Positions 1 to 64,000 of a stretch of DNA of 64,000 nt are shown piece by piece. Location of the stretch: positions 1-64,000 of the forward strand of contig JAECRT010000001.1 of NCBI GenBank assembly GCA_016000085.1, written 5' to 3'. The position numbers were made by a program, and so were the translations under genes. Under the pieces are notes generated by a model, which saw nothing but the letters and a program-made list of their open reading frames with translations, did not search any database and was not told the DNA's origin. Source of the DNA: Sphingomonadaceae bacterium (GTDB taxonomy: Bacteria > Pseudomonadota > Alphaproteobacteria > Sphingomonadales > Sphingomonadaceae). Positions within the stretch are counted from its first letter, which is position 1. Each line of letters starts with the position of its first letter.

Positions 1-1944
1 CCGCAGGGCACCTTGTTCGGTCGCAACACCATTGGTGGGGCGTTGCAGCTAATCTCCAAAAAGCCGGCCGATACCATGGGTGTTACGGCGAAGGCTGGTT
101 TTGGCCGTTTCAACGAATGGTATGCTCGTGCGCGGCTCGATACAGGTTATATTATCGGCGATGTCATCAAGGCTTCGATTTCGGCACAGCACCGCGAGGC
201 CAATGGCTATGTCAACAATATATTGACACCATCATCGCAAGATCCCGGCTCGCTCAAGGCTAATTCGATCGCTGTCGGGTTGCAGGGCGATTTTGGCGAT
301 CTGACCGTCAATTATAATTTCGACTATGATAACCGCAAAGGAACGCCTGCGTTCTTCCAGATAGTTGCCGCGACGCCGCTGGCGGAGGGTTATTATTCAC
401 AGTCGCCCAGCTATGGGGGTGCACCGTTCCTGGTTAATCCCGTGCGGCAGGGCACCGTGCAGCAGGCCGGTTTCACCGACCGTAATGGCGATTTCCGCTA
501 TGGCAGTAAGACTCGCGTTCAGGGTCATGGCTTGACCATCAGCTATGACGCGACCCCGGAGTTGACGATCAAATCAATAACCGGTTATCGCAAATTTTTC
601 CAGGATACGATCCTGAACCTGTCGGGTAATGGCACCTTGCGCGGTCCTGTGGTCGACTTTACGTCGCCTACGCTCGTCTCGATCCAGGATGTCACACCGT
701 ACGCCGGCAATAACGCGCCGCAGAAGCAGTGGCAGTTCAGCCAGGAATTGCAGGCTCTCGGGAAGGTCGGCGACATCAGCTACTTGCTCGGTATGTATTA
801 TTTCTACGAGAAAGCATCCGAGTATAATCAGCAGGCACTGACTCTTGTCATGCCAGTATCGGCCCTTACCTCGATCGGCTTTCCGCAGGCAGCGGTCGAC
901 GGGATCAGCGCGCTGAACCCCGGCCTTTCCACGATCGGCGTCAACGCCAATCCGCTTCAGGCATTTGGCGGCACGTCGCAATCGATGGCGGTTTTCGGTC
1001 AGGCAAGTTGGAAGCCTGCGGCGTTGGATAACAAGTTGGAAGTCACATTGGGCGGCCGCTATACGGCTGATGACAAGACGGCTTATCTGGCCGGCGACGT
1101 TAGTCCGGTGCAGCGTGGCCGGGCGAGCTTCAATAATTTCTCATGGCTTGGGTCCGTGTCCTACGATCTGTTTGAGGACGTGATGGTCTATGGTCGGGTA
1201 TCTACCGGCTATCGTTCGGGCGGCATCAATCCGCGCGCCAGCATCATCAATACTTTTGATCCTGAAAAGGCGACAGCCTATGAAGCGGGGATCAAGTCGC
1301 AATTCCTCGACAATCGCCTGCGCCTCAACCTTGCTGGATATATTACCAACTATGACGATCTCCAGGTCCAACAATTCGCAGCGGGTAGTGGTGGCGCTAC
1401 GTCGCTGATCGTTAACGCGGGTAAGGTCCAGTTGTCTGGCTTTGAAGCGGAACTGACGGCCCTGCCATTTGCTGGTTTTCAAATCGACGGTTCGGTCGGC
1501 TATGTGAAGACGAAGTATAAAGAGTTTTTCTTCCGCGATCCTGCGACAAACCTGGTCCTGGATGTCGCCGATCAAGCGAAGCCGCTCTATACACCAAAAT
1601 GGAGCTTCCATCTGGGTGCTGAATATGCACATCCGATCGGCGATGCGCTTGTTCGCCTGCGGGGAGACTATTCGCATCGTACGCAAATCTATTTCAATGC
1701 GCTCGACAATACCGCGCCATTTAACCAAGATCTGATTTCGCCGGGCCAGAGCAACGTCAAAGCGCGATTGTCCGTCGAAGACATTAATCTGGGCGGCGGC
1801 AAGCTTGATATTGGTCTGTGGGGGGACAACCTGCTCAACCAAAAACGGCTGACCTACGGCATCGATTTTGGTGGATTGGGTTTTGCCGGGGCTACATTCA
1901 ACAAGCCGATATCCTATGGGATCGATGCGCGCGTTCAGTTCTAG
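1..1944 (+). CDS. TonB-dependent outer-membrane receptor, 5' end outside window
   Basis: This is the last 647 codons of a TonB-dependent receptor; the frame is open from base 1. The first visible residues, PQGTLFGRNTIGGAL, are the conserved plug-domain motif, so the signal peptide, TonB box and first part of the plug lie outside the window. The rest is a long beta-barrel with regularly spaced aromatic residues, closing with a terminal Phe (DARVQF) as outer-membrane barrels do. The family imports large or scarce ligands using TonB-transmitted energy. The ligand cannot be read from sequence, but a place at the edge of a catabolic cluster fits uptake of the substrate. Bases 1-29 are identical to 22146-22174 in the other receptor. 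Confidence 0.93.
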   Translation, partial: PQGTLFGRNTIGGALQLISKKPADTMGVTAKAGFGRFNEWYARARLDTGYIIGDVIKASISAQHREANGYVNNILTPSSQDPGSLKANSIAVGLQGDFGDLTVNYNFDYDNRKGTPAFFQIVAATPLAEGYYSQSPSYGGAPFLVNPVRQGTVQQAGFTDRNGDFRYGSKTRVQGHGLTISYDATPELTIKSITGYRKFFQDTILNLSGNGTLRGPVVDFTSPTLVSIQDVTPYAGNNAPQKQWQFSQELQALGKVGDISYLLGMYYFYEKASEYNQQALTLVMPVSALTSIGFPQAAVDGISALNPGLSTIGVNANPLQAFGGTSQSMAVFGQASWKPAALDNKLEVTLGGRYTADDKTAYLAGDVSPVQRGRASFNNFSWLGSVSYDLFEDVMVYGRVSTGYRSGGINPRASIINTFDPEKATAYEAGIKSQFLDNRLRLNLAGYITNYDDLQVQQFAAGSGGATSLIVNAGKVQLSGFEAELTALPFAGFQIDGSVGYVKTKYKEFFFRDPATNLVLDVADQAKPLYTPKWSFHLGAEYAHPIGDALVRLRGDYSHRTQIYFNALDNTAPFNQDLISPGQSNVKARLSVEDINLGGGKLDIGLWGDNLLNQKRLTYGIDFGGLGFAGATFNKPISYGIDARVQF

Positions 1945-1965
1945 CCGTAAATATCGGCATAACGC

Positions 1966-2210
1966 CTAGCGATTGTTGAGGACCGCCCCGCGTAGCATGA
2001 GGAATACGAGCGGGAGGTGGGTCAAAGGTTCGGAGACGTCTAGGCGCTGTTCGTAATTCCCGGCTAGGCGTTTCTGGACCTTGAATCCTCGGCTCCCTAT
2101 TTGTGTGACGCACGATCTCATAAACGAAGTCGCGACAGGCGGCAGCGTCTATGAGACGTTTGCGGTCATAGGCACCGTCAGTGAGCAGGGGCTTGAACCA
2201 AGGTCAGTGT
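1966..2210 (-). pseudogene. IS5-family transposase remnant (C-terminal part)
   Basis: Read on the minus strand, this stretch encodes LTDGAYDRKRLIDAA and then FVYEIVRHTN. After a frame change near 2080 it continues as GFKVQKRLAGNYEQRLDVSE and ends at a TAG (1966-1968). The DGAYDR block, the EIVRR-like block and the YEQRLDVSEA-like C-terminus are what I know from IS5/IS427-type transposases of sphingomonads. The N-terminal half, the WVVERTF segment and both terminal repeats are missing or unrecognisable. It is a decayed insertion-sequence fragment and not a working element. The family call rests on memory of the motif pattern. Confidence 0.6.
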
Positions 2211-2600
2211 TTGCGGATGACCTTCTGTGAGATATCCAAATCCCGCGCGATCGCCTTGCCCCTGGCATCCCTGCCACTGCCTAGAACGCCAACATCCCGA
2301 TAACGTGCTGAAAATGAACATCGGGATCGAATGATCTATCGTAGAACCGGGCGCGCGACACCGAGTAGCCGAGGGCGAAGTGCTCGACCTCCTATCGTGT
2401 AACCCACCATTTCGCCTCGACGGAACTAGATGAAGGGGCGTGGCGGGGACTGTGAACAATCCTATGTTTTTATCATTCAATATATAAGTAAATACTCACT
2501 TGTAGAAATTTGGCAGGCGATTTATGCTCCTTTTCAGCTTCAGTGATGAACCAAAATCCTCGCGCCAGAAGGCCGGGCTACAAAAGCAGGAGTAGATCGG
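2211..2600. other. intergenic region upstream of the Baeyer-Villiger gene
   Basis: No intact gene is visible. Short minus-strand open frames between about 2290 and 2480 are interrupted by stops and may continue the neighbouring transposase remnant, but I cannot match them. The last 120 bases (2480-2600) are AT-rich and should hold the promoter of the monooxygenase gene. The TACGCA motif seen upstream of other units is absent here. Confidence 0.4.
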
Positions 2601-4553
2601 GTGTTGGATAACGCGCAATCGGGCAAGCTCGGCAATCTGCCTCTTTCGGATAGTGAGAAACTGCGAACAGCGTTGGAAGCCGCTGATGTTCGCGCCCTCG
2701 TCATGGCCTATGTGCATTTGAGCCGGGATGAGGCGATGTTGGACAGGTTCGCGGCTCACCTTCCCTCAGCCAGCCTTGGCATGTTGCCCACCGCTTCCGA
2801 CGCTTTGCTCAACGAACTGCGTAACAACATGCGCACGTTGCTAACCACCCCCGGCGGGGTCGTGCCGGAACCGATTACAGTCGATTTGCTGAACCGCATC
2901 ATGACCGTGGGCATGGGGGAACCGGTGGAGCGGGAATTCATCCCTTTATTGTTGGAACAGACTGGCCTTGGCGCGCAACCGGATCGTTCGGACCGTCCGG
3001 CACGCACACGCATTCCTTCCGATTACAAGGTGCTGATCATTGGCGCCGGCCTCACTGGCATGGCTGCGGCGGTCAAGCTCGATGAAGCGGGTTATGATTA
3101 TGAGATCGTGGAAAAGAATCCCGAAGTGGGTGGCACCTGGTGGAGTGCACGCTATCCCGGTGTCGGCGTCGACACGCCCAGCCACTTCTATTCCTATTCC
3201 TTTGAACTCAATCCTGACTGGACGACCTACACGCCTGCGGGTGGAGAAATGCAGGACTATCTGGTTGGAGTCGCCGACAAATATGGCCTGCGTAAACGGG
3301 TACGTTTCAATACCATGGTGGTCAGCCTGCGCTGGATCGAGAGTGACAGGCAGTGGGAAATTCTCATGCGCGGCAAGGACGGCCGGGAAGAGGCACGTCG
3401 CTACAACGTGGTGATCAACGCACATGGTCCGATCAATCGGTGGGAATGGCCGAAGATCGACGGGCTGGATGATTTTCAGGGCGTAAAGATGCACACGGGT
3501 GATTGGAACCCGAAGGTTGACTTGAAGGGCAAGAGGGTGGCGCTGATCGGGACCGGCGCCAGTGCCGCGCAATGCGGTCCGACCATTGCAGGAGAGGTCA
3601 GCAATCTCACCGTTTTCATGCGATCGGGCCATTGGGTGTTGCCCAACCATATCGCAGGTAAGCCAGTGCCCGAAGCGGTCAAATGGGCGATGAAGCACAT
3701 TCCCTATTATCTCGAATGGTTCCGCTTTTCGGTTTACTGGACGGGATCGGACGGCCTCTATCCCAATCTGCTCAAAGACCCGGAATGGAAGGGCGGTGAC
3801 ATCTCCATTTCCGCGGCCAACGCAGCGCTGCGCGAATATTGTCTCCATAATATGCACATGAAGTTGGCGGGGCGGCCGGATCTCATTGAAAAGCTGACGC
3901 CCGATGCGCCGGTCTTTTCAAAGCGGATCGTTATGGATACCAACTGGCTGCCCATGTTCATGCGCGACAATGTGGCGCTCGAAACGACGGGGATTGCCAG
4001 CATCACGCCCAGCGGCATCCGCACCACTGATGGGGTGGAGCACGCGTTCGACGTTATCCTGTTCGCTACCGGCTACAATCTTGCGCGGATGACCGGATCG
4101 CTGGAGATCATCGGCCGTGATGGCCGCAACCTGGGGGAGGAATGGGGCGAGGAAGATCCGGAGGCCTATTTCGGCCTCACCGTTCCCGGCTATCCTAATT
4201 ATTTCCACATGACTGGGCCAAATAGCGGGCCTAATCATGGCGCCGGTATCAATCTGCTGAGCGAGGCGCAGGTCCATTATGTGATCGAATGCCTCGACCA
4301 TTTGGTCGAAACCGGACAGGCGGCGCTGGAGCCGACCCAAGAGGCTTGCGATGGATTCAACGAACGCGTGCAGAACCAGATGCCGAACATGATCTGGACA
4401 CATCCCAAGGCCAAGACATATTATAAAAACAGCAAGGGCAAGGTCATTGTGTCCTGGCCGTTCAGACTGGTCGATTATTGGAACGAAAGTCGCAGTGTGA
4501 AGCTGAGCGACTATAAGTTTCACGGCGTATTAGCCCGTACAGAGGTGACCTGA
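2601..4553 (+). CDS. Baeyer-Villiger monooxygenase, HAPMO-like, with N-terminal extension
   Basis: This is a flavoprotein monooxygenase that should insert one oxygen atom next to a ketone, giving an ester or lactone, using FAD, NADPH and O2. Two Rossmann motifs are visible, GAGLTG at residues 148-153 and GTGASA at 317-322. Between them is the class I Baeyer-Villiger fingerprint FxGxxxHTxxW (FQGVKMHTGDW, 292-302). About 140 residues precede the first Rossmann motif, an extension also present in 4-hydroxyacetophenone monooxygenase (about 640 residues). The GTG start at 2601 gives 650 residues. The gene stands alone with its own leader, followed by a SnoaL-like gene. The substrate is unknown; a cyclic or aryl ketone is plausible, and a steroid ketone would fit the neighbours. 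Confidence 0.92.
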   Translation: MLDNAQSGKLGNLPLSDSEKLRTALEAADVRALVMAYVHLSRDEAMLDRFAAHLPSASLGMLPTASDALLNELRNNMRTLLTTPGGVVPEPITVDLLNRIMTVGMGEPVEREFIPLLLEQTGLGAQPDRSDRPARTRIPSDYKVLIIGAGLTGMAAAVKLDEAGYDYEIVEKNPEVGGTWWSARYPGVGVDTPSHFYSYSFELNPDWTTYTPAGGEMQDYLVGVADKYGLRKRVRFNTMVVSLRWIESDRQWEILMRGKDGREEARRYNVVINAHGPINRWEWPKIDGLDDFQGVKMHTGDWNPKVDLKGKRVALIGTGASAAQCGPTIAGEVSNLTVFMRSGHWVLPNHIAGKPVPEAVKWAMKHIPYYLEWFRFSVYWTGSDGLYPNLLKDPEWKGGDISISAANAALREYCLHNMHMKLAGRPDLIEKLTPDAPVFSKRIVMDTNWLPMFMRDNVALETTGIASITPSGIRTTDGVEHAFDVILFATGYNLARMTGSLEIIGRDGRNLGEEWGEEDPEAYFGLTVPGYPNYFHMTGPNSGPNHGAGINLLSEAQVHYVIECLDHLVETGQAALEPTQEACDGFNERVQNQMPNMIWTHPKAKTYYKNSKGKVIVSWPFRLVDYWNESRSVKLSDYKFHGVLARTEVT

Positions 4554-4660
4554 GCTTTTGGGGTTGGAGGGCGGCCCTTTGTACGCCATCGCTTTTATGT
4601 CGATATCATCCGGTAATTCAAAACGCAAATGTCGCATATATTTTGTAAAAACCTTTCCTT

Positions 4661-4669
4661 TGCGTATTC
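4661..4669 (-). promoter_or_regulatory. TACGCA-type motif upstream of SnoaL-like gene
   Basis: TGCGTATTC on the plus strand, that is GAATACGCA on the minus strand, lies 68 bases before the GTG start at 4737. Related words AACGCAAAT (4622) and TCGCATATA (4632) lie just upstream. It is one member of the repeated motif set described in the findings; its role as an operator is inferred. Confidence 0.4.
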
Positions 4670-4736
4670 TTGTAGGTTTATCTAGAATGGCGCTGCCGGC
4701 GGAATGGATGATCGGTATTTGAATAAGGAGAAAACC

Positions 4737-5240
4737 GTGGCCCTCAGCATCGAAGAACTCTCAGGACGGCTTCAAGTGCTGGAGGACAAGGAGGAGATTC
4801 GGCTGCTGAAATCGCGTTATTTGCGTGCTTGCGACCTGAAACAACCCGATGCTGTGCGCGATTGTTTCCTGCCGACTGGAGTCCGCATCGACTATCAGGG
4901 CTTCCCGCTATTCACGGAACGCGATGATTTTGTCGCGATATATGAAAAGATGGCGTGTCAGGGTGGTGTCTACGACATTCATCACGCGACCAATTGGGAT
5001 ATCACGCTGAACGGACCCGACGAAGCACGCGGTCTCTGGTCGCTCAATTTCCGTACCATCCTTACCGGTCCCCGCCATGTGACCCGACTGGCTGTAGAAT
5101 ATGATGATATCTATCGCCGCCAGGATGGCCGCTGGTGGATTGCCGAAAGCGTCAGTCGCGCGATGGGCGTCCTGACCGAACAGATCGGCGAAGACGGGTC
5201 AATCACGGTACTGGGGTTCGGGGAAGTTCCCACCGTCTGA
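4737..5240 (+). CDS. SnoaL-like (NTF2-fold) protein
   Basis: This 167-residue protein begins with the segment LEDKEEIRLLKSRYLRACD, typical of SnoaL_4 proteins of the NTF2 superfamily. That small cone-shaped fold is used by ketosteroid isomerases, dehydratases such as BaiE, and polyketide cyclases. I chose the GTG at 4737 because AAGGAG (4725-4730) sits six bases upstream; an ATG at 4704 is in frame but has no ribosome-binding site and would add 11 residues. It follows the Baeyer-Villiger gene but has its own leader with a TACGCA-type motif. The reaction is unknown; a dehydratase, isomerase or hydrolase role on a pathway intermediate is an inference from the fold. Confidence 0.85.
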   Translation: MALSIEELSGRLQVLEDKEEIRLLKSRYLRACDLKQPDAVRDCFLPTGVRIDYQGFPLFTERDDFVAIYEKMACQGGVYDIHHATNWDITLNGPDEARGLWSLNFRTILTGPRHVTRLAVEYDDIYRRQDGRWWIAESVSRAMGVLTEQIGEDGSITVLGFGEVPTV

Positions 5241-5716
5241 GCGAAAAGCTGCCTGGCAATCCGCGCCTCATGTAGGAACGGAGCGGTCACTGGCGGTTGA
5301 AGGTCCTGCGGTGCTGATGGGCTTTCCGCCGCCATTGGCTGCGGATCGCGATCGGATCACGGGACAGGTGGCGCTGTTGTTTTCGCAGGGTATCGACGCC
5401 GTAATCGCGAAAGGGGACGGGGCGTTACCGCTATCCTTCCAGACGGTGGGCGAAAAGCCGACGTCCGTTCCTGACCATATCTGAATCTTGCTTGAGGTCG
5501 CGGAGAGTCATTTCGTCAATCAGGACTTTGAATCAGCCAATCTAGACCCGATCGGGGCAATCGCCTGTTTACGGGAGGGCGGGCCGTCTCCACCGCTGAC
5601 CGCCGCCGTTATGCGCGGCGGGCTGCCGCCATCTTCTCGGTTGGTCTGTCCACCTTATCGCAATGCCGCGAGTATTTTCCGCATTAGTGGGTAATAATTC
5701 AACATTGACCATTATT
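5241..5716. other. intergenic region with an unassigned open frame
   Basis: No recognisable gene is present. A plus-strand frame stays open from inside the previous gene to a TGA near 5484 and reads protein-like (for example GFPPPLAADRDRITGQVALL), but it has no good start or ribosome-binding site and I cannot match it. It could be the tail of a decayed gene. The stretch 5485-5700 shows nothing convincing. Confidence 0.3.
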
Positions 5717-5722
5717 TGCGTA
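5717..5722 (-). promoter_or_regulatory. TACGCA-type motif upstream of SDR gene
   Basis: TGCGTA (TACGCA on the minus strand) in the context ATTTGCGTAAGG lies 34 bases before the ATG at 5757, between the likely promoter and the ribosome-binding site AAAGGAGAGG. It belongs to the repeated motif set; its function is inferred. Confidence 0.4.
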
Positions 5723-5756
5723 AGGTCATAAAAGGAGAGGTGAGGAGAGGATCAAA

Positions 5757-6512
5757 ATGATCGATTATGGTTTGCAGGATAAAGTGGCGATGGTGACGGG
5801 TGCGGGGGGTGGCATCGGTCGCGCCAGCGCTTTAGTCTTTGCTCGATCGGGAGCCAGCGTGCTGGTGAGCGACGTCCATGACGAAAATGGCGAGGAAACA
5901 GTCGCGCTGATCCGTGAAAAGGGTGGGAATGCGGTTTATCAGCGTTGCGACGTTTCCGATCCTACTCAAGTAAAGGCCATGGTCGCAGCGGCAGTCGAAA
6001 ATTTCGGCCGGCTCGATTACGCCCTCAATAATGCCGGCATCAATTCGGTCATGCTGAATGAATATGACGATGCGGTTTGGGAGCGTGCGATTTCCGTAAA
6101 CTTGACGGGCGTGATGCTGTGTATGCGCGAGGCGGCTGAAGTGATGATCAAGCAGGGCGGCGGAGCAATCGTCAACACCGCTTCGATCAATGGCATCGTC
6201 GGCAATGGAGGTCAGCCAGCCTATACGGCGGCCAAACATGGTGTCGTCGGCTTAACGCGTCATGCGGCGTTGCGCTGGGCCAAGGCAGGTATTCGCGTGA
6301 ATGCGGTTTGCCCCGGCGTCATCGACACGCCCATGTCTGCGCAAGCTGCTGCCGACCCGAAGATTCGTGGAATGATCGAGTCTATGACGCCGATGGGCCG
6401 GATGGGCCGGGCGGAGGAGATCGCCGAGGCGGCGGTGTGGCTCTGTTCGGATGCGGCCAGTTTCATCACGGGCCATCCGCTGTTGGTGGATGGAGGCGTA
6501 ACGGCCGCCTAA
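5757..6512 (+). CDS. short-chain dehydrogenase/reductase (SDR), classical
   Basis: This 251-residue NAD(P)-dependent oxidoreductase should interconvert an alcohol and a ketone on a pathway intermediate. It shows the cofactor motif TGAGGGIG near residue 15, the structural NNAG motif near 91, a catalytic Ser in NTASING, and the catalytic pair YTAAK near 157. An Asp after the second strand (VSDVHD) favours NAD over NADP. The C-terminus LVDGG is standard. A strong ribosome-binding site (AAAGGAGAGG) precedes the ATG. The gene is monocistronic, ends at a strong bidirectional hairpin, and has a TACGCA-type motif in its leader. The substrate is unknown. Confidence 0.92.
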   Translation: MIDYGLQDKVAMVTGAGGGIGRASALVFARSGASVLVSDVHDENGEETVALIREKGGNAVYQRCDVSDPTQVKAMVAAAVENFGRLDYALNNAGINSVMLNEYDDAVWERAISVNLTGVMLCMREAAEVMIKQGGGAIVNTASINGIVGNGGQPAYTAAKHGVVGLTRHAALRWAKAGIRVNAVCPGVIDTPMSAQAAADPKIRGMIESMTPMGRMGRAEEIAEAAVWLCSDAASFITGHPLLVDGGVTAA

Positions 6513-6525
6513 ACCGTGATCAATA

Positions 6526-6578
6526 AAGGGTATCACTCTGTTTCGGGCTGATCAGGCCGAGACAGAGTGGTACCCCTT
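6526..6578. terminator. long hairpin, bidirectional terminator
   Basis: AAGGG-TATCACTCTGTTTCGG (6526-6546) pairs with CCGAGACAGAGTGG plus TACCCCTT (6557-6578). The stem is about 20 pairs with two G-U pairs and one bulge. It sits exactly between the convergent SDR and EthD genes and its right arm reaches the stop codon of the latter, so it probably stops transcription from both sides. Confidence 0.65.
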
Positions 6579-7297
6579 CATCTGGCGTCAAGATGGGCGA
6601 AGTCAAACTGACTGGTCGGTATGATGTCAATTTGCGCGAAGTCGATGAAGCCGGCGCAACTGTCGGCCATCTCTTTGCTGTTATGCGCAAACTTCGCTTC
6701 ATCTGTGACCGCATCGAAGAAGACGCGCTGGTCGGTCATGGCTTCGAGCGGGAAGCATTCCTCGACAAAGGCTCCATAGGCGGGGGCATTTCCGGTCAAT
6801 GGCCGAACGATAATGTTCTGCACATATTCAAAGTTCGACTGCGTATCGATGGCCATGCGCGTATGATGGCGGTGCCAGTGGGACACCGCATCCCGCCAGT
6901 CCATGTCCGGCCGGAACGAGATGAAGCTCGCCTGCGACCAGCCCCATGTGCGCGAACCGGCTTGCGGCGAATGCTTCACATTGGGGATGATGGTCGATTC
7001 CGCGACCAGCCAAGCCTCAAACCGGCTGCTATGCGCAGCTAACAGATCATCCACGGCGCCACGGAAAATAGCGTTTGCGGACGGCAGCCAGAGTTGGACA
7101 ATAGCGTCCTGTTGCGGCTCCTGCCATTTCTGGTTGAGCGCCGCCGCCGGTTCGACTGTCGTATCGCGTATGTTGAGGCGAATGCCGCTGGCGCCCGCAG
7201 CCTTAAGAAGGTCTGGCAAAGATGCGATCAGGCGATCGCCATAGTCGGCACGGCTTTCACCTTCGGGCGCCCACAGGGCGCAGATAAGCTTTTCCAT
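6578..7297 (-). CDS. EthD-domain protein
   Basis: This 239-residue protein opens with MEKLICALWAPEG and contains the strand-helix pattern WRDAVSHWHRHHTRMA near residue 135, typical of EthD and dimeric alpha/beta-barrel (Dabb-like) proteins. The length suggests two such repeats. I placed the start at the ATG at 7297, where GGAGAG lies about seven bases upstream; the longer open frame reaches into the upstream SDR gene. It is the second gene of a two-gene operon (SDR, then EthD, gap 26 bases). EthD proteins accompany oxidative degradation genes, but no single reaction is assigned to the family. A role on a reactive intermediate is only a guess. Confidence 0.8.
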   Translation of the reverse strand: MEKLICALWAPEGESRADYGDRLIASLPDLLKAAGASGIRLNIRDTTVEPAAALNQKWQEPQQDAIVQLWLPSANAIFRGAVDDLLAAHSSRFEAWLVAESTIIPNVKHSPQAGSRTWGWSQASFISFRPDMDWRDAVSHWHRHHTRMAIDTQSNFEYVQNIIVRPLTGNAPAYGAFVEECFPLEAMTDQRVFFDAVTDEAKFAHNSKEMADSCAGFIDFAQIDIIPTSQFDFAHLDAR

Positions 7298-7323
7298 TTG
7301 CAGCTCTCCAGCAGCTTTATTTT

Positions 7324-8085
7324 TTAGTCGAAATTGGCTTGCCCGCCATCCAGCGGTACTGTCGCACCCGTCAGATAGCTGAGATCTGATCCACACAGCG
7401 CGACGATAGCGCGGCCTATATCCTCCTCCAGCCGACCGATGCGGCCCAGGGGGATCGTACGGAAAAATGCTTCGGCTTCCTCCGGATTATTTTCGAACCA
7501 CCATTTGAGACCCGGCGATTCAGCGTGAGGAGCGATGGTGAGGACGCGAATATTCTCTCCCCCCCATTCAGACGCGGCAGCGCGGGTCAGAGCACGAGTG
7601 GCCTGCTTGATCGCGCCGTAACAGCCATAGGCCGCCATGTCCCAGCGGATGCCCGCCGAGGACGCAAAGTTGAAGATGGTGCCGCCGCCGCGTTTCCCCA
7701 TGTGCGGATGGACCAGCTTCATCAAGCGGAAAGACGCGAGCGGGCCGGATTCAAACCCGGCGGTAAAAGCCTCGTCGGACACATCATCGATCAGGCCCAG
7801 CGGCACTTCCTGCGCGTTATTGACGAGGATATCGACGCCGCCCAGATCGCGTACTGCTACATCGACCGCGTTGGCGAGATCCGCGGCATCCTTGACATTG
7901 CAGGCGACAGGAATGGCGCGAACGCCGCGTTCCTCCGCCAGCCGGGCGGTCTGTTCCACCTTTTCGAGGGTGCGCCCTGCCAACAACAGATCAACGCCCT
8001 CGCTGGCGAACGCAAACGCGATTCCCTGACCAACGCCTTGCCCAGCCCCGGTAATCAGGGCAACCTTGCCTTTCAAAGCTGGCAT
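7324..8085 (-). CDS. short-chain dehydrogenase/reductase (SDR)
   Basis: This 253-residue SDR has TGAGQGVG near residue 14, a catalytic Ser in NFASSAG and the catalytic pair YGAIK near 158. The usual NNAG is NNAQ here, a tolerated variant. The segment LLLAGRT after the second strand, with an Arg, suggests NADP(H). It ends with VPLDGGQANFD. The ATG at 8085 has AAGGAAG upstream. It leads a two-gene operon with the EthD gene and is divergent from the KstD-like gene, with a TACGCA motif in the 171-base gap. The substrate is unknown; the tandem with KstD suggests a steroid-like alcohol or ketone. Confidence 0.9.
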   Translation of the reverse strand: MPALKGKVALITGAGQGVGQGIAFAFASEGVDLLLAGRTLEKVEQTARLAEERGVRAIPVACNVKDAADLANAVDVAVRDLGGVDILVNNAQEVPLGLIDDVSDEAFTAGFESGPLASFRLMKLVHPHMGKRGGGTIFNFASSAGIRWDMAAYGCYGAIKQATRALTRAAASEWGGENIRVLTIAPHAESPGLKWWFENNPEEAEAFFRTIPLGRIGRLEEDIGRAIVALCGSDLSYLTGATVPLDGGQANFD

Positions 8086-8128
8086 CGCACTTCCTTTTAC
8101 AGTGATCGTAGAATATATGAGCCCATAC

Positions 8129-8134
8129 TACGCA
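8129..8134 (+). promoter_or_regulatory. TACGCA motif in divergent promoter region
   Basis: TACGCA in the context CATACTACGCAGCAAG lies between the divergent SDR (start 8085) and the KstD-like gene (start 8257), 43 bases from the former. It could serve both promoters. Function inferred from recurrence. Confidence 0.4.
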
Positions 8135-8256
8135 GCAAGTTGACTTTATGGCAAGTTGGACCGCATTCTGCGTGGATATAGCAGGGACGTTGGGCGATCA
8201 ATATGGCGCGCCTCTCTTCGATCCGTGCGGTGGGACAGGATTTGGAACGGACAAGC

Positions 8257-9945
8257 ATGAGCAATTGGGACAAGGAAGTCGATATCCTCGTGGTGGGGTC
8301 GGGCGCGGGCGGCATGTTGTCGGCGCTGGTGGGCGCGCATGACCGGGCCGATGTCCTGATCGTCGAAAAGGCGGAGCTGTGGGGCGGCACGTCGGCGACG
8401 TCCGGTGGTGGCATCTGGATTCCTGGCAGCGACCCGGCGAAAGCGGCGGGATTCGAGGATGATCTGGAAGACGCTTTCACCTATTTGCGCGCACTTTCGG
8501 CCGACAATGTGCCGGACGCGAATATCCGCGCCTATGTCGACAATAGTGCGCCCATGCTGCGCTGGGTCATGGCGAATACCCCGGTCGAATTCATGGCTTT
8601 CCCTTATCCCGACTACCATGCCGAAAATCCGGGGGGATCGGCGCGGGGATTCCGCACGCATTTGCCTCTGCCGCTTAACGGCAAGTCGCTGGGCGCGGAT
8701 ATCCGCAAGCTGCGCTTCGCGTCACCTGCGGCCAGCCTGTTCGGATATCTGAACTGGCATTTCAGTGAAACCTATGAACTGCTTTACCGGACCAAAGGGT
8801 GGATCAAGAATCTGGTCGTCAATATGGGGAAATATTGGTTGGACCTGCCATTCCGCCTGACCTCGCGCAAGGACCGGCGCCTGACGCTGGGGAACGCGCT
8901 CACGGGGGGATTGCGCATGGCTCTCAACCGCCAATCCGTACCACTATGGTTGGAAACACCGCTCAAGCAGCTAGTGCGCGAAGACGGTAAAGTAACGGGC
9001 GCAATCGTGGCAAAGGACGGCAAGCCCTATCGCATTGGCGTGCGTAAGGGCGTGGTGCTGGCGGCCGGCGGCTTTGACAAGAACCAGATGATGCGCGACG
9101 GCAATGCGCCGCTTTACCCCACCGCACAATATTCCGGTGGCGTCACCAGCAATACTGGCGACAGTATTCGCGCGGGCGAAGCGGTCGGCGCAGGGACGAT
9201 GAACATGCAGTCGGCCTGGGCCGCGCCGGTTTTCTATGTGCCGGGTGAAGATCGCGGACGGCTTTGCACGGTCGAACGCGCGCTGCCCGGCTGCATCATG
9301 GTGAACCAGCGGGGCGAACGCTACCTAAACGAGGCTGCGTCTTATCACATAGTGGGCCAGCAGATGGCGCGGCGTCAGTCCGAACATGGCGATGCATCGC
9401 CAAGCTGGATGATCTTCGACCATGAATATCGGCATAAATTCCCTATGGGGCCGCTTTACCCGCTGATGCCCACCTTCCTGCACAACAGTGCGGTACGCGG
9501 GATATTGAAGCAGGGACGCTCCATCGAGGAACTCGCGAAGAATATCGGCATGGAACCGGCATCGCTCTCGGCCACGATCGCCCGTTTCAATACTCATGCC
9601 GCAAAAGGCGAAGACCCGGAGTTCCATCGGGGGGATGCGGCCTATGACAAAATGTATGGCGATCCTCGTCATGGTCCCAACCCGTGCCTGCGCCCGTTGG
9701 ACAAGGGGCCATATTATGCGATGCCGATCTATCCTGGTGACATCGGGACGAATGGCGGGCTGTTGACTAATGCCAATGCGCAGGTCGTCGATCAGGACGG
9801 CAAGGCCATCCCTGGACTTTATGCGGTAGGGAACAATTCCGCGTCGCCGATGGGGGAAAGCTATCCGGGCGCGGGCGTGACGCTGGGGCCCGCGATGACC
9901 TTTGGTTATGTCGCAGCCCGGCACATGACCGGGGGCAATGCCTGA
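8257..9945 (+). CDS. KstD-like FAD-dependent 3-ketosteroid dehydrogenase family protein
   Basis: This 562-residue flavoprotein of the fumarate-reductase/KstD family would introduce a double bond next to a ring ketone, as 3-ketosteroid delta-1- or delta-4-dehydrogenases do. The FAD motif GSGAGG is at residues 14-19, followed by EKAELWGGTSATSGGGIW. The C-terminal block runs PYYAMPIYPGDIGTNGG and ends with ESYPGAGVTLGPAMTFGY, close to the KstD signature. Tyr486 or Tyr487 is a candidate catalytic residue. The ATG at 8257 has GGAACGG six bases upstream; an ATG at 8203 would add 18 residues before the Rossmann fold. Regioselectivity cannot be told. The gene is divergent from an SDR operon. Confidence 0.87.
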   Translation: MSNWDKEVDILVVGSGAGGMLSALVGAHDRADVLIVEKAELWGGTSATSGGGIWIPGSDPAKAAGFEDDLEDAFTYLRALSADNVPDANIRAYVDNSAPMLRWVMANTPVEFMAFPYPDYHAENPGGSARGFRTHLPLPLNGKSLGADIRKLRFASPAASLFGYLNWHFSETYELLYRTKGWIKNLVVNMGKYWLDLPFRLTSRKDRRLTLGNALTGGLRMALNRQSVPLWLETPLKQLVREDGKVTGAIVAKDGKPYRIGVRKGVVLAAGGFDKNQMMRDGNAPLYPTAQYSGGVTSNTGDSIRAGEAVGAGTMNMQSAWAAPVFYVPGEDRGRLCTVERALPGCIMVNQRGERYLNEAASYHIVGQQMARRQSEHGDASPSWMIFDHEYRHKFPMGPLYPLMPTFLHNSAVRGILKQGRSIEELAKNIGMEPASLSATIARFNTHAAKGEDPEFHRGDAAYDKMYGDPRHGPNPCLRPLDKGPYYAMPIYPGDIGTNGGLLTNANAQVVDQDGKAIPGLYAVGNNSASPMGESYPGAGVTLGPAMTFGYVAARHMTGGNA

Positions 9946-9952
9946 ATGGGAA

Positions 9953-9976
9953 GGGAGGGGGCGTTACCCCCCTCTC
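9953..9976. terminator. G/C hairpin between convergent genes
   Basis: GGGAGGGGG (9953-9961), loop CGTTA, then CCCCCCTCTC (9967-9976) can form a short strong stem between the convergent KstD-like gene and the operon ending at 10071. There is no clear T-tract, so strength is uncertain. Confidence 0.4.
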
Positions 9977-10070
9977 ACCTGATTGTTGGCTGGTTCATCT
10001 AAGCTGCTGACCACGGCGTTTCGGGTAAAGTTAAAGTTCCACGCGTCACGCCGAATTACAGGTCATGAGT

Positions 10071-10835
10071 TCAGAATTGATCCGGTCGAAGAATCGCATC
10101 GCTGCCACCATCAATGAAGATGATCTGACCCAGCAAATAGTGATTTTCCATGCCCAGCAGGAAATCGATCAACTCGGCAATTTCCCCAGCCTGCGCATAG
10201 CCTTCGACTGCGATCGGGTTGCTCTGGTTGATGAGCTTTACCATGTCGGGCTGATCGAGCAGTGGCGTCGTCATCGGCGTGGTGACCACACCTGGCCCCA
10301 CACCGTTTAGCAATATTCCAGCACCTGCCCATTCGGATTTCGTGGCCGTCTGCCGCATCCAGCGCGCAAGAGCGTTTTTGGAGGTGGAATAGGAACCTTG
10401 CGGCTCGGCCGCCATGGCGTCGAGCGCGCCCTGCTCGTCCCCGGCGAGGCACAGATCCACAACTTTGCGCGTCGCGGGCAGGAAGGCGGCAGTGGAACAA
10501 ATGACCACGGCGCGCGGTCGTGATGACCGCACCATGAGTGGGCGTAAGCCTTCCAGAGTCGCTACCGCACCGAAATAATTGATCGCGATTGTTTCCCGCG
10601 GCAGATCGCCGTTCGAAATGCCCGCTCCGGCCAGCACCGCATCAATTCCGTCAGGGGCGAGACGAACGACTTCCGCGATCATATGGGCGCGACCAGCCTC
10701 GCTACCCAGGTCTGCTGCTATGTCCGCGTTGCGCAAATCAACGCCAATAACATGATGACCTGCTCCCTTCAGTCGCTCCATTGTAGCAGCACCAATCCCT
10801 GAAGCGGCGCCCGTCACGACGATAGTTCTGGTCAT
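10071..10835 (-). CDS. 3-alpha-hydroxysteroid dehydrogenase/carbonyl reductase-like SDR
   Basis: This 254-residue SDR resembles the Comamonas 3-alpha-HSD/carbonyl reductase, which interconverts 3-alpha-hydroxy and 3-keto steroids with NAD. Shared features are the TGAASGIG motif (8-15), GVDLRNADI after the second strand, an NYFGA helix in place of NNAG, Ser114, the pair Tyr149/Lys153 in YSTSK, and the C-terminus IDGGSDAILRPDQF, close to the DAVMRPTQF end I recall for that enzyme. The ATG at 10835 has AAGGGA upstream; a longer frame is possible but lacks this site. It is the last gene of the 11-gene operon, 26 bases after the SnoaL-like gene. Activity on steroids is inferred from family resemblance. 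Confidence 0.85.
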   Translation of the reverse strand: MTRTIVVTGAASGIGAATMERLKGAGHHVIGVDLRNADIAADLGSEAGRAHMIAEVVRLAPDGIDAVLAGAGISNGDLPRETIAINYFGAVATLEGLRPLMVRSSRPRAVVICSTAAFLPATRKVVDLCLAGDEQGALDAMAAEPQGSYSTSKNALARWMRQTATKSEWAGAGILLNGVGPGVVTTPMTTPLLDQPDMVKLINQSNPIAVEGYAQAGEIAELIDFLLGMENHYLLGQIIFIDGGSDAILRPDQF

Positions 10836-10861
10836 TTTAATTCCCTTTCGATTCAACTTGT

Positions 10862-11302
10862 TCAACCGAATACGTCCATTGATCCAACCAGTGCGCGATT
10901 ATGCTTGTGCCTGTGTGACATCCGCCAGCACCCGTCGATCCGGACCCACTGGTCGTGATAATCGCCCAATGAACGGAAATTCGGGTCCGATGCGTCATTG
11001 CGACCCAGGTGCATGTCGTTGACATAGCAGCGACTGCTTGCTCTATCTCCGTCAACCTCGACAATCAGATTACCAAGGAGATGCTGCGTCGTGCCGCAGG
11101 CGTCGAGATATTGGCGAATGAGGGCTATGATCGCCTCGCTTCCCATCAGGGGGCCAGTGCCTAGTTCGGCAGTCGCATCTTCAGTGAGGATGGCCTTCAC
11201 GGTCATCCAGTCGCGGTCATCCATGGCGCGGGCGAAGCGCGTCAGTTCTTGGCCGATCTGATGGTGGGCCAGCATGGCTTCAACGCTCATCGTCTGTTTC
11301 AT
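10862..11302 (-). CDS. SnoaL-like (NTF2-fold) protein
   Basis: This 146-residue NTF2-fold protein has the helix HHQIGQELTRFARAMDDRDW followed by a short strand, as in SnoaL_4 enzymes. The segment YLDACGTTQHLLGN with its central His is shared with the SnoaL half of the fusion protein at 27119-27934 (FLDTCGGTQHLIGS), so the two probably act on similar compounds. The start codon overlaps the stop of the previous gene (ATGA), so translation is coupled to the BaiE-like gene. The reaction is unknown; a dehydratase or isomerase role is inferred from the fold and the neighbours. Confidence 0.85.
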   Translation of the reverse strand: MKQTMSVEAMLAHHQIGQELTRFARAMDDRDWMTVKAILTEDATAELGTGPLMGSEAIIALIRQYLDACGTTQHLLGNLIVEVDGDRASSRCYVNDMHLGRNDASDPNFRSLGDYHDQWVRIDGCWRMSHRHKHNRALVGSMDVFG

Positions 11303-11745
11303 CCTTGCTCTACGCGCAACCGTGACAGGCGGATCGACGCAATTTTCCATTCGCCCGCGATCCTGCGATAGGTTTCATGATAATGTCCCCAACCGTGCAA
11401 CCAGCGAAACGGCAATGTCGAAGCCGCGTCAGGCCACAGCCAGTCTTCCATCGCCCAGATACCGCGCGCGTGATCGTCATCCTCAACATGGATTTCAGGC
11501 ATATGGCCGTGATGGACAGTGGCAATATGGGTCAGCATCGGCACCAACACTGCCAAATAAGGCTTCGCACCATGAATCAGCATGGTCTCCTGATGCTCCG
11601 GGGTTGCATCGCGGAAGTCGGCAATCAGATCCGGCGCGAACAATGCTTCCAACCCGGTCCAGTCCTTTGTATCCATGGTCCGGAAATAACGGGCCTTGAG
11701 TATCTCTATTTCGCGGATCGCGGTTGTTTGTGCGGCACCATCCAT
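11299..11745 (-). CDS. BaiE-like SnoaL protein, candidate hydroxysteroid dehydratase
   Basis: This 148-residue protein has the arrangement of BaiE, the bile-acid 7-alpha-dehydratase. The segment IEILKARYFRTMDTKDW places Tyr20 and Asp25 where BaiE has its catalytic Tyr30 and Asp35. The segment VHHGHMPEIHVED corresponds to BaiE's HMGHTPEI block holding a catalytic His. A C-terminal Arg-rich strand (IRLSRLRVEQ) may supply the last residue. BaiE-type enzymes remove a ring hydroxyl as water next to a dienone system. The match is to motif spacing recalled from memory and does not prove substrate. AAGGAG precedes the ATG, 15 bases after the lipocalin-like gene; the downstream gene overlaps by ATGA. 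Confidence 0.82.
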   Translation of the reverse strand: MDGAAQTTAIREIEILKARYFRTMDTKDWTGLEALFAPDLIADFRDATPEHQETMLIHGAKPYLAVLVPMLTHIATVHHGHMPEIHVEDDDHARGIWAMEDWLWPDAASTLPFRWLHGWGHYHETYRRIAGEWKIASIRLSRLRVEQG

Positions 11746-11760
11746 GGTCGAAACTCTCCT

Positions 11761-12192
11761 TCACGCGCGGCGCCATTCGAGACTGACAAGATCCTGACCA
11801 ACCTCTGCCTCCAGAAAAAGCCGATCGTCCTCGAAACGAAAACGGCGGGGCTGCTGCGAACCGATCCAGTCTGGATACCATGCGCCATCGACATCATGGG
11901 TGATAATGCTCGCCTCGGCATCGAGGCTCCAGGTGCCGAAATAGCCGTTATAGGCGCGTATAGCTTTGCCCAATGCGGCGTCCTCGACATCGTAGATGCT
12001 GGGCACACCAAGCGGGGGACGGTTCGCCATCATCAGATGACAGCTCATATGCCCGTCTGCGCTATACATGATCTGCCCGATCGCATCGTGGCCGAAGGGG
12101 AACTGCGCTGTCCCATCCGCACGCAGAGTGGTCCACAGTACCAGTTGCCAGGCGCCGATGAACTTTTCCGCGAGCGGTGAGTGCGCAACCAT
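11761..12192 (-). CDS. lipocalin-like domain protein
   Basis: This 143-residue protein begins with FIGAWQLVLW and continues with DGTAQFPFGHDAIGQIMYSA, DGHMSCHLM and GTWSLD. This pattern belongs to the lipocalin-like domain (Lipocalin_5 type), a small soluble beta-barrel of unknown function often found in catabolic clusters. No signal peptide is visible, so it should be cytoplasmic. It may bind a hydrophobic intermediate, but that is inference from the fold. It lies three bases after the stop of the upstream SDR (TAGGATATG), so it is part of the same transcript and probably translationally coupled. Confidence 0.8.
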   Translation of the reverse strand: MVAHSPLAEKFIGAWQLVLWTTLRADGTAQFPFGHDAIGQIMYSADGHMSCHLMMANRPPLGVPSIYDVEDAALGKAIRAYNGYFGTWSLDAEASIITHDVDGAWYPDWIGSQQPRRFRFEDDRLFLEAEVGQDLVSLEWRRA

Positions 12193-12195
12193 ATC

Positions 12196-12948
12196 CTATC
12201 CCGATACCGTGTAGCCGCCATCGACGGCCAACGTCTGGCCGGTAATCCATGCGGCGGCGGGACTGGTGAGAAACAGGATGGCGCCCGCAATATCTTCCGG
12301 CTCGCCCAGCCGCCCCAGCGGGGTGCGCGCCATTGTCGGGGCTGTCCACTCCTCCTGCGCGAAAGTGCCCGCCGTCATCCGGCTGCGGGTGATGCCCGCT
12401 GCTACAGCATTGACGCGGACATTGCGCGGTCCCCATTCCACCGCCAGCGTGCGGGTCAGGCCGACAAGACCGGTCTTGGCCGCGCCATAGCCTGGCACGA
12501 TCGGAATACCAAAAAAACTGCTCATCGAAGCAATGCTGATGACCGATGCGCCACCATCGATCTGGCTTTGCGCCAGCAGGTCGATCGTGCGTCGGGTCAT
12601 GCGGAAGGCGCCGACCAGCAGCATGTTGACCGCGCGGGCGAAAATATCCGGCTCATATTCGTCCAGGCCGAGGCTGGGCAGCGCTATGCCCGCATTGTTG
12701 ATGAGGATGTCGAGCCGGGGCAGGGCGGCGGCGGTTGCATCAATGCTCGCGCCATCCTCAATATCCATACGCAAATAGCGATAGTCGCTGAGATCCGTGT
12801 CATAATCAGCCGGGCTGCCCCGCGTGCCGGTGATGGTGACATCCGCACCAGCATCGCGATAGGCCGCTGCCGTCGCCGCACCAATACCGCTGGTGCCGCC
12901 CGTGACCAGCACATGCGCGCCGGAATAATCATGATGGATGCTGCTCAT
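12196..12948 (-). CDS. short-chain dehydrogenase/reductase (SDR)
   Basis: This 250-residue SDR shows TGGTSGIG near residue 16, INNAGIA near 84, a catalytic Ser in ISIASMSS, the pair YGAAK near 154, and VDGGYTVSG at the C-terminus. The segment ITGTRGS after the second strand has no acidic residue at the usual place, which suggests NADP(H). The spacing between the cofactor motif and NNAG is short because the linker is reduced (DLSDYRYLRMDIED). Its ATG overlaps the stop of the Gfo/Idh/MocA gene by four bases. Substrate unknown. Confidence 0.9.
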   Translation of the reverse strand: MSSIHHDYSGAHVLVTGGTSGIGAATAAAYRDAGADVTITGTRGSPADYDTDLSDYRYLRMDIEDGASIDATAAALPRLDILINNAGIALPSLGLDEYEPDIFARAVNMLLVGAFRMTRRTIDLLAQSQIDGGASVISIASMSSFFGIPIVPGYGAAKTGLVGLTRTLAVEWGPRNVRVNAVAAGITRSRMTAGTFAQEEWTAPTMARTPLGRLGEPEDIAGAILFLTSPAAAWITGQTLAVDGGYTVSG

Positions 12949-14072
12949 GGCTTTTCTACCTCAACCCATTGGCCTGTCGTGGCGGATTTTCGAGCGGCGT
13001 CGAGCACCGCCTGTCCGGCTGCGGCGTCGTGGAAATCACCCGCCGGATCGGGCAGGGGCGGAATGCGTCCTTCAATCTTCGCCTTCATCTGGCCGAACAG
13101 CTTTGTATAGGGCGCGACGTCGAAGCCCTTCGTGTGCCAGCGATCCATCTCGGTCTGGATCAACTCCTTGACGGCGAAAGGCTCGGGGAGGGGATTGATG
13201 AGTTCCTGCGGCATCGGTATCTGGCGTTCGCCGTCCGCATTCTTGATCCAAACTTCTTCGGGGTCCCCGAAGGCTGCGCCCGACTGTATCCAGGCGGCGC
13301 CCTTCGTCCCCGCAACCTTGGTCGCCATGACGAACGGGCCGGGGAAGGCCATTGCCGCCTCGATCACGCCGCGACAGCCGGTGTCGGTGACGAACTGGAC
13401 ATTATAATAGTCGTCTGAAGTCATGGCCGGGCGGCTGGTCGAAAGTTTACGCAGGATGGCGCTGACTGCCACGATTTCGCCCACCGTCGATCGCACCTGA
13501 TCAATCATGTGGGTGCCAAACGCGCCCAGAAAGCCGCCGCCCTGCGCGGCGTCGGTCCACCAGTCGGTCAGTGGCTCTTCTTCGCCACCGCCGGGCTGTT
13601 GGTAAATGCGGCTGAACATCAACGGGTCGCCAATCATTCCGTCTTTCACCAGCCGGCGCAACAGCGCCTGCGCGCTGTCATAACGAAACTCGGCGCCCAG
13701 CGCATGAACGACACCAGCCTTTTCCGCCGCCGCCAGCATTTCGCGGGCTTGGGGTAAATCTTTGGCAAAGGGCTTTTCGCACATCACCGCACGACCAGCC
13801 GCGATCGCTTGCATAACCGGTTGGTAATGGGCGTGGGGCGGGGTCGCGACCGTCACCAGTCGGATCGCGGGATCGTCAATCAGCACCTGCTCCAAACTGT
13901 CCGAGGCGACCGGGATGTCGAGCGGCGCGGCGCGCTGGGCCGTGCGTTCGCGGTCGCGGCCGACGATGGCGCGCACTTCGACCCCGGCCGCGCGCAGTGC
14001 GCGCACATGGGTGAACAGGCCAAACCCCGTTCCAACTACAACGGCACCAATGGGGTGCTCTTGCGTGCTCAT
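12945..14072 (-). CDS. Gfo/Idh/MocA-family oxidoreductase
   Basis: This 375-residue NAD(P)-dependent oxidoreductase has an N-terminal Rossmann fold (VVVGTGFGLFTH), the family motif CEKPFAKD near residue 98, and the C-terminal alpha/beta domain with a GTHMID block that carries the catalytic His. Members oxidise sugars, inositols and glycosides, often at C3, and some act on non-sugar rings. It sits between a TIM-barrel isomerase gene and an SDR, overlapping the latter by ATGA. Gfo/Idh plus TIM-barrel pairs are common in glycoside-processing operons, so a glycosylated or polyhydroxylated substrate is possible, but nothing in the sequence fixes it. Confidence 0.88.
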   Translation of the reverse strand: MSTQEHPIGAVVVGTGFGLFTHVRALRAAGVEVRAIVGRDRERTAQRAAPLDIPVASDSLEQVLIDDPAIRLVTVATPPHAHYQPVMQAIAAGRAVMCEKPFAKDLPQAREMLAAAEKAGVVHALGAEFRYDSAQALLRRLVKDGMIGDPLMFSRIYQQPGGGEEEPLTDWWTDAAQGGGFLGAFGTHMIDQVRSTVGEIVAVSAILRKLSTSRPAMTSDDYYNVQFVTDTGCRGVIEAAMAFPGPFVMATKVAGTKGAAWIQSGAAFGDPEEVWIKNADGERQIPMPQELINPLPEPFAVKELIQTEMDRWHTKGFDVAPYTKLFGQMKAKIEGRIPPLPDPAGDFHDAAAGQAVLDAARKSATTGQWVEVEKP

Positions 14073-14074
14073 GT

Positions 14075-14923
14075 TCAGTTCCTTGCCTGATTGATGATGG
14101 CGTGGGCCGCTCCTGCCCAGTCGTGGATGACGTCTGCCATCGGTTGGGAAGCGGTATTGGCCGAGAAAATCTCAACCGAAATCGGTGCGGTGCAGCCAGT
14201 CGCGTCCAGCGTGTGGAGGAAGCCGACAAGGTCGAGTTCCCCTTCGCCCGGTAGCAGGCGACCGTGCATGGTTTCGTGCAATAGGTCGTTACTGGGCAGC
14301 GCAGGCGCGTCGTTGATCTGGATGGTGTGGATGCAATGTCCCGGAATGGCGGCAAGCAAATCGAGCGACGACCCACTGCGGAAGAAATGCCAGCTATCCA
14401 GTGTCAGCCCGCCATTTGGCCTGCCCGCTGCCTGAATGATTGCCCATGCGGCTGCAAGGTCGGGGATGCCTCCAAAGGGGAGGAACTCGATATGCGCGTT
14501 CAGGCCATGGTTTGCCGCCAAATCGCAAAGATAGGCGAATGCCCCTGCAGCCTCGTCCAGCGAGGGGGCAACGCCCATCATCTCGACGGCCGTGACCGAC
14601 GGCGCGCCGATCCGTGCCGCCGTCTCGATCACCCGCTCCGGCGTTAATGAGCGGAGCAGGGCGGCCATGGGAATGGAATCGCTCGCGCTATGGTGAGAGG
14701 GGAGCCAGCAAGCCGTGCAGTCGATCTCCATGATAGCAAGGCCATGATCTTCGATCCGCGCGCGAATGTCGGCGGCTGTCATTCCTGCGGCTTCTAGCGA
14801 CCAGATATCGCCGGGCATCAGGGACAGGCCGCTGAACCCGGCGTCGCGTGTGGGAGCTAGCCGTTCGAGCAGCGGGACATGGATGAATGGCGGGCCGGAC
14901 AAGATCAGATCAGTAGAGAGCAT
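14075..14923 (-). CDS. sugar phosphate isomerase/epimerase-like TIM barrel
   Basis: This 282-residue protein belongs to the xylose-isomerase-like TIM barrels (AP_endonuc_2 family). Candidate metal ligands lie on successive strands: Glu in HIEFLPF, Asp/His in LTLDSWHFF, His in HTIQINDAP and Glu in ISVEIFS. Members isomerise or epimerise sugars and related ketones using a divalent metal. It is two bases before the Gfo/Idh/MocA gene and its ATG overlaps the VOC stop by one base (TGATG). A second member of the family ends the operon at 54753-55592. Substrate unknown. Confidence 0.85.
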   Translation of the reverse strand: MLSTDLILSGPPFIHVPLLERLAPTRDAGFSGLSLMPGDIWSLEAAGMTAADIRARIEDHGLAIMEIDCTACWLPSHHSASDSIPMAALLRSLTPERVIETAARIGAPSVTAVEMMGVAPSLDEAAGAFAYLCDLAANHGLNAHIEFLPFGGIPDLAAAWAIIQAAGRPNGGLTLDSWHFFRSGSSLDLLAAIPGHCIHTIQINDAPALPSNDLLHETMHGRLLPGEGELDLVGFLHTLDATGCTAPISVEIFSANTASQPMADVIHDWAGAAHAIINQARN

Positions 14924-15336
14924 CAGCGGACATCCCTATGAAAATTAAGCTCAAGGAGGACTCCGTTTACCTCTGTCACGAAGAGTTGGATCAGGCCGGC
15001 ATCGGGATAATCCTTGCGCGTGACAGGTCGGCCGGTGGCCTCCAGGCGGTGGAGCATGTCAGCCAGATCGTCACATTCCAGTGCGACATGGTGCACGGCG
15101 CCGCTGCCGCGCGTAGCAGTGAAGGGCAGCATTTCGTCACTGGGATAACGGGCGCCGACCGGGCCGATATGGATGATCGGATGGCCGGCCGGATCGTGAA
15201 CCCAGCAGCCCTTGTCGATATCGCCCGCTCCCGGTGCGACGCGGGCTTCCAGTCCCAATATATCGCGGAAGAAGGCGACAGTGCCGGGTACATCGGGGGT
15301 GCGGATATTGATGTGATCGAGCGCGCGGACGGCCAT
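14923..15336 (-). CDS. VOC-family (glyoxalase/bleomycin-resistance fold) protein
   Basis: This 137-residue protein has the two beta-alpha-beta-beta-beta halves of the vicinal oxygen chelate fold: ALDHINIRTPDV with FFRDILGLE, and AVHHVALECDDL ending in VLLELNFHRD. His in DHINI, His in HHVAL and Glu in LLELN are the likely metal ligands. VOC enzymes include glyoxalases, epimerases and extradiol dioxygenases; this size fits an isomerase or lyase more than a dioxygenase. I placed the start at the ATG at 15336, four bases after the DUF1214 stop; an upstream ATG at 15351 would overlap it. Substrate unknown. Confidence 0.85.
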   Translation of the reverse strand: MAVRALDHINIRTPDVPGTVAFFRDILGLEARVAPGAGDIDKGCWVHDPAGHPIIHIGPVGARYPSDEMLPFTATRGSGAVHHVALECDDLADMLHRLEATGRPVTRKDYPDAGLIQLFVTEVNGVLLELNFHRDVR

Positions 15337-15340
15337 GGCG

Positions 15341-16573
15341 TTAATCCACAAACTGACCGGTGTTTATCACCTTGGCGGGATCGAGTGCCACGGCGCCATC
15401 CCGTTCCAGATTTTCGAGCGGTAGGCGCCAAAGCTGAACTGGCGGTGTTGTCTGTGTCTGGACGAAGCGCAGACCCCACTGGCCCTTGTCATGCCCGAAA
15501 CTGTTGACCCAGTTGCCGCCTGCGCCGGGATCACGCTCTGCGACGACGATGCGCACGCGACCGTCCGGTTCGGCTATAAAGCGGCTGTTGTTGACCCAGC
15601 CATTGCCGTCCTCGAACGTGTCGAGATTTTCCTGCCAGATGTTGCAGATCTGGAAGTTCCAATATTCACAGGGAGGCGGCGTGAATTCCAGCACCAGCGC
15701 TTCATCATGTCCCTTTTCCCAGCCGCCAAATGCGACATGGCGATCGGGTACGCCACCGTTTGAGAGATATTGGGCGCGGCTATAGTCCAGCCGGTTGAGC
15801 TTGGCGGAAAAATTGCCCTGATTGCCCTGCCACCAGTTTCGGACCAGTTCGGCATAGCCCAGCACGCCCTGCCCCGCCCAGGCGAGGTTGTTCGCCATCA
15901 ACGCAGGGGTGATGGGTTCGGGCGCTGCCCCGTCCATCCGTTCAATGGTCATGGCGGGAGCAGTCTGGGTGGCGCGATCGCTCCAGACGAAGCGGATAAG
16001 GATGCAGTTCGTGTCGGGGGAAAGCTTGAGCCAGTTTTTGCCTGGCCCGAGGTCGTTTTGCGACAGGACGATCTCAAACGTCCCGTCATCAGCGATGATA
16101 AGCTGCTGGCTGGCAAGGAAACCGGTGGTCTTCAGATTGGAAGGATCGAACTGCGCGAGACCTTCCTGTCCTAGTGAGGCCCAGTCCTGCGCACCCGGAT
16201 CGGCAGGTGCGGGCGCGGTCAGCACCGCCATCACGAAATAGGGAATGGTGCCGCGCGTACCGGTGATGCGATAATCCCGAGCCTCATCGAACTGGCACAT
16301 CAGATGATCCTGATCGACGGTTTGGAAATTGATCGACTGTCTCCAGACCATGTCACGTAGCCGAGGGCGCGTGGGTTCTGCATTTTCAACCAGCCGCTCA
16401 AAGCTGGATCGGGTAAGGCGCGTCAAGAAGCGATACCATTCGGCGCGATCCAGATCGGATGGCTGATCGCCAAACTGTTCGATCATACGGCCGGCAACTT
16501 TCAGCGTATCGCAGAAATCATCCCATGCCGCGCCGGAAAGCAGGCGCTGTGCGGCCCTGTTTTCTGCGTTCAT
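15341..16573 (-). CDS. DUF1214-domain protein
   Basis: This 410-residue protein has no assigned reaction. It carries the DUF1214-type C-terminal block CEYWNFQICNIWQENLD, followed by RIVVAERDPGAGGNW. A paralogue at 42046-43137 has the matching segments CRFWNFQIDNWWMESMD and VVVCADRDPGFGNW. Both start with an alpha-helical region (AWDDFCDTLKVAGRMI; TWRDFCDQLALAGEIL) and share DYRITGTRGTIPYF-like text. No signal peptide is visible. The ATG at 16573 has AGGAG seven bases upstream, inside the end of the sulfotransferase gene; only one base separates the genes. The family is found beside steroid and hydrocarbon catabolism genes, but its role is not known to me. Confidence 0.85.
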   Translation of the reverse strand: MNAENRAAQRLLSGAAWDDFCDTLKVAGRMIEQFGDQPSDLDRAEWYRFLTRLTRSSFERLVENAEPTRPRLRDMVWRQSINFQTVDQDHLMCQFDEARDYRITGTRGTIPYFVMAVLTAPAPADPGAQDWASLGQEGLAQFDPSNLKTTGFLASQQLIIADDGTFEIVLSQNDLGPGKNWLKLSPDTNCILIRFVWSDRATQTAPAMTIERMDGAAPEPITPALMANNLAWAGQGVLGYAELVRNWWQGNQGNFSAKLNRLDYSRAQYLSNGGVPDRHVAFGGWEKGHDEALVLEFTPPPCEYWNFQICNIWQENLDTFEDGNGWVNNSRFIAEPDGRVRIVVAERDPGAGGNWVNSFGHDKGQWGLRFVQTQTTPPVQLWRLPLENLERDGAVALDPAKVINTGQFVD

Positions 16574-16574
16574 T

Positions 16575-17834
16575 TCAATTCTCCTGAATGACGGGAAATC
16601 GATTGTAATAAAATGCAAAACGCTCCCGCAGCGCAGCTATGTCGACGCCAAAAACGCCCTCCAGATCATAGAGTATGCGGCCCTGCGCATGGCGCGGATT
16701 TTCGTCGAGATAACCGAGCAATGCGCGCTCGGCCTCCGGCGTCAACGGCAGGCCAGCCAGATCATAGACGCGCCGCATCATACCTTCCTGGTCGGCCATA
16801 TAGTCGTGGAAAAATATATCGAGCGACTGGTCCGGTCCCCACAGATCCCGCTGGTCGATGCAGGCGCGCAGCAGTCGCTCGATCCGTACGATCCAATGTT
16901 TTGCTAGGCCCGGCGGATCTGTAGGGTCGCGGCGAATGCGGTCGGAATAGCCGAGCATGGTGGTAAGTGAGCGCAGCACCGCCACCGGGTCACGATGACT
17001 GATAACCAGCGTAGCGTCGGGGAAAGCCGCCTTAAGCGCCCCCAGATTTTCCATATGCTGCGGAGATTTCAATATCCAGCGATTTGGCCCCCGGAACCAG
17101 GTCAGCACCTGCAGAACCTTCTTTTCATAAAGATAGCTTTGGGTGCGATCATGCGCGAAATAATGATCGATCCAGCGCGGCAGACGTGTCTGGAATTCCC
17201 AGCTGTAGCAGTTCAAATCCATGTAAAGCAGCTCATTATCCTCATGGATAGAACTGGCTTCCATGCCGTGCATTGCCGCCATGTGCGGCAGCATGGATTC
17301 GAAATGACCCCAGAATTCCGCGCTGCGGACCGCGCGCGGGTCAGCTTCCCCCGGTGCGAGAGGGCGCGCACTGGGTACGGGTTCTTCCGATTCCCAGAGG
17401 GTAAGCGAGCGCAGTCGTTCATCGCGCGCCAGCCAGTTGACGAGATGGGTCGTACCCGATCGCGGCAGCCCGGCGATGATGAGCGGCTTTTCAATCTGGA
17501 TGTCGAGGATTTCCGGATGGCGCTTTACTAGATCCTCGATCCGCAGCCGGTTTGCCATCACGCGGATGGCATGGTCGATGACGGTGATGCGCCCGCCGCG
17601 CGTCAGCCCTTCGTCCTCCGCCAGCGATTGCAGCACGACGGCCAACCGTTCGCGAAAGCCTGTATCTTCGCCAAAATCGCTCAGGCCGCCAGTCAGGGCG
17701 CTGGCGCGGGCAAGTATCTCTTCGACGCCCATATTTTCATCGAAATCCACCGGACCCTGGCGCGCGGCGATAATGTCGGGCGTGAGGCGCGGCTGCGCCA
17801 GATCGTCGATGATGATGTCCTGTGGTGCGCTCAT
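16575..17834 (-). CDS. sulfotransferase family protein (PAPS-binding)
   Basis: This 419-residue protein has the 5'-phosphosulfate-binding loop GLPRSGTTH at residues 122-130 and the 3'-phosphate-binding segment VISHRDPVAVLRS further on, as in PAPS-dependent sulfotransferases. Such enzymes move a sulfo group onto a hydroxyl. The first 115 residues form a helical N-terminal region seen in long bacterial members. It is the second gene of the operon, overlapping the alcohol dehydrogenase stop by ATGA. A sulfotransferase in a degradation operon is unexpected: it might activate a hydroxyl for elimination, detoxify an intermediate, or have another function. A second one lies at 19993-21168. Confidence 0.88.
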   Translation of the reverse strand: MSAPQDIIIDDLAQPRLTPDIIAARQGPVDFDENMGVEEILARASALTGGLSDFGEDTGFRERLAVVLQSLAEDEGLTRGGRITVIDHAIRVMANRLRIEDLVKRHPEILDIQIEKPLIIAGLPRSGTTHLVNWLARDERLRSLTLWESEEPVPSARPLAPGEADPRAVRSAEFWGHFESMLPHMAAMHGMEASSIHEDNELLYMDLNCYSWEFQTRLPRWIDHYFAHDRTQSYLYEKKVLQVLTWFRGPNRWILKSPQHMENLGALKAAFPDATLVISHRDPVAVLRSLTTMLGYSDRIRRDPTDPPGLAKHWIVRIERLLRACIDQRDLWGPDQSLDIFFHDYMADQEGMMRRVYDLAGLPLTPEAERALLGYLDENPRHAQGRILYDLEGVFGVDIAALRERFAFYYNRFPVIQEN

Positions 17835-18877
17835 GCGGCTTCCTTTGCAAATGTCAGCATGACCTTCGCCGAACGATCCGAATCCGCCGCAACGGATAGC
17901 GCCGCATGGAAGTCGCTGAAAAAATCGAATTGGTGACTGATGAGCGGCGTCAGGTCGTGCTTCCCTGTCGCGATCATGGCCAGCGCCTCGCCAAATTCGG
18001 CGGCGCGGTCGTCGGCGATCGAACCGCTCATCTGGATTTCATTCGCCATCATCCGCCAGAGGTCGATGGGAACCGGCTTTTTGTAGAGCGCGATAATAGC
18101 GATACGGGCGCGATATTTGGCGATACCAAAGGCTTCGGTGAGCGCAGCGGACGCCCCGGCACAATCGACAAAAACGTCGGTGCCGACCGTGGGCGCACCG
18201 AACCGATCGCCGCCGCCATGAAAGCGGGTCAGCGCCTTCGTCATGGATTCCATGTCTATATTGCAGGCAAGAGCTGCGCCAAGGGCACGGGCGCGCTCCA
18301 ACCGACTATCCACACGATCGAATATGGCGATGTCGGTCACGCCTAGGTGACGCAACATGGCGACGGTGCAAAGCCCGATCGGACCGGCGCCCAATATCGC
18401 GACTTTGTCGGTCGGCCGGACTTGCATGATCTTTAACGCGTGCAGACCGACGGACAGCGGCTCAGCCAGCGCCGCCTGAGCGAAGCTGACATGGTCAGCC
18501 AAGGGGAAAAGGGTTGCGCCAATGCGTGCGCCGCTGACCCGGATGAAAGGCGCCATCGCGCCATCCGGTCCGCCGCCCCCTATAAAGCCATGGTCCGGAT
18601 TGACGGCGACCCGCATGCCGACGGCCAGCCCTTCCACTCCGGGGCCAGTGGCGGCAATGATGCCGGCAAATTCATGGCCGATGGGCAGCGGATCTTGCAA
18701 TGGTTCCACACCACCCAGGCTGCCCTGCGCGATATAGCCAAGGTCACTGCCGCAAATGCCGCAGGCTGCTACCCGCACCAGCACTTCGCCTGCTGCGACT
18801 TGAGGTATGGCAATGGAATCCAGACGGACATCGCCCGGGCCGTGCACGCGCGCCAGCTGCATCATGCCGCTTTTCAT
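17831..18877 (-). CDS. zinc-type alcohol dehydrogenase (MDR family)
   Basis: This 348-residue medium-chain dehydrogenase would oxidise a secondary alcohol with NAD(P). The catalytic zinc site is visible as CGICGSD (Cys42) and GHE at 67-69, and the Rossmann motif is GAGPIG with FDRVDSR after it. The structural zinc loop with four Cys is missing: the region reads NPDHGFIGGGGPDG. That is a real departure from sorbitol/threonine dehydrogenase types and may affect oligomerisation. GGGAGAG precedes the ATG. This is the first gene of the 11-gene operon, 99 bases from the divergent AraC regulator, which probably controls it. Confidence 0.9.
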   Translation of the reverse strand: MKSGMMQLARVHGPGDVRLDSIAIPQVAAGEVLVRVAACGICGSDLGYIAQGSLGGVEPLQDPLPIGHEFAGIIAATGPGVEGLAVGMRVAVNPDHGFIGGGGPDGAMAPFIRVSGARIGATLFPLADHVSFAQAALAEPLSVGLHALKIMQVRPTDKVAILGAGPIGLCTVAMLRHLGVTDIAIFDRVDSRLERARALGAALACNIDMESMTKALTRFHGGGDRFGAPTVGTDVFVDCAGASAALTEAFGIAKYRARIAIIALYKKPVPIDLWRMMANEIQMSGSIADDRAAEFGEALAMIATGKHDLTPLISHQFDFFSDFHAALSVAADSDRSAKVMLTFAKEAA

Positions 18878-18976
18878 CGCTCTCCCTCCTTATCTTGTTG
18901 CGTTGAATCTGGCACCTTGTGCTGCGCAAATCCAGTTCTTGTTCTGTCGATCACGTTAGATTATCGCTTGGTTGTG

Positions 18977-19861
18977 ATGAAAAATGTTTCGATAGCCAAG
19001 CGATCGTCGCACGAGCTCGCAGACCGCCCCTGGGCGGTGCTGGCGCGAGCTGATAGCGCCACTGCGCGGGTGGAACTGCGCCGCTATGAACTGCCGAGTC
19101 CCAATGAAATGTGGGAGCTGGACGATGCGCCCATCCTGTCGATCGTGATGCCCCGCGCGGAAGGAACGCAGGGCGAAATCATGTTCGACCTCGGCGACCG
19201 GCAACGGCACAAGGTTGGCCGTCTGATGTTACGGCCCGGCGGGATCGCCATGCATTCGCGCGGTGATGGCGGGGTGCTCGACATATTGACCTGCCGCTTC
19301 GATCCAGTGCGATTTGCGGCTGCGACCGGACTGTCTGAATGGGACAACCGACGGCTTAGCCGTTGCGCGGCAATCTCTGCACCGACTGTCATGGCTTTGG
19401 CGGATCGGCTGAAGCAGGAGACGATCTCGCCCGACTTTGGGTCGGACATGGCAATTGACGCGTTGATTCAGCTTCTGATGGTGGAACTGGGGCGCATTTT
19501 CCGTCCCGTGCGGCAGTTTGATACAGGTCAGGGGGGGCTTGCCCCATGGCAATTGGCGCGTATCGAGGAAGTGTTGCGCGCCAGCGACGGGGAATGGCCA
19601 ACGACGGAAGCACTGGCCCGGCTGTGCGGCATCAGCCGTTCGCATCTGTCACGATCCTTCGCCGCAACTATGGGTACATCCCTGTCCGGTCACGCCACGG
19701 CCATTCGCCTTGAAAGAGCGCAGGATATGATCCGCGCCGGCGCGTTACCGATGAATCTGATCGCGCGGGTTTTGGGCTTCGCGACCGCCAGCGCCTTTAG
19801 CGCGACCTTTCGCCGCGCCACGGGCCTGACGCCACGCCAATTCCGGAATGGGTTTCACTGA
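18977..19861 (+). CDS. AraC-family transcriptional regulator
   Basis: This 294-residue protein has a C-terminal double helix-turn-helix: ALARLCGISRSHLSRSFAA, then NLIARVLGFATASAFSATF and the end FRRATGLTPRQFRN. The N-terminal 170 residues form a sensor region without a recognisable ligand motif. The start is uncertain: the frame is open further upstream, but that part overlaps the divergent dehydrogenase gene. The ATG at 18977 leaves a normal 99-base divergent promoter, although its ribosome-binding site is weak. Its position makes it the likely activator of the operon 10071-18877. Whether it also reads the TACGCA motifs elsewhere is unknown; that motif is not in this intergenic gap. Confidence 0.88.
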   Translation: MKNVSIAKRSSHELADRPWAVLARADSATARVELRRYELPSPNEMWELDDAPILSIVMPRAEGTQGEIMFDLGDRQRHKVGRLMLRPGGIAMHSRGDGGVLDILTCRFDPVRFAAATGLSEWDNRRLSRCAAISAPTVMALADRLKQETISPDFGSDMAIDALIQLLMVELGRIFRPVRQFDTGQGGLAPWQLARIEEVLRASDGEWPTTEALARLCGISRSHLSRSFAATMGTSLSGHATAIRLERAQDMIRAGALPMNLIARVLGFATASAFSATFRRATGLTPRQFRNGFH

Positions 19862-19862
19862 C

Positions 19863-19985
19863 ATGTTTTGAGGGGTTGGCGCGCAGGAAAACCATAAGCA
19901 TCTGCACCAGCGCAGCGCCCTGATCTTCCTGCACGAAATGGCTGCCGGGCGCGCCTAGAATGCCCGGCCGGATTTCCATCACTTT
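19863..19985 (-). pseudogene. C-terminal remnant of an alpha/beta-hydrolase
   Basis: On the minus strand this 120-base gap between convergent genes encodes GILGAPGSHFVQEDQGAALV and then LMVFLRANP. This is the usual C-terminal His block (GxxHFxQED) and last helix of haloalkane-dehalogenase or epoxide-hydrolase-like proteins. Nothing upstream encodes the rest of the enzyme, because the complete sulfotransferase gene occupies that DNA. It appears to be the tail of a hydrolase lost by deletion. The identification rests on one short conserved block. Confidence 0.5.
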
Positions 19986-19992
19986 TGCCGCA

Positions 19993-21168
19993 TCAGAGGA
20001 TATAGCGTTCGCGATAGGTGGCAAATGCGCGCTTGATTGCCTCTTCGTCCAACCCGAAGCGTTCCATTGAATAATCGTGCATGGGCCGCTGTTCGCGTTT
20101 GTTGCCGGCAAGGAACTCGTTCAGCGCTTCTTCCAGCCGGTCATCGACGGGGATGCCGATGCGGGAAAGGACACGCCGCGCCTGCGTCATTGGATCCCTT
20201 CCAACTTCGCGATAGTCGATGTCAATGAAGCGCTGCTCGCCTATCCGCGCGCGCGCAGCTTCGAACAGGCCCATCCATTCGACAAGGCGCTGGAACCAAT
20301 ATTCGCCCACCTGGCTGTCGGTCACCGACGCGCTCAGCTTATAAAGCGCCGCCTGCATGGAGATATAGGAAGGCACGGTCTGCAACGGATCGCGATGCGT
20401 CATGATCAGCAGCGCGTCGGGAAAGGCGTTGGCCGCGAGCTCGGCATAGGGCAAGTTGGACGGACTCTTGAGGATCCATTTGGTGCCGCGACGCGATGGA
20501 TCCTGCCACTGGAGATATTGGAGGATGGTCTTGAGATCCTCATGCCCCCTGGACTGGTCATAGCCATTGAGCCAGCGGGTGAAGCTGGGGACGAAATTCA
20601 TGCCCTCTACCATGGTGCTGACGAACATCTGGCCGAGCACCAGGATTTCCTCGTCTGGCGCATCGGGTTCGAGCGGGTGGATGGAGGCGAGTTCGGGCGC
20701 GAGTTGTAGCCAACCGTCGATCATCGCCTGTGCATAGGCGCGGCGTTCGACCGGGTTGCCACGTTCCTCGCCGGGAAAGGGCGCGAAATTCTGTGCTTCA
20801 TACCATCGCAGGCCGGTCATGCCGGGCGCGCTGGCCAATAGCCGCTGGAAAATCGTGCTGCCGGTGCGCGGCAGGCCAAGGATAATGCCCGCCACCTCGA
20901 CCTTTTCGTCTAATATTTCGGGATGCCGCTTGATGTCGTCGATCATTCGCAGGCGGCTGACAAGTCCCTTGACGATGACTTCGGTGGTAGAATCATGGCC
21001 CGCTGGGGTTAGCCGACCTTCACTGTTCGATGCTTCCAGATAATGATCCATAGGCTCGATGAACCAGAGATCTCCAAAATCTTCTAGGCCCGCCCGAATC
21101 CGCGCCTGTTGCAGCAACGCCTCGCGATCCAGCGCTTGCGCGTCAATAATTTCGGACAAAGGCGTCAT
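19993..21168 (-). CDS. sulfotransferase family protein (PAPS-binding)
   Basis: This 391-residue protein has the phosphosulfate loop GLPRTGST at residues 98-105 and the second PAPS segment LIMTHRDPLQTV. The intervening SPSNLPYAELAANAFPDA matches long bacterial sulfotransferases and parallels SPQHMENLGALKAAFPDA in the operon enzyme at 16575-17834, so the two are distant paralogues. I used the ATG at 21168; a GTG at 21177 lies too close to the purine-rich ribosome-binding site. It stands alone, divergent from the TonB-receptor gene, with a TACGCA-type motif (21331) in its leader. The acceptor is unknown. Confidence 0.87.
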   Translation of the reverse strand: MTPLSEIIDAQALDREALLQQARIRAGLEDFGDLWFIEPMDHYLEASNSEGRLTPAGHDSTTEVIVKGLVSRLRMIDDIKRHPEILDEKVEVAGIILGLPRTGSTIFQRLLASAPGMTGLRWYEAQNFAPFPGEERGNPVERRAYAQAMIDGWLQLAPELASIHPLEPDAPDEEILVLGQMFVSTMVEGMNFVPSFTRWLNGYDQSRGHEDLKTILQYLQWQDPSRRGTKWILKSPSNLPYAELAANAFPDALLIMTHRDPLQTVPSYISMQAALYKLSASVTDSQVGEYWFQRLVEWMGLFEAARARIGEQRFIDIDYREVGRDPMTQARRVLSRIGIPVDDRLEEALNEFLAGNKREQRPMHDYSMERFGLDEEAIKRAFATYRERYIL

Positions 21169-21330
21169 ATATATCACTCTCTTCAGGCCGGATGGATGAT
21201 TACAATCAGCAGCGCTATGGGATCGTTGACCGGTAGGAAGTCGCTCCCATACGTCTCTTTCCTCAATTCACCATTGCTGGACAAAATGGCGGTCGCCCAT
21301 AATTCTGCGGAGGGCAGTCGCTATAGTAGT

Positions 21331-21339
21331 TGCGTATCA
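21331..21339 (-). promoter_or_regulatory. TACGCA-type motif, sulfotransferase side
   Basis: TGCGTATCA (TGATACGCA on the minus strand) lies 163 bases upstream of the sulfotransferase start and faces it. The same nine bases occur at 55744-55752. It is part of the repeated motif set; its operator role is inferred. Confidence 0.4.
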
Positions 21340-21427
21340 ACATACCGAAACTGCTCTGTAAAATGCAACGCATAAACCACACTGCCCACTTAAATCATTT
21401 ATATATCGCAAATTGCTTTGACACAAA

Positions 21428-21436
21428 TACGCATAT
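21428..21436 (+). promoter_or_regulatory. TACGCATAT motif, TonB-receptor side
   Basis: TACGCATAT preceded by ACACAAA lies 238 bases before the receptor ATG. The same nine bases occur at 41963-41971 and 61811-61819, both upstream of catabolic genes. Confidence 0.42.
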
Positions 21437-21665
21437 GGGGCATTTCGTGCTTGGCCTGATCGCCCCGGCTTATCGGAGTGGCAGGTCGCCAGCGGTTTAC
21501 GCCACGCAGAAAAAATAATGGCGAGAGGGATGTCTGAATTTCGCGAAGCTCGTGGCTGACGGGCGGCCTCGTGCCGCCAGTTGCCTTCAGCCGCCCTTTC
21601 TCCGCAAATATTCGTGGACCGCATAACAGTCCTGCCTTTCAGGTCGGACATATGGGGAGGAAGAC

Positions 21666-24227
21666 ATGCACTCTGACAATTTGCCGACAGTCCTGTGCCG
21701 CAATATTTGGCTCTTTGTGGGCGTTGCCCCATCGGCCCTCTTATTTCCCGGCCACAGCTTAGCACAGGCGGCCGATCAAACGGCCGAGCAGAACCGTCAG
21801 GCCAGCTTCGCCGAAATCATTGTTACGGCGAACCGGCGAGAGGAGCGCGGACAGGACGTCCCAATCGCCATTACGGCCCTGTCACCCCAGCGACTGGAGC
21901 AGCAGGGCATTTCCAAGGAACAGGATCTCCAGGCTAGCGTGCCTTCGCTGGTGGTCGGCCCGAACGGTCAGGGTTCGCGCGAGTCCAATTCCTTCACGAT
22001 CCGGGGGCAGGGGGCAACCTTCCAGGCATCGCCGGGCGTTGTCGTCTATATGAACGAAGTGCCGCTGCCCGCTGGCATTACGCTCAGCCAGCAGGGTGGG
22101 CCGGGCAACTTCATCGATCTTGAAAATATGCAGGTGCTTTCGGGTCCGCAGGGCACCTTGTTCGGTCGCAACACAACCGGCGGCGCGGTGCTGCTGGTGC
22201 CCAAGAAGCCTGGCGACGAATTTGGCGGCTGGATCAAGGGGGAATATGGCAATTACGACCGGAAATATGCCGAAGGAGCGCTCAATCTACCCGTCAATGA
22301 TAAACTGGCGATCCGGGTTGTCGGTGCCTATCATGATCGCGACGGGTACACCCGCGATGTAGTGTGGAATAAAGATCGCGACAACGAACATTCATATTCG
22401 GGCCGGATTGGCATATTGTTCAAACCGACCGAAACCATCACCAACTACACCATGGCCTATGGCGCCTATTCAAAGAATAATGGTGCAGGACTGATCCACA
22501 AAGGCTTCAATGTCGAGGCGATGGCGGGAATTGGCCTCTGCGCCAACCTTCCGGTGGGCGTTGTTGGCGGTTATTCGTGCGACGTCTATCGCGCGACCAC
22601 GGCTCAGGCCGACGCGTTGGGACCGCGCAAGACCGCTTTTTCGACCGATACTTTTTCGAAGACGCAGACCTGGGGCATCAGCAATACCACCGACATCGAA
22701 TTGTCGGATGAAATCACGCTGTGGAACATCGTCAGCTATCAAAAGATGAAGATCGGATATCGCTACGATGGCGACGCCACCGTCCTTCAGCAGCATGATG
22801 TCGATCCAGGTGTCCTGCCCGCCGATGGTGTAGTAACGCTGCCAGGCACGCCATTCCCGGTGAGTTACGACTTCGCCACGCTATCGACCGAACTTCCACG
22901 CGATAATTTCCGCGTCTGGTCGGAAGAGCTGCAATTCCAAGGCAAGATGTTGGATGATCATCTCAATTGGACGATCGGCGGCTTTTATTTCGATCAGCGG
23001 CCCGATGGCCTGCAGGGGACGCGGGCTAATACATACTGTATCGCGCTTCAGACGGGTCAATGTGAAGCCAGCGTATCGCAATATGGCACCAGCACCGTGT
23101 CCAAAGCCCTTTATGGGCAGGCGACGCTGAATCTGGGCGCGTTTTCGCCGTCGCTCGAAGGTGTGCGTCTGACCGGGGGTTATCGCCAGACCTGGGACCA
23201 TGTGTACGGCTTTGCGACCCAGTATAACAGCAGCAACCTGTTGCCGCCTGGTTTCGTCGTGTGCGGCAAGGACAGTAGCCTGGTCGTGCCGGTGAGCACA
23301 GCGCTTTCCGACTGTCGTTTCACCGGAGCGCAGCGGTCGAGTTCGCCGTCGTGGATCATGGGCCTCGATTACAAGGTTACGCGCGATATCCTGTTGTATG
23401 GGAAGGTTAGCCATAGTTACAAGGCGGGTGGGTTTAATCCTTATGCCGTATTCTTCGGCCAGAACGGCGATCCCGATACCCGCTCCTTCGGGCCGGAAGA
23501 GGTCACCGTCTGGGAAGCGGGTGTGAAGACCGACTTCCGGCTGGGGTCTGTGCCTATCCGCGTCAATGTCGCGGGCTATACGACCGATTACCAAGGCATT
23601 CAGCGCGCATCCGGGGACTTCAATTTTGCGACGGGGGCGGGCGGCGCCAAGACGCTGAACGCCGACGCGCGGATCAAGGGCATCGAAGTCGAGGCTTCGA
23701 TGCGGCCCTTCCCCGGCGTGGAAATTGGAGGGAATTTCAGCTATACTGACGCCAAATATAAAAAATATCAGTATGTTACCGGTACAGAAACAGTAGCCTG
23801 CAATGGTATCGTCGCGCCGGGCGGTACCGCAGACGCGTCCTGCCTGCCATTCCAATATGTCTCGCCCTATATCTGGAGCTTCCATGTATCCGCCGAGCAG
23901 CCGCTGGCGGATGATATGGGTACCCTGGCCGTATATGCGAACTATTCGCACACTTCGCGCCAGTTTACCGAAGCGGTCAATCTGCCGGAAAATCAGCCTG
24001 GCGCCTATCTGGAAGCTTTCGGCCTGCTCAATGTCTCACTGGACTGGCGCAAGGTCGGAGGATCGGGCTTCGACCTCAGCCTGTTCGGGACGAATCTGGC
24101 CAACAAACTATATCGTATCTCAAACTCGGACGTCTATCAGGCAGGTAGTTTGCTTTACCAGGCGACGCTTTATGGCGAACCTCGCATGTACGGCCTGCGC
24201 GTCAAATATACGTTCGGCGGCGGCTGA
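21666..24227 (+). CDS. TonB-dependent outer-membrane receptor, complete
   Basis: This complete receptor of 853 residues is the most likely importer for the cluster's substrate. It has a hydrophobic signal segment ending near HSLAQA (residues about 30-35), a TonB-box-like EIIVTANRREE at about 50-60, a plug domain with the motif VLSGPQGTLFGRNTTGGA, and a barrel ending in YGLRVKYTFGGG. The ATG follows GGGGAGGAAGAC, a strong ribosome-binding site. It is the only gene of its unit and ends at a classical terminator. The pseudogene at 28008-28213 carries the remains of a close relative (MQVLAGPQG, LTPKKPTNEFGGW). The ligand is unknown. Confidence 0.95.
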   Translation: MHSDNLPTVLCRNIWLFVGVAPSALLFPGHSLAQAADQTAEQNRQASFAEIIVTANRREERGQDVPIAITALSPQRLEQQGISKEQDLQASVPSLVVGPNGQGSRESNSFTIRGQGATFQASPGVVVYMNEVPLPAGITLSQQGGPGNFIDLENMQVLSGPQGTLFGRNTTGGAVLLVPKKPGDEFGGWIKGEYGNYDRKYAEGALNLPVNDKLAIRVVGAYHDRDGYTRDVVWNKDRDNEHSYSGRIGILFKPTETITNYTMAYGAYSKNNGAGLIHKGFNVEAMAGIGLCANLPVGVVGGYSCDVYRATTAQADALGPRKTAFSTDTFSKTQTWGISNTTDIELSDEITLWNIVSYQKMKIGYRYDGDATVLQQHDVDPGVLPADGVVTLPGTPFPVSYDFATLSTELPRDNFRVWSEELQFQGKMLDDHLNWTIGGFYFDQRPDGLQGTRANTYCIALQTGQCEASVSQYGTSTVSKALYGQATLNLGAFSPSLEGVRLTGGYRQTWDHVYGFATQYNSSNLLPPGFVVCGKDSSLVVPVSTALSDCRFTGAQRSSSPSWIMGLDYKVTRDILLYGKVSHSYKAGGFNPYAVFFGQNGDPDTRSFGPEEVTVWEAGVKTDFRLGSVPIRVNVAGYTTDYQGIQRASGDFNFATGAGGAKTLNADARIKGIEVEASMRPFPGVEIGGNFSYTDAKYKKYQYVTGTETVACNGIVAPGGTADASCLPFQYVSPYIWSFHVSAEQPLADDMGTLAVYANYSHTSRQFTEAVNLPENQPGAYLEAFGLLNVSLDWRKVGGSGFDLSLFGTNLANKLYRISNSDVYQAGSLLYQATLYGEPRMYGLRVKYTFGGG

Positions 24228-24261
24228 TCGGTTTGACGAAACGCGGACCGAAGCAAGCAAA

Positions 24262-24293
24262 AAGGCCGGGGGCTCAATCGAGACCCCGGCCTT
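24262..24293. terminator. rho-independent terminator hairpin
   Basis: AAGGCCGGGG (24262-24271) pairs perfectly with CCCCGGCCTT (24284-24293) around a 12-base loop. It lies between the convergent TonB-receptor and SDR genes. The A-rich left flank (CAAGCAAAA) gives a T-rich tail on the minus strand, and the stem probably works in both directions. Confidence 0.75.
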
Positions 24294-24329
24294 AAATCGT
24301 TGATATCATCGATAAACGTTGTGGCGACT

Positions 24330-25076
24330 TTAGCCTGCGGTCTGACCCCCATCGACGGAGAGGGCAACACCTGTGATGCGCTTGGCTTCCGCTGACGCCA
24401 GGAATGCCACGCTATCGGCAATGTCCTCGGGCATCGCCATTGCACCACCGTCGAGCCAGGACGCTGAGCGCATCACCATCTGCCAGTCGATATTTTCGGG
24501 CGGCGCCTGCTGCACCATGGGGGTGTTGACCCCACCGGGACAGATCGCGTTGACGCGCACGCCTTCCTTGGAAAACTCCAGGGCCAAAGCACGAGTAAGG
24601 CCAACGACACCATGTTTCGAGGCGGTATAGGCCGAATTATAGGGTACGCCGACCAGGCCGGCGGCAGACGCCATGTTGACGATATTGCCGCGCCGTTCGA
24701 TCAGATGCGGCATCGCGGCATGACACATATGATAAACACCGGTCAGGTTGACTGAAATCACCCGGTCCCAACGTGTTCGGTCGACTTCGGCGAAACGTCC
24801 GAAATCCAGCACGCCTGCGATGTTGCAGAGAATGTCCAGCCCTCCATGCAGGCTGACCGCGCGATCCACGATCGCTTTGCAGGAATTCTCGTCGGCGACG
24901 TCGAGCGCGATGGCCGTGGCTGCCTGTCCGATCGCGGCGGCGACCTCCTCGACGCCATCGGCATTCCTATCGCCAATGATAATTTTCGCGCCTTCTGCGG
25001 CGAGCCTTTTTGCTACGGCCAGCCCGATACCAGAGGCAGCGCCGGTCACGACGGCAATTTTACCTTCCAGGCGCAT
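24330..25076 (-). CDS. short-chain dehydrogenase/reductase (SDR)
   Basis: This 248-residue SDR has TGAASGIG near residue 11, an altered CNIAG where NNAG is usual, a catalytic Ser in NMASAAG, and YTASK near 152. An Asp after the second strand (IIGDRNAD) suggests NAD. It ends with SVDGGQTAG. The ATG at 25076 has AGGAGAAGAAGAT directly upstream, which I prefer over a longer frame to 25148. It is divergent from the SnoaL/AhpD-like/SDR operon, with a TACGCATTTCAAT motif in the gap. Substrate unknown. Confidence 0.9.
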   Translation of the reverse strand: MRLEGKIAVVTGAASGIGLAVAKRLAAEGAKIIIGDRNADGVEEVAAAIGQAATAIALDVADENSCKAIVDRAVSLHGGLDILCNIAGVLDFGRFAEVDRTRWDRVISVNLTGVYHMCHAAMPHLIERRGNIVNMASAAGLVGVPYNSAYTASKHGVVGLTRALALEFSKEGVRVNAICPGGVNTPMVQQAPPENIDWQMVMRSASWLDGGAMAMPEDIADSVAFLASAEAKRITGVALSVDGGQTAG

Positions 25077-25123
25077 ATCTTCTTCTCCTGCTATATTATG
25101 AAACAATGCTTGCGTCACATTGC

Positions 25124-25136
25124 TACGCATTTCAAT
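25124..25136 (+). promoter_or_regulatory. TACGCATTTCAAT motif in divergent promoter region
   Basis: TACGCATTTCAAT lies between the divergent SDR (start 25076) and the SnoaL operon (start 25215). It matches the best motif copy at 61811 in 12 of 13 positions. A weaker inverted word, CGCGTATTT, follows at 25176. Confidence 0.45.
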
Positions 25137-25214
25137 AAATGGCGTCACTATAAAATATGAAAGCGCGAATCGAATCGCGTATTTTTCAACTCGATTAGGA
25201 AGGTGGAGGATGCT

Positions 25215-25682
25215 ATGCTATCCCTTCGGGAAATTTCCGACCGATTGGAAATCCAGGATCTTTTGTCGCGTTACAGCTATGCGATCGATGAAAGAGACTG
25301 GGACCGACTGGATGAGGTTTTCACGCCTGACGCGGTGATAGACTATAGCGAGACGGGAGGGGCGAAGGGCAGCGTCGCACAGATCAAGGCTTGGCTGCCG
25401 ATCGCGATGGAACGTTTTCCGCGATACCAGCACATGGTCGCCACCATGAAACTGGAGCTTGAGGGCGATAGCGCGCGCTGCCGCACGATGCTGTTCAACC
25501 CCATGATCTACACGGGCGATGATGGAGTTGAGCAGGTCTTTTTCATCGGCCTTTGGTATCGTGACAGGCTTGTCCGCACATCGAAGGGCTGGCGCATCGC
25601 CGAGCGGTATGAGGAAATGGGCTATGCCCATAATGTGCCTGACATGCCCCCTGTTCCGTCCATTGGAAATGGAAAGCCATGA
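25215..25682 (+). CDS. SnoaL-like (NTF2-fold) protein
   Basis: This 155-residue protein begins LREISDRLEIQDLLSRYSYA and IDERDWDRLDEVF, the typical first helices of SnoaL_4 enzymes. Tyr and Asp stand in the positions used for catalysis in BaiE (YSYAID). The segment RYQHMVATMKLEL holds a central His. I chose the ATG at 25215, five bases after AGGTGGAGG. It is first in an operon with an AhpD-like gene and an SDR. Its role as a dehydratase or isomerase is inferred. Confidence 0.87.
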   Translation: MLSLREISDRLEIQDLLSRYSYAIDERDWDRLDEVFTPDAVIDYSETGGAKGSVAQIKAWLPIAMERFPRYQHMVATMKLELEGDSARCRTMLFNPMIYTGDDGVEQVFFIGLWYRDRLVRTSKGWRIAERYEEMGYAHNVPDMPPVPSIGNGKP

Positions 25683-25743
25683 TCAGCGCCTTTCCCGCGA
25701 GCATGTTGGCAAGCAACTGGTTTCCAACCAAAAGGAGAATAGC

Positions 25744-26304
25744 ATGATCCGCATTGACGTTCCGGCTGAGGATGCCGGCAATCCTTATGGTTATGCTGCG
25801 CGCGCGCATGGCCGGGAAATCATGGCGGCCGCTGATGTTTTTTCGAAGGCGGTGTACCAGCACAGCATCCTGTCGCTGCGCGAGTTTGAGGGCGCTCGCT
25901 CGCGTATAGCGCAGATCAATGGCTGCATTGTGTGCCAGCAATTCCGCGCGGCAAAGGACGCGCCCTCGATGTTCGCGGCGACTGGTGTGCGGCCCGATCA
26001 TCTGGTTTCCGACAATGGGCCAGCGCCCGACGAGGCATTTTACACAGCCGTCGAGCAGTGGCGCACGTCGCCGCTATTCACCCCGCGAGAACGCGCTGCC
26101 ATCGAATTTGCCGAACGCTTCGCCGAGGAGCCGAAGGTCATCGCTGATGACGAGGATTTCTGGGAACGCGCTCATGCGCTCTTTTCCGATGCGGAGATTG
26201 TTGATCTGGCGCACAGCGTCGCGGCCTGGATGGGCCTTGGTCGCGTGGCTCATGTGCTGGGGTTCGACAGCGTCTGCCTGCCCTTCACCGCCGCAGCAGA
26301 ATGA
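25744..26304 (+). CDS. AhpD-like / carboxymuconolactone decarboxylase-family protein
   Basis: This 186-residue protein carries the family signature REFEGARSRIAQINGCIVC near residue 50-65 with the CxxC pair (CIVC). That pair gives alkylhydroperoxidase activity in AhpD, but the His that usually follows is replaced (CQQF). A second helix block, LFTPRERAAIEFAERFAEEP, is also typical. The family includes gamma-carboxymuconolactone decarboxylases and AhpD-type peroxidases; the CxxC favours the redox group. AAAAGGAGAATAGC precedes the ATG. It lies between SnoaL and SDR genes. Its partner and substrate are not evident. Confidence 0.85.
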   Translation: MIRIDVPAEDAGNPYGYAARAHGREIMAAADVFSKAVYQHSILSLREFEGARSRIAQINGCIVCQQFRAAKDAPSMFAATGVRPDHLVSDNGPAPDEAFYTAVEQWRTSPLFTPRERAAIEFAERFAEEPKVIADDEDFWERAHALFSDAEIVDLAHSVAAWMGLGRVAHVLGFDSVCLPFTAAAE

Positions 26305-26314
26305 AGGACGAATG

Positions 26315-27115
26315 ATGGCTGATGGAAGACTGGCCGGGCGAGCGGCGGTAATCACCGGTGCCGCCGATGGCATCGGGTTGGGCATGGCGCGACGTTTCGC
26401 GCGTGAGGGCGGGGCGGTGTTGGTCGTTGATTTCGACGCGGAGAAGGGCGCGGCAACGGTCGAAGAATTGCAAGCGCTGGGGGCGGAAGCGGAATTCTTC
26501 GCTGCCGATGTAACGCGCAAGCAGGATGTGATCGGTTCGGTGGCCGCTTGTGTCGATCGGTTCGGTAGCGTCGATATCCTCGTCAACAACGCCTATCGCG
26601 GTGCAGGCAATGGTCGGATCGAGCTTAAGTCGGACGAGCTGTTCGAAAACAGTATGGCCGTGTGTCTCTACGCCGCGAAATGGGCAATGGAGGCCGCTTT
26701 TCCGCATATGCGCGCGCGTCACTGGGGTCGCATCATCAACATCGCCTCGTTGAATGGCGTCAATGCCCATATGGGAACGGCGGAGTATAATGCTGGCAAG
26801 GAAGCCCTGCGTGCCTATACCCGCACCGCTGCGCGCGAGTGGGCGGGCCATGGCATTTGCGCCAACATCATCTGCCCGGCGGCGATTTCCGCAAGCTATC
26901 GCAGGTTCAAGGCATTGGCGCCCGATGTCGCAGCGGCCACGGCGGCGGCCAATCCGATGGGGCGGATGGGCGATCCGGAAGCCGATATCGGCGGCGTCGC
27001 CCTGTTCCTGGCGAGCGAGGACGCACGATATTTGACCGGCAACACGCTGTTTGTCGATGGGGGCGGTCATATAAACGGGGTGAACTGGGTTCCGGATCTC
27101 GGCCCCGAAAGCTGA
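26315..27115 (+). CDS. short-chain dehydrogenase/reductase (SDR)
   Basis: This 266-residue SDR has TGAADGIG near residue 16, NNAY in place of NNAG, a catalytic Ser in NIASLNG and the pair YNAGK near 158. It ends with FVDGGGHINGVNW. An Asp after the second strand (VVDFDAEKG) suggests NAD. Two ATGs stand in tandem at 26312 and 26315; AAGGA at 26304-26308 gives better spacing to the second. It ends the three-gene operon and meets the EthD-SnoaL fusion gene tail to tail with only three bases between stops. Substrate unknown. Confidence 0.9.
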   Translation: MADGRLAGRAAVITGAADGIGLGMARRFAREGGAVLVVDFDAEKGAATVEELQALGAEAEFFAADVTRKQDVIGSVAACVDRFGSVDILVNNAYRGAGNGRIELKSDELFENSMAVCLYAAKWAMEAAFPHMRARHWGRIINIASLNGVNAHMGTAEYNAGKEALRAYTRTAAREWAGHGICANIICPAAISASYRRFKALAPDVAAATAAANPMGRMGDPEADIGGVALFLASEDARYLTGNTLFVDGGGHINGVNWVPDLGPES

Positions 27116-27118
27116 TCC

Positions 27119-27934
27119 TCAACCCGGATCGGCGGCCTCTCCATATATAATGGCGGGGTCGCCGCTTTGCGCGGCCCAGATCGCGTCGCGCCGTATAATG
27201 CGCCAGCCTTCGGAGCGTTTTTCCCACTGGTCGACATATTCGCCGTTGGAATCGAAGATTGGCCCGACCGCGTCATCGACCCGCTGGTGGCGTGCCTGCA
27301 CATAAGCGCAGCTCATCGCTCGATTGCCATCGAGGTCGACCATGATGCTGCCGATCAGATGTTGGGTGCCGCCGCATGTGTCGAGAAAGCGGCGCATGTT
27401 GACAGTGAGCGCCGCCATGCCGTGCTCATCCTGCCCGGTTCCATAGTCGAAAATAATGTCCGTCGCGAACACGTCGCCAAGGCGGTCCCATTGCTTATTG
27501 TCGAGAATGCGCGCGAACCGCGACAGGCTCCGGACGATCTCCCGCTCATCGAGCAGAGCAGCAGTGACATCGTTCGCAGTCGTGATCGTGCTTGCCCGTT
27601 CCTCGACCACGAACATGCGGGTCGCGCTCCGATCAAACAGATTTGCCTCGTCCTCCGCAATCTGCCGCGCGACATCGGGTTCGGCCGCTCGAGCGGTAAA
27701 ATGGTCATAAGCGGCGCGGTCGGCGAAACGTAGCTCCGTAACTACGTCGAAATCCATCGGCTGCGCGCCGGGAAAAATAAAGGCGCCGTCGCGATCCACA
27801 TAATTGCGACGATAATCGACAATGCCGGGCAGAAGGCGCTGGATCAGCGCGGAATGCCGTGTCTCATAATAGTCGATAAAGGCTTCGCGGCTCAGGTCCG
27901 GCCGACGTCGCAAAAGAGCAATGCACTTGAACAT
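27119..27934 (-). CDS. EthD-SnoaL fusion protein
   Basis: This 271-residue protein joins two folds. Residues 1 to about 105 are an EthD/Dabb-like ferredoxin fold (MFKCIALLRRRPDLS, then FIDYYETRHSALIQRL). Residues about 125-265 are a SnoaL_4 domain (EIVRSLSRFARILDNKQW, FLDTCGGTQHLIGSIMVDLD, VDQWEKRSEGWRIIRRDAIW). The linker is ERASTITTANDVTA. The ATG at 27934 has AGGAG eight bases upstream. Separate EthD and SnoaL proteins occur elsewhere in the window, so the fusion suggests two consecutive steps or a combined binding site. I know no characterised protein of this architecture. Confidence 0.85.
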   Translation of the reverse strand: MFKCIALLRRRPDLSREAFIDYYETRHSALIQRLLPGIVDYRRNYVDRDGAFIFPGAQPMDFDVVTELRFADRAAYDHFTARAAEPDVARQIAEDEANLFDRSATRMFVVEERASTITTANDVTAALLDEREIVRSLSRFARILDNKQWDRLGDVFATDIIFDYGTGQDEHGMAALTVNMRRFLDTCGGTQHLIGSIMVDLDGNRAMSCAYVQARHQRVDDAVGPIFDSNGEYVDQWEKRSEGWRIIRRDAIWAAQSGDPAIIYGEAADPG

Positions 27935-27968
27935 GTTTGTCTTCTCCTGCCCCTCATCGACAAAGGGA

Positions 27969-27991
27969 GACGGAAGTATCGTGCTTCCGTC
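27969..27991. terminator. hairpin after the gutted receptor gene
   Basis: GACGGAAG (27969-27976), loop TATCGTG, CTTCCGTC (27984-27991) form a perfect 8-base-pair stem flanked by GG/CC. It lies just downstream (minus strand) of the TonB-receptor pseudogene stop and upstream of the EthD-SnoaL gene, so it probably ends the transcript coming from the SDR at 28229-29017. Confidence 0.55.
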
Positions 27992-28007
27992 CCCGTTTCT
28001 ACAGCCT

Positions 28008-28213
28008 TTATTCCCCGCCGAAGCGGTATTTAAGGTGCGGGGACCATACTCTGACCCAGCCGCCAAATTCATTGGTCGGCTTCTTCGGGGTCAGCAGCAT
28101 GGCGCCGCCGGAGTATTGCGGCCGAACTGGCCCCCTGTGGTCCTGCCAGCACCTGCATATGTTCCAGATCAGCGTTGCAGCCGTCCCCGGAAACTCCCTC
28201 AAATTTATATTTT
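28008..28213 (-). pseudogene. TonB-dependent receptor pseudogene, barrel deleted
   Basis: Read on the minus strand, one frame gives NADLEHMQVLAGPQG and, after a small deletion at the place of TLFGRNTTGG, a second frame gives GGAMLLTPKKPTNEFGGW. Directly after that come the last residues of a receptor, LKYRFGGE, and a TAA (28008-28010). So about 25 residues of plug are joined to the last 8-10 residues of the barrel, with the roughly 600 residues between them gone. The intact receptor at 21666-24227 has NFIDLENMQVLSGPQG and LVPKKPGDEFGGW at the same place. The gene cannot make a working receptor. Confidence 0.8.
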
Positions 28214-28228
28214 ACTGGGTAGCGCCGT

Positions 28229-29017
28229 TCAGGGCGCCATCCAGTTGCCGCCATTGACGTCGAGCGATGCACCGCTGACGACGCGCGAATAGTCTGAAAC
28301 CATCATCAGCACGGCGCGGGCGCAGTCTTCTTCGGGCGGGATAATGCCGATGGGAATATCCTTGGTGATACCCGCGACCACATCTTCACGTTTAAGCCCC
28401 GCATCGACCTGCGACTGAATATGGGCCTCCACCGGCTCGCCGTGAATCCATCCCATGCGGCATGTATTGACGCGGATGCCGAACCGACCAAGGTCAGTCG
28501 ACATATATTTGCCGAGTGTATTGAGCGCACCCTTAGCGATCGCATAGCCCATTTCCATGCCATGCTCGCCACCAAAGGGGCGCATCGTGGCCATGGTTGA
28601 TACGTTTACGACTGCGCCACCATCGCGCAGATACGGAATACAGGAGCGAGTCAGGCGCAGTGCGCCCAGGCAATTAACGTCGAACGCCTTGGCAATGTCG
28701 GCAGTATCGATATTTTCTACGAAACTCCAATCGCCATGATAATAGGCGCTGTTGACAAGGCCGTGGATACGGCCGCCAAATTCGGATGCAACGCGCTCGG
28801 CCAGAGCCACGCACTGCGCTTCGTCGGCAACGTCGCAGGGGACGGCGATCGCCCGTCCATCCTTGGCGAGGATATCGTCGCGAACGCCTTCGATGAATGC
28901 CTGATTACGGGCCGCGAGAGCGACGGATGCGCCCTCAGCTGCGGCGACGCGGGCAAGAGCCTGGCCCATACCGGGGCCGACCCCGCTGATGATTACGATC
29001 TTGTCCTTTAGCAGCAT
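28229..29017 (-). CDS. short-chain dehydrogenase/reductase (SDR), divergent motifs
   Basis: This 262-residue SDR has an unusual cofactor loop, SGVGPGMG near residue 11, and NSAY instead of NNAG. The catalytic pair is YAIAK near 163, with a Ser in NVSTMAT. It ends VNGGNWMAP. The ATG at 29017 has AGGAGAGACGCT upstream. It is followed on the same strand by the TonB-receptor pseudogene and a hairpin. The altered motifs set it apart from the other SDRs here, though the catalytic residues are present. Substrate unknown. Confidence 0.88.
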   Translation of the reverse strand: MLLKDKIVIISGVGPGMGQALARVAAAEGASVALAARNQAFIEGVRDDILAKDGRAIAVPCDVADEAQCVALAERVASEFGGRIHGLVNSAYYHGDWSFVENIDTADIAKAFDVNCLGALRLTRSCIPYLRDGGAVVNVSTMATMRPFGGEHGMEMGYAIAKGALNTLGKYMSTDLGRFGIRVNTCRMGWIHGEPVEAHIQSQVDAGLKREDVVAGITKDIPIGIIPPEEDCARAVLMMVSDYSRVVSGASLDVNGGNWMAP

Positions 29018-29291
29018 AGCGTCTCTCCTCGCTCTCTTCCGATGGACGCTGTCGAACCGAATTGCTGCGGTTCCGGCTCATCGGCCCGTCCTGCCTCATA
29101 GAAGAAGGCATTATTGTTCAGGAAAGGGCCTGCCGTTATGCCATGTTCTCTGGCGCTGCGTGCGGACTCTGCCAAGCGACAGCACCCCTTCTGTTGAGCC
29201 GGTGATAGGATAATGATTCGAGGATGACAATCCGCTATTCAAAATCCGATGCAGCTTATTGTATCAAGACGCGTAGCACATCGTTCTTTCA
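29018..29291. other. intergenic region between SDR and TetR genes
   Basis: This is the promoter region of the minus-strand SDR. A minus-strand frame (about 29030-29200) reads protein-like (EHGITAGPFLNNNAFFYEAG) but has no start codon or ribosome-binding site. It may be a remnant of a lost gene; I cannot identify it. An imperfect motif word, ACGCGTAGC, occurs near 29270. Confidence 0.3.
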
Positions 29292-29954
29292 TTACGCATC
29301 TACCCGATCCAGGAAAGTTATGATACGGTTCTCCGCAATGCCCAGGCCCCGGGCGCAGAACAGGATTGCATCGCGGCGCACGCGCCGGTCATCCTCATCA
29401 TAAGGGATGGCCGTTTGGGAATGGCATCGTGCCATCAGCATCATTGTGCCTACATGTTCCAGAAAGGCCGCGGCGTTGACGCCAGATAATTGGGCTCCAG
29501 TGATCGCGCCTTCCGCCTGAGCCGCTTCAAGCGCGCGCTCCAGCCCGGGCAGGGATAAGCGTAATGCCCGCCGGTAGACGAGGCGGGCGTAGCCGCCATC
29601 TCCCGCCAGACTGCCAACGACCATTCGCATCCCCTCGACATTGCTCGCCTGCGGTCCTTGCATGGCATGTTCGATAAGTCGGTGGAGGATTTCGAGCAGC
29701 CCCTCTGTGCTCGCGTCCATCACGCCCAGCGCGCTGAAGGCAGCATTCTGGTCAGCGATCACCGCGCGCAGTACCGCACGATATATCTGGGTCTTGTTCG
29801 TGAAATGACGAAAGATCAGTGCTTCAGACACGCCCGCAGCCTGGGCAATCTGCTGCGTCCTCGCGCCCTCCAGCCCGTACCGTGCGAACACGGTTTTTGC
29901 GGCGGTGATGATAGAGGCGCGCCGCTCGGCGCCGGAAAGTCGGGGGGAGGGCAT
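29292..29954 (-). CDS. TetR-family transcriptional regulator
   Basis: This 220-residue regulator has the TetR N-terminal helix-turn-helix: IITAAKTVFARYGLEGARTQ, then IAQAAGVSEALIFRHFTNKT. The remaining alpha-helical C-terminal part would bind a ligand. It stands alone between an SDR and the ketosteroid isomerase gene, all on the minus strand. TetR proteins usually repress catabolic genes until the substrate or a CoA ester appears. It is one of three regulators in the window (with AraC and LysR) that could recognise the TACGCA motif; the sequence does not decide which. Confidence 0.9.
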   Translation of the reverse strand: MPSPRLSGAERRASIITAAKTVFARYGLEGARTQQIAQAAGVSEALIFRHFTNKTQIYRAVLRAVIADQNAAFSALGVMDASTEGLLEILHRLIEHAMQGPQASNVEGMRMVVGSLAGDGGYARLVYRRALRLSLPGLERALEAAQAEGAITGAQLSGVNAAAFLEHVGTMMLMARCHSQTAIPYDEDDRRVRRDAILFCARGLGIAENRIITFLDRVDA

Positions 29955-30102
29955 CGGCTGGTTTACAAACTCCCAACAAAAGGCGGCCGGTTGGGGGCTG
30001 AATTTGCCCGGACAAGCATGTTGCCCCCACTCCCGCCTTACGTTCCGAGGCCGCAGGTGACAAGTATAAGGCCTGCGCCTTAGTGGAAAGAATCAGAACG
30101 AA

Positions 30103-30510
30103 TTACCGGGCCAGAACTTCCATATCTTCTGGCCCCCAATAGGCTTTAAGGCTGGTGATGCGACCTTCCCGGTCAAAGGTGCAGACGTCCAGTGAACGGA
30201 TCAGCATGGCTGGCCCGCCAGGCGGCTGGAATGTTACGTCGAACATCAGCGCGGCCGCATTGCCATGGGAGCCGCGGATCGGCGCGACTGAGCGTATCTG
30301 TGTGGCGAAAGCGATAGTGTCGTTGAACCACGCCGTGATCGCTTCGCCGGCCTTGGCGGGGGAGCCTACCGGATCTTCTATGATCGCATCGGGCGAGAAC
30401 AGGGCTAGGATGCCATCCCTGTCACCGCTGTTGATTCGTGCAACATAGGATTCGAGCGCGGCACGCATCTCCGCTTGGCTGGGGGCTGCTGGCGCGACTG
30501 CCTGATTCAT
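30103..30510 (-). CDS. ksi: steroid delta-isomerase (ketosteroid isomerase)
   Basis: This 135-residue protein matches bacterial delta5-3-ketosteroid isomerase, which moves the C5-C6 double bond of a 3-keto steroid into conjugation at C4-C5. The segment ESYVARINSGDRDGILALF and the block IIEDPVGS are nearly those of the Comamonas enzyme (VEDPVGS). All three catalytic residues can be placed: Tyr22 (Tyr14), Asp46 (Asp38, the proton carrier) and Asp108 in SLDVCTF (Asp99). Of the nine SnoaL/NTF2-fold proteins here it is the only one whose known reaction can be named. It is divergent from the KshA-like operon; the gap holds a TACGCA-type motif. I infer that the cluster handles 3-keto-delta5 steroids or close analogues. 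Confidence 0.88.
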   Translation of the reverse strand: MNQAVAPAAPSQAEMRAALESYVARINSGDRDGILALFSPDAIIEDPVGSPAKAGEAITAWFNDTIAFATQIRSVAPIRGSHGNAAALMFDVTFQPPGGPAMLIRSLDVCTFDREGRITSLKAYWGPEDMEVLAR

Positions 30511-30570
30511 TCTGCGACCTCATCATTGCAGGTAAAAATGGGATATTTCGGCGCAATTAACATATGGTGT

Positions 30571-30595
30571 TGCGCATAATATGCTATTTTGCGTA
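30571..30595 (-). promoter_or_regulatory. paired TACGCA-type words between ksi and the Rieske gene
   Basis: TGCGCA (30571-30576) and TGCGTA (30590-30595) are spaced 19 bases apart, about two helical turns, in the AT-rich gap between the divergent ksi and KshA-like genes. TATGCT between them is a further related word. The spacing would suit a dimeric regulator on one face of the DNA. Confidence 0.42.
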
Positions 30596-30691
30596 GATGG
30601 AGGTCAATATTATCGGCTGGATGGGCTGGGCAGGCTGGTGCCTGGCTGACCTTCATGTTAGTTTGCCGCGAAAAGCGAAGAGGATTATATC

Positions 30692-31771
30692 ATGGCACAG
30701 TCTGCGGACTATCGTCTGGGCGAGTTCGAATTTCCCCGTGGGTGGTTCATGGTGGGCGAAAGCGCCGACGCAACGATGACGCCCAAGGAAATGCGCTATT
30801 TCGGCCAGGACCTGGTGATATATCGAGGCGAAAGCGGCAAGGTTTATGTGGTGGAGGCCTATTGCCCGCACATGGGCGCGCATCTGGCCAAAAACTCGAC
30901 CTCCTACATTGTGCGCGATGGCGAGCAGATCGAAGGGGATTCGATCCGCTGCCCATTCCATGGCTGGCAATATGGCCCGGACGGCGCGTGCAAGAATATC
31001 CCTTATTCGGACTTTGTGCCGAAGGCTGCGAAGCTCAAAACCTTTCCGGTGATCGAGCGGGCCGGCACCGTGTGGATGTGGCATGATCCCGAAGGGTTGG
31101 AGCCTGATTTTGATCTTCCCGATTTTGGCGGTCATCACGATGCGCCCGGCTGGGTCAACTGGAAGATCGACTTTATGGGTGATCTGGACATTCATCCGAT
31201 CGAAGTGGTTGATAATATGGCCGACTACGGACATTTTATCCCGATCCACGGCGCAAAGGACTTCGTCTACTTCGCCAATGAGTTCAAGGATCACATCGTT
31301 CACCAATATTATGCAGCAGGTCACCGCACGCTAACGCTGAACCCGGACGACGTGCTGACGCTGGATACATGGTACACCGGACCATCGATCCTTCAGTCTG
31401 AGATGGAAGGGACGTTTAATTCCTTCATCCTGATCACCCATACACCCATCGAAGATGGCAAGATCCGGGTGTGGCATGGCCTGATGGTGCAGGTGAATGA
31501 CGGATCAGAGCCCGTCACCGACGACCTGCGTGCCGCCGCGCTCGAATATCAGGAAGGCAGCCGTCTGGCCTTCGCCCAAGATGTTGAGATCTGGCAGAAT
31601 AAGCGTGCCTGCCTCAATCCATTGGTGGTTCCCAATGATGGCCCCTATGGCAAGGTCCGGACCTGGTACAAACAATTCTACAATTCGCGCGAAAACGCGC
31701 CAGACATACAGAAGCGCGCCAATGGTACACATGTGACGCTGGATAAGCGGAACAGCACCGCCGCCGCCTGA
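30692..31771 (+). CDS. Rieske oxygenase, KshA-like (3-ketosteroid 9-alpha-hydroxylase type)
   Basis: This 359-residue oxygenase component would hydroxylate a ring carbon using O2 and electrons from a separate reductase. The Rieske [2Fe-2S] ligands are Cys58/His60 (CPHMGAH) and Cys87/His90 (CPFHGW). The mononuclear iron site is D178-H181-H186 in DNMADYGHFIPIHG. The opening YRLGEFEFPRGWF, then RYFGQDLVIYRG, resembles KshA. No ferredoxin reductase (KshB) gene is in the window. AGAGGA precedes the ATG. It leads a four-gene operon with an SDR, a SnoaL-like gene and an MFS exporter, and faces ksi, which supports a steroid-type substrate. Confidence 0.88.
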   Translation: MAQSADYRLGEFEFPRGWFMVGESADATMTPKEMRYFGQDLVIYRGESGKVYVVEAYCPHMGAHLAKNSTSYIVRDGEQIEGDSIRCPFHGWQYGPDGACKNIPYSDFVPKAAKLKTFPVIERAGTVWMWHDPEGLEPDFDLPDFGGHHDAPGWVNWKIDFMGDLDIHPIEVVDNMADYGHFIPIHGAKDFVYFANEFKDHIVHQYYAAGHRTLTLNPDDVLTLDTWYTGPSILQSEMEGTFNSFILITHTPIEDGKIRVWHGLMVQVNDGSEPVTDDLRAAALEYQEGSRLAFAQDVEIWQNKRACLNPLVVPNDGPYGKVRTWYKQFYNSRENAPDIQKRANGTHVTLDKRNSTAAA

Positions 31772-31785
31772 AGGAGATAGAAAAG

Positions 31786-32649
31786 ATGGAGAGGGATCAA
31801 CGTCCGGTGGCGATCGTCACCGGCGCAAGCCGTGGTGCGGGTCGGGGAATCGCGGTGGCGCTGGGTGAGAAGGGCTATCGGGTCTATGTGACCGGCCGTT
31901 CTGTCCGTGAAGGCGATGCGGCGCTGCCTGGCACGATTGGTTCCACTGCGGCGCAAGTCGATGCAGCGGGCGGCGAGGGGCGTGCGGTGCAGGTGGATCA
32001 TAGCGATGACGCCGCTATCGCCGCACTGTTCGACCGGGTGCGCGAGGAAAGCGGGCGGCTCGATATCCTGGTCAACAATGTCGCAGCGCTGCATGATGAC
32101 TTGGTCAAGCCAGGTCCGTTCTGGGAAAAGTCGGCCGAGCTTGTCGATATTCTTGGTGTCGGCTTGCGCTCGCACTATCTGGCGAGTTGGCATGCGGCAC
32201 GGATGATGGTTCCAGCAAAAGATGGCCTCATCGCCTTCACATCATCCTTCGGGTCGGTCTGCTATATGCATGGCGCCGCCTATGGCGCGCAAAAGGCGGG
32301 CGTGGACAAGTTCGCCGCTGACATGGGAGTCGATTTTCGGGATACGGGCGTTACCGCAATCGCCCTATGGATGGGGCCGCTAATGACCGAGCGTAGCGCC
32401 CAGACGTTGGCAGAGCATCCTGAACAATATGAAAAGTTCATGGCTGATGCAGAAACGCCTGAGTTTAACGGGAAGGTTATCGCCGCGATCCATGATGATC
32501 CCAAACGTGACGAGCTCAATGGCCAGACCCTGATCACTGCCGAGATTGCTCAGCGTTACGGCATAACCGAAGCGGGGGGGCGTCACCCGCCGTCCTATCG
32601 CGCGATGCTTGGCGATCCACGCATTCCCCATCCCGCCATCGTAGCCTGA
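31786..32649 (+). CDS. short-chain dehydrogenase/reductase (SDR), DHRS1-like
   Basis: This 287-residue SDR has TGASRGAG near residue 13, VNNVA in place of NNAG, a catalytic Ser in FTSSFGS and YGAQK near 166. TGRSVREGD after the second strand, with Arg, suggests NADP(H). The C-terminus is longer than in classical SDRs, with a segment ITAEIAQRYGITEAGGRHPP like that of DHRS1-type proteins. It starts 14 bases after the Rieske gene with AAGGAGA in front of the ATG and should be co-transcribed. It may oxidise or reduce the Rieske product; that is inference. Confidence 0.88.
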   Translation: MERDQRPVAIVTGASRGAGRGIAVALGEKGYRVYVTGRSVREGDAALPGTIGSTAAQVDAAGGEGRAVQVDHSDDAAIAALFDRVREESGRLDILVNNVAALHDDLVKPGPFWEKSAELVDILGVGLRSHYLASWHAARMMVPAKDGLIAFTSSFGSVCYMHGAAYGAQKAGVDKFAADMGVDFRDTGVTAIALWMGPLMTERSAQTLAEHPEQYEKFMADAETPEFNGKVIAAIHDDPKRDELNGQTLITAEIAQRYGITEAGGRHPPSYRAMLGDPRIPHPAIVA

Positions 32650-32678
32650 CAGGCCCGAAACGATCTTCAGGGGAGAAA

Positions 32679-33125
32679 ATGACATTGCCTCGTCATGATG
32701 CCATTCAACATATGCTGGATCAGCATCTGCTTCGAGAGGCAGCGGATATCTACGCCATCGGCGCGGACCGACGCGACAAAACCTTGTGGCGGCAGGTGCT
32801 GGCGGAAGATTGCGTGATCGAAGGGCCGGGCTTCACCAGCACGGGGCGCGACAACTGCCTGTTGTCGATCGACGCGCTCGCCCAGATGTTTCGCGTGACG
32901 CAGCATCGCGTGCATCAGCAGATGGTCACCATCGATGGCGACTGCGCCGTTGGCGAAACCTATTGCACCGCAGAACATCTGCTGCCCGACCAGGACGCCG
33001 TGCTGGTCTGGGCCATACGGTATCAGGACGAATGGCGGCGTGATGCCACTGGCTGGTGTTTCACGCGGCGAAAGTTGATCCTCGACTGGAGCGAAACGCG
33101 GCCCGTAATTGCGCCTGCGCCGTAA
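32679..33125 (+). CDS. SnoaL-like (NTF2-fold) protein
   Basis: This 148-residue SnoaL_4-type protein has the first helix LREAADIYAIGADRRDKTLW and a central His-rich strand VTQHRVHQQMVTIDGD, ending in WCFTRRKLILDWSE. The Tyr and Asp of the first helix are present (YAIGAD). It follows the SDR by 29 bases with GGGGAG upstream of the ATG. Third gene of the KshA-like operon; the reaction is unknown. Confidence 0.85.
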   Translation: MTLPRHDAIQHMLDQHLLREAADIYAIGADRRDKTLWRQVLAEDCVIEGPGFTSTGRDNCLLSIDALAQMFRVTQHRVHQQMVTIDGDCAVGETYCTAEHLLPDQDAVLVWAIRYQDEWRRDATGWCFTRRKLILDWSETRPVIAPAP

Positions 33126-33226
33126 CTGCGCGTTGCAATATCCGTTGGGTTGCGGAAAGGAGATCACATAGCTCTACCCTTCTCGATGGGACGTTTCTGA
33201 ATGACAGACTGGCCGGACCGCTGCGG

Positions 33227-34900
33227 ATGGTGAAACTGCGCGCCCTCGCACCACTTGAAGAACCCAATTTCCGTCGGATCTGGTCCGCCAGCCTGTTATC
33301 CAACTTGGGTCAGTTGGTGCTGGGCGTCGCAGCTGCCTGGCAAATGACGAAGCTCACCAATTCACCCGAAATGGTGGCGCTGGTGCAGAGTGCGCTTATG
33401 CTGCCGCTGATGCTGGTCGCCGTCCCCGCTGGCGCCATTGCCGACATGTTCGACCGACGCAAGATCGCGATCAGCGGCCTGATATTTTCCTGTCTGTCCG
33501 CGGGGCTGCTGACTCTGTTATCCGCCCTGGGCCTGGCCGGTCCCTGGATATTGTTGGCCTTCTGCTTCCTGATCGGCGCGGGTGTCGCGCTGTACAGCCC
33601 TTCCTGGCAAGCCTCCATTCCCGAACAGGTGTTGCCTGAACATCTGCCCGCCGCCGTCGCGTTGGGTTCAGTCAGCTACAATATCGCGCGCAGCTTCGGT
33701 CCCGCGCTGGGCGGCCTGCTGGTCGTGGCGCTTGGCGCGACCGCCGTGTTCGGGATCACTGCCTTCCTCTATCTGCCACTGATGCTGGCTTTCGCCGTGT
33801 GGAACCGACGCCACGTGCCGCCGCGCCTGCCGCCCGAACGGATAGACCGCGCGATCATCTCGGGCATCCGCTATGCCGTGTACGCCGCGCCGGTACGCGC
33901 GGTGATGATCCGCGCCGCCGCCTATGGCATCGCCTATGGCGCAATCGCGGCCTTGACGCCGCTAATTGCCCGCGACTTGCTCGACGGCAACGCAGGCACT
34001 TTTGGCATATTGCTCGGCGCTGGTGGCATCGGTGCGGTGTGCGGGGCCCTGTTCGTCAGCGAAATACGGGAGCGCATGTCGATGGACCGGGCCATGGCGC
34101 TATGCGTTATGGTCGCTTCGATCGCGATCGTCACCGTCGCCTTTTCGCGCAGTTTGCCCCTCAGCTTCATCGCTCTGGTCGTTGCGGGCGCGGCCAATAT
34201 GATCGTCATTTCGCTGTTGAACGTCGCCATGCAGTTTTCGGTGCCGCGCTGGGTGACGGCGCGGGCGCTGGCCTGGTTCACTTCGTCGCTGACCGGTGGC
34301 ATCGCCTTTGGCGCGTGGATGTGGGGCAGGCTGGCAGGCGAGATCGGCATCAGCCATACGGTGGCGATTTCCGGAGGGGTACTGCTGCTGATGCCAGTGC
34401 TTGCCCTCGTCTCGCCGTTGCGCGACATCGGCCGGGACAATCTGACTTCCGTCGATATGAGGGGCGACCCCGATATCGAACTGGCGTTGAGTGGCCGCAG
34501 CGGGCCGATCCGGATCGAGATCGACTATCATGTCGACCCCGATCTGGCGCGCAGCTTCTATGACGTCATGCGCAAGATGCAGCGGGCGCGCTTGCGCAAT
34601 GGGGGTTATGGCTGGACGATTTCGCGCGATCTGGGGGATCGCACGCTGTGGACCGAACATTACGAATTTCCGACCTGGCAGGATTATCTGCGCAATCGCG
34701 AACGCTTCACCGAAGCCGATCGCGCGCTCCAGAAGGAAGTAGATACCTTTTGCACGCCGATGGAGGGCAATCGTGTCCGTCGCCGTCTTCAGCGGCCTTT
34801 CGGCTCTGTCCGCTGGAAAGCGGATACACCTGATCCCAGTACCGATATCATCGATATGGTTTTGCCATGGAATCTGTTCAGGCGACGGGATGGGCAATAG
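33227..34900 (+). CDS. MFS transporter with C-terminal soluble domain
   Basis: This 557-residue major-facilitator protein resembles the MFS_3/EntS-type exporters. It has about 12 hydrophobic segments over the first 400 residues and the loop motif ADMFDRRKIAI between helices 2 and 3. The last 150 residues (from IRIEIDYHVDPDLARSFYDV) form a soluble tail resembling a small ferredoxin-like fold, as is common in this subfamily. The start is uncertain: the frame is open from 33056, inside the SnoaL-like gene. The ATG at 33227 directly precedes the first family-conserved segment but has a poor ribosome-binding site. It may export a toxic intermediate or end product. Confidence 0.83.
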   Translation: MVKLRALAPLEEPNFRRIWSASLLSNLGQLVLGVAAAWQMTKLTNSPEMVALVQSALMLPLMLVAVPAGAIADMFDRRKIAISGLIFSCLSAGLLTLLSALGLAGPWILLAFCFLIGAGVALYSPSWQASIPEQVLPEHLPAAVALGSVSYNIARSFGPALGGLLVVALGATAVFGITAFLYLPLMLAFAVWNRRHVPPRLPPERIDRAIISGIRYAVYAAPVRAVMIRAAAYGIAYGAIAALTPLIARDLLDGNAGTFGILLGAGGIGAVCGALFVSEIRERMSMDRAMALCVMVASIAIVTVAFSRSLPLSFIALVVAGAANMIVISLLNVAMQFSVPRWVTARALAWFTSSLTGGIAFGAWMWGRLAGEIGISHTVAISGGVLLLMPVLALVSPLRDIGRDNLTSVDMRGDPDIELALSGRSGPIRIEIDYHVDPDLARSFYDVMRKMQRARLRNGGYGWTISRDLGDRTLWTEHYEFPTWQDYLRNRERFTEADRALQKEVDTFCTPMEGNRVRRRLQRPFGSVRWKADTPDPSTDIIDMVLPWNLFRRRDGQ

Positions 34901-35023
34901 CGGCGCTCGGAAGGATGGCGCCCCGCGAAGCTGAACCTGCGATGACATGATGGTTCAGGAACGCGCCAGCGCCGCTGTGGAATAAGCGGGGCAACGTTAC
35001 AGAACAGAGCGTTAGAGGAGACT

Positions 35024-35395
35024 ATGATGATCTTTCGCAAGTCCGTTATCGCCGCCGCGCTGGCCGCCGCGACTATCACCGCCTCCATTCCAGCGGCCGC
35101 CCTTGCTGGCGACGGTGGCCGTCGCTGGAGTGAGAATCGGGACCATCGGGGTCATGATGCGCGGCGCTACCATGGCCGTGATCGCTATGCCGACCGTCGC
35201 GGCTATCGTGATAATCGGCGCGATGACCGTTGCCGCAAGTCGGGCGGCACGACCGGTCTGCTGCTCGGCGGTGTAGCGGGCGCATTGCTGGGCCGGGCCG
35301 TTGATACGCAAGGCGACCGCGCACCCGGCACTATCATCGGCGCAGGTGCAGGCGCGCTCGCCGGGCGAGCCGTTGATCGCAACTCCAGCTGCTAA
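35024..35395 (+). CDS. periplasmic or outer-membrane glycine-zipper protein
   Basis: This 123-residue protein has a signal peptide (KSVIAAALAAATITAS, cleavage probably after AALA near residue 28). A very basic Arg/His/Asp/Tyr-rich linker (residues 30-72) follows. The C-terminal glycine-zipper segment reads GLLLGGVAGALLGRAV, then IIGAGAGALAGRAV, as in 17-kDa-antigen/Rcc01698-like proteins. It is probably anchored in the outer membrane or periplasm. AGAGGAG precedes the ATG-ATG start. It appears unrelated to the surrounding catabolism. Confidence 0.85.
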   Translation: MMIFRKSVIAAALAAATITASIPAAALAGDGGRRWSENRDHRGHDARRYHGRDRYADRRGYRDNRRDDRCRKSGGTTGLLLGGVAGALLGRAVDTQGDRAPGTIIGAGAGALAGRAVDRNSSC

Positions 35396-35494
35396 AAGCC
35401 TGAACCTGACCGCCCCCCGCCAGCGCCGTATCCGGCGGTGCGGGGGCGGCAATGCCATTGCCTTTGTCGATACCCCGCTATACTCAGACAAAAT

Positions 35495-36361
35495 ATGAGG
35501 CAGCAGACGATTATCGCGGTGGATTGGGGCACGACCAACCGGCGAGCCTATCGGATCGAGAATGGCGCGGTCATCCAGACCGAGCAGGACACGCTGGGCG
35601 TGACGGCTGTGTCACCGGGCGGTTTCCCCACTGAAATAGAGAGATTGCGCGCACGCCATGGCGGCGCGCCGATGTTGCTGGCCGGGATGGTCGGCTCCAA
35701 TCGTGGCTGGATGGATGCGGGCTATGTCCCCACGGCTGCGACGCTGGAGGCGCTGGCTGGCGCGGTCGTGCGGCCGATTGACGGCGTGATGATCGCGCCG
35801 GGCGTCCGCCATGTCGAGGCGCGGCGCGGCGATGTTATGCGCGGTGAGGAGGTCCAGTTGCTGGGCGCAGTCGCGGCGGGTCTTGCGCCGGACGACGCAC
35901 TGCTATGCCAGCCGGGCACCCATTGCAAATGGGCGCAGATGCAAGGCGGCGCGATCGCATCCTTCGTCACCGCAATGACGGGCGAGATGTTCGCGCTGCT
36001 AAAGGGGCACGCATTGATCGGTCAGGAAATGACCGGCCCGGTTACGCCGGGCGATGCCTTTGTCGAAGGCGTGCATGAATCCGGGCGCGGCGACCTTCTT
36101 GCCTCGCTGTTCGGTGTTCGACCGGCCAGTCTGTTGGGCTTGCGCGACCGCGAAGACGCCGCCGCTTTCGTTAGTGGCCTGCTGATCGGCGCCGATTGCG
36201 CCGCGCATGCCGGGAAACGCGATGTCCATCTGCTCGCCGACCCCGCGCTGGGCGCGCTCTATGCCTGCGCCATTGCGGAATTGGGTGGTTCATCGGTGCT
36301 GGTCGACAGCCATGCGGCCTTTGTCGCGGGCGCCAACCGTCTTTGGGAGTATCTGTCATGA
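35495..36361 (+). CDS. dgoK: 2-dehydro-3-deoxygalactonokinase
   Basis: This 288-residue kinase phosphorylates 2-keto-3-deoxygalactonate at O6 with ATP in the De Ley-Doudoroff galactonate pathway (cytoplasm). The N-terminus IIAVDWGTTNRRAYR is the DgoK phosphate-binding motif, and CQPGTHCKWAQM with FVTAMTGEMFALL is a further family block. The ATG at 35495 was preferred because the upstream extension lacks family text. Its stop overlaps the aldolase start (ATGA), giving the usual dgoK-dgoA pair. No TACGCA motif lies upstream, so it probably belongs to general sugar metabolism. It could serve a galactose-type sugar released from a glycoside. Confidence 0.92.
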   Translation: MRQQTIIAVDWGTTNRRAYRIENGAVIQTEQDTLGVTAVSPGGFPTEIERLRARHGGAPMLLAGMVGSNRGWMDAGYVPTAATLEALAGAVVRPIDGVMIAPGVRHVEARRGDVMRGEEVQLLGAVAAGLAPDDALLCQPGTHCKWAQMQGGAIASFVTAMTGEMFALLKGHALIGQEMTGPVTPGDAFVEGVHESGRGDLLASLFGVRPASLLGLRDREDAAAFVSGLLIGADCAAHAGKRDVHLLADPALGALYACAIAELGGSSVLVDSHAAFVAGANRLWEYLS

Positions 36362-36981
36362 GCCTTGATTTTCCGACCGCTTTTGCCCGCTGCCCGCTGG
36401 TCGCCATTCTGCGCGGCGTTCGCCCGGACGAAGTGGAAGCGATCGGCGACGCATTGGTCCATGCCGGTTTCACTCTGATCGAAGTACCGATGAACTCGCC
36501 TGATCCGCTGGACAGCATCGCGCGCCTAGCACGCCGGTTCGCAGGACGTGCACTGGTCGGCGCTGGCACGGTGCTGACTGTCGAGCAGGTCATCGAAGTA
36601 CGCGCAGCGGGCGGCCAGCTTGTCATTTCCCCCAACAGCGACATTGCCGTGATCGCCGCGACGGCAAAGACAGGTATGATATCCATGCCGGGCTATTTCA
36701 CCCCCACCGAAGGGTTCGCAGCGATTGCGGCGGGCGCTTCCGCGCTCAAGCTTTTCCCCGCCGAAGCCGCGACCCCGGCCGTACTCAAAGCGCAGCGTGC
36801 CGTCCTGCCAAAGGATCTGCCCCTGCTGGTGGTGGGCGGGATCAGTCCCGACAATATGACACCATGGCGGGACGCGGGCGCGAACGGATTTGGTCTGGGA
36901 TCTTCCCTCTACAAGGTCGGCGCGACCGCCGGAGAGGTAGGGCAGGCCGCACGCGCCTTCATCCAGGCATGGCAGCGGTGA
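36358..36981 (+). CDS. dgoA: 2-dehydro-3-deoxy-6-phosphogalactonate aldolase
   Basis: This 207-residue class I aldolase splits 2-keto-3-deoxy-6-phosphogalactonate into pyruvate and glyceraldehyde 3-phosphate. It has the KDPG-aldolase-family blocks CPLVAILRGVRPDE, TLIEVPMNSPD (with the catalytic Glu), GAGTVLT, and SALKLFPAEA containing the Schiff-base Lys, then VGGISPDN. The ATG at 36358 overlaps the dgoK stop by four bases, so the two are translationally coupled. KDPG and KDPGal aldolases are alike; the pairing with dgoK decides for the galactonate form. Confidence 0.92.
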   Translation: MSLDFPTAFARCPLVAILRGVRPDEVEAIGDALVHAGFTLIEVPMNSPDPLDSIARLARRFAGRALVGAGTVLTVEQVIEVRAAGGQLVISPNSDIAVIAATAKTGMISMPGYFTPTEGFAAIAAGASALKLFPAEAATPAVLKAQRAVLPKDLPLLVVGGISPDNMTPWRDAGANGFGLGSSLYKVGATAGEVGQAARAFIQAWQR

Positions 36982-37073
36982 AAGCGGTGACGCCGTTCTG
37001 CTAATGCGATTGACTCGCGCCATCCCCTTCCTTTAACCCCGGAACAATCGTTCCGTCCGTTAGAGGAATAATC

Positions 37074-37151
37074 ATGCACTGCCCCATGGGCCTTGGGCTG
37101 TTTGCACCGATCCTCGCCGCCGTGCCAGCCATGGACGCGCTGCGGTCATGA
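37074..37151 (+). CDS. small open frame upstream of DUF3649 gene
   Basis: ATG at 37074 follows AGAGGAATAATC, a reasonable ribosome-binding site, and encodes 25 residues (MHCPMGLGLFAPILAAVPAM, then DALRS). Its stop overlaps the next start by four bases (ATGA). It could be a leader peptide that couples translation of the membrane cluster, or a short membrane peptide. Nothing in its sequence points to a function. Confidence 0.4.
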   Translation: MHCPMGLGLFAPILAAVPAMDALRS

Positions 37152-37456
37152 CGGCGCGCGTTTATCGGGGCAGGCCAAGCGGCTGGCGCTATCGCGCCAA
37201 TGTCGCGATCCGCACACTGACGGCGACGGTCGGGGGCTATGTCGTCGCCGCGCTGACCGCGGCAATGCTCGCGCGCACGCTCCCCCTCTCCCGTGTGGAG
37301 GCCGTGACCACCGGCACGATGCTTGCCTATCTGGTCGTGCCGGGCGTTGCCGTATGGGCTTTCCTCGCGCGCGGACCGTGGCGGGCATTGGCGAGCGTGA
37401 TCATGATCGCCGCGCTGCTGGGCCTGACCGTCTGGATGGCGGGACCACCCGCATGA
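37148..37456 (+). CDS. DUF3649-family small membrane protein
   Basis: This 102-residue protein has three predicted membrane segments (around residues 23-43, 56-75 and 80-98) and a basic N-terminus. It matches the small DUF3649 proteins that precede PepSY-type reductase proteins in proteobacterial clusters linked to iron or siderophore uptake. Its ends overlap both neighbours by ATGA, so the three genes from here to 39269 form one tight unit. The function is not established. Confidence 0.78.
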   Translation: MTARVYRGRPSGWRYRANVAIRTLTATVGGYVVAALTAAMLARTLPLSRVEAVTTGTMLAYLVVPGVAVWAFLARGPWRALASVIMIAALLGLTVWMAGPPA

Positions 37457-38955
37457 GCGCAGTGCGCGAAGGCGCGCGGCAGGCGATGGCCTGGCTGCAC
37501 GGCTGGACCGGACTGCTGCTCGGCCATATCCTCTTTATCATGTGCCTCACCGGCACGCTGACCGTGTTCAAGCCGGAAATCAGCCGCTGGATGCGCTCCG
37601 AAACGAGCGCAGCTGCTTCGCCGACCGCTGCCATCATCACGGCGACGAACTGGCTTCAACGCAACACAGGCAAGACGACCGGCTGGTACCTGACCGCGCC
37701 CGACGATCGTTCGACCATGGTCGAGGGCAGCTATGACAATGACGGCGCCTTTCTCACCCGCGCCTTCGATCCGCTGACCGGTGCGCCAGTCGTGCGCGAA
37801 ACATTGGGCGGGGAGTTTTTCTACAGGCTCCATTTCGAACTGGAATTGCCCTATCCGTGGGGGCGGCTGTTGGCCTCGCTGGCGGCGATGCTGATGCTTG
37901 TCGGGCTGGTAACGGGAATCATCGCGCACAAGCGCATCCTCAAGGACATTTTCACCTTTCGCCCGGCCAAGGGGCAGCGGTCCTGGCTCGATGGCCATAA
38001 TGCGCTGGGCGTGCTGGCGATGCCCTTTCATATCATGATCACCTTCACCGGGCTGATCACGCTGGCCTCGCTCAACATGCCTTGGGGCATCACGGCGGGC
38101 TATGGACAGAATGTGGAGGCGCTATTTGCTGACCTTGCCCCCGGCGCGGTCGACCGCGAGGCGACGGGCGAAAAAAGCCCCCTCGCTCCCATCGCCCCGA
38201 TGCTGACCCAAGCGCAGCAGCAGTTCGGCGGCACGCCGATCGGTCGCGTCTATATCTTCAATCCAGGTGATCGGAATGCAGTGGTCACCATCTATCCCAC
38301 TGACCGCAACGCGATCGGCTATATGCCCGGCGAGGTCAGCTTCGACGGCTCGACCGGGCAATTGCTCAAGGGATGGACCGAACATCGCCTTGGCCTGCGC
38401 AGCTATCAAACCATCTATGGCCTGCACATGGCCCGCTTCGCGCCGTCAGTGACCCGCTGGCTCTATTTTCTGGGCGGCGCGATGCTGACCATGGCGATCG
38501 CGACGGGGATGCAATTATGGGTCGTCAAACGGCGCGAGCGCGCGCCGCTGTCGGTCGGCAACAGGTTGCTCGAACGACTCAATATCGGGGTGATCGCGGG
38601 CGTGCCGATCGGCGCGGCGGCCTATCTGATCGCCAATCGGCTGATCCCGGTAGGCCTGATCGACCGCCCTGCGCTGGAGGTATCGGTCGCCCTATGGAGC
38701 GCGGGGGCAGCGGTCGTCATCGGAATGGTGCTGCGCCCCACACTCGGCTGGCCGCTGCTGCTGGGGACATTGGCTTTGACGTGCGCTGCGGCGGCGGCGT
38801 TGGGACCGATATGGGCCAGCCATGGCGCGATGCTCGCGATCAACCTGATGCTCGTCGCTTTCGCCCTCGCGCTTGTCCCCGTCGTCCGGCGGCAGGTGCG
38901 TAAGCGGCGCACGCCCGCAACGCCGACGCGTCGGCGCAGGGCTGTGCCCGCATGA
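37453..38955 (+). CDS. PepSY-associated transmembrane protein
   Basis: This 500-residue inner-membrane protein starts with MAWLHGWTGLLLGHILFIMC, the PepSY_TM first helix. It continues with a periplasmic domain (NWLQRNTGKTTGWYLTAPDD), further helices with His residues (YRLHFELELP, IAHKRILKDIFTF, GHNALGVLAMPFHIMI), and a hydrophobic C-terminus. These His-bearing helices resemble ferric-siderophore reductases of the FecR/PiuB-like group. With DUF3649 and DUF3325 partners it probably works with a TonB-type iron-siderophore system, reducing or releasing iron. The cognate receptor is not adjacent. Confidence 0.85.
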   Translation: MSAVREGARQAMAWLHGWTGLLLGHILFIMCLTGTLTVFKPEISRWMRSETSAAASPTAAIITATNWLQRNTGKTTGWYLTAPDDRSTMVEGSYDNDGAFLTRAFDPLTGAPVVRETLGGEFFYRLHFELELPYPWGRLLASLAAMLMLVGLVTGIIAHKRILKDIFTFRPAKGQRSWLDGHNALGVLAMPFHIMITFTGLITLASLNMPWGITAGYGQNVEALFADLAPGAVDREATGEKSPLAPIAPMLTQAQQQFGGTPIGRVYIFNPGDRNAVVTIYPTDRNAIGYMPGEVSFDGSTGQLLKGWTEHRLGLRSYQTIYGLHMARFAPSVTRWLYFLGGAMLTMAIATGMQLWVVKRRERAPLSVGNRLLERLNIGVIAGVPIGAAAYLIANRLIPVGLIDRPALEVSVALWSAGAAVVIGMVLRPTLGWPLLLGTLALTCAAAAALGPIWASHGAMLAINLMLVAFALALVPVVRRQVRKRRTPATPTRRRRAVPA

Positions 38956-39269
38956 CGATGGTTGGGCTGCTTTATCTGGGCCTGTTCGCGCTGGCGACGG
39001 GCATGGCCCGGCACAAGCCCGCACTCGCCGGGCCATGGCAACAGGCCAGGTTCGCGCCGTGGCGTGCACCGATTGGCTGGACGTTGCTGGCGCTATCGCT
39101 GCTGGCCGCGATGCGAGACTGGGACGGCGGCGTAGGGCTGGTAAGTTGGTGTGGCCTGCTCCCGATTGCCGGGGGCGCGTTGATGCTGGGCTTTACCTAT
39201 CGCCCCGTCTGGTTGCGCATCGGACTGGCCGTAGCGCTGGCGCTCGTGATCGCGGGCCTTCTGTTCTAG
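38952..39269 (+). CDS. DUF3325-family small membrane protein
   Basis: This 105-residue protein has four short hydrophobic segments and the motif MVGLLYLGLFALATGMARH at the N-terminus, typical of DUF3325 proteins. It overlaps the PepSY gene by ATGA and ends the cluster. These proteins follow PepSY-type genes in many proteobacteria; their role is unknown. Confidence 0.75.
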   Translation: MTMVGLLYLGLFALATGMARHKPALAGPWQQARFAPWRAPIGWTLLALSLLAAMRDWDGGVGLVSWCGLLPIAGGALMLGFTYRPVWLRIGLAVALALVIAGLLF

Positions 39270-39311
39270 CGTCAAATCCGGTTTTGAAGGAGGATCTAAC
39301 GCTTCTTCCAA

Positions 39312-39348
39312 GGAGCGAGGAGGGGGGCATGCCACCTCCCCTCGCCTT
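39312..39348. terminator. imperfect hairpin between convergent genes
   Basis: AAGGAGCGAGGAGGGG (from about 39310) can pair with CCACCTCCCCTCGCCTT (39332-39348) with a small bulge, between the PepSY cluster and the OYE gene. It probably serves as a shared terminator; there is no clear T-run. Confidence 0.4.
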
Positions 39349-39353
39349 AGATA

Positions 39354-41495
39354 TCAGCGCCCCATGGCGGCGACGGCTTCGGCCGCTCCACGAATCGCAC
39401 CTTCGATATAGGTAACGCCGGTGCCATCACCGATCTCGGTCACATCATGGCCGGCCGTGCGTAACGCGTCAGCCAGCGTGGAATCGCCATGCGCGCCCAT
39501 GGCAACGACGACATGGTCTGCGGCTATGTTTTGCGTCTCGCCCTTTTCGTTGGTGAAGCTGACGATCTGTTTGCCGATACGGATATCAGTGGAGCTGGGG
39601 AACATGGCGACACCATGCTCCTGCAACTCGGAAAGCAATCGCATCCGTCGCACCAACAGCAGCCCCCCCCCGAATTTCGGCGCTTCGCCCACGATGGTGA
39701 CTTCACGGCCGCGTTCCATCAGGAACTCCGCCAGTTCGCAACCGACCAGTTCGCCGCCGATGATGGTGACGCGCTTGCCCAGTGGCATCCAGCTATGTGT
39801 CGCCTTGCGCACCAGCTCCAGATTGGAGGTCGCGCCCGTTGCTGCACCGACTTTGGTTGCGATGCGGGTCGCCCAACTCGTCTTGCGGCGGATTGAGGCG
39901 CTATCCTCGCCCAGCATCATGCCGCGCAGATCGTCGCCCGACAGCACGAAATCCTGGTCATTGCCGGGGATAGGGGGCATGTCGCGCACCGCGCCGACAG
40001 CGACGATCACCTTGTCTGGCTTCAGGCTGGTAATCAGTTCGGGCGTTGCTTGCGTCTTGAGCCGTACTTCCACGGAAAACTTGCCGATCTCCCGCCGCAG
40101 CCAGTTCAGCAGCCGCTCATTGGGCTCATAGGCAAGGGCCGCAAAGCGCAGCGTCCCGCCCAGCCGGTCCGATTTCTCGATCAGCGTTACCTTCGCGCCA
40201 GCCTTGCTCAACCGCAGCGCCGCTTCCATTCCACCGGGACCGCCGCCGATGATAACGGCACGGCCGGGCACAACCGCAGGGGACCAGTCGAGATCCTCAT
40301 ACCCTGTTTCCGAGCGGACAGCGCAACGCACCTGTTCGCGCAGATAGGCCGTCGACACGCAGGTATAGCAATAAATGCAGGGACGGATATCCTCGGTTCG
40401 TCCCTCCGCCAGCTTCACCGGCAATTCAGGGTCGGCCAGGATTTTACGACCCATAGCCAGGAAGTCGAACTGCCCGTCAGTCAGCGCCTTCTGTCCCCGG
40501 TCCAACTCTACCCGGCCCGATGCGATCACCGGAATATTCACAGCTTTACGAATAGCAGCGGCAAATTCCAGATGGATACCCGGCTCATGCGGGATATTGG
40601 AGGCCGAGTGCAGCTTGCCTTGTCCCACATCATGATAGGCGGTGACGGTAATGCCGTCGGCGCCTGCCGCTTCTATCATCGGCGCAAGCTCTATTGCATG
40701 GTCGATGGTGATGCCATTTTTCTTGCCCATCTCGCGCGAGTCCATTTTGACCCACATCGGAAAGTCGGGACCGACGGCCTCGCGCACCGCGCGCACTACT
40801 TCCAGCAGCAGGCGCGCGCGCCCCTTCAGATCTCCGCCATAATCGTCAGTGCGCGTATTGGTCGAAGGAGACATGAAGGAGGAGAGGAGATAGCCGTGGC
40901 CGCCATGGATTTCGATACCGTCGAAACCCGCAGCCTTGGATCGCGCCGCAGCGGCTGCGAACTGCTGCACAGCAACGGCAATATCTTCTTTCTCCAACAC
41001 CTTGATTTTCGGCATAACGCCACCGGCAAAGGCGGCCAGTTCCTCCGGCAAGAAATAGTTCGGAAAATCTCCCGAGAAAGCAGGCGGGATGGATGGCCCC
41101 CATAGTGGGTGGCCATCTCCGGCTGAATAAGTCGCCACCAGGCCACCGTGATGAAGCTGTGATGCGATGCGTCCACCGGCGGCGTGGACTGCGTCGACTA
41201 GGCGTTTGAGGCCCGGGAGGAAACGATCGTCAGAAATGGCGGTTTGATGGGGTTGCACCGCACCCACTGGCCAGGCGACACCCGTCACCCCCATTACGAT
41301 CATGCCCGCGCCGCCTTTTGCATGAGCGACATGATAGTTGATAAGGCGCTCGCCGACCGATCCGTCTTCTTCAGCCAGACTTACGCCCATGGCCGTGACG
41401 AAAATCCGGTTTGGCACAGTCAGCGTGCCAATCCGGCCGGGGCTTGCCAAGGTCAAAGGCCCCGAGGATGCCTTGGGAGCAGCCACTGCCGACAT
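39354..41495 (-). CDS. OYE-family NADH:flavin oxidoreductase with Fe-S and FAD domains
   Basis: This 713-residue protein has the build of 2,4-dienoyl-CoA reductase FadH and of the bile-acid enzymes BaiCD/BaiH. An FMN-binding TIM barrel comes first (SQLHHGG; HGGHGYLLSSFMSPSTNTRT). A four-Cys iron-sulfur motif CIYCYTC with a further Cys 12 residues on (C-x2-C-x2-C-x11-C) follows. Next is an FAD/NAD(P) Rossmann domain (IIGGGPGGMEAALRLSKAG). Such enzymes reduce or oxidise C=C bonds conjugated to a carbonyl. In this context a ring-enone (delta-4 type) reductase is plausible; fatty dienoyl-CoA reduction is the alternative. The ATG at 41495 has GGAGAG upstream, and the palindrome TACGCGTA lies 22 bases in front of it. 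Confidence 0.9.
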   Translation of the reverse strand: MSAVAAPKASSGPLTLASPGRIGTLTVPNRIFVTAMGVSLAEEDGSVGERLINYHVAHAKGGAGMIVMGVTGVAWPVGAVQPHQTAISDDRFLPGLKRLVDAVHAAGGRIASQLHHGGLVATYSAGDGHPLWGPSIPPAFSGDFPNYFLPEELAAFAGGVMPKIKVLEKEDIAVAVQQFAAAAARSKAAGFDGIEIHGGHGYLLSSFMSPSTNTRTDDYGGDLKGRARLLLEVVRAVREAVGPDFPMWVKMDSREMGKKNGITIDHAIELAPMIEAAGADGITVTAYHDVGQGKLHSASNIPHEPGIHLEFAAAIRKAVNIPVIASGRVELDRGQKALTDGQFDFLAMGRKILADPELPVKLAEGRTEDIRPCIYCYTCVSTAYLREQVRCAVRSETGYEDLDWSPAVVPGRAVIIGGGPGGMEAALRLSKAGAKVTLIEKSDRLGGTLRFAALAYEPNERLLNWLRREIGKFSVEVRLKTQATPELITSLKPDKVIVAVGAVRDMPPIPGNDQDFVLSGDDLRGMMLGEDSASIRRKTSWATRIATKVGAATGATSNLELVRKATHSWMPLGKRVTIIGGELVGCELAEFLMERGREVTIVGEAPKFGGGLLLVRRMRLLSELQEHGVAMFPSSTDIRIGKQIVSFTNEKGETQNIAADHVVVAMGAHGDSTLADALRTAGHDVTEIGDGTGVTYIEGAIRGAAEAVAAMGR

Positions 41496-41516
41496 TCTAT
41501 CTCTCCTATATATCAA

Positions 41517-41524
41517 TACGCGTA
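41517..41524. promoter_or_regulatory. palindromic TACGCGTA motif
   Basis: TACGCGTA is a perfect 8-base palindrome made of two TACG half-sites, 22 bases upstream of the OYE start. A related CGCGTA lies at 41582-41587. It belongs to the recurring motif set and shows that the site may have dyad symmetry. Confidence 0.42.
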
Positions 41525-41727
41525 ACTTTTATCTTTTTGTATCACGCTTAGTAGCGTTAGTCTCATAAAATAATCTGTTATCGCGTAGATATGGTGCGGC
41601 CAAATGGATGCGCGCCGCACGTCCCGTGATGGCTTGATGGGTGATTGCAGATGCAATGACCGGCGCGCTTTTTTGCGCTTGTCCGCTTGCCCCGTCGGCT
41701 CCTGAAGTTGTCAACGCGTTGGTGAAT

Positions 41728-41958
41728 CAGGCCTTTATCTGTTCCATTAATTCGATCCGGTGCCTTTGCGGGTCAAGGAGAACCGCCAATTGCAACCGGT
41801 GGCCTGCGACCTCTGTGACGGGCATCTCCTTCGCGGGAACTCAATCGCGCGATCGTCCCAAGACCCAAACTCTCGCTGTGGAAGCCTTCAGCAAGGACCA
41901 TATCCTTGACCTGGATCTTTGTGGAGCTAAAATTCCCCACGTTCATTATGCTATCCAT
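41728..41958 (-). pseudogene. VOC-family pseudogene
   Basis: On the minus strand the first frame begins MDSIMNVGNFSSTKIQVKDM and continues LAEGFHSESLGL, the start of a VOC (glyoxalase-fold) protein. A second frame holds the proper C-terminus, MPVTEVAGHRLQLAVLLDPQ then RHRIELMEQIKA, and a TGA at 41728-41730. Together they make only about 78 residues, against about 130 for a full protein, so the middle has been lost and the frame shifted. The intact VOC gene at 14923-15336 is a different family member. Confidence 0.7.
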
Positions 41959-41962
41959 ATAA

Positions 41963-41971
41963 TACGCATAT
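41963..41971 (+). promoter_or_regulatory. TACGCATAT motif upstream of DUF1214 gene
   Basis: TACGCATAT in the context ATAATACGCATATATTTG lies 75 bases before the DUF1214 start, in a strongly AT-rich stretch. It is identical over nine bases to the sites at 21428 and 61811. Confidence 0.42.
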
Positions 41972-42025
41972 ATTTGAAAATATTCTCTTGGATAGGTGCA
42001 AATATAAGATAAACCTAGAAATATG

Positions 42026-42031
42026 TACGCA
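42026..42031 (+). promoter_or_regulatory. second TACGCA motif upstream of DUF1214 gene
   Basis: TACGCA in ATGTACGCAAATTAGG directly precedes the ribosome-binding site AGGAGG, 63 bases (six helical turns) after the first copy. A protein bound here would block translation initiation or transcription, which fits a repressor site. Confidence 0.38.
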
Positions 42032-42045
42032 AATTAGGAGGTGGC

Positions 42046-43137
42046 ATGGGCGAGGAACAAAAGGCGGACGGCATTCGGCTGTCCACGACGTGGCGGGATT
42101 TCTGCGACCAACTGGCGCTGGCGGGTGAAATTCTCGATCGACCGAGCGCGCCGGGGGCGCCCATCGATCAGGCCGAGGGTCTGCGTTACCTCTCGCGGTT
42201 GACACGCACTGCGCTCAACATGCTGGTCGATTCCAGCGATCCCGATTTCCCACGGATTTTCCTTTTGTCGGATGACGCGATCAAGATTGGCGCGGACAAT
42301 CCCGACAATCTTTATCAACAGATAGTCGTGCGCGGCGATCGCGATTATCGTATTACCGGCAAGCGCAACGGCGTCCCCTATTTCTCCATCGGGTCGAAGG
42401 CCAATCGCTATGCAATCGATGGTACGATGGTATCGACGGGAGAAGTCGAACTGGCCGATATGGAAATTGCCCCTGACGGCAGTTTCGAGATTCTGGTCAG
42501 CAAGACGCAAAAGCCGGGCAACTGGCTACCAATGGCCGAAGATACCACCCTGCTCATCATCCGTCAGACTTTCAACGACAAGCGGACAGAGGTAGCGGCG
42601 GACGTGCGGATCGAACGCATCAGTGAAGGGCCTGTTGTCCCCGCCGTCCTGCAACCGAAAATTATCAAGGCGCAACTCAGCGGCGCTGCGGCCTGGGTGC
42701 GGGGCACCGCCAATACCTTCGCCGACTGGTCTGAGTGGTTTATGGAGCAGCCCAACCGCATTTATGACGGTAAGGAACAGGCTTTCTATCAGCAGGCGGG
42801 CGGCGATCCCAAAATCTGGTATGGTCATATCTATTTCGACCTCGCCCCTGACGAGGCTCTGGTCATCACCGCTAAACCGCCTGAATGCCGTTTCTGGAAT
42901 TTTCAGATCGACAATTGGTGGATGGAATCCATGGACCATGTGAACCGTAAAGTGTGGGTGAACGGCACTCAGGTTAAATATGAAGAGGATGGGAGCGTTG
43001 TCGTCGTCTGCGCTGATCGCGATCCGGGATTTGGCAATTGGGTCGACCTGTCGGGCCATCGCTCCGGCACGGGCCTGTGGCGCTGGATCGAAGCGAACGA
43101 GCATCCGATCCCCCAATGCAAGGTGGTAAAGCTCTGA
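42046..43137 (+). CDS. DUF1214-domain protein
   Basis: This 363-residue protein is a paralogue of the operon gene at 15341-16573, about 50 residues shorter in the middle. It has the shared blocks TWRDFCDQLALAGEIL, DYRITGKRNGVPYFSIG, CRFWNFQIDNWWMESMD and VCADRDPGFGNW. The many Trp residues in the C-terminal half suggest an aromatic ligand-binding face. No signal peptide is visible. AGGAGGTGGC precedes the ATG, an excellent ribosome-binding site. It is followed by an overlapping SnoaL-like gene. The biochemical function is not known to me. Confidence 0.85.
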   Translation: MGEEQKADGIRLSTTWRDFCDQLALAGEILDRPSAPGAPIDQAEGLRYLSRLTRTALNMLVDSSDPDFPRIFLLSDDAIKIGADNPDNLYQQIVVRGDRDYRITGKRNGVPYFSIGSKANRYAIDGTMVSTGEVELADMEIAPDGSFEILVSKTQKPGNWLPMAEDTTLLIIRQTFNDKRTEVAADVRIERISEGPVVPAVLQPKIIKAQLSGAAAWVRGTANTFADWSEWFMEQPNRIYDGKEQAFYQQAGGDPKIWYGHIYFDLAPDEALVITAKPPECRFWNFQIDNWWMESMDHVNRKVWVNGTQVKYEEDGSVVVVCADRDPGFGNWVDLSGHRSGTGLWRWIEANEHPIPQCKVVKL

Positions 43138-43607
43138 CTGGCGCACAGTCCCTCGCCACGCGGATCGCCGCGCTCGAGGATCAAGAAGCTATTCGCGATC
43201 TACTTGCCCGCTACGGGCCGCTTGCTGATGCAGGCGACTGTGCGGGCGCGGCGGCATTATGGACAGAGGACGGCGTCTATAAGGTTGGCGGCTTCGGCGA
43301 ATATCGGGGTCAGTCGGCAATCCGCACACTGCTTGAAGGGGAAAACCATCAAAGCCTGATCCATGGTGGCGCGGCGCATATACTCAGCCCTCCCGTGATC
43401 GCACTGGAAGGCGATCGCGCGACGGCACGGAACCATTCTGTGGTGTTCCGTAAGGCAGGAGAGCTTTGGGAAGCGCATCGTGCCTCGGCTAATCTCTGGC
43501 ATCTCGTGCGAACGGAGGAGGGATGGCGGATTGCGCGCCGCGTCAATCGGCTGCTCGATGGATCAACCGATGCGCGCGCGCTGATTGGGGGGCAACGGCC
43601 AGCATAG
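43116..43607 (+). CDS. SnoaL-like (NTF2-fold) protein
   Basis: This is a protein of up to 163 residues of the SnoaL_4 type: ATRIAALEDQEAIRDLLARY with GPLADAGDCAGAAALW, then HGGAAHILSPPVIALEGD and the C-terminal strand LWHLVRTEEGWRIARRVNRL. The start is unclear. The ATG at 43116 overlaps the DUF1214 gene by 22 bases and lacks a ribosome-binding site; family text begins only around residue 14. It is probably translated by coupling from the upstream gene. A strong terminator follows two bases after the stop. Confidence 0.8.
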   Translation: MQGGKALTGAQSLATRIAALEDQEAIRDLLARYGPLADAGDCAGAAALWTEDGVYKVGGFGEYRGQSAIRTLLEGENHQSLIHGGAAHILSPPVIALEGDRATARNHSVVFRKAGELWEAHRASANLWHLVRTEEGWRIARRVNRLLDGSTDARALIGGQRPA

Positions 43608-43608
43608 T

Positions 43609-43658
43609 AACGGGCGGATAATCGCCAGTGCCGCCCGTTGCTTAAATTCTTCTTTTCT
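43609..43658 (+). terminator. rho-independent terminator
   Basis: AACGGGCGG (43609-43617) pairs perfectly with CCGCCCGTT (43631-43639) around a 13-base loop and is followed by a pyrimidine-rich tail with T-runs (TTCTTCTTTTCT). It ends the DUF1214-SnoaL unit and may also act on the convergent GMC gene. Confidence 0.75.
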
Positions 43659-43672
43659 CTCCGGCGGACACC

Positions 43673-45265
43673 CTAATCCTTCAAGATGAGGCTTGCGGCT
43701 TTTTCGGCGACCATCATGGTAGGAACATTGGTGTTTCCGCCCGGGACGCGAGGCATGATGGAGGCGTCAACGACACGCAAGCCGGATATGCCATGGATCC
43801 GCAATTGTGGATTTACGACGGCCATGGGGTCATGCCCCATGCGGCAGGTGCCGACGGCGTGGATGTCGGATATCGCCGTGGCGCGCAGATAGGCGTTAAG
43901 TTCCTCGTCCGACTGGACGTTCACGCCGGGGGCGAGTTCCTCACCGCGATAGGGGTTGAAGGGCGCTTGCGCGAAGATATTGCGCACCGCGCGGATGGCA
44001 GCACGGCCCATCGCCATGTCGTTGGCGGTCGACAGGATGTTGGGGTCGATGGAGAGGGGGGCGGAGGCGTCCGGTCCGGTCAGCTTGATCTGGCCCGTGC
44101 TCTCAGGGTTGAGCAGGTCGATATGCGCAAAATAGCCATGCTCCATGATGAGCTTCCTGCCCATCGCTTCATAGAGCGCCATGGCGAAATGCACTTTGAC
44201 GTCGGGCGTGTCGGCGCCTGGCATGGTTTTGAGATAGGCGCCGATTTCCGCTGGCGGGCGGGCCAGCGGCCCTTTTCGGAACAGGATGAAATTAGCGACG
44301 GCCTTTGCGGCGACAAGCGGATGGAATACGTTGAACAGCGAGACGGGCTGCGTGCAATATTGCTTGACGCTCACCGCGACATGATCGCGGTAATTCTGGC
44401 CCACGCCGGGCAAATGATGGACCACCGGCACGCCGACTTCGCGCAGATGATCGCCATCGCCGATGCCCGATAGCATCAGGATCGCGGGCGAATGGATCGC
44501 GCCAGCCGACAGGATTACTTCGCGCGCGGCCTGCGCCTGTTCGATCCTGTCGCCGCGCCGCCACTGGACGCCGGTCGCGCGCCCCTCCTCCACGATCACC
44601 CGCTCGACATGGGCGCCCGTGATGATCCGCAGATTGGGCCGCTTGAGCGCTGGCTTGAGATAGGCGCGCGCGGCGCTCCACCGCCGGCCCTTCGAGGCGG
44701 TCACATCGGCGGGGACGACGCCTTCGCGCTTTGAGCCGGAAGGGTCGTCATTATAGGGGATGCCGGCGGCGACGGCGGCGTCGCGGAAGGCCTTGGCCAG
44801 CGGGTTTTCGATGCCGGGACGCGTCACCAGCACCGGGCCGCCGCGTCCGTGATAGCCTTCCTCACCGCCAGGTTGAAAATCTTCCAGCTTCTTGAAATAG
44901 GGGAGCACGTCGTCATAGCTCCAGCCTTCATTGCCCAGTTGCCGCCAGCCGTCATAGTCAGCGGCCGCCCCGCGATCATAGACCATGCCGTTGATCGAGG
45001 AGGAGCCGCCCAGCACCTTGCCGCGGGGCGTGTACATCTGTCGGTCCTCGGCATGTTTTTGCGGCACGCTAACATGTATCCACTGGAACATTCCGCGATA
45101 CATGATCGGCAGCAGGCCGCCGGGGGCATGAATGAAGACGCTATTATCCTTGCCGCCCGCCTCGATCAGCAGAACCCGGTTTTTCGGATTCTCCGACAGA
45201 CGCCCCGCCAGAACGCACCCGGCAGAGCCCGCGCCAATGATGATGAAGTCAAAATTCCCGATCAT
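43673..45265 (-). CDS. GMC-family FAD-dependent oxidoreductase
   Basis: This 530-residue flavoenzyme of the choline-dehydrogenase/AlkJ type oxidises an alcohol to a carbonyl. It shows the FAD motif IIGAGSAGCVLAGRL and EAGG near the N-terminus, the GMC signature GKVLGGSSSINGMVYDRG near residue 85, a catalytic-His block ISDIHAVGTCRMG, and the C-terminal SGLRVVDASIMP with GGNTNVPTMM. The ATG at 45265 has GGGGAGAAGCT upstream; the longer frame to 45322 lacks a site. It is divergent from an SRPBCC gene with a TACGCA motif between. Cholesterol oxidases belong to the same superfamily, but the sequence is closer to the general dehydrogenase branch. Confidence 0.92.
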   Translation of the reverse strand: MIGNFDFIIIGAGSAGCVLAGRLSENPKNRVLLIEAGGKDNSVFIHAPGGLLPIMYRGMFQWIHVSVPQKHAEDRQMYTPRGKVLGGSSSINGMVYDRGAAADYDGWRQLGNEGWSYDDVLPYFKKLEDFQPGGEEGYHGRGGPVLVTRPGIENPLAKAFRDAAVAAGIPYNDDPSGSKREGVVPADVTASKGRRWSAARAYLKPALKRPNLRIITGAHVERVIVEEGRATGVQWRRGDRIEQAQAAREVILSAGAIHSPAILMLSGIGDGDHLREVGVPVVHHLPGVGQNYRDHVAVSVKQYCTQPVSLFNVFHPLVAAKAVANFILFRKGPLARPPAEIGAYLKTMPGADTPDVKVHFAMALYEAMGRKLIMEHGYFAHIDLLNPESTGQIKLTGPDASAPLSIDPNILSTANDMAMGRAAIRAVRNIFAQAPFNPYRGEELAPGVNVQSDEELNAYLRATAISDIHAVGTCRMGHDPMAVVNPQLRIHGISGLRVVDASIMPRVPGGNTNVPTMMVAEKAASLILKD

Positions 45266-45355
45266 AGCTTCTCCCCGCGCGTTGCGCTGATCTCTCGGCA
45301 TTTGGCAAATATATGACCACAACCGGTTTCATGCGGATCGAATTGGTCAATAATC

Positions 45356-45361
45356 TACGCA
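45356..45361 (+). promoter_or_regulatory. TACGCA motif between GMC and SRPBCC genes
   Basis: TACGCA in AATCTACGCAGGTC lies 91 bases from the GMC start and 94 bases from the SRPBCC start, so it could serve both. A partly inverted word, ATATGCGAAT, follows at 45385. Confidence 0.4.
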
Positions 45362-45454
45362 GGTCAAGAGCATCTATTCAATCATATGCGAATAAGGCGT
45401 GAACATTTGTCGAATTGCCTCTATCTCTGACCGGCAAGAATCGAGGAGAAGCCG

Positions 45455-45964
45455 ATGCCCGTCGAAAGCCCTGCCGTGCGCCATGACCCATTCTCGCTCT
45501 ATGATCCTGCCATCTTGGTGGCGTCCGATCCGATCGAGATTGATGCCCCGGCCATGCTGGTCTGGGACATTCTGACCGACATGCCGCGTTATGGCGAATG
45601 GAACCCTTTTTGCGTTTGGGCGGAATCTACGCTGGAAATGGGAGCGCCGGTTCATATGCGACTGAACAATTACGCCAACCCCGGATCGCTGGCGCCCAAT
45701 TGCGAATATATCTGTGCATTCGAGCCGGGTCGCCTGCTGTCTTGGGAACTGCCGGACCATGAAGTCTGGCCCTATCCGGCGCGGCGTGACCAGATGATCG
45801 AGGAACTGGGGCCGGAGAAATGCCGCTACCAGTCGACCGACGCGTTTACCGGTCCGAATGGCATTCATGTCATGCGCTTTTGCGGCCCATGGGTCACACG
45901 CGCCTTCAACGATACCGCCAAGGCGCTCAAGACACGCGCCGAAGCGATGCACAAAAGCAGATAG
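45455..45964 (+). CDS. SRPBCC-family (START/Bet v 1-like) protein
   Basis: This 169-residue protein has the SRPBCC pattern: strand IEIDAPAMLVWDILTDMPRY, then GEWNPFCVWAE, and a C-terminal helix FNDTAKALKTRAEAM. The fold makes a deep hydrophobic cavity and is used by polyketide cyclases and lipid or sterol-binding proteins. CGAGGAGAAGCCG precedes the ATG. It probably binds or cyclises/aromatises a hydrophobic pathway compound; that is fold-based inference. The gene stands alone. Confidence 0.83.
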   Translation: MPVESPAVRHDPFSLYDPAILVASDPIEIDAPAMLVWDILTDMPRYGEWNPFCVWAESTLEMGAPVHMRLNNYANPGSLAPNCEYICAFEPGRLLSWELPDHEVWPYPARRDQMIEELGPEKCRYQSTDAFTGPNGIHVMRFCGPWVTRAFNDTAKALKTRAEAMHKSR

Positions 45965-46286
45965 GGCGATTGGGCCTCCGCTAGGGTGGATTGGCGCTCA
46001 CATCTTCACGATCCTGTTCGTCCGGGCGGCGCTTCATTGGGTGTTCGCCAGAGTAGCGTTACGGCGCGAGACGGTCGCCCAGCGCTTCGACGCTTGACGC
46101 GCTGGAGCATATTTGCAGGGGCGCACATCTAGAAGAGCTCCGCATATCAATCCAATATTTTTTCATTATCCTACGCATTTAGAGCGATTGATATGGAACA
46201 GGCGCGGATATGCGGATACATATACCTCCGAAGCAAACAAACGCGCTATCGGTGAGCACCGCCGCGCGCACGAGCGGGAGAGCGAG
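45965..46286. other. 322-base intergenic region before the LLM gene
   Basis: No gene is seen. The frame of the following oxidoreductase is open back to 46113, but the N-terminal text there is not protein-like and overlaps an AT-rich promoter region. Two motif words occur, CCGCATATCAA (46140) and TACGCATTT (46172). Confidence 0.45.
46172..46180 (+). promoter_or_regulatory. TACGCATTT motif upstream of LLM oxidoreductase
   Basis: TACGCATTT lies 107 bases before the ATG. A near copy, CCGCATATCAAT at 46140, shares the downstream half of the best site (CGCATATCAAT). The two are 32 bases (three turns) apart. Confidence 0.4.
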
Positions 46287-47162
46287 ATGCGGTTTCACTA
46301 TGCTGAGAGCATGACCCCTATTACCAATTATGTTCCGCTCGCTCAGGCGGCAGAAGCAAATGGCTATGCTGGTTTTACCATTCCCGACAGCCTGATCTAC
46401 CCCCAGGCGTCCGACACTGATTACAGTTACACCGACGATGGTGGCCGGGAGTTTCTGGAAAACAAGCCTTTTGTCGAAAGCTTCATTTTGGCCACCGCGA
46501 TTGGCGTCGCGACCAAGGCACTGGAGATGACCACCAACGTAGTCAAATTGCCCGTAAGGCCGCCGCTCTATTCGGCAAAGCTGGCGTCTTCGATCGCGGC
46601 TCTGACGGGCGACCGCTTCAACTTGGGTGTGGGCCTCTCCGTATGGCCCGAAGATTATGTGGCGATGGGCGTTCCTTACGCCAAGCGTGGCAAGCGGTTC
46701 GACGAATGTATCGCTATCGTGCGCGGCCTGTGCGCGGGCGGCTATTTCGAATTTCACGGCGAGTTTTACGACCTGCCCCCGGTCAAGCTCAATCCCGTGC
46801 CGGGCAAGCCGTTACCGATCTTGATCGGCGGCTTTGCTGATGCCGCGTTGAAGCGCGCAGCCCATAATGACGGTTTCATGTATGCTGGCGGTGATGGCGG
46901 CACCGAAGCGCTGGCCGCCATGATCGCCAAGATCGACGCGTATCGTGATGAGGCAGGGACAAAGGACCGGCCATTCCGCATCTTCGCAACGGCCATGGGC
47001 CATATCACTGCTGATGTGGTCAAGCAGCATCAGGATCTGGGCGTTACGGACATGCCCGTCGCGTTCCGGAACCTCTATGCGGTGGAGGAAGATACGCAGC
47101 CGTTGCAGGACAAGATTGACGCTATGAAGCGGTTCGCGGACGAAGTGATTGCAAAACTCTGA
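46287..47162 (+). CDS. LLM-class flavin-dependent oxidoreductase (luciferase-like)
   Basis: This 291-residue TIM-barrel flavoprotein uses FMN or F420. It opens MRFHYAESMTPI, with VKLPVRPPLYSAKLASSIAA and LTGDRFNLGVGLSVWPEDY near residue 100, the LLM core, and then GEFYDLPPVKLNPVPGKPLP and ILIGGFADAALKRAA. Members are monooxygenases or F420-dependent dehydrogenases; no gene for F420 biosynthesis or a flavin reductase is adjacent. The ATG at 46287 has GGGAGAG upstream and fits the family's N-terminus. It stands alone before the LysR gene. It may oxygenate or dehydrogenate a ring carbonyl; the substrate is unknown. Confidence 0.87.
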   Translation: MRFHYAESMTPITNYVPLAQAAEANGYAGFTIPDSLIYPQASDTDYSYTDDGGREFLENKPFVESFILATAIGVATKALEMTTNVVKLPVRPPLYSAKLASSIAALTGDRFNLGVGLSVWPEDYVAMGVPYAKRGKRFDECIAIVRGLCAGGYFEFHGEFYDLPPVKLNPVPGKPLPILIGGFADAALKRAAHNDGFMYAGGDGGTEALAAMIAKIDAYRDEAGTKDRPFRIFATAMGHITADVVKQHQDLGVTDMPVAFRNLYAVEEDTQPLQDKIDAMKRFADEVIAKL

Positions 47163-47352
47163 TCGCTGGGGCGTGGCGAACAGGATGGAAGAATAGCGCG
47201 TCGTTCGCACCCGGATCGCGATCGGATAGAGTGACCAACGTCACCTCCCCTTTGCCCAATTCAGGTGCGGCATATGAATGATTCCAAGCTCTTTCCAAGA
47301 GAATGGAGCGGCGCGGTTATCGACGGCATCACCCGCCTTTCGGGAAGTTAGA

Positions 47353-48279
47353 GTGAAAATAACGTTACGCCAGATTGCCGTGTTTGAGGCCGTGGCACGT
47401 ATCGGCAGTATTGCCGGGGCGGCTGAGGAAATCGGCCTCAGCCCATCGGCGGCCAGCATGTCGCTCAAAGATCTGGAAACGCATTTGGGGGTGCAGCTTT
47501 TCGCCCGGTCCGGGCGCCGAATGCTCCTATCTGATCGCGGACGACCGATGCTCGAAATGGCGCGTGGGATATTGGTTCAGGTCGCAGATCTGGAGTCCTT
47601 GTCATTGCCGGAGGAGGTACGGGGGCGACTGCGCATTGGCGCGGTGGCGCCAGTGGGCAATTATGTCCTGCCCGAGTTGTGCGCGGCCTTCATGCGCCGC
47701 CATCCAGGTGTGCGGATCGAGATGCGGATCATGCCGTCGCACGACGTGATGGAAGGCGTGCGTAACATGGCGCTCGACATCGGTTTCGTCAGTTCGCCCG
47801 TTAATTCCAGCTACCTGAAAGCCGAACCTTGGTTGCGCGATGGTTTGGTGATCTCCGCTGCGCCGGATCATCCGCTGGCGAGCCGCGGGACTATACCGCT
47901 GGCCGAGCTGGCGAGCGAAGCATGGGTGCTCGAAAAAACCCTGTCGAGTGAACGCATCTCTTTTACGGTGGAGGCGCTCAAATATTTCGTTTCGATCGAC
48001 GTCGTTTTCGAGGCGGACAGCGTCGAGGCAATCAAGCGAATTGTCAGCAAATGTGGAGTGCTAGCCTGCCTTTCGCGTCTGACGGTGGAAGAAGAAATAA
48101 CGCGGGGCGAGTTGGTGGCGCTTGATGTGCCAGAATTGCGCTTCACCCGTATCCTCAGCCTGGTCAGTCGCCGGGACACGCAGGAATCCCATGTGTGCCA
48201 TACTTTCCGCGACTTTGTCCGGGACTATGGAGAGATGAATGATACGCAAAACGATATAAATTACGCGAATAAATCGTAA
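47353..48279 (+). CDS. LysR-family transcriptional regulator
   Basis: This 308-residue regulator has the LysR helix-turn-helix at the N-terminus (LRQIAVFEAVARIGSIAGAA, then SPSAASMSLKDLETHLGVQ and LFARSGRR). Its substrate-binding-like effector domain begins near residue 90 (GRLRIGAVAPVGNYVLPEL). The GTG at 47353 places the HTH at the start as in relatives; the frame is open back to 47278. It lies 106 bases before the beta-oxidation-like operon in the same direction. The last codons overlap a TACGCA motif (48243). LysR proteins usually activate neighbouring genes in response to an intermediate. Confidence 0.9.
   Translation: MKITLRQIAVFEAVARIGSIAGAAEEIGLSPSAASMSLKDLETHLGVQLFARSGRRMLLSDRGRPMLEMARGILVQVADLESLSLPEEVRGRLRIGAVAPVGNYVLPELCAAFMRRHPGVRIEMRIMPSHDVMEGVRNMALDIGFVSSPVNSSYLKAEPWLRDGLVISAAPDHPLASRGTIPLAELASEAWVLEKTLSSERISFTVEALKYFVSIDVVFEADSVEAIKRIVSKCGVLACLSRLTVEEEITRGELVALDVPELRFTRILSLVSRRDTQESHVCHTFRDFVRDYGEMNDTQNDINYANKS
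48243..48248 (+). promoter_or_regulatory. TACGCA motif at the end of the LysR gene
   Basis: TACGCA (ATGATACGCAAAAC) and, 13 bases further on, TTACGCGAAT (48261-48270) lie about 120-140 bases upstream of the six-gene operon. They overlap coding DNA, so chance is more likely than at the intergenic sites. Confidence 0.3.
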
Positions 48280-48385
48280 ATGCATCAGTTTTTCTGACGA
48301 TATGCATCTGAAATTCGAATTGGTAGCTTTGCTCTCCAACGCCTAGTCTGACGTCTCGACCCAGGTTGGGGCTAAGGAGAATGAT

Positions 48386-49372
48386 GTGAAGGCCATGATA
48401 TGCGCCGCGTTTGCGCCGGTCGAAGAACTGCGTTTTGGCGACTTCCCTGCGCCCGTGGTCGGTCCGGGTGAAGTGGTGATCGATGTCGTGGCAGCAGGCG
48501 TCAATTATCCGGACGTGCTGATCGTGCAGGGTAAATATCAGACCAAGCCGCCTATCCCCTTCGTCCCTGGCAGCGAGGCCGCAGGCCATATCGTTGCGCT
48601 AGGTGAAGGGGTAGAGGGCTTTGCGATCGGTGATCGGGTCATTGCCTTTACCGGCAGCGGCGCCTTTGCCGAGCAGGTCCGTGTGCCCGCAGCGCAGGTC
48701 TGGCCGGTGCCCGATGGAGTTGACTTGGAGGTCGCTGCGGGGATCGCGATCACCTATGGCACATCCTATCATGCGTTGGAGGATCGGGCCGGGTTGAAGC
48801 CCGGTGAAACCCTGCTGGTGCTGGGCGCGGGTGGGGGCGTAGGCCTGACTGCAGTGGAACTGGGCAAGCATATGGGCGCGCGCGTGATCGCCGCGGCGTC
48901 CAACGCGGACAAGCTGGCTCTGGCCAAGGCGCAGGGTGCGGACGAACTGATCGACTATGCCCAGGAGGATTTGCGCGAACGGGTCAAGGCGCTGACGGAC
49001 GGCAAGGGCGTGGACGTGGTTTATGATCCGGTCGGCGGCGCGGCCAGCATCGTGGGCGTCCGTTCGCTCGCCTGGGGTGGGCGGCATCTGGTTGTTGGCT
49101 TTGCGGGCGGTGAGATTCCGGCCATTCCCGCCAATCTTCTGCTTCTCAAGAGCGCTGCGGCGATGGGCGTGCTCTGGGGTAACAGCGTCCGTGCGGACCC
49201 CATCAATCAGGGGGCCAATATGCGGCAGATCCTCGACTGGTTGACGCAGGGTGCGCTGAGGCCCGTGATCGATACCCGCTTTGCCCTGTCCGAGGCGGTG
49301 GCCGCGCTCCAACATCTCGAAACACGCAAGGTAAAGGGCAAAGTGCTCCTGACCCGCAGCCAAGCATCCTGA
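48386..49372 (+). CDS. NADPH:quinone oxidoreductase-like protein (zinc-free MDR)
   Basis: This 328-residue member of the quinone-oxidoreductase branch of MDR proteins has no zinc ligands (GVNYPDVLIVQGKYQ in place of GxCGSD). Its nucleotide motif is GAGGGVGLTAVELGKHMGA, followed by ASNADKLALAKAQGADELI. Members reduce C=C bonds of enones, quinones or enoyl-CoAs with NADPH. The GTG at 48386 has AAGGAG six bases upstream. First gene of an operon with FadB-like, acyl-CoA dehydrogenase, kinase, hydrolase and TIM-barrel genes, so an enoyl-CoA or ring-enone reductase role is plausible. Confidence 0.88.
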   Translation: MKAMICAAFAPVEELRFGDFPAPVVGPGEVVIDVVAAGVNYPDVLIVQGKYQTKPPIPFVPGSEAAGHIVALGEGVEGFAIGDRVIAFTGSGAFAEQVRVPAAQVWPVPDGVDLEVAAGIAITYGTSYHALEDRAGLKPGETLLVLGAGGGVGLTAVELGKHMGARVIAAASNADKLALAKAQGADELIDYAQEDLRERVKALTDGKGVDVVYDPVGGAASIVGVRSLAWGGRHLVVGFAGGEIPAIPANLLLLKSAAAMGVLWGNSVRADPINQGANMRQILDWLTQGALRPVIDTRFALSEAVAALQHLETRKVKGKVLLTRSQAS

Positions 49373-49387
49373 ACAGGAAAAATTAGC

Positions 49388-51472
49388 ATGTCCGATACAA
49401 TCAGTTTTCACGTCCACGGCGCCATCGCCGAGGCGGTGGTCGACAATCCTCCGGTGAACGCCACCTCTGCCAGTGTGCGACAGGGGCTTGCCGAAGCGAT
49501 CCGCAAAGTTGAGGCGGACCCACAATTGTCCGCGTTGGTCATCCGCTGCGTGGGTAAGACATTCATTGCCGGGGCTGACATCAAGGAATTCGGTAAGCCA
49601 ATGGCGGACCCGCAACTGCCCGCGCTCCTCGAACTGATGGACCACGCCACCAAACCGATCGTCGCGGCCGTCCATGGCACTGTGCTGGGCGGGGGGTTCG
49701 AGGTGGCGCTGGCCTGTCATTATCGTATCGCACTGGGAGATACGAAATTCGGCTTTCCAGAGGTCAAGTTGGGCATCGTCCCGGGCGCGGGCGGAACGCA
49801 GCGGACGCCGCGCCTCGCAGGCTTGGAAACGACGATCAAGCTGACGACCGAGGGTGGGCAGATCGATGCGGCCAAGGCACTGGCCGACAGCCTGATTGAT
49901 CGAATTGCCGACAGCGGAGATCTTGCCGCGGCCGCGCTTGCCTATGCCCAACAGCTGGTGGACGAAGGGAAAGGGCCACGCAGCGCGGGGGCGCTGCCTA
50001 TGCCGGCTGACGATCCGGCGCTGTTCGAGGAGGCTCGCAAGGCGCTATCGCGCAAGATGCGCGGGCAGAGCGCGCCGCTCAGGATATTGGACGCGATCCG
50101 GCTGGGCTATGAGCTGGATTTCGATGCAGCACTCATGCGGGAGCTCGACCTGTGCCGCGAGAGCATCGCCGGACCGCAGTCGAAAGCGCTGCGCCACATG
50201 TTCGCTGCCGAACGGGATGTCGCGCGTGTTCCTGACCTTCCGGCGGATACCGCGACACGGCCGGTAGAGCGTGTAGGTGTCATCGGTCTTGGCGCGATGG
50301 GGCGCGGCATTGTCATGGCGATGGCCAGCGCGGGCATGCCCGTGATCGCGGTCGGGCTTGACGATGGCCATGTCGCCGCCGCGATGAAGGCGATCGGCAA
50401 AATGTGGTCTTCCTCGGTCGCCAAGGGAAGCCTGACGCAGGGCGCAATGGATAAAAGGCTGGCTCTTATCGCCACCAGCGATGATCCCCGCGATCTGGGG
50501 GCCGCCAACCTTGTCATAGAGGCGGTGACGGAAAATCTGAATGTCAAGAAAGCCGTGTTCGCGACGCTGGGGCAGGTGACGCAACCCGGCACCATATTGG
50601 CGTCCAACACCAGCTTCCTCAATATCGATGCACTGGCAGACGCGTCGGGCAGGCCGGAGGATGTGTGCGGCATGCACTTTTTTAATCCCGCCCATATCAT
50701 GCGCCTGCTGGAGAATGTTCGCGCCGCGAAGACCGATCCGGAAGTGGTGGCGACGATCATGGCGCTGGGCAAGCGGATCGGCAAGCTGTCGGTGCTTTCG
50801 GGCGTGTGCGATGGTTTCATCGTCAATCGTATGCTCTCAAAGCGATCCCGCGAAGCTTTTTTCCTGGTCGAGGAAGGTGCCAGTCCCGCCGCCATCGACA
50901 AGATTCTATTGTCCTACGGTTTTCCGATGGGACCGTTCGCGCTTGGCGATCTAGCGGGCCTGGATGTGCAGGCCGCCGCTAGGCTGGCGCGTGCCGCTAA
51001 CGCGACGGAGCGCGAATTGCGTGCCGATTTTGTCGAGCAAATGGTTGCGGACGGGCGGACGGGCCAGAAGACCGGGTCGGGCTGGTACAGCTATGATGAG
51101 AACCGCAAAGCCAGTCCTAATCCGCAGACCGACGCCATGATTGCTGCCCATGCCGAGCGTCATGGCCTGACGCTGCGCGATATTGGCGAGGATGAGATAC
51201 GGGAACGGTTGCTTTACGCCATGGTCAATGAGGGCGCTAAGCTATTGGACGAAGGGATTGCCCCGCGCCCGCAGGAAATCGACGTGGCGATGGTCAACGG
51301 GTTGGGCTGGCCTAACTATACGGGGGGACCAATGTTCTGGGCCGATCAGATCGGCCTCGACAAGGTGCTGGCGACGATCGAACGGTTCCGTGCCCAACAG
51401 GGCGATGCCTATTGGACGCCTGCGCCGTTGCTGGTGAAACATGCCAAGGCGGGCAGGGGATTTTACGCATGA
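49388..51472 (+). CDS. FadB-like enoyl-CoA hydratase/3-hydroxyacyl-CoA dehydrogenase
   Basis: This 694-residue bifunctional protein hydrates a 2-enoyl-CoA and oxidises the 3-hydroxyacyl-CoA with NAD. The N-terminal crotonase domain has the oxyanion block [33 protein letters not shown] with one catalytic Glu, and [17 protein letters not shown] with the second. The dehydrogenase half starts near residue 295 ([13 protein letters not shown]), has catalytic His in [11 protein letters not shown], and ends with the double 3HCDH C-terminal domains ([20 protein letters not shown]). Standard length for FadB/FadJ. The stop overlaps the next start (ATGA). No thiolase gene is in the window. Confidence 0.94.
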
Positions 51473-52671
51473 GCTATGATCCCAATGCCAAGACCGCCGA
51501 TCTGCTGGCGCGGCTGCGTGCCTTCATGGATGCGCACATCTATCCCAATGAGAGGCGCTATTATGAGGAAGTGGCGACCGGTGATCGCTGGGCGCATGTC
51601 ACGCTGATCGACGAATTGAAGCCGTTGGCGAAGGAAGCGGGCCTCTGGAACCTGTTCCTGCCTGGAAGCAGCCATGGCGCGGGCCTCAGCAATCTCGAAT
51701 ATGCGCCGCTCTGTGAGGAGATGGGGCGGGTGCACTGGTGTCCCGCCGTGTTCAACTGCGCCGCGCCCGACACCGGCAATATGGAGACGCTGGAACGGTT
51801 CGGTACGGATGAGCATAAGGAGCGCTGGCTGAAACCGATGCTGGCGGGGGAGATGCGGTCTGCTTTCGCCATGACCGAACCGAGCGTCGCGTCGTCCGAT
51901 GCGACGAATATCGAAAGTTCGATTGTTCGGGATGGCGAGGATTATGTCATCAATGGCCGGAAATGGTGGATTTCGGGCATGGGAGAGGCGGATTGCGCGC
52001 TCATGATCTTCATGGGCAAGACGGATCCCTCAGCACCCAAGCATAAGCAACAGTCGATGATCCTGATCCCGCGTGACACACCGGGTATCACTGTGCTGCG
52101 ACCCATGACTGTGCTGGGTTATGATGATGCGCCGCATGGTCATATGGAGATATTGTTCGAAAATGTCCGCGTGCCGGCGGCCAACATGCTGCTGGGCGAG
52201 GGGAGGGGGTTCGAAATTGCGCAGGCACGGCTGGGGCCGGGGCGAATCCATCATTGCATGCGCATGGTCGGCATGGCCGAACGAGCGCTCGAAGCCATGT
52301 GTCGCCGGGTCAAATCCCGCGTCGCTTTTGGCAAACCGCTCGCCGAACAGGGCGTCATCATCGAACGGATCGCCAATAGCCGCATCATGATCGATCAGGC
52401 GCGACTGCTGACCCTACATGCCGCGCATCGCATGGATACAGTCGGCAACAAGGTCGCGAAGGCGGAGATTGCGATGATCAAGGTCGCTGCACCCAACATG
52501 GCCTGTCAGGTGATCGACTGGGCGATGCAGGCGCATGGCGCAGCGGGCATCAGTCAGGATTTCTTCCTGGCAAATTATTACGCCCATGCTCGCAAGATCC
52601 GCTTTGCCGACGGGCCGGACGAAGTGCACCGGCACCAACTGGGCCGGCTTGAGCTGGCGAAATATGGTTGA
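51469..52671 (+). CDS. acyl-CoA dehydrogenase, ACAD10/11-like
   Basis: This 400-residue flavoprotein of the acyl-CoA dehydrogenase fold is closest in pattern to the dehydrogenase part of ACAD10/11 ([78 protein letters not shown]). It is overlapped by a gene for an APH-type kinase, the other half of ACAD10/11. In those proteins and in the Pseudomonas levulinate enzymes LvaA/LvaC, a 4-hydroxyacyl-CoA is phosphorylated and then dephosphorylated by elimination on the ACAD-fold enzyme. The same may apply here. A plain alpha,beta-dehydrogenation is the alternative. Confidence 0.9.
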
Positions 52672-53716
52672 GGCACGGGACGTTCATGCGCTTGACATGA
52701 CGCGGCTTGCGCCGTGGTTGCGGGACCACGTTCCGGGCGCGGACGGCACAATCGCGGCGGAGAAGTTTGCAGGAGGCCAGTCCAATCCGACCTACCTTCT
52801 GTCGATCGACGGCATGCCGCGCTTCGTGCTGCGTCGCAAGCCTGACGGCGTGCTGTTGCCTTCCGCCCATGCCGTGGAGCGGGAATATCGCGTGACCGAC
52901 GCGCTCAAGGATACGGCGGTGCCGGTCGCCCGGCCGTTGGCGCTGTGCGAGGATAGCGCCATTGTCGGCACGCCCTTTTTCGTGATGGACTATGCCAAGG
53001 GGCGCAATTTTTGGGACGCGCAACTACCCGAACTGGTTCCGGCCGAACGTGGGGCGGTCTATGACGAGATGAACCGGGTGCTGGCCGCGCTCCATGCCAT
53101 CGATCCGGTCGATGTAGGATTGCCCGACTATGGCAGGCCAGGCCAGTATTTTGCGCGGCAAGTGGCGCGCTGGACGAAGCAATATCGCGCCACGCAAACG
53201 CAGCCGATCGAGGCGATGGACCGGCTGATCGCATGGCTACCCGCCAACGATCCGGGACTGGAGGCGAGCCGGATCGTCCATGGTGATTTTCGCAACGACA
53301 ATATGATCTTCGCGGAGGATGAACCGCGCATCATTGCCGTGCTCGACTGGGAACTGTCGACACTGGGCCATCCGCTGGCCGATCTGGCCCAGCATGTCAT
53401 GGCCTGGCGCGTTCCGAAGGAGGGGTATCGCGGGCTGTCCGACGCCGATCTCCCTGCGCTCGGTATCCCGGCGGAGGCGGACTATGTGCGCCGCTATGGC
53501 GAACGTAGCGGCGTGGGCTCAATCGACCCCGATCATTGGCGCTATGCGCTGGTCTTCGCGATGTTCCGCAATGCGGGGATCCGGCAGGGCGTCTATCGCC
53601 GCGCGCTCGATGGCAATGCCTCGAACACGGCTGCGTCGATCCATGGCGCAAGGGCAGGCGAGATTGCGGGGCTTGCATGGCGGATTGCCTGTGGAGAGGA
53701 TGACGCACGGCTATGA
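52664..53716 (+). CDS. APH-type phosphotransferase, ACAD10/11-kinase-like
   Basis: This 350-residue small-molecule kinase of the aminoglycoside-phosphotransferase fold has [13 protein letters not shown] (glycine-rich loop), a Lys in VLRRKPDG, the catalytic loop [13 protein letters not shown] with Asp and Asn, and the metal-binding [17 protein letters not shown]. The text is typical of the kinases paired with acyl-CoA dehydrogenases rather than of antibiotic-resistance enzymes. It overlaps the upstream ACAD gene by eight bases and the downstream hydrolase by ATGA. Likely role: ATP-dependent phosphorylation of a hydroxyacyl-CoA, inferred from LvaA and ACAD10/11. Confidence 0.88.
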
Positions 53717-54756
53717 AAGAACAGCGGATTAATGTTGGTGGCGGCTATCGGCTGCGCGCGGTCGAAGAGGGGACCGGACCGCTCGTCCTGATGGTGCATG
53801 GCTTCCCTGGCCTCGCCTGGTCCTGGCGACATCAGATGGCGCCGCTGGCTGCGGCTGGTTATCGCGCCATTGCAATTGACAGCCTGGGCTATGGCGGCAG
53901 CGACCGTCCGTCCGATCCGGCGGCCTATACCGCCGACCGGATGCAGGATTATCTGCTTGCTGTTCTCGATCATTATGGCGCTGACCGGGCAGTGATCGTG
54001 GGGCAGGATTTCGGCGCGCAATATGCCTGGAATATGGCGGTGCGCTCGCCCGAGCGGGTGGCGGCTCTCATCGCCACCATCCCGTATGATTTTGATATGG
54101 CCGGGCGTGCGATGCTGGGCAGCGCGCCCGTCCTGCCCGCCGATGCGCCCGCACGGCCCGACGCGTCCTCACCGGATCGCAGCCCCAACGAACGCTTTGC
54201 GGCAATGGCGCGCGAGCATTTCGTGCACTTCCACTATTTCCAACAGGTCGGTCCGGCCGAGCGTGAATTGGCCGAACGGGTGCCGGAATTTCTGGCCGGG
54301 CTGTTCCACGAACTGTCCGCTGAAGGCGATTTGTGGCGATGGAAGACGGTGCCTTCGGAGGGGAGCGGCTATCTCGATGTGCTACCGTCCGCGCCGCCCT
54401 TGCCTTGGCCTTGGCTCAGCGAAGCGGAGTTTGATCGCTTTGTGGCGGGCTATAATCATGCCGATCCGATGTTGCGCTTCATCGGCGGCCTCAACAGCTA
54501 CCGCACGGCTGACGCCAATTGGCGGATCGGCAAGGATTGGGCCGACCATGATGTCGTAACACCTACCCTGTTCCTTTATGGCGAAAATGATCCGTCCTTC
54601 GGCTTTTTCCCCGATTGGGAGGCGCGGTTGCGGGCGCGTGTGCCGGGCCTCCGAAAAATCGTGGGTGTGCCTGGAGCGGGCCATTTCGTGCAGCAGGAGA
54701 CGCCTGACGCCTTTAACACCGCCTTGCTCGACTTTTTGGCTGAGACGAGGGTGTGA
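53713..54756 (+). CDS. alpha/beta hydrolase, epoxide-hydrolase-like
   Basis: This 347-residue alpha/beta-hydrolase has the oxyanion motif HGFPG near residue 29, a nucleophile Asp99 in VGQDFGAQ (as in epoxide hydrolases and haloalkane dehalogenases), and His324 in GAGHFVQQE. The cap region contains HFHYFQQVGPAE with candidate Tyr. An Asp nucleophile argues for epoxide opening or dehalogenation rather than ester or lactone hydrolysis, where Ser is usual. It overlaps the kinase and TIM-barrel genes by four bases on each side. It may act on an epoxide formed in the pathway; the substrate is unknown. Confidence 0.9.
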   Translation: MKEQRINVGGGYRLRAVEEGTGPLVLMVHGFPGLAWSWRHQMAPLAAAGYRAIAIDSLGYGGSDRPSDPAAYTADRMQDYLLAVLDHYGADRAVIVGQDFGAQYAWNMAVRSPERVAALIATIPYDFDMAGRAMLGSAPVLPADAPARPDASSPDRSPNERFAAMAREHFVHFHYFQQVGPAERELAERVPEFLAGLFHELSAEGDLWRWKTVPSEGSGYLDVLPSAPPLPWPWLSEAEFDRFVAGYNHADPMLRFIGGLNSYRTADANWRIGKDWADHDVVTPTLFLYGENDPSFGFFPDWEARLRARVPGLRKIVGVPGAGHFVQQETPDAFNTALLDFLAETRV

Positions 54757-55592
54757 AGGACAGGTTGCGCTTCGCCGGGCATCTGGGACTGCGTGCTCCG
54801 GATCGGCCATTGCTCGCGCATCTGGGGCGGTCAGTCGATCCGCTCGACCAGATCGATGCCCTTGCCGATCATGGTTTCGCGGGCGTGCAGGATCTGTTTC
54901 TAAAGCTGCGCCCGCTGGCCGAGCAGGCAGCGATGGCGGCGCATATGGCGCGGCGAGGCCTTGTCTTGTCGAGCTTTGGCGGCGATCCGATGCACTGGAA
55001 CACGCCGCTCTGGAGCGCCGAGGACGAAGCCGGGCGGGGCGCGCTGCAAGCGAGCGTGACCCTGAGTTGCGACCTTGCGACACTCTGTGGCGGGACGGGC
55101 GCTGTGTGCGTCGCGGGCCATGACCCGAACCGATCGCGGCAGGCCCAGATTGCGGCGATGACCGAAAATCTGAAGCGTCATGCCGAAGCGGCTGCGCGCG
55201 TCGGACTTATGCTGCTCGTCGAGCCGATCGCCGAGAACCGTATTGCCGGGCTATTGCTTCATCGGCTGGAGGACGGGCTCGACATGGTGCAGGCCGTCGC
55301 CATGCCTTCGGTGCGGCTGTTGTTTGACGTGGGCCATGTCGCCATGATGGGCCATGACGTACCATCCGCGCTCGAGATGTGTCAGGGCGCGATCGGCCTC
55401 ATACAGTTGGCGGATATACCCGATCGCGTTGACCCCGGCCTGGGGGCGCTCGATTGCGCGGGGATACTGCGCCAGATTGCGAAACTGGGCTATTCTGCTC
55501 CGATCGAACTGGAGTTCGAGCCGGTGGACCAGACGGCGGACGGCGAAACGCGGATGCTCTCCCGCCTCACGCGGCTCATCGAGTCCTCCTGA
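54753..55592 (+). CDS. sugar phosphate isomerase/epimerase-like TIM barrel
   Basis: This 279-residue xylose-isomerase-like TIM barrel resembles hydroxypyruvate isomerases. Metal-ligand candidates are Glu in MLLVEPIAENR, Asp/His in RLLFDVGHVA and Glu in IELEFEP. The GTG at 54753 overlaps the hydrolase stop (GTGTGA). Last gene of the six-gene operon. Like its distant relative at 14075-14923, it sits in a catabolic operon without sugar genes, so a keto/hydroxy isomerisation of a non-sugar intermediate may be its job; this is inference. Confidence 0.85.
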   Translation: MKDRLRFAGHLGLRAPDRPLLAHLGRSVDPLDQIDALADHGFAGVQDLFLKLRPLAEQAAMAAHMARRGLVLSSFGGDPMHWNTPLWSAEDEAGRGALQASVTLSCDLATLCGGTGAVCVAGHDPNRSRQAQIAAMTENLKRHAEAAARVGLMLLVEPIAENRIAGLLLHRLEDGLDMVQAVAMPSVRLLFDVGHVAMMGHDVPSALEMCQGAIGLIQLADIPDRVDPGLGALDCAGILRQIAKLGYSAPIELEFEPVDQTADGETRMLSRLTRLIESS

Positions 55593-55743
55593 TCCTAGAG
55601 CTTGCCGCTTGCTTGCCAGGACGCGGCCATGGTCGCGTCGTCGTGATGGCGCTACAAATATCTCTGCGGCAGCAGCCCGCCCCTGACACGCTCCACAACA
55701 TCGCGATGATGGGGCTGGCGTCCGATTGCCATATTTCAGCATA

Positions 55744-55752
55744 TGCGTATCA
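55744..55752 (-). promoter_or_regulatory. TACGCA-type motif upstream of SnoaL operon
   Basis: TGCGTATCA (TGATACGCA on the minus strand) in ATATGCGTATCATTG lies 85 bases before the ATG at 55837. A palindromic TAACGCGTTA-like word (TAACGCGTAA) lies at 55805-55814. The same nine bases occur at 21331-21339. Confidence 0.42.
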
Positions 55753-55836
55753 TTGACCCTCTTTTAGAACGATTATAACAATGCGTTATATCAATATAAT
55801 TCTGTAACGCGTAATGGCGTGCGAGCGGAGGTGTCG

Positions 55837-56352
55837 ATGACACAGGAATGGCTTGATCGGATGGCGCTGCAAGACCTGGTCATGCGATATTGCCGGGGGT
55901 GTGACCGGCGCGACTTCTCCCTCGTGCGGTCGCTTTATCATGACGATGCGATCGACGATCACGGGACGATGTTTACAGGCTCGCCGGATGCGTTCGTTGC
56001 CTGGCTGCCGGAGGTCACGGCACATTGGTCACTGACGCGGCATTGTATCAGCAACAGCCTGTTCGTGATCGATGGAGATAAGGCGGAAGGCGAGCATTAT
56101 GTCGAGGCGTGGCATCGCACGCATGGCCCGGAAGCCAAGCTGTTCGTCGCGCTGGGCCGCTATCTCGACCGCTACGAAAGGCGCAACAGCATCTGGAAAT
56201 TCAGCTACCGCAGTCTGGTTTTTGATCATGGCTCTATTGTGCCCGTCGACGATGCGGCGATGGTGCGCATGGGACAGGACGCGCCCAATGGACGAGCAGA
56301 TCGCGATGACCCCTCCTTTTCCTACCCCTTACTGGCGGGTCTGGCCGCATGA
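55837..56352 (+). CDS. SnoaL-like (NTF2-fold) protein
   Basis: This 171-residue SnoaL_4 protein opens with WLDRMALQDLVMRYCRGCDR (Tyr and Asp at the usual catalytic places), continues with HWSLTRHCISNSLFVIDGDK (central His) and ends with WKFSYRSLVFDHGSIVPVDD. The ATG at 55837 has GGAGG five bases upstream. It starts an operon with a zinc alcohol dehydrogenase and an SDR, overlapping the former by ATGA. Reaction unknown. Confidence 0.86.
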   Translation: MTQEWLDRMALQDLVMRYCRGCDRRDFSLVRSLYHDDAIDDHGTMFTGSPDAFVAWLPEVTAHWSLTRHCISNSLFVIDGDKAEGEHYVEAWHRTHGPEAKLFVALGRYLDRYERRNSIWKFSYRSLVFDHGSIVPVDDAAMVRMGQDAPNGRADRDDPSFSYPLLAGLAA

Positions 56353-57422
56353 GGGGCGCGGTTTGGGATGGGCGCGAACTGTTTGTCACCGATAGGCTGG
56401 ACTTGCGGCCTGTCGGGGTGGGGGAGGTGCGCGTCCAGGTCTTGCGATCGGGCATCTGTCATACAGACCTCAGCATGATGACGCCGCATCTGCCCCAATT
56501 GCCCATCGTCCTGGGGCATGAAGCGGCGGGAGAGGTCGTGGAACTCGGCGAGGGCGTGGAAGGCTGGTCCATCGGCGATCGCGTCGCCGTGGGTACGCAG
56601 ACGCCCTGCGGGATTTGCCGTGAATGCCTGCGGGCAGAGCCGCACAATTGCGACATCAACTGGGGTTTCGCCCCGAATTTTCCCTTCTTGCTTGACGGCG
56701 CTCCGGTCGCGTCCTTCGCCAACGTTTCGTCCTTCGCCGGAGAAATCCTGGTCAAGGCGTCGCAACTCTTCGCTGTGGATGACCTGCCTCCCGAAGAAGG
56801 CGCGCTGATCGGTTGCGCGGTATCGACCGGGGTATGCGCTTCACGGGTACTGGGCCGAGTGCGCGCGGACGATACAGTTGTCGTGTTCGGCATCGGTGGC
56901 ATCGGCGTCAACGCCATCCAAGGCGCGCGGGGGATGGGCGCGCGAGTGATCGCGGTGGACGCCAATCCGGGCAAGGAGGCGGTCGCACGGCAATTCGGTG
57001 CCACCGACTTCGTACTGGCAGAGACGACGCAGGATGCGCCGACCGGGGCGGCGGCGCTCGCACAGGTCTATGGACCGATCGATGTCGTCATCGAGTGCAG
57101 CGGGGCGGTCACTGCGATCGAAACGGCGCTACGCTGCATCAAGCGCGGTGGCCGGGTGGTGTTGATCGGCATGTCGCGGCCTGGTGCGCTTGCCAGCCTG
57201 CCGCTCGATGGGTTTGTGATGGGCGGAGAGGTGATTGCGACAATGAATGGCGGTGCCTTGCCCGACCGCGACTATCCCGAGCTTATCGCCCAAGCGCGCG
57301 ATGGTCGGCTCAATCTGGCCGATCAGGTCAGTGGAGTCTGGCCGCTCGACCAGATCGCCGAAGCCATCGCCGCCCTGAAGGCAGGCGAGGTCACCCGCGC
57401 GCTCGTCGATATGACAGTCTAA
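56349..57422 (+). CDS. zinc-dependent alcohol dehydrogenase (class III-like MDR)
   Basis: This 357-residue zinc alcohol dehydrogenase has SGICHTDLS (catalytic Cys), GHEAAG, and the complete structural zinc loop CGICRECLRAEPHNC. The nucleotide motif is FGIGGIGVNAIQGARGMGA followed by VDANPGK, so NAD is likely. The second half of the catalytic site is GCAVSTGVCAS. It resembles the group with mycothiol/glutathione-type and long-chain alcohol dehydrogenases. It overlaps the SnoaL stop by four bases. The substrate is unknown. Confidence 0.92.
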   Translation: MRGAVWDGRELFVTDRLDLRPVGVGEVRVQVLRSGICHTDLSMMTPHLPQLPIVLGHEAAGEVVELGEGVEGWSIGDRVAVGTQTPCGICRECLRAEPHNCDINWGFAPNFPFLLDGAPVASFANVSSFAGEILVKASQLFAVDDLPPEEGALIGCAVSTGVCASRVLGRVRADDTVVVFGIGGIGVNAIQGARGMGARVIAVDANPGKEAVARQFGATDFVLAETTQDAPTGAAALAQVYGPIDVVIECSGAVTAIETALRCIKRGGRVVLIGMSRPGALASLPLDGFVMGGEVIATMNGGALPDRDYPELIAQARDGRLNLADQVSGVWPLDQIAEAIAALKAGEVTRALVDMTV

Positions 57423-57444
57423 TAAGCAATTATAGGAGAGGCAC

Positions 57445-58224
57445 TTGAATAAAGAGATTCTGCCACTTTTGGCGTCGCCCTCAACCGGAGCTGTCATCAC
57501 TGGCGGCGCCTCCGGCCTGGGATTCGCTTCGGCCCGCGCACTCGCCGCAGTCGGCCGTCCTGTCGCGATCTGGGATATCAACGGACAACGCGCATCCTCG
57601 GCTGCCGACGCCATACAGGCCGAATTCGGGACTGTTGCCGTGGGCTATGGCGTCGATGTTCGCGATCCAGAAGCGATCCAGAACGCGGCGAACCAGACCC
57701 GTGAAGCGCTGCCTTCTATCGGCGGGATCGTCCACTGTGCAGGCATCGTAGATGTCGCGTCGCTCGACGGGATCACGATCGAATCCTGGGATGATGGCAT
57801 CAATATCCATCTGCGCCCAATCGTCCTGCTTTTGCAGGCCTTTTTGGAGGATATGAAGCGCGTACCGGGCTCGGCGATGGTGGCAACGGCATCGATCAAC
57901 GCCACTTTGGGAAATTCGATGAACCCGGTCTATACGGCGGCCAAGGGCGGGGTGCTTTCGCTGGTCCGCTCGCTTGCGGATCGGCTGGGGCAGGAAGGCA
58001 TCCGGATCAATTCCATTTCCCCGGGACAGATCATGACGCCGATGATGAAGCCATCGATCGATGCGCTTGAGCCGCGCCATTTCGAAAAACGGATACTGCT
58101 TGATCGTATCGGCGAACCCGAGGAAATAGGTCGTGTCGTGCGGTTCCTGCTGTCTGACGAGGCGAGCTATATTACCGCATCCGAGATTGTCGTGGATGGT
58201 GGGAATATTTCTTCCCAGCGCTGA
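57445..58224 (+). CDS. short-chain dehydrogenase/reductase (SDR)
   Basis: This 259-residue SDR has TGGASGLG near residue 20, HCAG in place of NNAG, a catalytic Ser in ATASINA and YTAAK near 158. Asp in IWDINGQ suggests NAD. The C-terminus is VVDGGNISSQR. The start is a TTG at 57445 with AGGAGAG at the right distance; no ATG is available. It ends the SnoaL-ADH-SDR operon, 22 bases after the ADH gene. Substrate unknown. Confidence 0.9.
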   Translation: MNKEILPLLASPSTGAVITGGASGLGFASARALAAVGRPVAIWDINGQRASSAADAIQAEFGTVAVGYGVDVRDPEAIQNAANQTREALPSIGGIVHCAGIVDVASLDGITIESWDDGINIHLRPIVLLLQAFLEDMKRVPGSAMVATASINATLGNSMNPVYTAAKGGVLSLVRSLADRLGQEGIRINSISPGQIMTPMMKPSIDALEPRHFEKRILLDRIGEPEEIGRVVRFLLSDEASYITASEIVVDGGNISSQR

Positions 58225-58597
58225 GCAGGCATGAAATCGTTATCAGCGAGAACGGGTCTGACTGCGCCGATATCTTCGCACTGTGATGCAAGCCTTAAGG
58301 ATGGCCGTCGCGATCATGGCGTTCACCTTTGCCAACCGCGCAAACCGTAATATCGCGGACATAGATCATATCATGTTCGCGAAACGCGGCCCTCTTTTCA
58401 GGACCGCGTGGTTCGTTCTTTCAGCATTTGCTAGCATGTCGCGCGCGGAAAATGCTATTATGCGTTGTATTTTATGCTACCTTATGCGCGAAGCATGGCG
58501 CAGTTCGACGGAAGCCCTTGGTTTCCGCGATCGAGCGGGCAGGCAGGAGAGGTCAAGCAATGACGATCAAGCATACTATATGCCGAGTTGAGCGGTA
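58225..58597. other. 373-base intergenic region between dehydrogenase units
   Basis: No gene is seen. A terminator-like hairpin lies at 58380-58415. The following AT-rich part holds three related words, TATGCGTTG (58460), TATGCTACC (58474) and TATGCGCGA (58484), which resemble the TACGCA/TGCGTA motif but do not match it exactly. The leader contains AGGAGAGG at 58545 without a nearby start; the ATG at 58598 has a weaker purine stretch. Confidence 0.4.
58380..58415 (+). terminator. hairpin after the SDR gene
   Basis: CGAA-ACGCGG (58380-58389) pairs with CCGCGT-GG-TTCG (58404-58415) around a 14-base loop, and TTCTTTCAG follows. It probably ends the SnoaL-ADH-SDR transcript. Confidence 0.45.
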
Positions 58598-59620
58598 ATG
58601 CGCGCTGCCGTTTTTCATGCAGTCGGCAAGCCGCTAGTGGTGGAAAATGTCCCTGATCCCATTCCGGCTTCCGACCAAGTAATCTTGCAGGTCGCCAACG
58701 CCGGCATTTGCGGGTCGGATCTGCACATGGTGGAAAATCCAAACATGACGCCCGGCATTATCCTGGGACATGAGTTTGCCGGTACGATCGCGGCGATTGG
58801 CAGCGCGGTAACGGGGCAATGGAAGGTTGGTGATAGGGTCACTGCACTGCCGCTCAACGCCTGCCATGACTGCGCCGCCTGTGATGCCGATCTGCTGGCG
58901 CTCTGCCCGGATAATTTGTTCACCGGAACTACGCCACTTGTGCAGGGTGCGTACGCGCAATTCGTCGGCGCGCGGGCAAATATGCTCCAGCGCCTGCCCG
59001 ATGGTGTGACTTTTGAGGAAGGGGCGATGATCGAGCCGCTGGCGGTCGGCCATCATACCGTTTCCAGGGCCGATATGCCCAAGGGCGCCGCCGTGCTGGT
59101 GCTGGGCGCCGGACCGATCGGTATCGCGGTGTCGATTTTCGCCCGCCACGCGGGAGCGCGCCATGTCGTGGTGAGCGAGCGTTCGCCCGACCGGCGCGGT
59201 CTTGCACTGGCCATCGGAGCGACCGCAGTGATCGACCCGCAGGCAGAGGATGTGGCGACGGCCTTCGCCCGCGAGACTGGCGGCCAGCGGCCGCACGTCG
59301 TGTTCGAATGCGTCGGATTGCCCGGCATATTGAATGAAGCGATCCAACTCGTCGCTATTCGCGGCCAAATTGTCGTTGCGGGGGTGATCCTCGAACAAGA
59401 TAAAATCCTGCCGATAGTCGCACTGGGCAAGGAAGTGACGATCCGATACAGTCAGGCCTATACCGAGCGCGACTTCGCGGCGGTCATCAATGCCGTTGCG
59501 ACAGGGGCTGTAAAACCTGGGCCGATCCACACATCGACTGTAAGTTTGGACGAACTGCCAACTGCCTTCGAAGCGCTGCGCGCACAGCCGCGCGAATGTA
59601 AAGTGCTGATACGGCCCTGA
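58598..59620 (+). CDS. zinc-dependent alcohol dehydrogenase (sorbitol/threonine DH-like MDR)
   Basis: This 340-residue zinc MDR has GICGSDLHM (catalytic Cys), GHEFAG and a structural-zinc loop with altered Cys spacing (CHDCAACDADLLALC). The nucleotide motif is GAGPIGIAVSIFARHAGA followed by VVSERSPDR. It should oxidise a secondary alcohol on a ring or sugar-like compound. It starts a unit with the 229-residue unknown at 59664, 43 bases apart. Substrate unknown. Confidence 0.9.
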   Translation: MRAAVFHAVGKPLVVENVPDPIPASDQVILQVANAGICGSDLHMVENPNMTPGIILGHEFAGTIAAIGSAVTGQWKVGDRVTALPLNACHDCAACDADLLALCPDNLFTGTTPLVQGAYAQFVGARANMLQRLPDGVTFEEGAMIEPLAVGHHTVSRADMPKGAAVLVLGAGPIGIAVSIFARHAGARHVVVSERSPDRRGLALAIGATAVIDPQAEDVATAFARETGGQRPHVVFECVGLPGILNEAIQLVAIRGQIVVAGVILEQDKILPIVALGKEVTIRYSQAYTERDFAAVINAVATGAVKPGPIHTSTVSLDELPTAFEALRAQPRECKVLIRP

Positions 59621-59663
59621 TACGACTGTGCCGACATGCGATATCGAACAGAGGATAATGACA

Positions 59664-60353
59664 ATGGCAACATTATTGGAAAAACCGGCAGAGTTTAAGG
59701 GCGCGCGGTCCATGGGTCATATGGCGCTGCACTACAAGACCAAGGAGGATGGGCCACTCGCCGCCCGGCTTCTTTCGATGCTGGGCTATGTCGAAACGCA
59801 GGATCTGTTATTGCCTAATGGCTCGCATTTCTACCGTTTCGTGGTGGATCCGCGCCATAGTCCACGTGGAGACGGCATAGTGTATGTGTCGGTCATTCCA
59901 GACGCCCAGCGCGATCTGACGAAGGCGATCCACGAAGCGCTCGGCGTGGGCACGGATCACGAACATGCCACGGTCGTCGCGATGCGGGAAAAGTTGGAAG
60001 AGGATCCGGAATACAGCTTCCACTATGGAACCTTGATGGAGAGCCTGGAGGATCTGGAAAACATCTTTCTGGCGCTTGAGGATGCCAACAAGAATGATCC
60101 CCAGCTAAAGGGCCGCTTGAAGCTGGTCTATAATCGGGGCTTGCCTGGCAACTCGGATGTCGACGCACGGCTCGACGCTTCGCCGATTTATGGCGGTGTG
60201 ACCCGCTATGCCTATGGGAAGAACGGCGTACAGGCATTTGTTGAAACGGACATTCTCGCGAGCGGCGTGCTTGGCGAAACCATGATGCTGGAATTCGACT
60301 ATGTGTTTCCGGGCTATGACCGCCATGTGCTGTCCATCGTCGAATGGGAATGA
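59664..60353 (+). CDS. uncharacterised protein, possibly VOC-related
   Basis: I do not recognise this 229-residue protein with certainty. The N-terminal half (SMGHMALHYKTKEDGPLAAR, then LLSMLGYVETQDLLLPNG) reads like a VOC-fold first module with HMALHY in place of the metal-binding strand, and the C-terminal half (VFPGYDRHVLSIVEWE) ends in a similar strand. The middle (HEHATVVAMREKLEEDPEYS) is charged and helical. The ATG at 59664 is eight bases after AGAGGA; one at 59658 is too close. It follows the ADH gene. No membrane segments or signal peptide are visible. Confidence 0.75.
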   Translation: MATLLEKPAEFKGARSMGHMALHYKTKEDGPLAARLLSMLGYVETQDLLLPNGSHFYRFVVDPRHSPRGDGIVYVSVIPDAQRDLTKAIHEALGVGTDHEHATVVAMREKLEEDPEYSFHYGTLMESLEDLENIFLALEDANKNDPQLKGRLKLVYNRGLPGNSDVDARLDASPIYGGVTRYAYGKNGVQAFVETDILASGVLGETMMLEFDYVFPGYDRHVLSIVEWE

Positions 60354-60443
60354 GGTCGTCGGTGTCGCGTTCCTGAAGTCGTCCGGGATGCGCAGTCATG
60401 GCGATCTCGTGACTTGCTCACGGGCATCTGATCATGGAGAGGC

Positions 60444-60633
60444 GTGTGTCAGCAGCAGCAGTTGATCCGGGTCGGCCTAGTCGGCGCCAATCTTGCTGAT
60501 GGTTGGAGATCAGGCGTGCATCGCCGCTTGTTGAAACAACTCCTGCACGGCGTTTGCACCACCCGCGAGGAAAGCGCACACGCTACATCGGTGGCTTTCG
60601 ATGCGCCAGCACGGAGGCATTGCCTCGCCGTTG
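60444..60633 (+). pseudogene. Gfo/Idh/MocA oxidoreductase remnant (N-terminal part)
   Basis: The plus strand encodes IRVGLVGANLADGWRSGVHR and then LLHGVCTTREESAHATSVAF before losing similarity near the end of the convergent esterase gene. This is the first beta-alpha-beta unit of a Gfo/Idh/MocA oxidoreductase (GLVGAN, then AVCTTREESA), with a few residues missing between helix and strand. The rest of the roughly 370-residue protein is gone. It is not a relic of the intact operon gene at 12945-14072, whose text differs (VVVGTGFG). The upstream bases 60354-60443 hold nothing recognisable. Confidence 0.65.
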
Positions 60634-61569
60634 CTAGCGCCCCTTCAAATGCCGCTTTGCAAAGGCGCAGGCGTCCGCCATGGCGGCCTGTGCGCCGGGC
60701 AGGAAGCTAACCCATGATACAAAGCCATGGACCATGCCAGGATAGCGCTTCACCTCGACCTCGACGCCTGCGTTAGAAAGCACCGGAGCATAGGCTTCCA
60801 CCGCATCGCGGATCGGATCGCATTCCGCGCTGGCGATGAAGGTCGGGGGCAGGTCTGCATGGCTGGCCGCTTTGATCGGACTGGCGCGGAAATCCTCATA
60901 ATCGGACGCATCTTTGATGAACATTTCCCAGAAGAAATGAACGTCATCCATGCGCAGCAACGGGCCATTGGCAAATTCAATCGCCGAACCTTGCTCGGGG
61001 ATCGGATGGATTCCGGGTCCATACCAGTTGATGACGGCGGACAATTTCGGTGCGCCTGCCTGTTTGGCCAAGAGGACGCAGGCGCTGGCGATGACGCCGC
61101 CTGCACTGTCGCCCGCTACGCCAAGACGTGCAGGATCGCCGCCCAGGTCTGCTGCATGGGCGGCCGCCCATTGGATTGCGGCCCAGCCATCCTCGAAAGC
61201 AGCCGGGAATTTATGTTCGGGCGCCAGACGATAATCGACTGATACGATTATGCTTTCGGCGCCTGCGCACAGACCGCGTGCGATCATGTCCTGTGTATCG
61301 AGATCGCCGACAACAAAGCCGCCGCCATGGAAATAGACGATCACAGGGAAAGGGCCACTGCCTTCGGGCGTGTAGATGCGCGCCGGGATCTCGCCCGCCG
61401 GGCCGGGGAGGGGGCGGTCGCTGACCGACGCGAGCGTTACAGCGGGCGGCGGTAGCTGGATCGAACTGGACCGCACCGCCTGTCGCAACTGATCGAGCGG
61501 AAAATTGCGCATCGGCCCCCATTCCGGCTGACCTGCGAACATGGCTTTTAATTGCGTGTCAAGGGGCAT
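60634..61569 (-). CDS. alpha/beta hydrolase, hormone-sensitive-lipase-family esterase
   Basis: This 311-residue esterase has the HSL-family motif HGGG (81-84) for the oxyanion hole and the nucleophile Ser155 in GDSAGG, with Asp in ECDPIRDAVE and His in MVHGFVS completing the triad. DYRLAPEHKFPA is another family mark. It should hydrolyse short or medium esters or lactones in the cytoplasm; no signal peptide is visible. AAGGA lies about eight bases before the ATG. It is monocistronic. With a Baeyer-Villiger enzyme in the cluster, opening of a lactone or ester is an attractive but untested role. Confidence 0.93.
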   Translation of the reverse strand: MPLDTQLKAMFAGQPEWGPMRNFPLDQLRQAVRSSSIQLPPPAVTLASVSDRPLPGPAGEIPARIYTPEGSGPFPVIVYFHGGGFVVGDLDTQDMIARGLCAGAESIIVSVDYRLAPEHKFPAAFEDGWAAIQWAAAHAADLGGDPARLGVAGDSAGGVIASACVLLAKQAGAPKLSAVINWYGPGIHPIPEQGSAIEFANGPLLRMDDVHFFWEMFIKDASDYEDFRASPIKAASHADLPPTFIASAECDPIRDAVEAYAPVLSNAGVEVEVKRYPGMVHGFVSWVSFLPGAQAAMADACAFAKRHLKGR

Positions 61570-61810
61570 ACTGTTTATCCTTCGTCTAGGCTTCGAATGC
61601 GCGCAGCGCTATCCTCAGCACCTTGCCGCCCACTTTGTGAGGCCTTGGTTCGATCATTGCTCCTTTCCGTGGAGCCTTATAGTTTGCCATAGTGTCGCGC
61701 CAGGCCTGGTTCGACAAGCCTTAACGCGCAGAATTTTGTATTACCTCTGCACTTTTGATGGCCATCGTCTGGCGTTTTATGTGAAAAGCGAATAAACATC
61801 CTCAAAATAC

Positions 61811-61823
61811 TACGCATATCAAT
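61811..61823 (+). promoter_or_regulatory. TACGCATATCAAT motif upstream of CoA-transferase
   Basis: TACGCATATCAAT, the fullest copy of the motif, lies 19 bases before the ATG at 61843. No ribosome-binding site is clear, so a protein bound here would cover the translation start region. The site also faces the divergent esterase 240 bases away. Confidence 0.45.
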
Positions 61824-61842
61824 ATGGACAAAGCAGGCGATT

Positions 61843-63084
61843 ATGACCATTAGGAAGGCAGCGCTCGAAGGCATTCGCGTCATCGATATGACCCGCGTGC
61901 TCGCAGGCCCCATCGGCGCTCAGATATTGGGCGACCTGGGCGCCGACGTAATCAAGGTAGAACGTCCCGGCGCAGGAGATGACGGTCGCGTCTATGGCCT
62001 TGCCGAGGTAGAGGGCAGGGATGGGGTGAACCTGCGTCAGGCGGGCTTTTTTGTGGCGGCCAATCGCAACAAACGATCCATTACGCTCGATCATAGCAAG
62101 TCCGAGGGCCAGGAAATCCTGCGCAAACTGGTCGCGGGCTCAGACGTGCTCATCGAAAATTACAAGGTCGGCGACCTGAAGCGTTTCGGGCTGGATTATG
62201 AAAGTCTCAAGGCGATCAATCCCGGCTTGATCTACTGTTCGGTAACAGGCTTTGGCCAGACCGGCCCGATGGCGGCGCGGCCTGGTTATGACGGCCTGTT
62301 CCAGGCGACGGGCGGCATGATGGCGGTCACCGGCATTGCAGACGGTCAGCCAGGGTCGGGGCCGCTGAAGGCTGGTCCGAGTCTCGTCGATTTCGTCACT
62401 GGCCACAACGTCGCCATCTCCGTGCTCGCCGCGCTCCAGCATCGGAACCAGACAGGCGAAGGACAGCATATCGATATCGCCCTGCTGGACAGTTCGGTGG
62501 CGATGGTCAGCCATATCATGCAGGATTATCTGCTCAGCGGCGTTACGCCCCCCCGTCTCGGCAATGGCGGCAATGGCGGCGGTCCGGCGGATCTTATTCA
62601 TACCAGCGATGGAATGCTGTACCTGACCGCCGGTGGCGACGAACATTGGCGGCGGCTGACGGTGCTGATGGGTCAGCCCGAACTGTATCGCGATCCGCGC
62701 TTCGATGAGAATTACAAGCGGGGCAAGCTGAACCGGCTGGAGTTGATGGACATCATCAACGAATGGAGCCGAGGATACACCTCCGAGGAGCTCCAGGGAA
62801 AATTCGATGAGGTGAGCATTCCCGCCGCGCGCTACAATGAGTTGCCGGAGGTTTGGGAAGATCCGCAGGTCCAGCATCGGGGTCTGCGCGCGACGACGCC
62901 GCACCCATGGTCGTCGACAGGTTCGGTCGATCTGATCGCAAGTCCGCTGGCCAATATGTCGCAATCGCCCGCGACTATCCGCCGCGCGCCGCCGCTGCTG
63001 GGCGAACATACCGCCGAAGTGCTGGGCGAATTGGGCTATGACGATGCGCGCATTGCCCAGTTGCAGGAGATGAAGATCTTCTGA
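61843..63084 (+). CDS. class III CoA-transferase (CaiB/BaiF family)
   Basis: This 413-residue family III CoA-transferase moves CoA from one acyl-CoA to another carboxylic acid. Typical blocks are GIRVIDMTRVLAGPIGAQIL, LGDLGADVIKVERPGAGDD, NRNKRSITLDHSKSEGQEI, CSVTGFGQTGPMAARPGYD, and the segment PSLVDFVTGHN, whose Asp is the likely acyl-anhydride residue. BaiF of the bile-acid pathway is in the same family. It probably activates a pathway acid for beta-oxidation by the FadB-like and acyl-CoA dehydrogenase proteins here. The tail faces a hairpin and the partial ACAD gene. Confidence 0.93.
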   Translation: MTIRKAALEGIRVIDMTRVLAGPIGAQILGDLGADVIKVERPGAGDDGRVYGLAEVEGRDGVNLRQAGFFVAANRNKRSITLDHSKSEGQEILRKLVAGSDVLIENYKVGDLKRFGLDYESLKAINPGLIYCSVTGFGQTGPMAARPGYDGLFQATGGMMAVTGIADGQPGSGPLKAGPSLVDFVTGHNVAISVLAALQHRNQTGEGQHIDIALLDSSVAMVSHIMQDYLLSGVTPPRLGNGGNGGGPADLIHTSDGMLYLTAGGDEHWRRLTVLMGQPELYRDPRFDENYKRGKLNRLELMDIINEWSRGYTSEELQGKFDEVSIPAARYNELPEVWEDPQVQHRGLRATTPHPWSSTGSVDLIASPLANMSQSPATIRRAPPLLGEHTAEVLGELGYDDARIAQLQEMKIF

Positions 63085-63096
63085 CCAGGCAAAGGC

Positions 63097-63122
63097 TCCG
63101 GCGGCTCTTGCGGGCCGCCGGA
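63097..63122. terminator. hairpin between convergent genes
   Basis: TCCGGCGGC (63097-63105) pairs perfectly with GCCGCCGGA (63114-63122) around TCTTGCGG. It lies in the 46-base gap between the convergent CoA-transferase and acyl-CoA dehydrogenase genes. No T-run follows, so it is a probable rather than classical terminator. Confidence 0.55.
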
Positions 63123-63130
63123 TCTGCACC

Positions 63131-64000
63131 TCATCCGCGCGGCTCCCGTGGCATCCCAAGGCCTCGCTCGGAAATGATGTTGCGTTGAATCTGGTCGGTC
63201 CCGGCATAGATGGTGTCGGACCGGCTCATCAGATACATGTTGGGAAGGCCATCGAACCTTTCCTCGCTGATGCCGATCTCGCCTTCCTGCCCCAGCACGT
63301 CCATGGCGAGTTCGCCCAACGCCTTGTGCCACAGTGACCAGTAGAGCTTGTAGCTATAGGCCGCGCCCGAAAGATCCGCGCCGCCCTCGCCGTCGGATAA
63401 CATCCGCAGACCGTTATAGCGCATGATCTTCAGCCCTGCATGAGCCTTGGCGATCTTCTGCCGGATGATCGGGTCACTTGCTTTGCCGTTACGTTTGGCG
63501 ATGGCGATGACTTCGTCCAGTTCGTTGCGGAAATGCATCTGCTGGGCGAGTGTCGACACGCCCCGCTCGAAGCCCAGCAGCGCCATCGCGACCTTCCAGC
63601 CATCGCCTTCCTCGCCGATCCGATCGATGGTCAGCGCCTCCGCCCCGTCAAAAAAGACCTCGGCAAATTCGGCCTCGCCGGTCATCTGGCGGATGGGCCG
63701 GGGGTCCACTCCGGGCTGGTCCATCGGCACCATCAGGAAGGACAGGCCCTTATTGCCGACGCTGCCCGCCTCGGTCCGCGCGATGACGAAGCACCAGTCG
63801 GCAATCGTCCCCATCGACGTCCAGATCTTCTGCCCATCGATAATATAGCGGTCGCCCTCGACGCGCGCCTTGGTCTTTACGTTGGCAAGGTCGGACCCGG
63901 CGCCCGGTTCAGAATAGCCTTGGCACCAGATCGTCTTGCCATGGGCGATGTCGGGCAGAAAGCGTGCCTTCTGATCTTCGCTGCCCATGGCGATCAGCGT
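63131..64000 (-). CDS. acyl-CoA dehydrogenase, 5' end outside window
   Basis: This is the last 289 residues of an acyl-CoA dehydrogenase; the frame runs off the window edge at 64000. It has the middle-domain block CQGYSEPGAGSDLANVKTKA, then YIIDGQKIWTSMGTIADWCF, and the C-terminal helical domain ending in YAGTDQIQRNIISERGLGMP, where the family's catalytic base or FAD contacts lie. The text resembles the FadE/steroid-ACAD-like group in which two different subunits often work together; the partner may lie beyond the edge. It faces the CoA-transferase gene tail to tail. Confidence 0.92.
   Translation of the reverse strand, partial: TLIAMGSEDQKARFLPDIAHGKTIWCQGYSEPGAGSDLANVKTKARVEGDRYIIDGQKIWTSMGTIADWCFVIARTEAGSVGNKGLSFLMVPMDQPGVDPRPIRQMTGEAEFAEVFFDGAEALTIDRIGEEGDGWKVAMALLGFERGVSTLAQQMHFRNELDEVIAIAKRNGKASDPIIRQKIAKAHAGLKIMRYNGLRMLSDGEGGADLSGAAYSYKLYWSLWHKALGELAMDVLGQEGEIGISEERFDGLPNMYLMSRSDTIYAGTDQIQRNIISERGLGMPREPRG

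What the first reader, a model, noticed from the sequence alone, without database searches (positions are those of the whole stretch)
10071..18877. An 11-gene operon whose combination of families I do not recognise
Eleven minus-strand genes, all overlapping or within 30 bases, encode an alcohol dehydrogenase, a sulfotransferase, DUF1214, VOC, a TIM-barrel isomerase, Gfo/Idh/MocA, an SDR, a lipocalin-like protein, a BaiE-like protein, a SnoaL-like protein and a 3-alpha-HSD-like SDR. An AraC regulator faces them. Gfo/Idh plus TIM-barrel genes suggest sugar or glycoside chemistry; BaiE-like and HSD-like genes suggest steroid chemistry. Both would fit a steroid glycoside or a polyhydroxylated steroid. 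The tight coupling implies one pathway segment. This is the best candidate here for an undescribed system.
Basis: partly seen in the sequence, partly recalled or inferred. Interest (0 to 1): 0.72.

Follow-up and report, generated by a model that had tools for sequence, protein, structure and literature searches.

The report
Steroid-catabolism operon built around a sulfotransferase
This is a tightly packed set of genes, most of it shared by many steroid-eating bacteria, whose core pairs a sulfate-attaching enzyme with a protein of unknown function, which suggests that these bacteria attach sulfate to steroids while eating them, a step not described in the breakdown routes looked at here.

Summary
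The eleven minus-strand genes exist as described, coupled by overlaps or gaps of at most 15 bp. They are not one unit. A core, ADH–sulfotransferase–DUF1214-like–(VOC)–TIM-barrel–Gfo/Idh–SDR, recurs across Sphingomonadaceae and, in reduced form, in Pseudomonas and Haliea; the last four genes are rare add-ons. Of 249 family genomes, 19 carry the DUF ortholog, and all 19 also match the steroid 9,10-seco monooxygenase HsaA (19 of the other 230 do). Carriers include reported cholate degraders (Chol11, S. herbicidovorans MH, N. aromaticivorans), Sphingobium from tomatine-treated soil, and species named for estrone. The window's contig also holds KstD, KshA and HsaA/HsaC genes. The sulfotransferase's nearest solved relatives are mycobacterial STF9 and STF1 (Rv3529c), and a Tsukamurella plasmid carries a DUF–SDR–sulfotransferase trio. 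PAPS-synthesis genes (cysD–cysNC) or a cysQ-like gene lie beside it in four proteobacterial lineages (one showing the DUF gene only) and that plasmid, but not in most loci. I propose a PAPS-dependent sulfonation step in steroid catabolism, probably activating a hydroxyl for removal. Sulfonation is inferred from genomics; its purpose is speculative. Nothing is shown experimentally.

The parts
17831..18877 (-). Zn-dependent alcohol/polyol-type dehydrogenase (ADH), first gene, core
   Evidence: Pfam ADH_N/ADH_zinc_N; detected in 28 of 65 DUF-bearing loci
16575..17834 (-). PAPS-type sulfotransferase (Sulfotransfer_3), core
   Evidence: Pfam E 2e-34; invariant GLPRSGTTHLVN and HRDP..V..S..TM in 15 aligned rows; nearest folds STF9 and STF1; 44 of 65 loci
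15341..16618 (-). Divergent DUF1214-like protein, likely start 16573, core
   Evidence: 16-row alignment with many invariant polar residues; fold match 6ans and weaker VPA0106/VPA0735
14923..15351 (-). VOC-fold protein, optional core member
   Evidence: Pfam Glyoxalase; 9 of 65 loci
14075..14923 (-). Xylose-isomerase-like TIM barrel, core
   Evidence: Pfam AP_endonuc_2; PDB relatives Lmo2234 and IolI; 30 of 65 loci
12945..14072 (-). Gfo/Idh/MocA oxidoreductase, core
   Evidence: Pfam; 63-82% identical to 13 aligned homologs; 36 of 65 loci
12196..12948 (-). SDR oxidoreductase, core
   Evidence: Pfam adh_short_C2; 43 of 65 loci
11761..12192 (-). Lipocalin_5-like protein, add-on
   Evidence: Pfam E 3.5e-32; 2 of 65 loci
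11299..11745 (-). BaiE-like SnoaL_4 protein (possible hydroxysteroid dehydratase), add-on
   Evidence: Pfam; PDB 4l8o BaiE E 4e-13; 2 of 65 loci
10862..11350 (-). Second SnoaL_4 protein, add-on
   Evidence: Pfam; only PDB hit Rv3472, E 3e-6; 2 of 65 loci
10071..10865 (-). 3-alpha-hydroxysteroid-dehydrogenase-like SDR, add-on
   Evidence: PDB 1fjh E 6e-38; 3 of 65 loci, one of them (L095) a remnant of two short pieces
18977..19861 (+). Divergent AraC-family regulator (start inferred)
   Evidence: HTH_18 E 3e-19; copy of at least 45% identity in 4 of 65 loci
19993..21177 (-). Second sulfotransferase next to the operon
   Evidence: Sulfotransfer_3 E 1.4e-37; 76-85% identical copies near the module in L031 (same genome as L052), L032, L033, L051, L098
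8203..9945 (+). 3-ketosteroid dehydrogenase (KstD)-type flavoprotein, neighbour
   Evidence: NCBIfam 3-ketosteroid-delta-1-dehydrogenase E 2e-152, 508 against a cut-off of 789 bits; 84-86% identical in the genomes of L054 (Chol11), L095 and L051

Best explanation
The operon is a steroid-catabolism segment whose conserved centre is a PAPS-dependent sulfonation. The sulfotransferase puts a sulfate on a hydroxyl of a steroid or of a steroid-derived ring intermediate. ADH, SDR and Gfo/Idh adjust alcohol/ketone state on neighbouring carbons, and TIM-barrel, VOC and the DUF1214-like protein carry out isomerisation or elimination, with the sulfate most plausibly serving as a leaving group that removes an unreactive hydroxyl. 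In this strain the last genes (BaiE-like dehydratase, 3-alpha-HSD-like SDR) add steps for 3- and 7-hydroxylated steroids. Shown by computation: the conserved core, the restriction of the DUF ortholog to HsaA-bearing genomes in the sampled family, PAPS genes next to it in several lineages, homology to Stf1. Inferred: that sulfonation occurs. Speculative: the role of the sulfate and the order of steps.
For: Core gene order in many loci. DUF orthologs (at least 45% identity) in 19 of 249 family genomes; all 19 match HsaA at E<=1e-60 against 19 of 230 others, Fisher p 2.6e-18; by genus 14 of 14 against 9 of 82, p 3.4e-11. 10 of 10 named carriers tested have HsaA homologs at E<=1e-108 (at least two of them, L052 and L073, are also among the 249). 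HsaA, HsaC, HsaB-like, CoA-transferase-subunit and thiolase genes at contig 70-84 kb; KstD and KshA in the window. Carriers Chol11, S. herbicidovorans MH and N. aromaticivorans are reported cholate degraders (PMC8399759 passages). PAPS link: cysD-cysNC beside the module in Pseudomonas sp. Root71; cysD-cysNC-cysQ in a Sphingomonadales MAG; a cysQ-like gene directly after DUF in Sphingomonas lycopersici and two relatives; cysNC fragment plus cysQ-like gene before DUF in an Erythrobacteraceae MAG; cysD-cysNC beside the DUF-SDR-sulfotransferase trio in Tsukamurella. The own contig carries cysD-cysNC-cysQ at 118-122 kb. Fold matches to STF1/STF9 and, weakly, to curacin sulfotransferase and retinol dehydratase, which by recall use sulfonation for elimination.
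Against: 59 of 65 related loci show no PAPS gene in reach, and in the own genome (83% complete) the cys cluster lies about 100 kb away and holds the only cysD found. The cysQ assignments are below the curated cut-off (108-110 against 228.8 bits; one of three scanned has no hit at E<=1e-30). In the Erythrobacteraceae MAG (L103) the short contig shows the DUF but no sulfotransferase. Many carriers are relatives, so the p-values overstate; at most seven candidates per genome were scored. 21 of 65 DUF loci show no sulfotransferase nearby (some are short contigs), so the pair can part. Caenibius tardaugens, named with the other cholate degraders, is not among the 79 named loci; whether its genome lacks the core was not tested. 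Six papers on steroid, bile-salt or saponin degradation whose main text I searched do not contain the word sulfotransferase. Known steroid pathways are described as complete without sulfonation (recalled).
Confidence: 0.55

Rival explanations
1. Steroid glycoside catabolism: Gfo/Idh and TIM barrel oxidise and cleave a sugar on the steroid, as in 3-keto-glycoside routes.
For: Gfo/Idh plus TIM-barrel pairing; distant matches include levoglucosan and inositol dehydrogenases and DgpA; Tom-series Sphingobium, from a set of isolates of tomatine-treated soil, carry the core (paper passages); a GH3 gene lies at contig 153-155 kb.
Against: No curated sugar-dehydrogenase cut-off reached; no glycoside hydrolase domain in the operon; carriers include cholate degraders, whose substrate has no sugar; the GH3 gene is over 130 kb away.
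Confidence: 0.1
2. Sulfonation is protective: the cell tags toxic steroid intermediates with sulfate to keep them soluble or export them, and arylsulfatases later release them.
For: Sulfotransferase with PAPS genes; two arylsulfatases beside the split module in TomTYG65.
Against: Tight coupling to several oxidoreductase/isomerase genes fits a reaction sequence better; arylsulfatases are listed in only one of four plasmid regions read (TomTYG65, not TomMM7A, N. aromaticivorans or S. herbicidovorans; that gene table is incomplete).
Confidence: 0.2
3. The module degrades a non-steroid co-substrate (a terpenoid or lignan) that steroid degraders also use.
For: N. aromaticivorans, Pseudomonas and Haliea use many substrates (recalled); Gfo, TIM and VOC families are functionally broad.
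Against: 19 of 19 co-occurrence with HsaA; neighbouring KstD, KshA, BaiE-like and 3-alpha-HSD-like genes.
Confidence: 0.15

Closest known systems
Mycobacterial Rv3531c-Rv3530c-Rv3529c genes (hypothetical protein, possible oxidoreductase, sulfotransferase Stf1) of the cholesterol/KstR region
   Same: Stf1 (2zq5) is, with STF9, one of the two nearest solved structures of the operon's sulfotransferase; the same order of hypothetical/DUF, SDR, sulfotransferase is seen in Tsukamurella; KstR motif between Rv3531c and Rv3532, bound by KstR (PMC1995591 passages)
   Different: No ADH, VOC, TIM barrel or Gfo/Idh is listed near the Tsukamurella trio; homology of Rv3530c and Rv3531c to the window proteins was not tested here
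Bile-salt degradation clusters of Sphingobium sp. Chol11 and relatives (hsh2, hsh3, scd4AB, kstD)
   Same: Chol11 carries core genes in two loci (L054, L098); the window KstD has an 84% identical copy there
   Different: The two Chol11 papers whose main text I searched do not contain the word sulfotransferase
Gfo/Idh plus TIM-barrel sugar and cyclitol systems (IolG/IolE, levoglucosan, DgpABC; named partly from recall)
   Same: Oxidise-then-eliminate pairing of the same superfamilies (the chemistry is recalled)
   Different: Curated cut-offs not met; steroid context; sulfotransferase present
Sulfotransferase-driven eliminations: curacin sulfotransferase, retinol dehydratase (chemistry by recall)
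   Same: Sulfotransferase fold, matched by the model
   Different: Low TM-scores, 12-14% identity; no elimination shown here

Membership tests
PAPS-dependent sulfotransferase | Sulfotransfer_3 domain above cut-off | tested here: met
   120.2 against 27 bits
PAPS-dependent sulfotransferase | Conserved 5'-phosphosulfate loop and 3'-phosphate motif (motifs recalled) | tested here: met
   Invariant GLPRSGTTHLVN and HRDP..V..S..TM in 15 rows
PAPS-dependent sulfotransferase | Transfers sulfate from PAPS | not testable with these tools
   Only indirect: cys genes nearby in a minority of loci
DUF1214 family | Pfam PF06742 match | tested here: not met
   No PF06742 hit at E<=0.001 or E<=1; a 35% identical window paralog passes the cut-off; RefSeq calls an ortholog DUF1214 domain-containing
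Rv3529c-Rv3531c-type trio | Sulfotransferase homologous to Stf1 | tested here: met
   Profile E 7.7e-53 to 2zq5, titled STF1; Rv3529c = Stf1 in a PMC8882603 passage
Rv3529c-Rv3531c-type trio | Adjacent SDR and DUF homologous to Rv3530c and Rv3531c | tested here: inconclusive
   Homologous trio in Tsukamurella (sulfotransferase E 8e-33, SDR 4e-18, DUF 2e-26); the tuberculosis proteins were not compared
Levoglucosan/inositol/glycoside dehydrogenases | Curated NCBIfam cut-off | tested here: not met
   Best 104.5 against 650 bits
BaiE-type 7-alpha-dehydratase | Sequence homology to BaiE | tested here: met
   E 4.2e-13; catalytic residues not checked
3-alpha-HSD/carbonyl reductase | Sequence homology to the solved enzyme | tested here: met
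   E 6.2e-38
Steroid catabolic gene cluster | Linked KstD, KshA, HsaA, HsaC genes | tested here: met
   KstD, HsaA and HsaC score below the strict NCBIfam cut-offs, KshA_C is above Pfam's

The most novel reading that the evidence does not exclude
A sulfation-activated route exists in bacterial steroid catabolism: a Stf1-type sulfotransferase makes a hydroxyl into a sulfate leaving group, and the DUF1214-like protein with its SDR removes it, a chemistry shared from Sphingomonadaceae to Mycobacteriales and giving functions to Rv3529c-type trios.
Probability: 0.25. Interest if true: 0.85.

Novelty: new variant of a known kind. Interest (0 to 1): 0.6.

Why it matters
No aerobic steroid pathway that I know of uses sulfonation as a catabolic step. 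If this module does, it explains why sulfotransferase-SDR-DUF sets sit among steroid genes in unrelated bacteria, gives a first function to a DUF1214-like family, and may bear on an unexplained gene trio in the cholesterol region of Mycobacterium. It is directly testable in harmless strains that carry the same core.

Tried and rejected
Sugar reading: rejected as main explanation (no glycoside hydrolase domain in the operon). One conserved 11-gene unit: rejected; ten of the eleven genes recur in Sphingobium estronivorans AXB (L095), where the eleventh survives only as two short pieces, and elsewhere the add-ons are rare. 'The PAPS cluster on the own contig proves the link': rejected; it holds the only cysD found in the genome, although its cysQ-like protein is 66% identical to the operon-borne one of S. 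lycopersici while a second own copy is 36%. Spread to actinobacteria by genome sampling: at E<=1e-30 only 1 of 246 genomes matched, the centre itself, so the actinobacterial link rests on one plasmid and Stf1; a Prescottella plasmid hit has no such trio in its gene table. Literature searches for the pair: DUF1214 with sulfotransferase, 0 papers; sulfotransferase with steroid-degrading, 4 papers, none on this by title; broader searches showed nothing on it in the titles listed (in one search, 20 of 870). The key Chol11 proteome paper (PMC8432579) is not held, so earlier notice of these proteins cannot be excluded. The identity thresholds were my own choice.
Full report
Observation. One search lists all eleven ORFs on the minus strand between 18877 and 10071; one search gives their spacing (overlaps, or gaps of 2, 3 and 15 bp). 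Pfam confirms the families except for the third gene, which has no Pfam hit at E<=0.001 and only a DUF6194 hit at E 0.067 when the limit is raised to 1. That gene is nevertheless a distant DUF1214 relative: a second window protein at 42046-43137, 35% identical to it, passes the DUF1214 cut-off, and the AlphaFold model (mean pLDDT 85.7) matches 6ans, an uncharacterised Burkholderia protein, and more weakly VPA0106 and VPA0735.

Conservation. A search of 249 family genomes with the third protein found matches at E<=1e-20 in 26; 19 hold an ortholog of at least 45% identity (at most seven candidates per genome were scored). I fetched 20 of the 21 such places outside the own genome (G093:C81 was left out) and compared all eleven proteins and eight neighbours. 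ADH, sulfotransferase, DUF, TIM barrel, Gfo/Idh and SDR recur with small changes of order; VOC is optional; two second copies (L048, L049) and L050 lack most of the set. A scan of named genomes found 106 relatives and kept 79 distinct loci. With three plasmid regions added, 65 of 82 loci hold a DUF of at least 45% identity; of these 65, sulfotransferase is found in 44, SDR in 43, Gfo/Idh in 36, TIM barrel in 30, ADH in 28, VOC in 9, and the add-ons lipocalin, first SnoaL, second SnoaL and last SDR in 2, 2, 2 and 3 (thresholds mine, some loci are short contigs). The whole set is best matched in Sphingobium estronivorans AXB (L095), where ten genes recur at 73-90% identity and the last SDR survives as two short pieces. 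In Chol11, S. herbicidovorans MH and two Tom strains the sulfotransferase and ADH lie a few kb away on the other strand.

Steroid context. Carriers include Croceicoccus estronivorus, Sphingobium estronivorans and Novosphingobium sp. Chol11, S. herbicidovorans MH and N. aromaticivorans DSM 12444. A review states that Chol11, S. herbicidovorans MH, N. aromaticivorans F199 and C. tardaugens begin cholate degradation by the delta-4,6 variant (PMC8399759, passages; that F199 is DSM 12444 is recalled). C. tardaugens is not among the 79 named loci; whether it lacks the core was not tested. Eleven plasmids of Tom-series Sphingobium carry the DUF at 80.6-82.3% identity; the two inspected, TomMM7A and TomTYG65, carry the core as a split module. 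The tomatine paper (PMC10653915; abstract, outline and passages) describes RC1 and 14 isolates from tomatine-treated soil, names TomTYG65 but not TomMM7A in its main text, and does not use the word sulfotransferase there. All 19 DUF-bearing family genomes also match HsaA at E<=1e-60, against 19 of 230 without it; at E<=1e-100 the figures are 18 of 19 and 14 of 230. One carrier, G093, has only a weak HsaA (33% identity). Genera were counted by hand: 14 of 14 against 9 of 82. On the own contig, HsaC, HsaA, an HsaB-like reductase, a CoA-transferase subunit, thiolase and acetaldehyde dehydrogenase genes lie at 70-84 kb, with KshA at 30692-31771 and KstD at 8203-9945 in the window. HsaA, HsaC and KstD score below the strict NCBIfam cut-offs.

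Sulfonation. The sulfotransferase family keeps both expected cofactor motifs (motifs recalled). The best solved relatives by profile are 2z6v and 2zq5 (E 8.5e-56 and 7.7e-53), titled STF9 of M. avium and STF1 of M. tuberculosis; a paper passage equates Stf1 with Rv3529c (PMC8882603). Rv3529c to Rv3531c appear in a gene table of a paper on cholesterol-catabolism genes (PMC6429209, passages), and a KstR motif with positive binding lies at Rv3531c/Rv3532 (PMC1995591, passages). In a Tsukamurella plasmid the order DUF, SDR, sulfotransferase is contiguous and faces cysD and cysNC, with one regulator gene between; its proteins match the window's at 28%, 29% and 28% identity. CysD, CysNC or CysQ homologs lie within 6 of the 65 loci and 0 of the 17 loci with weaker or no DUF match. 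Three of the six (L082, L086, L100) are close relatives (cysQ-like proteins 98-100% identical), so four lineages are independent; in one of them (L103) the short contig shows the DUF but no sulfotransferase. In the three relatives the cysQ-like gene begins within about 6 bp of the end of the DUF match. In Root71 cysD faces the module and is one of three cysD copies. CysD and CysNC pass curated cut-offs where scanned; the CysQ proteins do not (108-110 against 228.8 bits, and one of three had no hit at E<=1e-30). By my rough estimate (65 loci, 1.16 Mb; two to three cys loci in about 4 Mb, assumed) about one locus or fewer would be expected by chance. In 59 of 65 loci there is none, so linkage is a minority pattern.

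Mechanism. Gfo/Idh and xylose-isomerase-like TIM barrels pair elsewhere to oxidise an alcohol and eliminate a neighbouring group (IolG/IolE logic, recalled). With a sulfotransferase and PAPS genes, the simplest joint reading is that a hydroxyl that cannot leave by itself is sulfonated, an adjacent alcohol is oxidised, and sulfate leaves. The DUF protein, with many invariant polar residues, is the candidate for acting on the sulfated compound. The BaiE-like and 3-alpha-HSD-like add-ons point to 3-alpha,7-alpha-hydroxysteroids such as bile salts in this strain. Which hydroxyl is sulfonated, and whether on the intact steroid or a ring fragment, is unknown.

Novelty. The gene families and the steroid-cluster setting are known; the conserved core and its PAPS link were not found in the searched library, with the caveat that the most relevant proteome paper was not held. 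I rate it a new variant of a known kind.

Noticed in passing
window 30692-31771 +: KshA-type Rieske oxygenase (KshA_C, E 1.1e-59), a steroid 9-alpha-hydroxylase candidate.
   Followed up: partly
window 42046-43137 +: DUF1214 paralog, 35% identical to the operon's third protein.
   Followed up: partly
window 6578-7396 -: EthD-domain protein beside an SDR and KstD; a Chol11 7-beta-hydroxysteroid dehydratase (Hsh3) has an EthD domain (PMC12175502 passages), and EthD relatives lie near the module in L075, L082, L086, L100, L108.
   Followed up: partly
own contig C31:118482-122088 -: cysD-cysNC-cysQ cluster with the only cysD found in the genome, on the steroid contig; its cysQ-like protein resembles the operon-borne one of S. 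lycopersici.
   Followed up: partly
own contig C31:147203-155256 +: Amidohydrolase/PD40 protein, an 804-aa protein without Pfam hit at E<=1e-5, and a GH3 enzyme downstream of a TonB receptor.
   Followed up: no
L144 14965-16229: In S. herbicidovorans MH the DUF gene is annotated as two adjacent CDS, a frameshift or sequence error.
   Followed up: no
L132 4066-8735: Two arylsulfatase genes beside the split module in TomTYG65, not listed in the TomMM7A region.
   Followed up: no
L106, L071: DUF orthologs in MAGs labelled Klebsiella pneumoniae and Spirochaeta, probably mislabelled bins.
   Followed up: no
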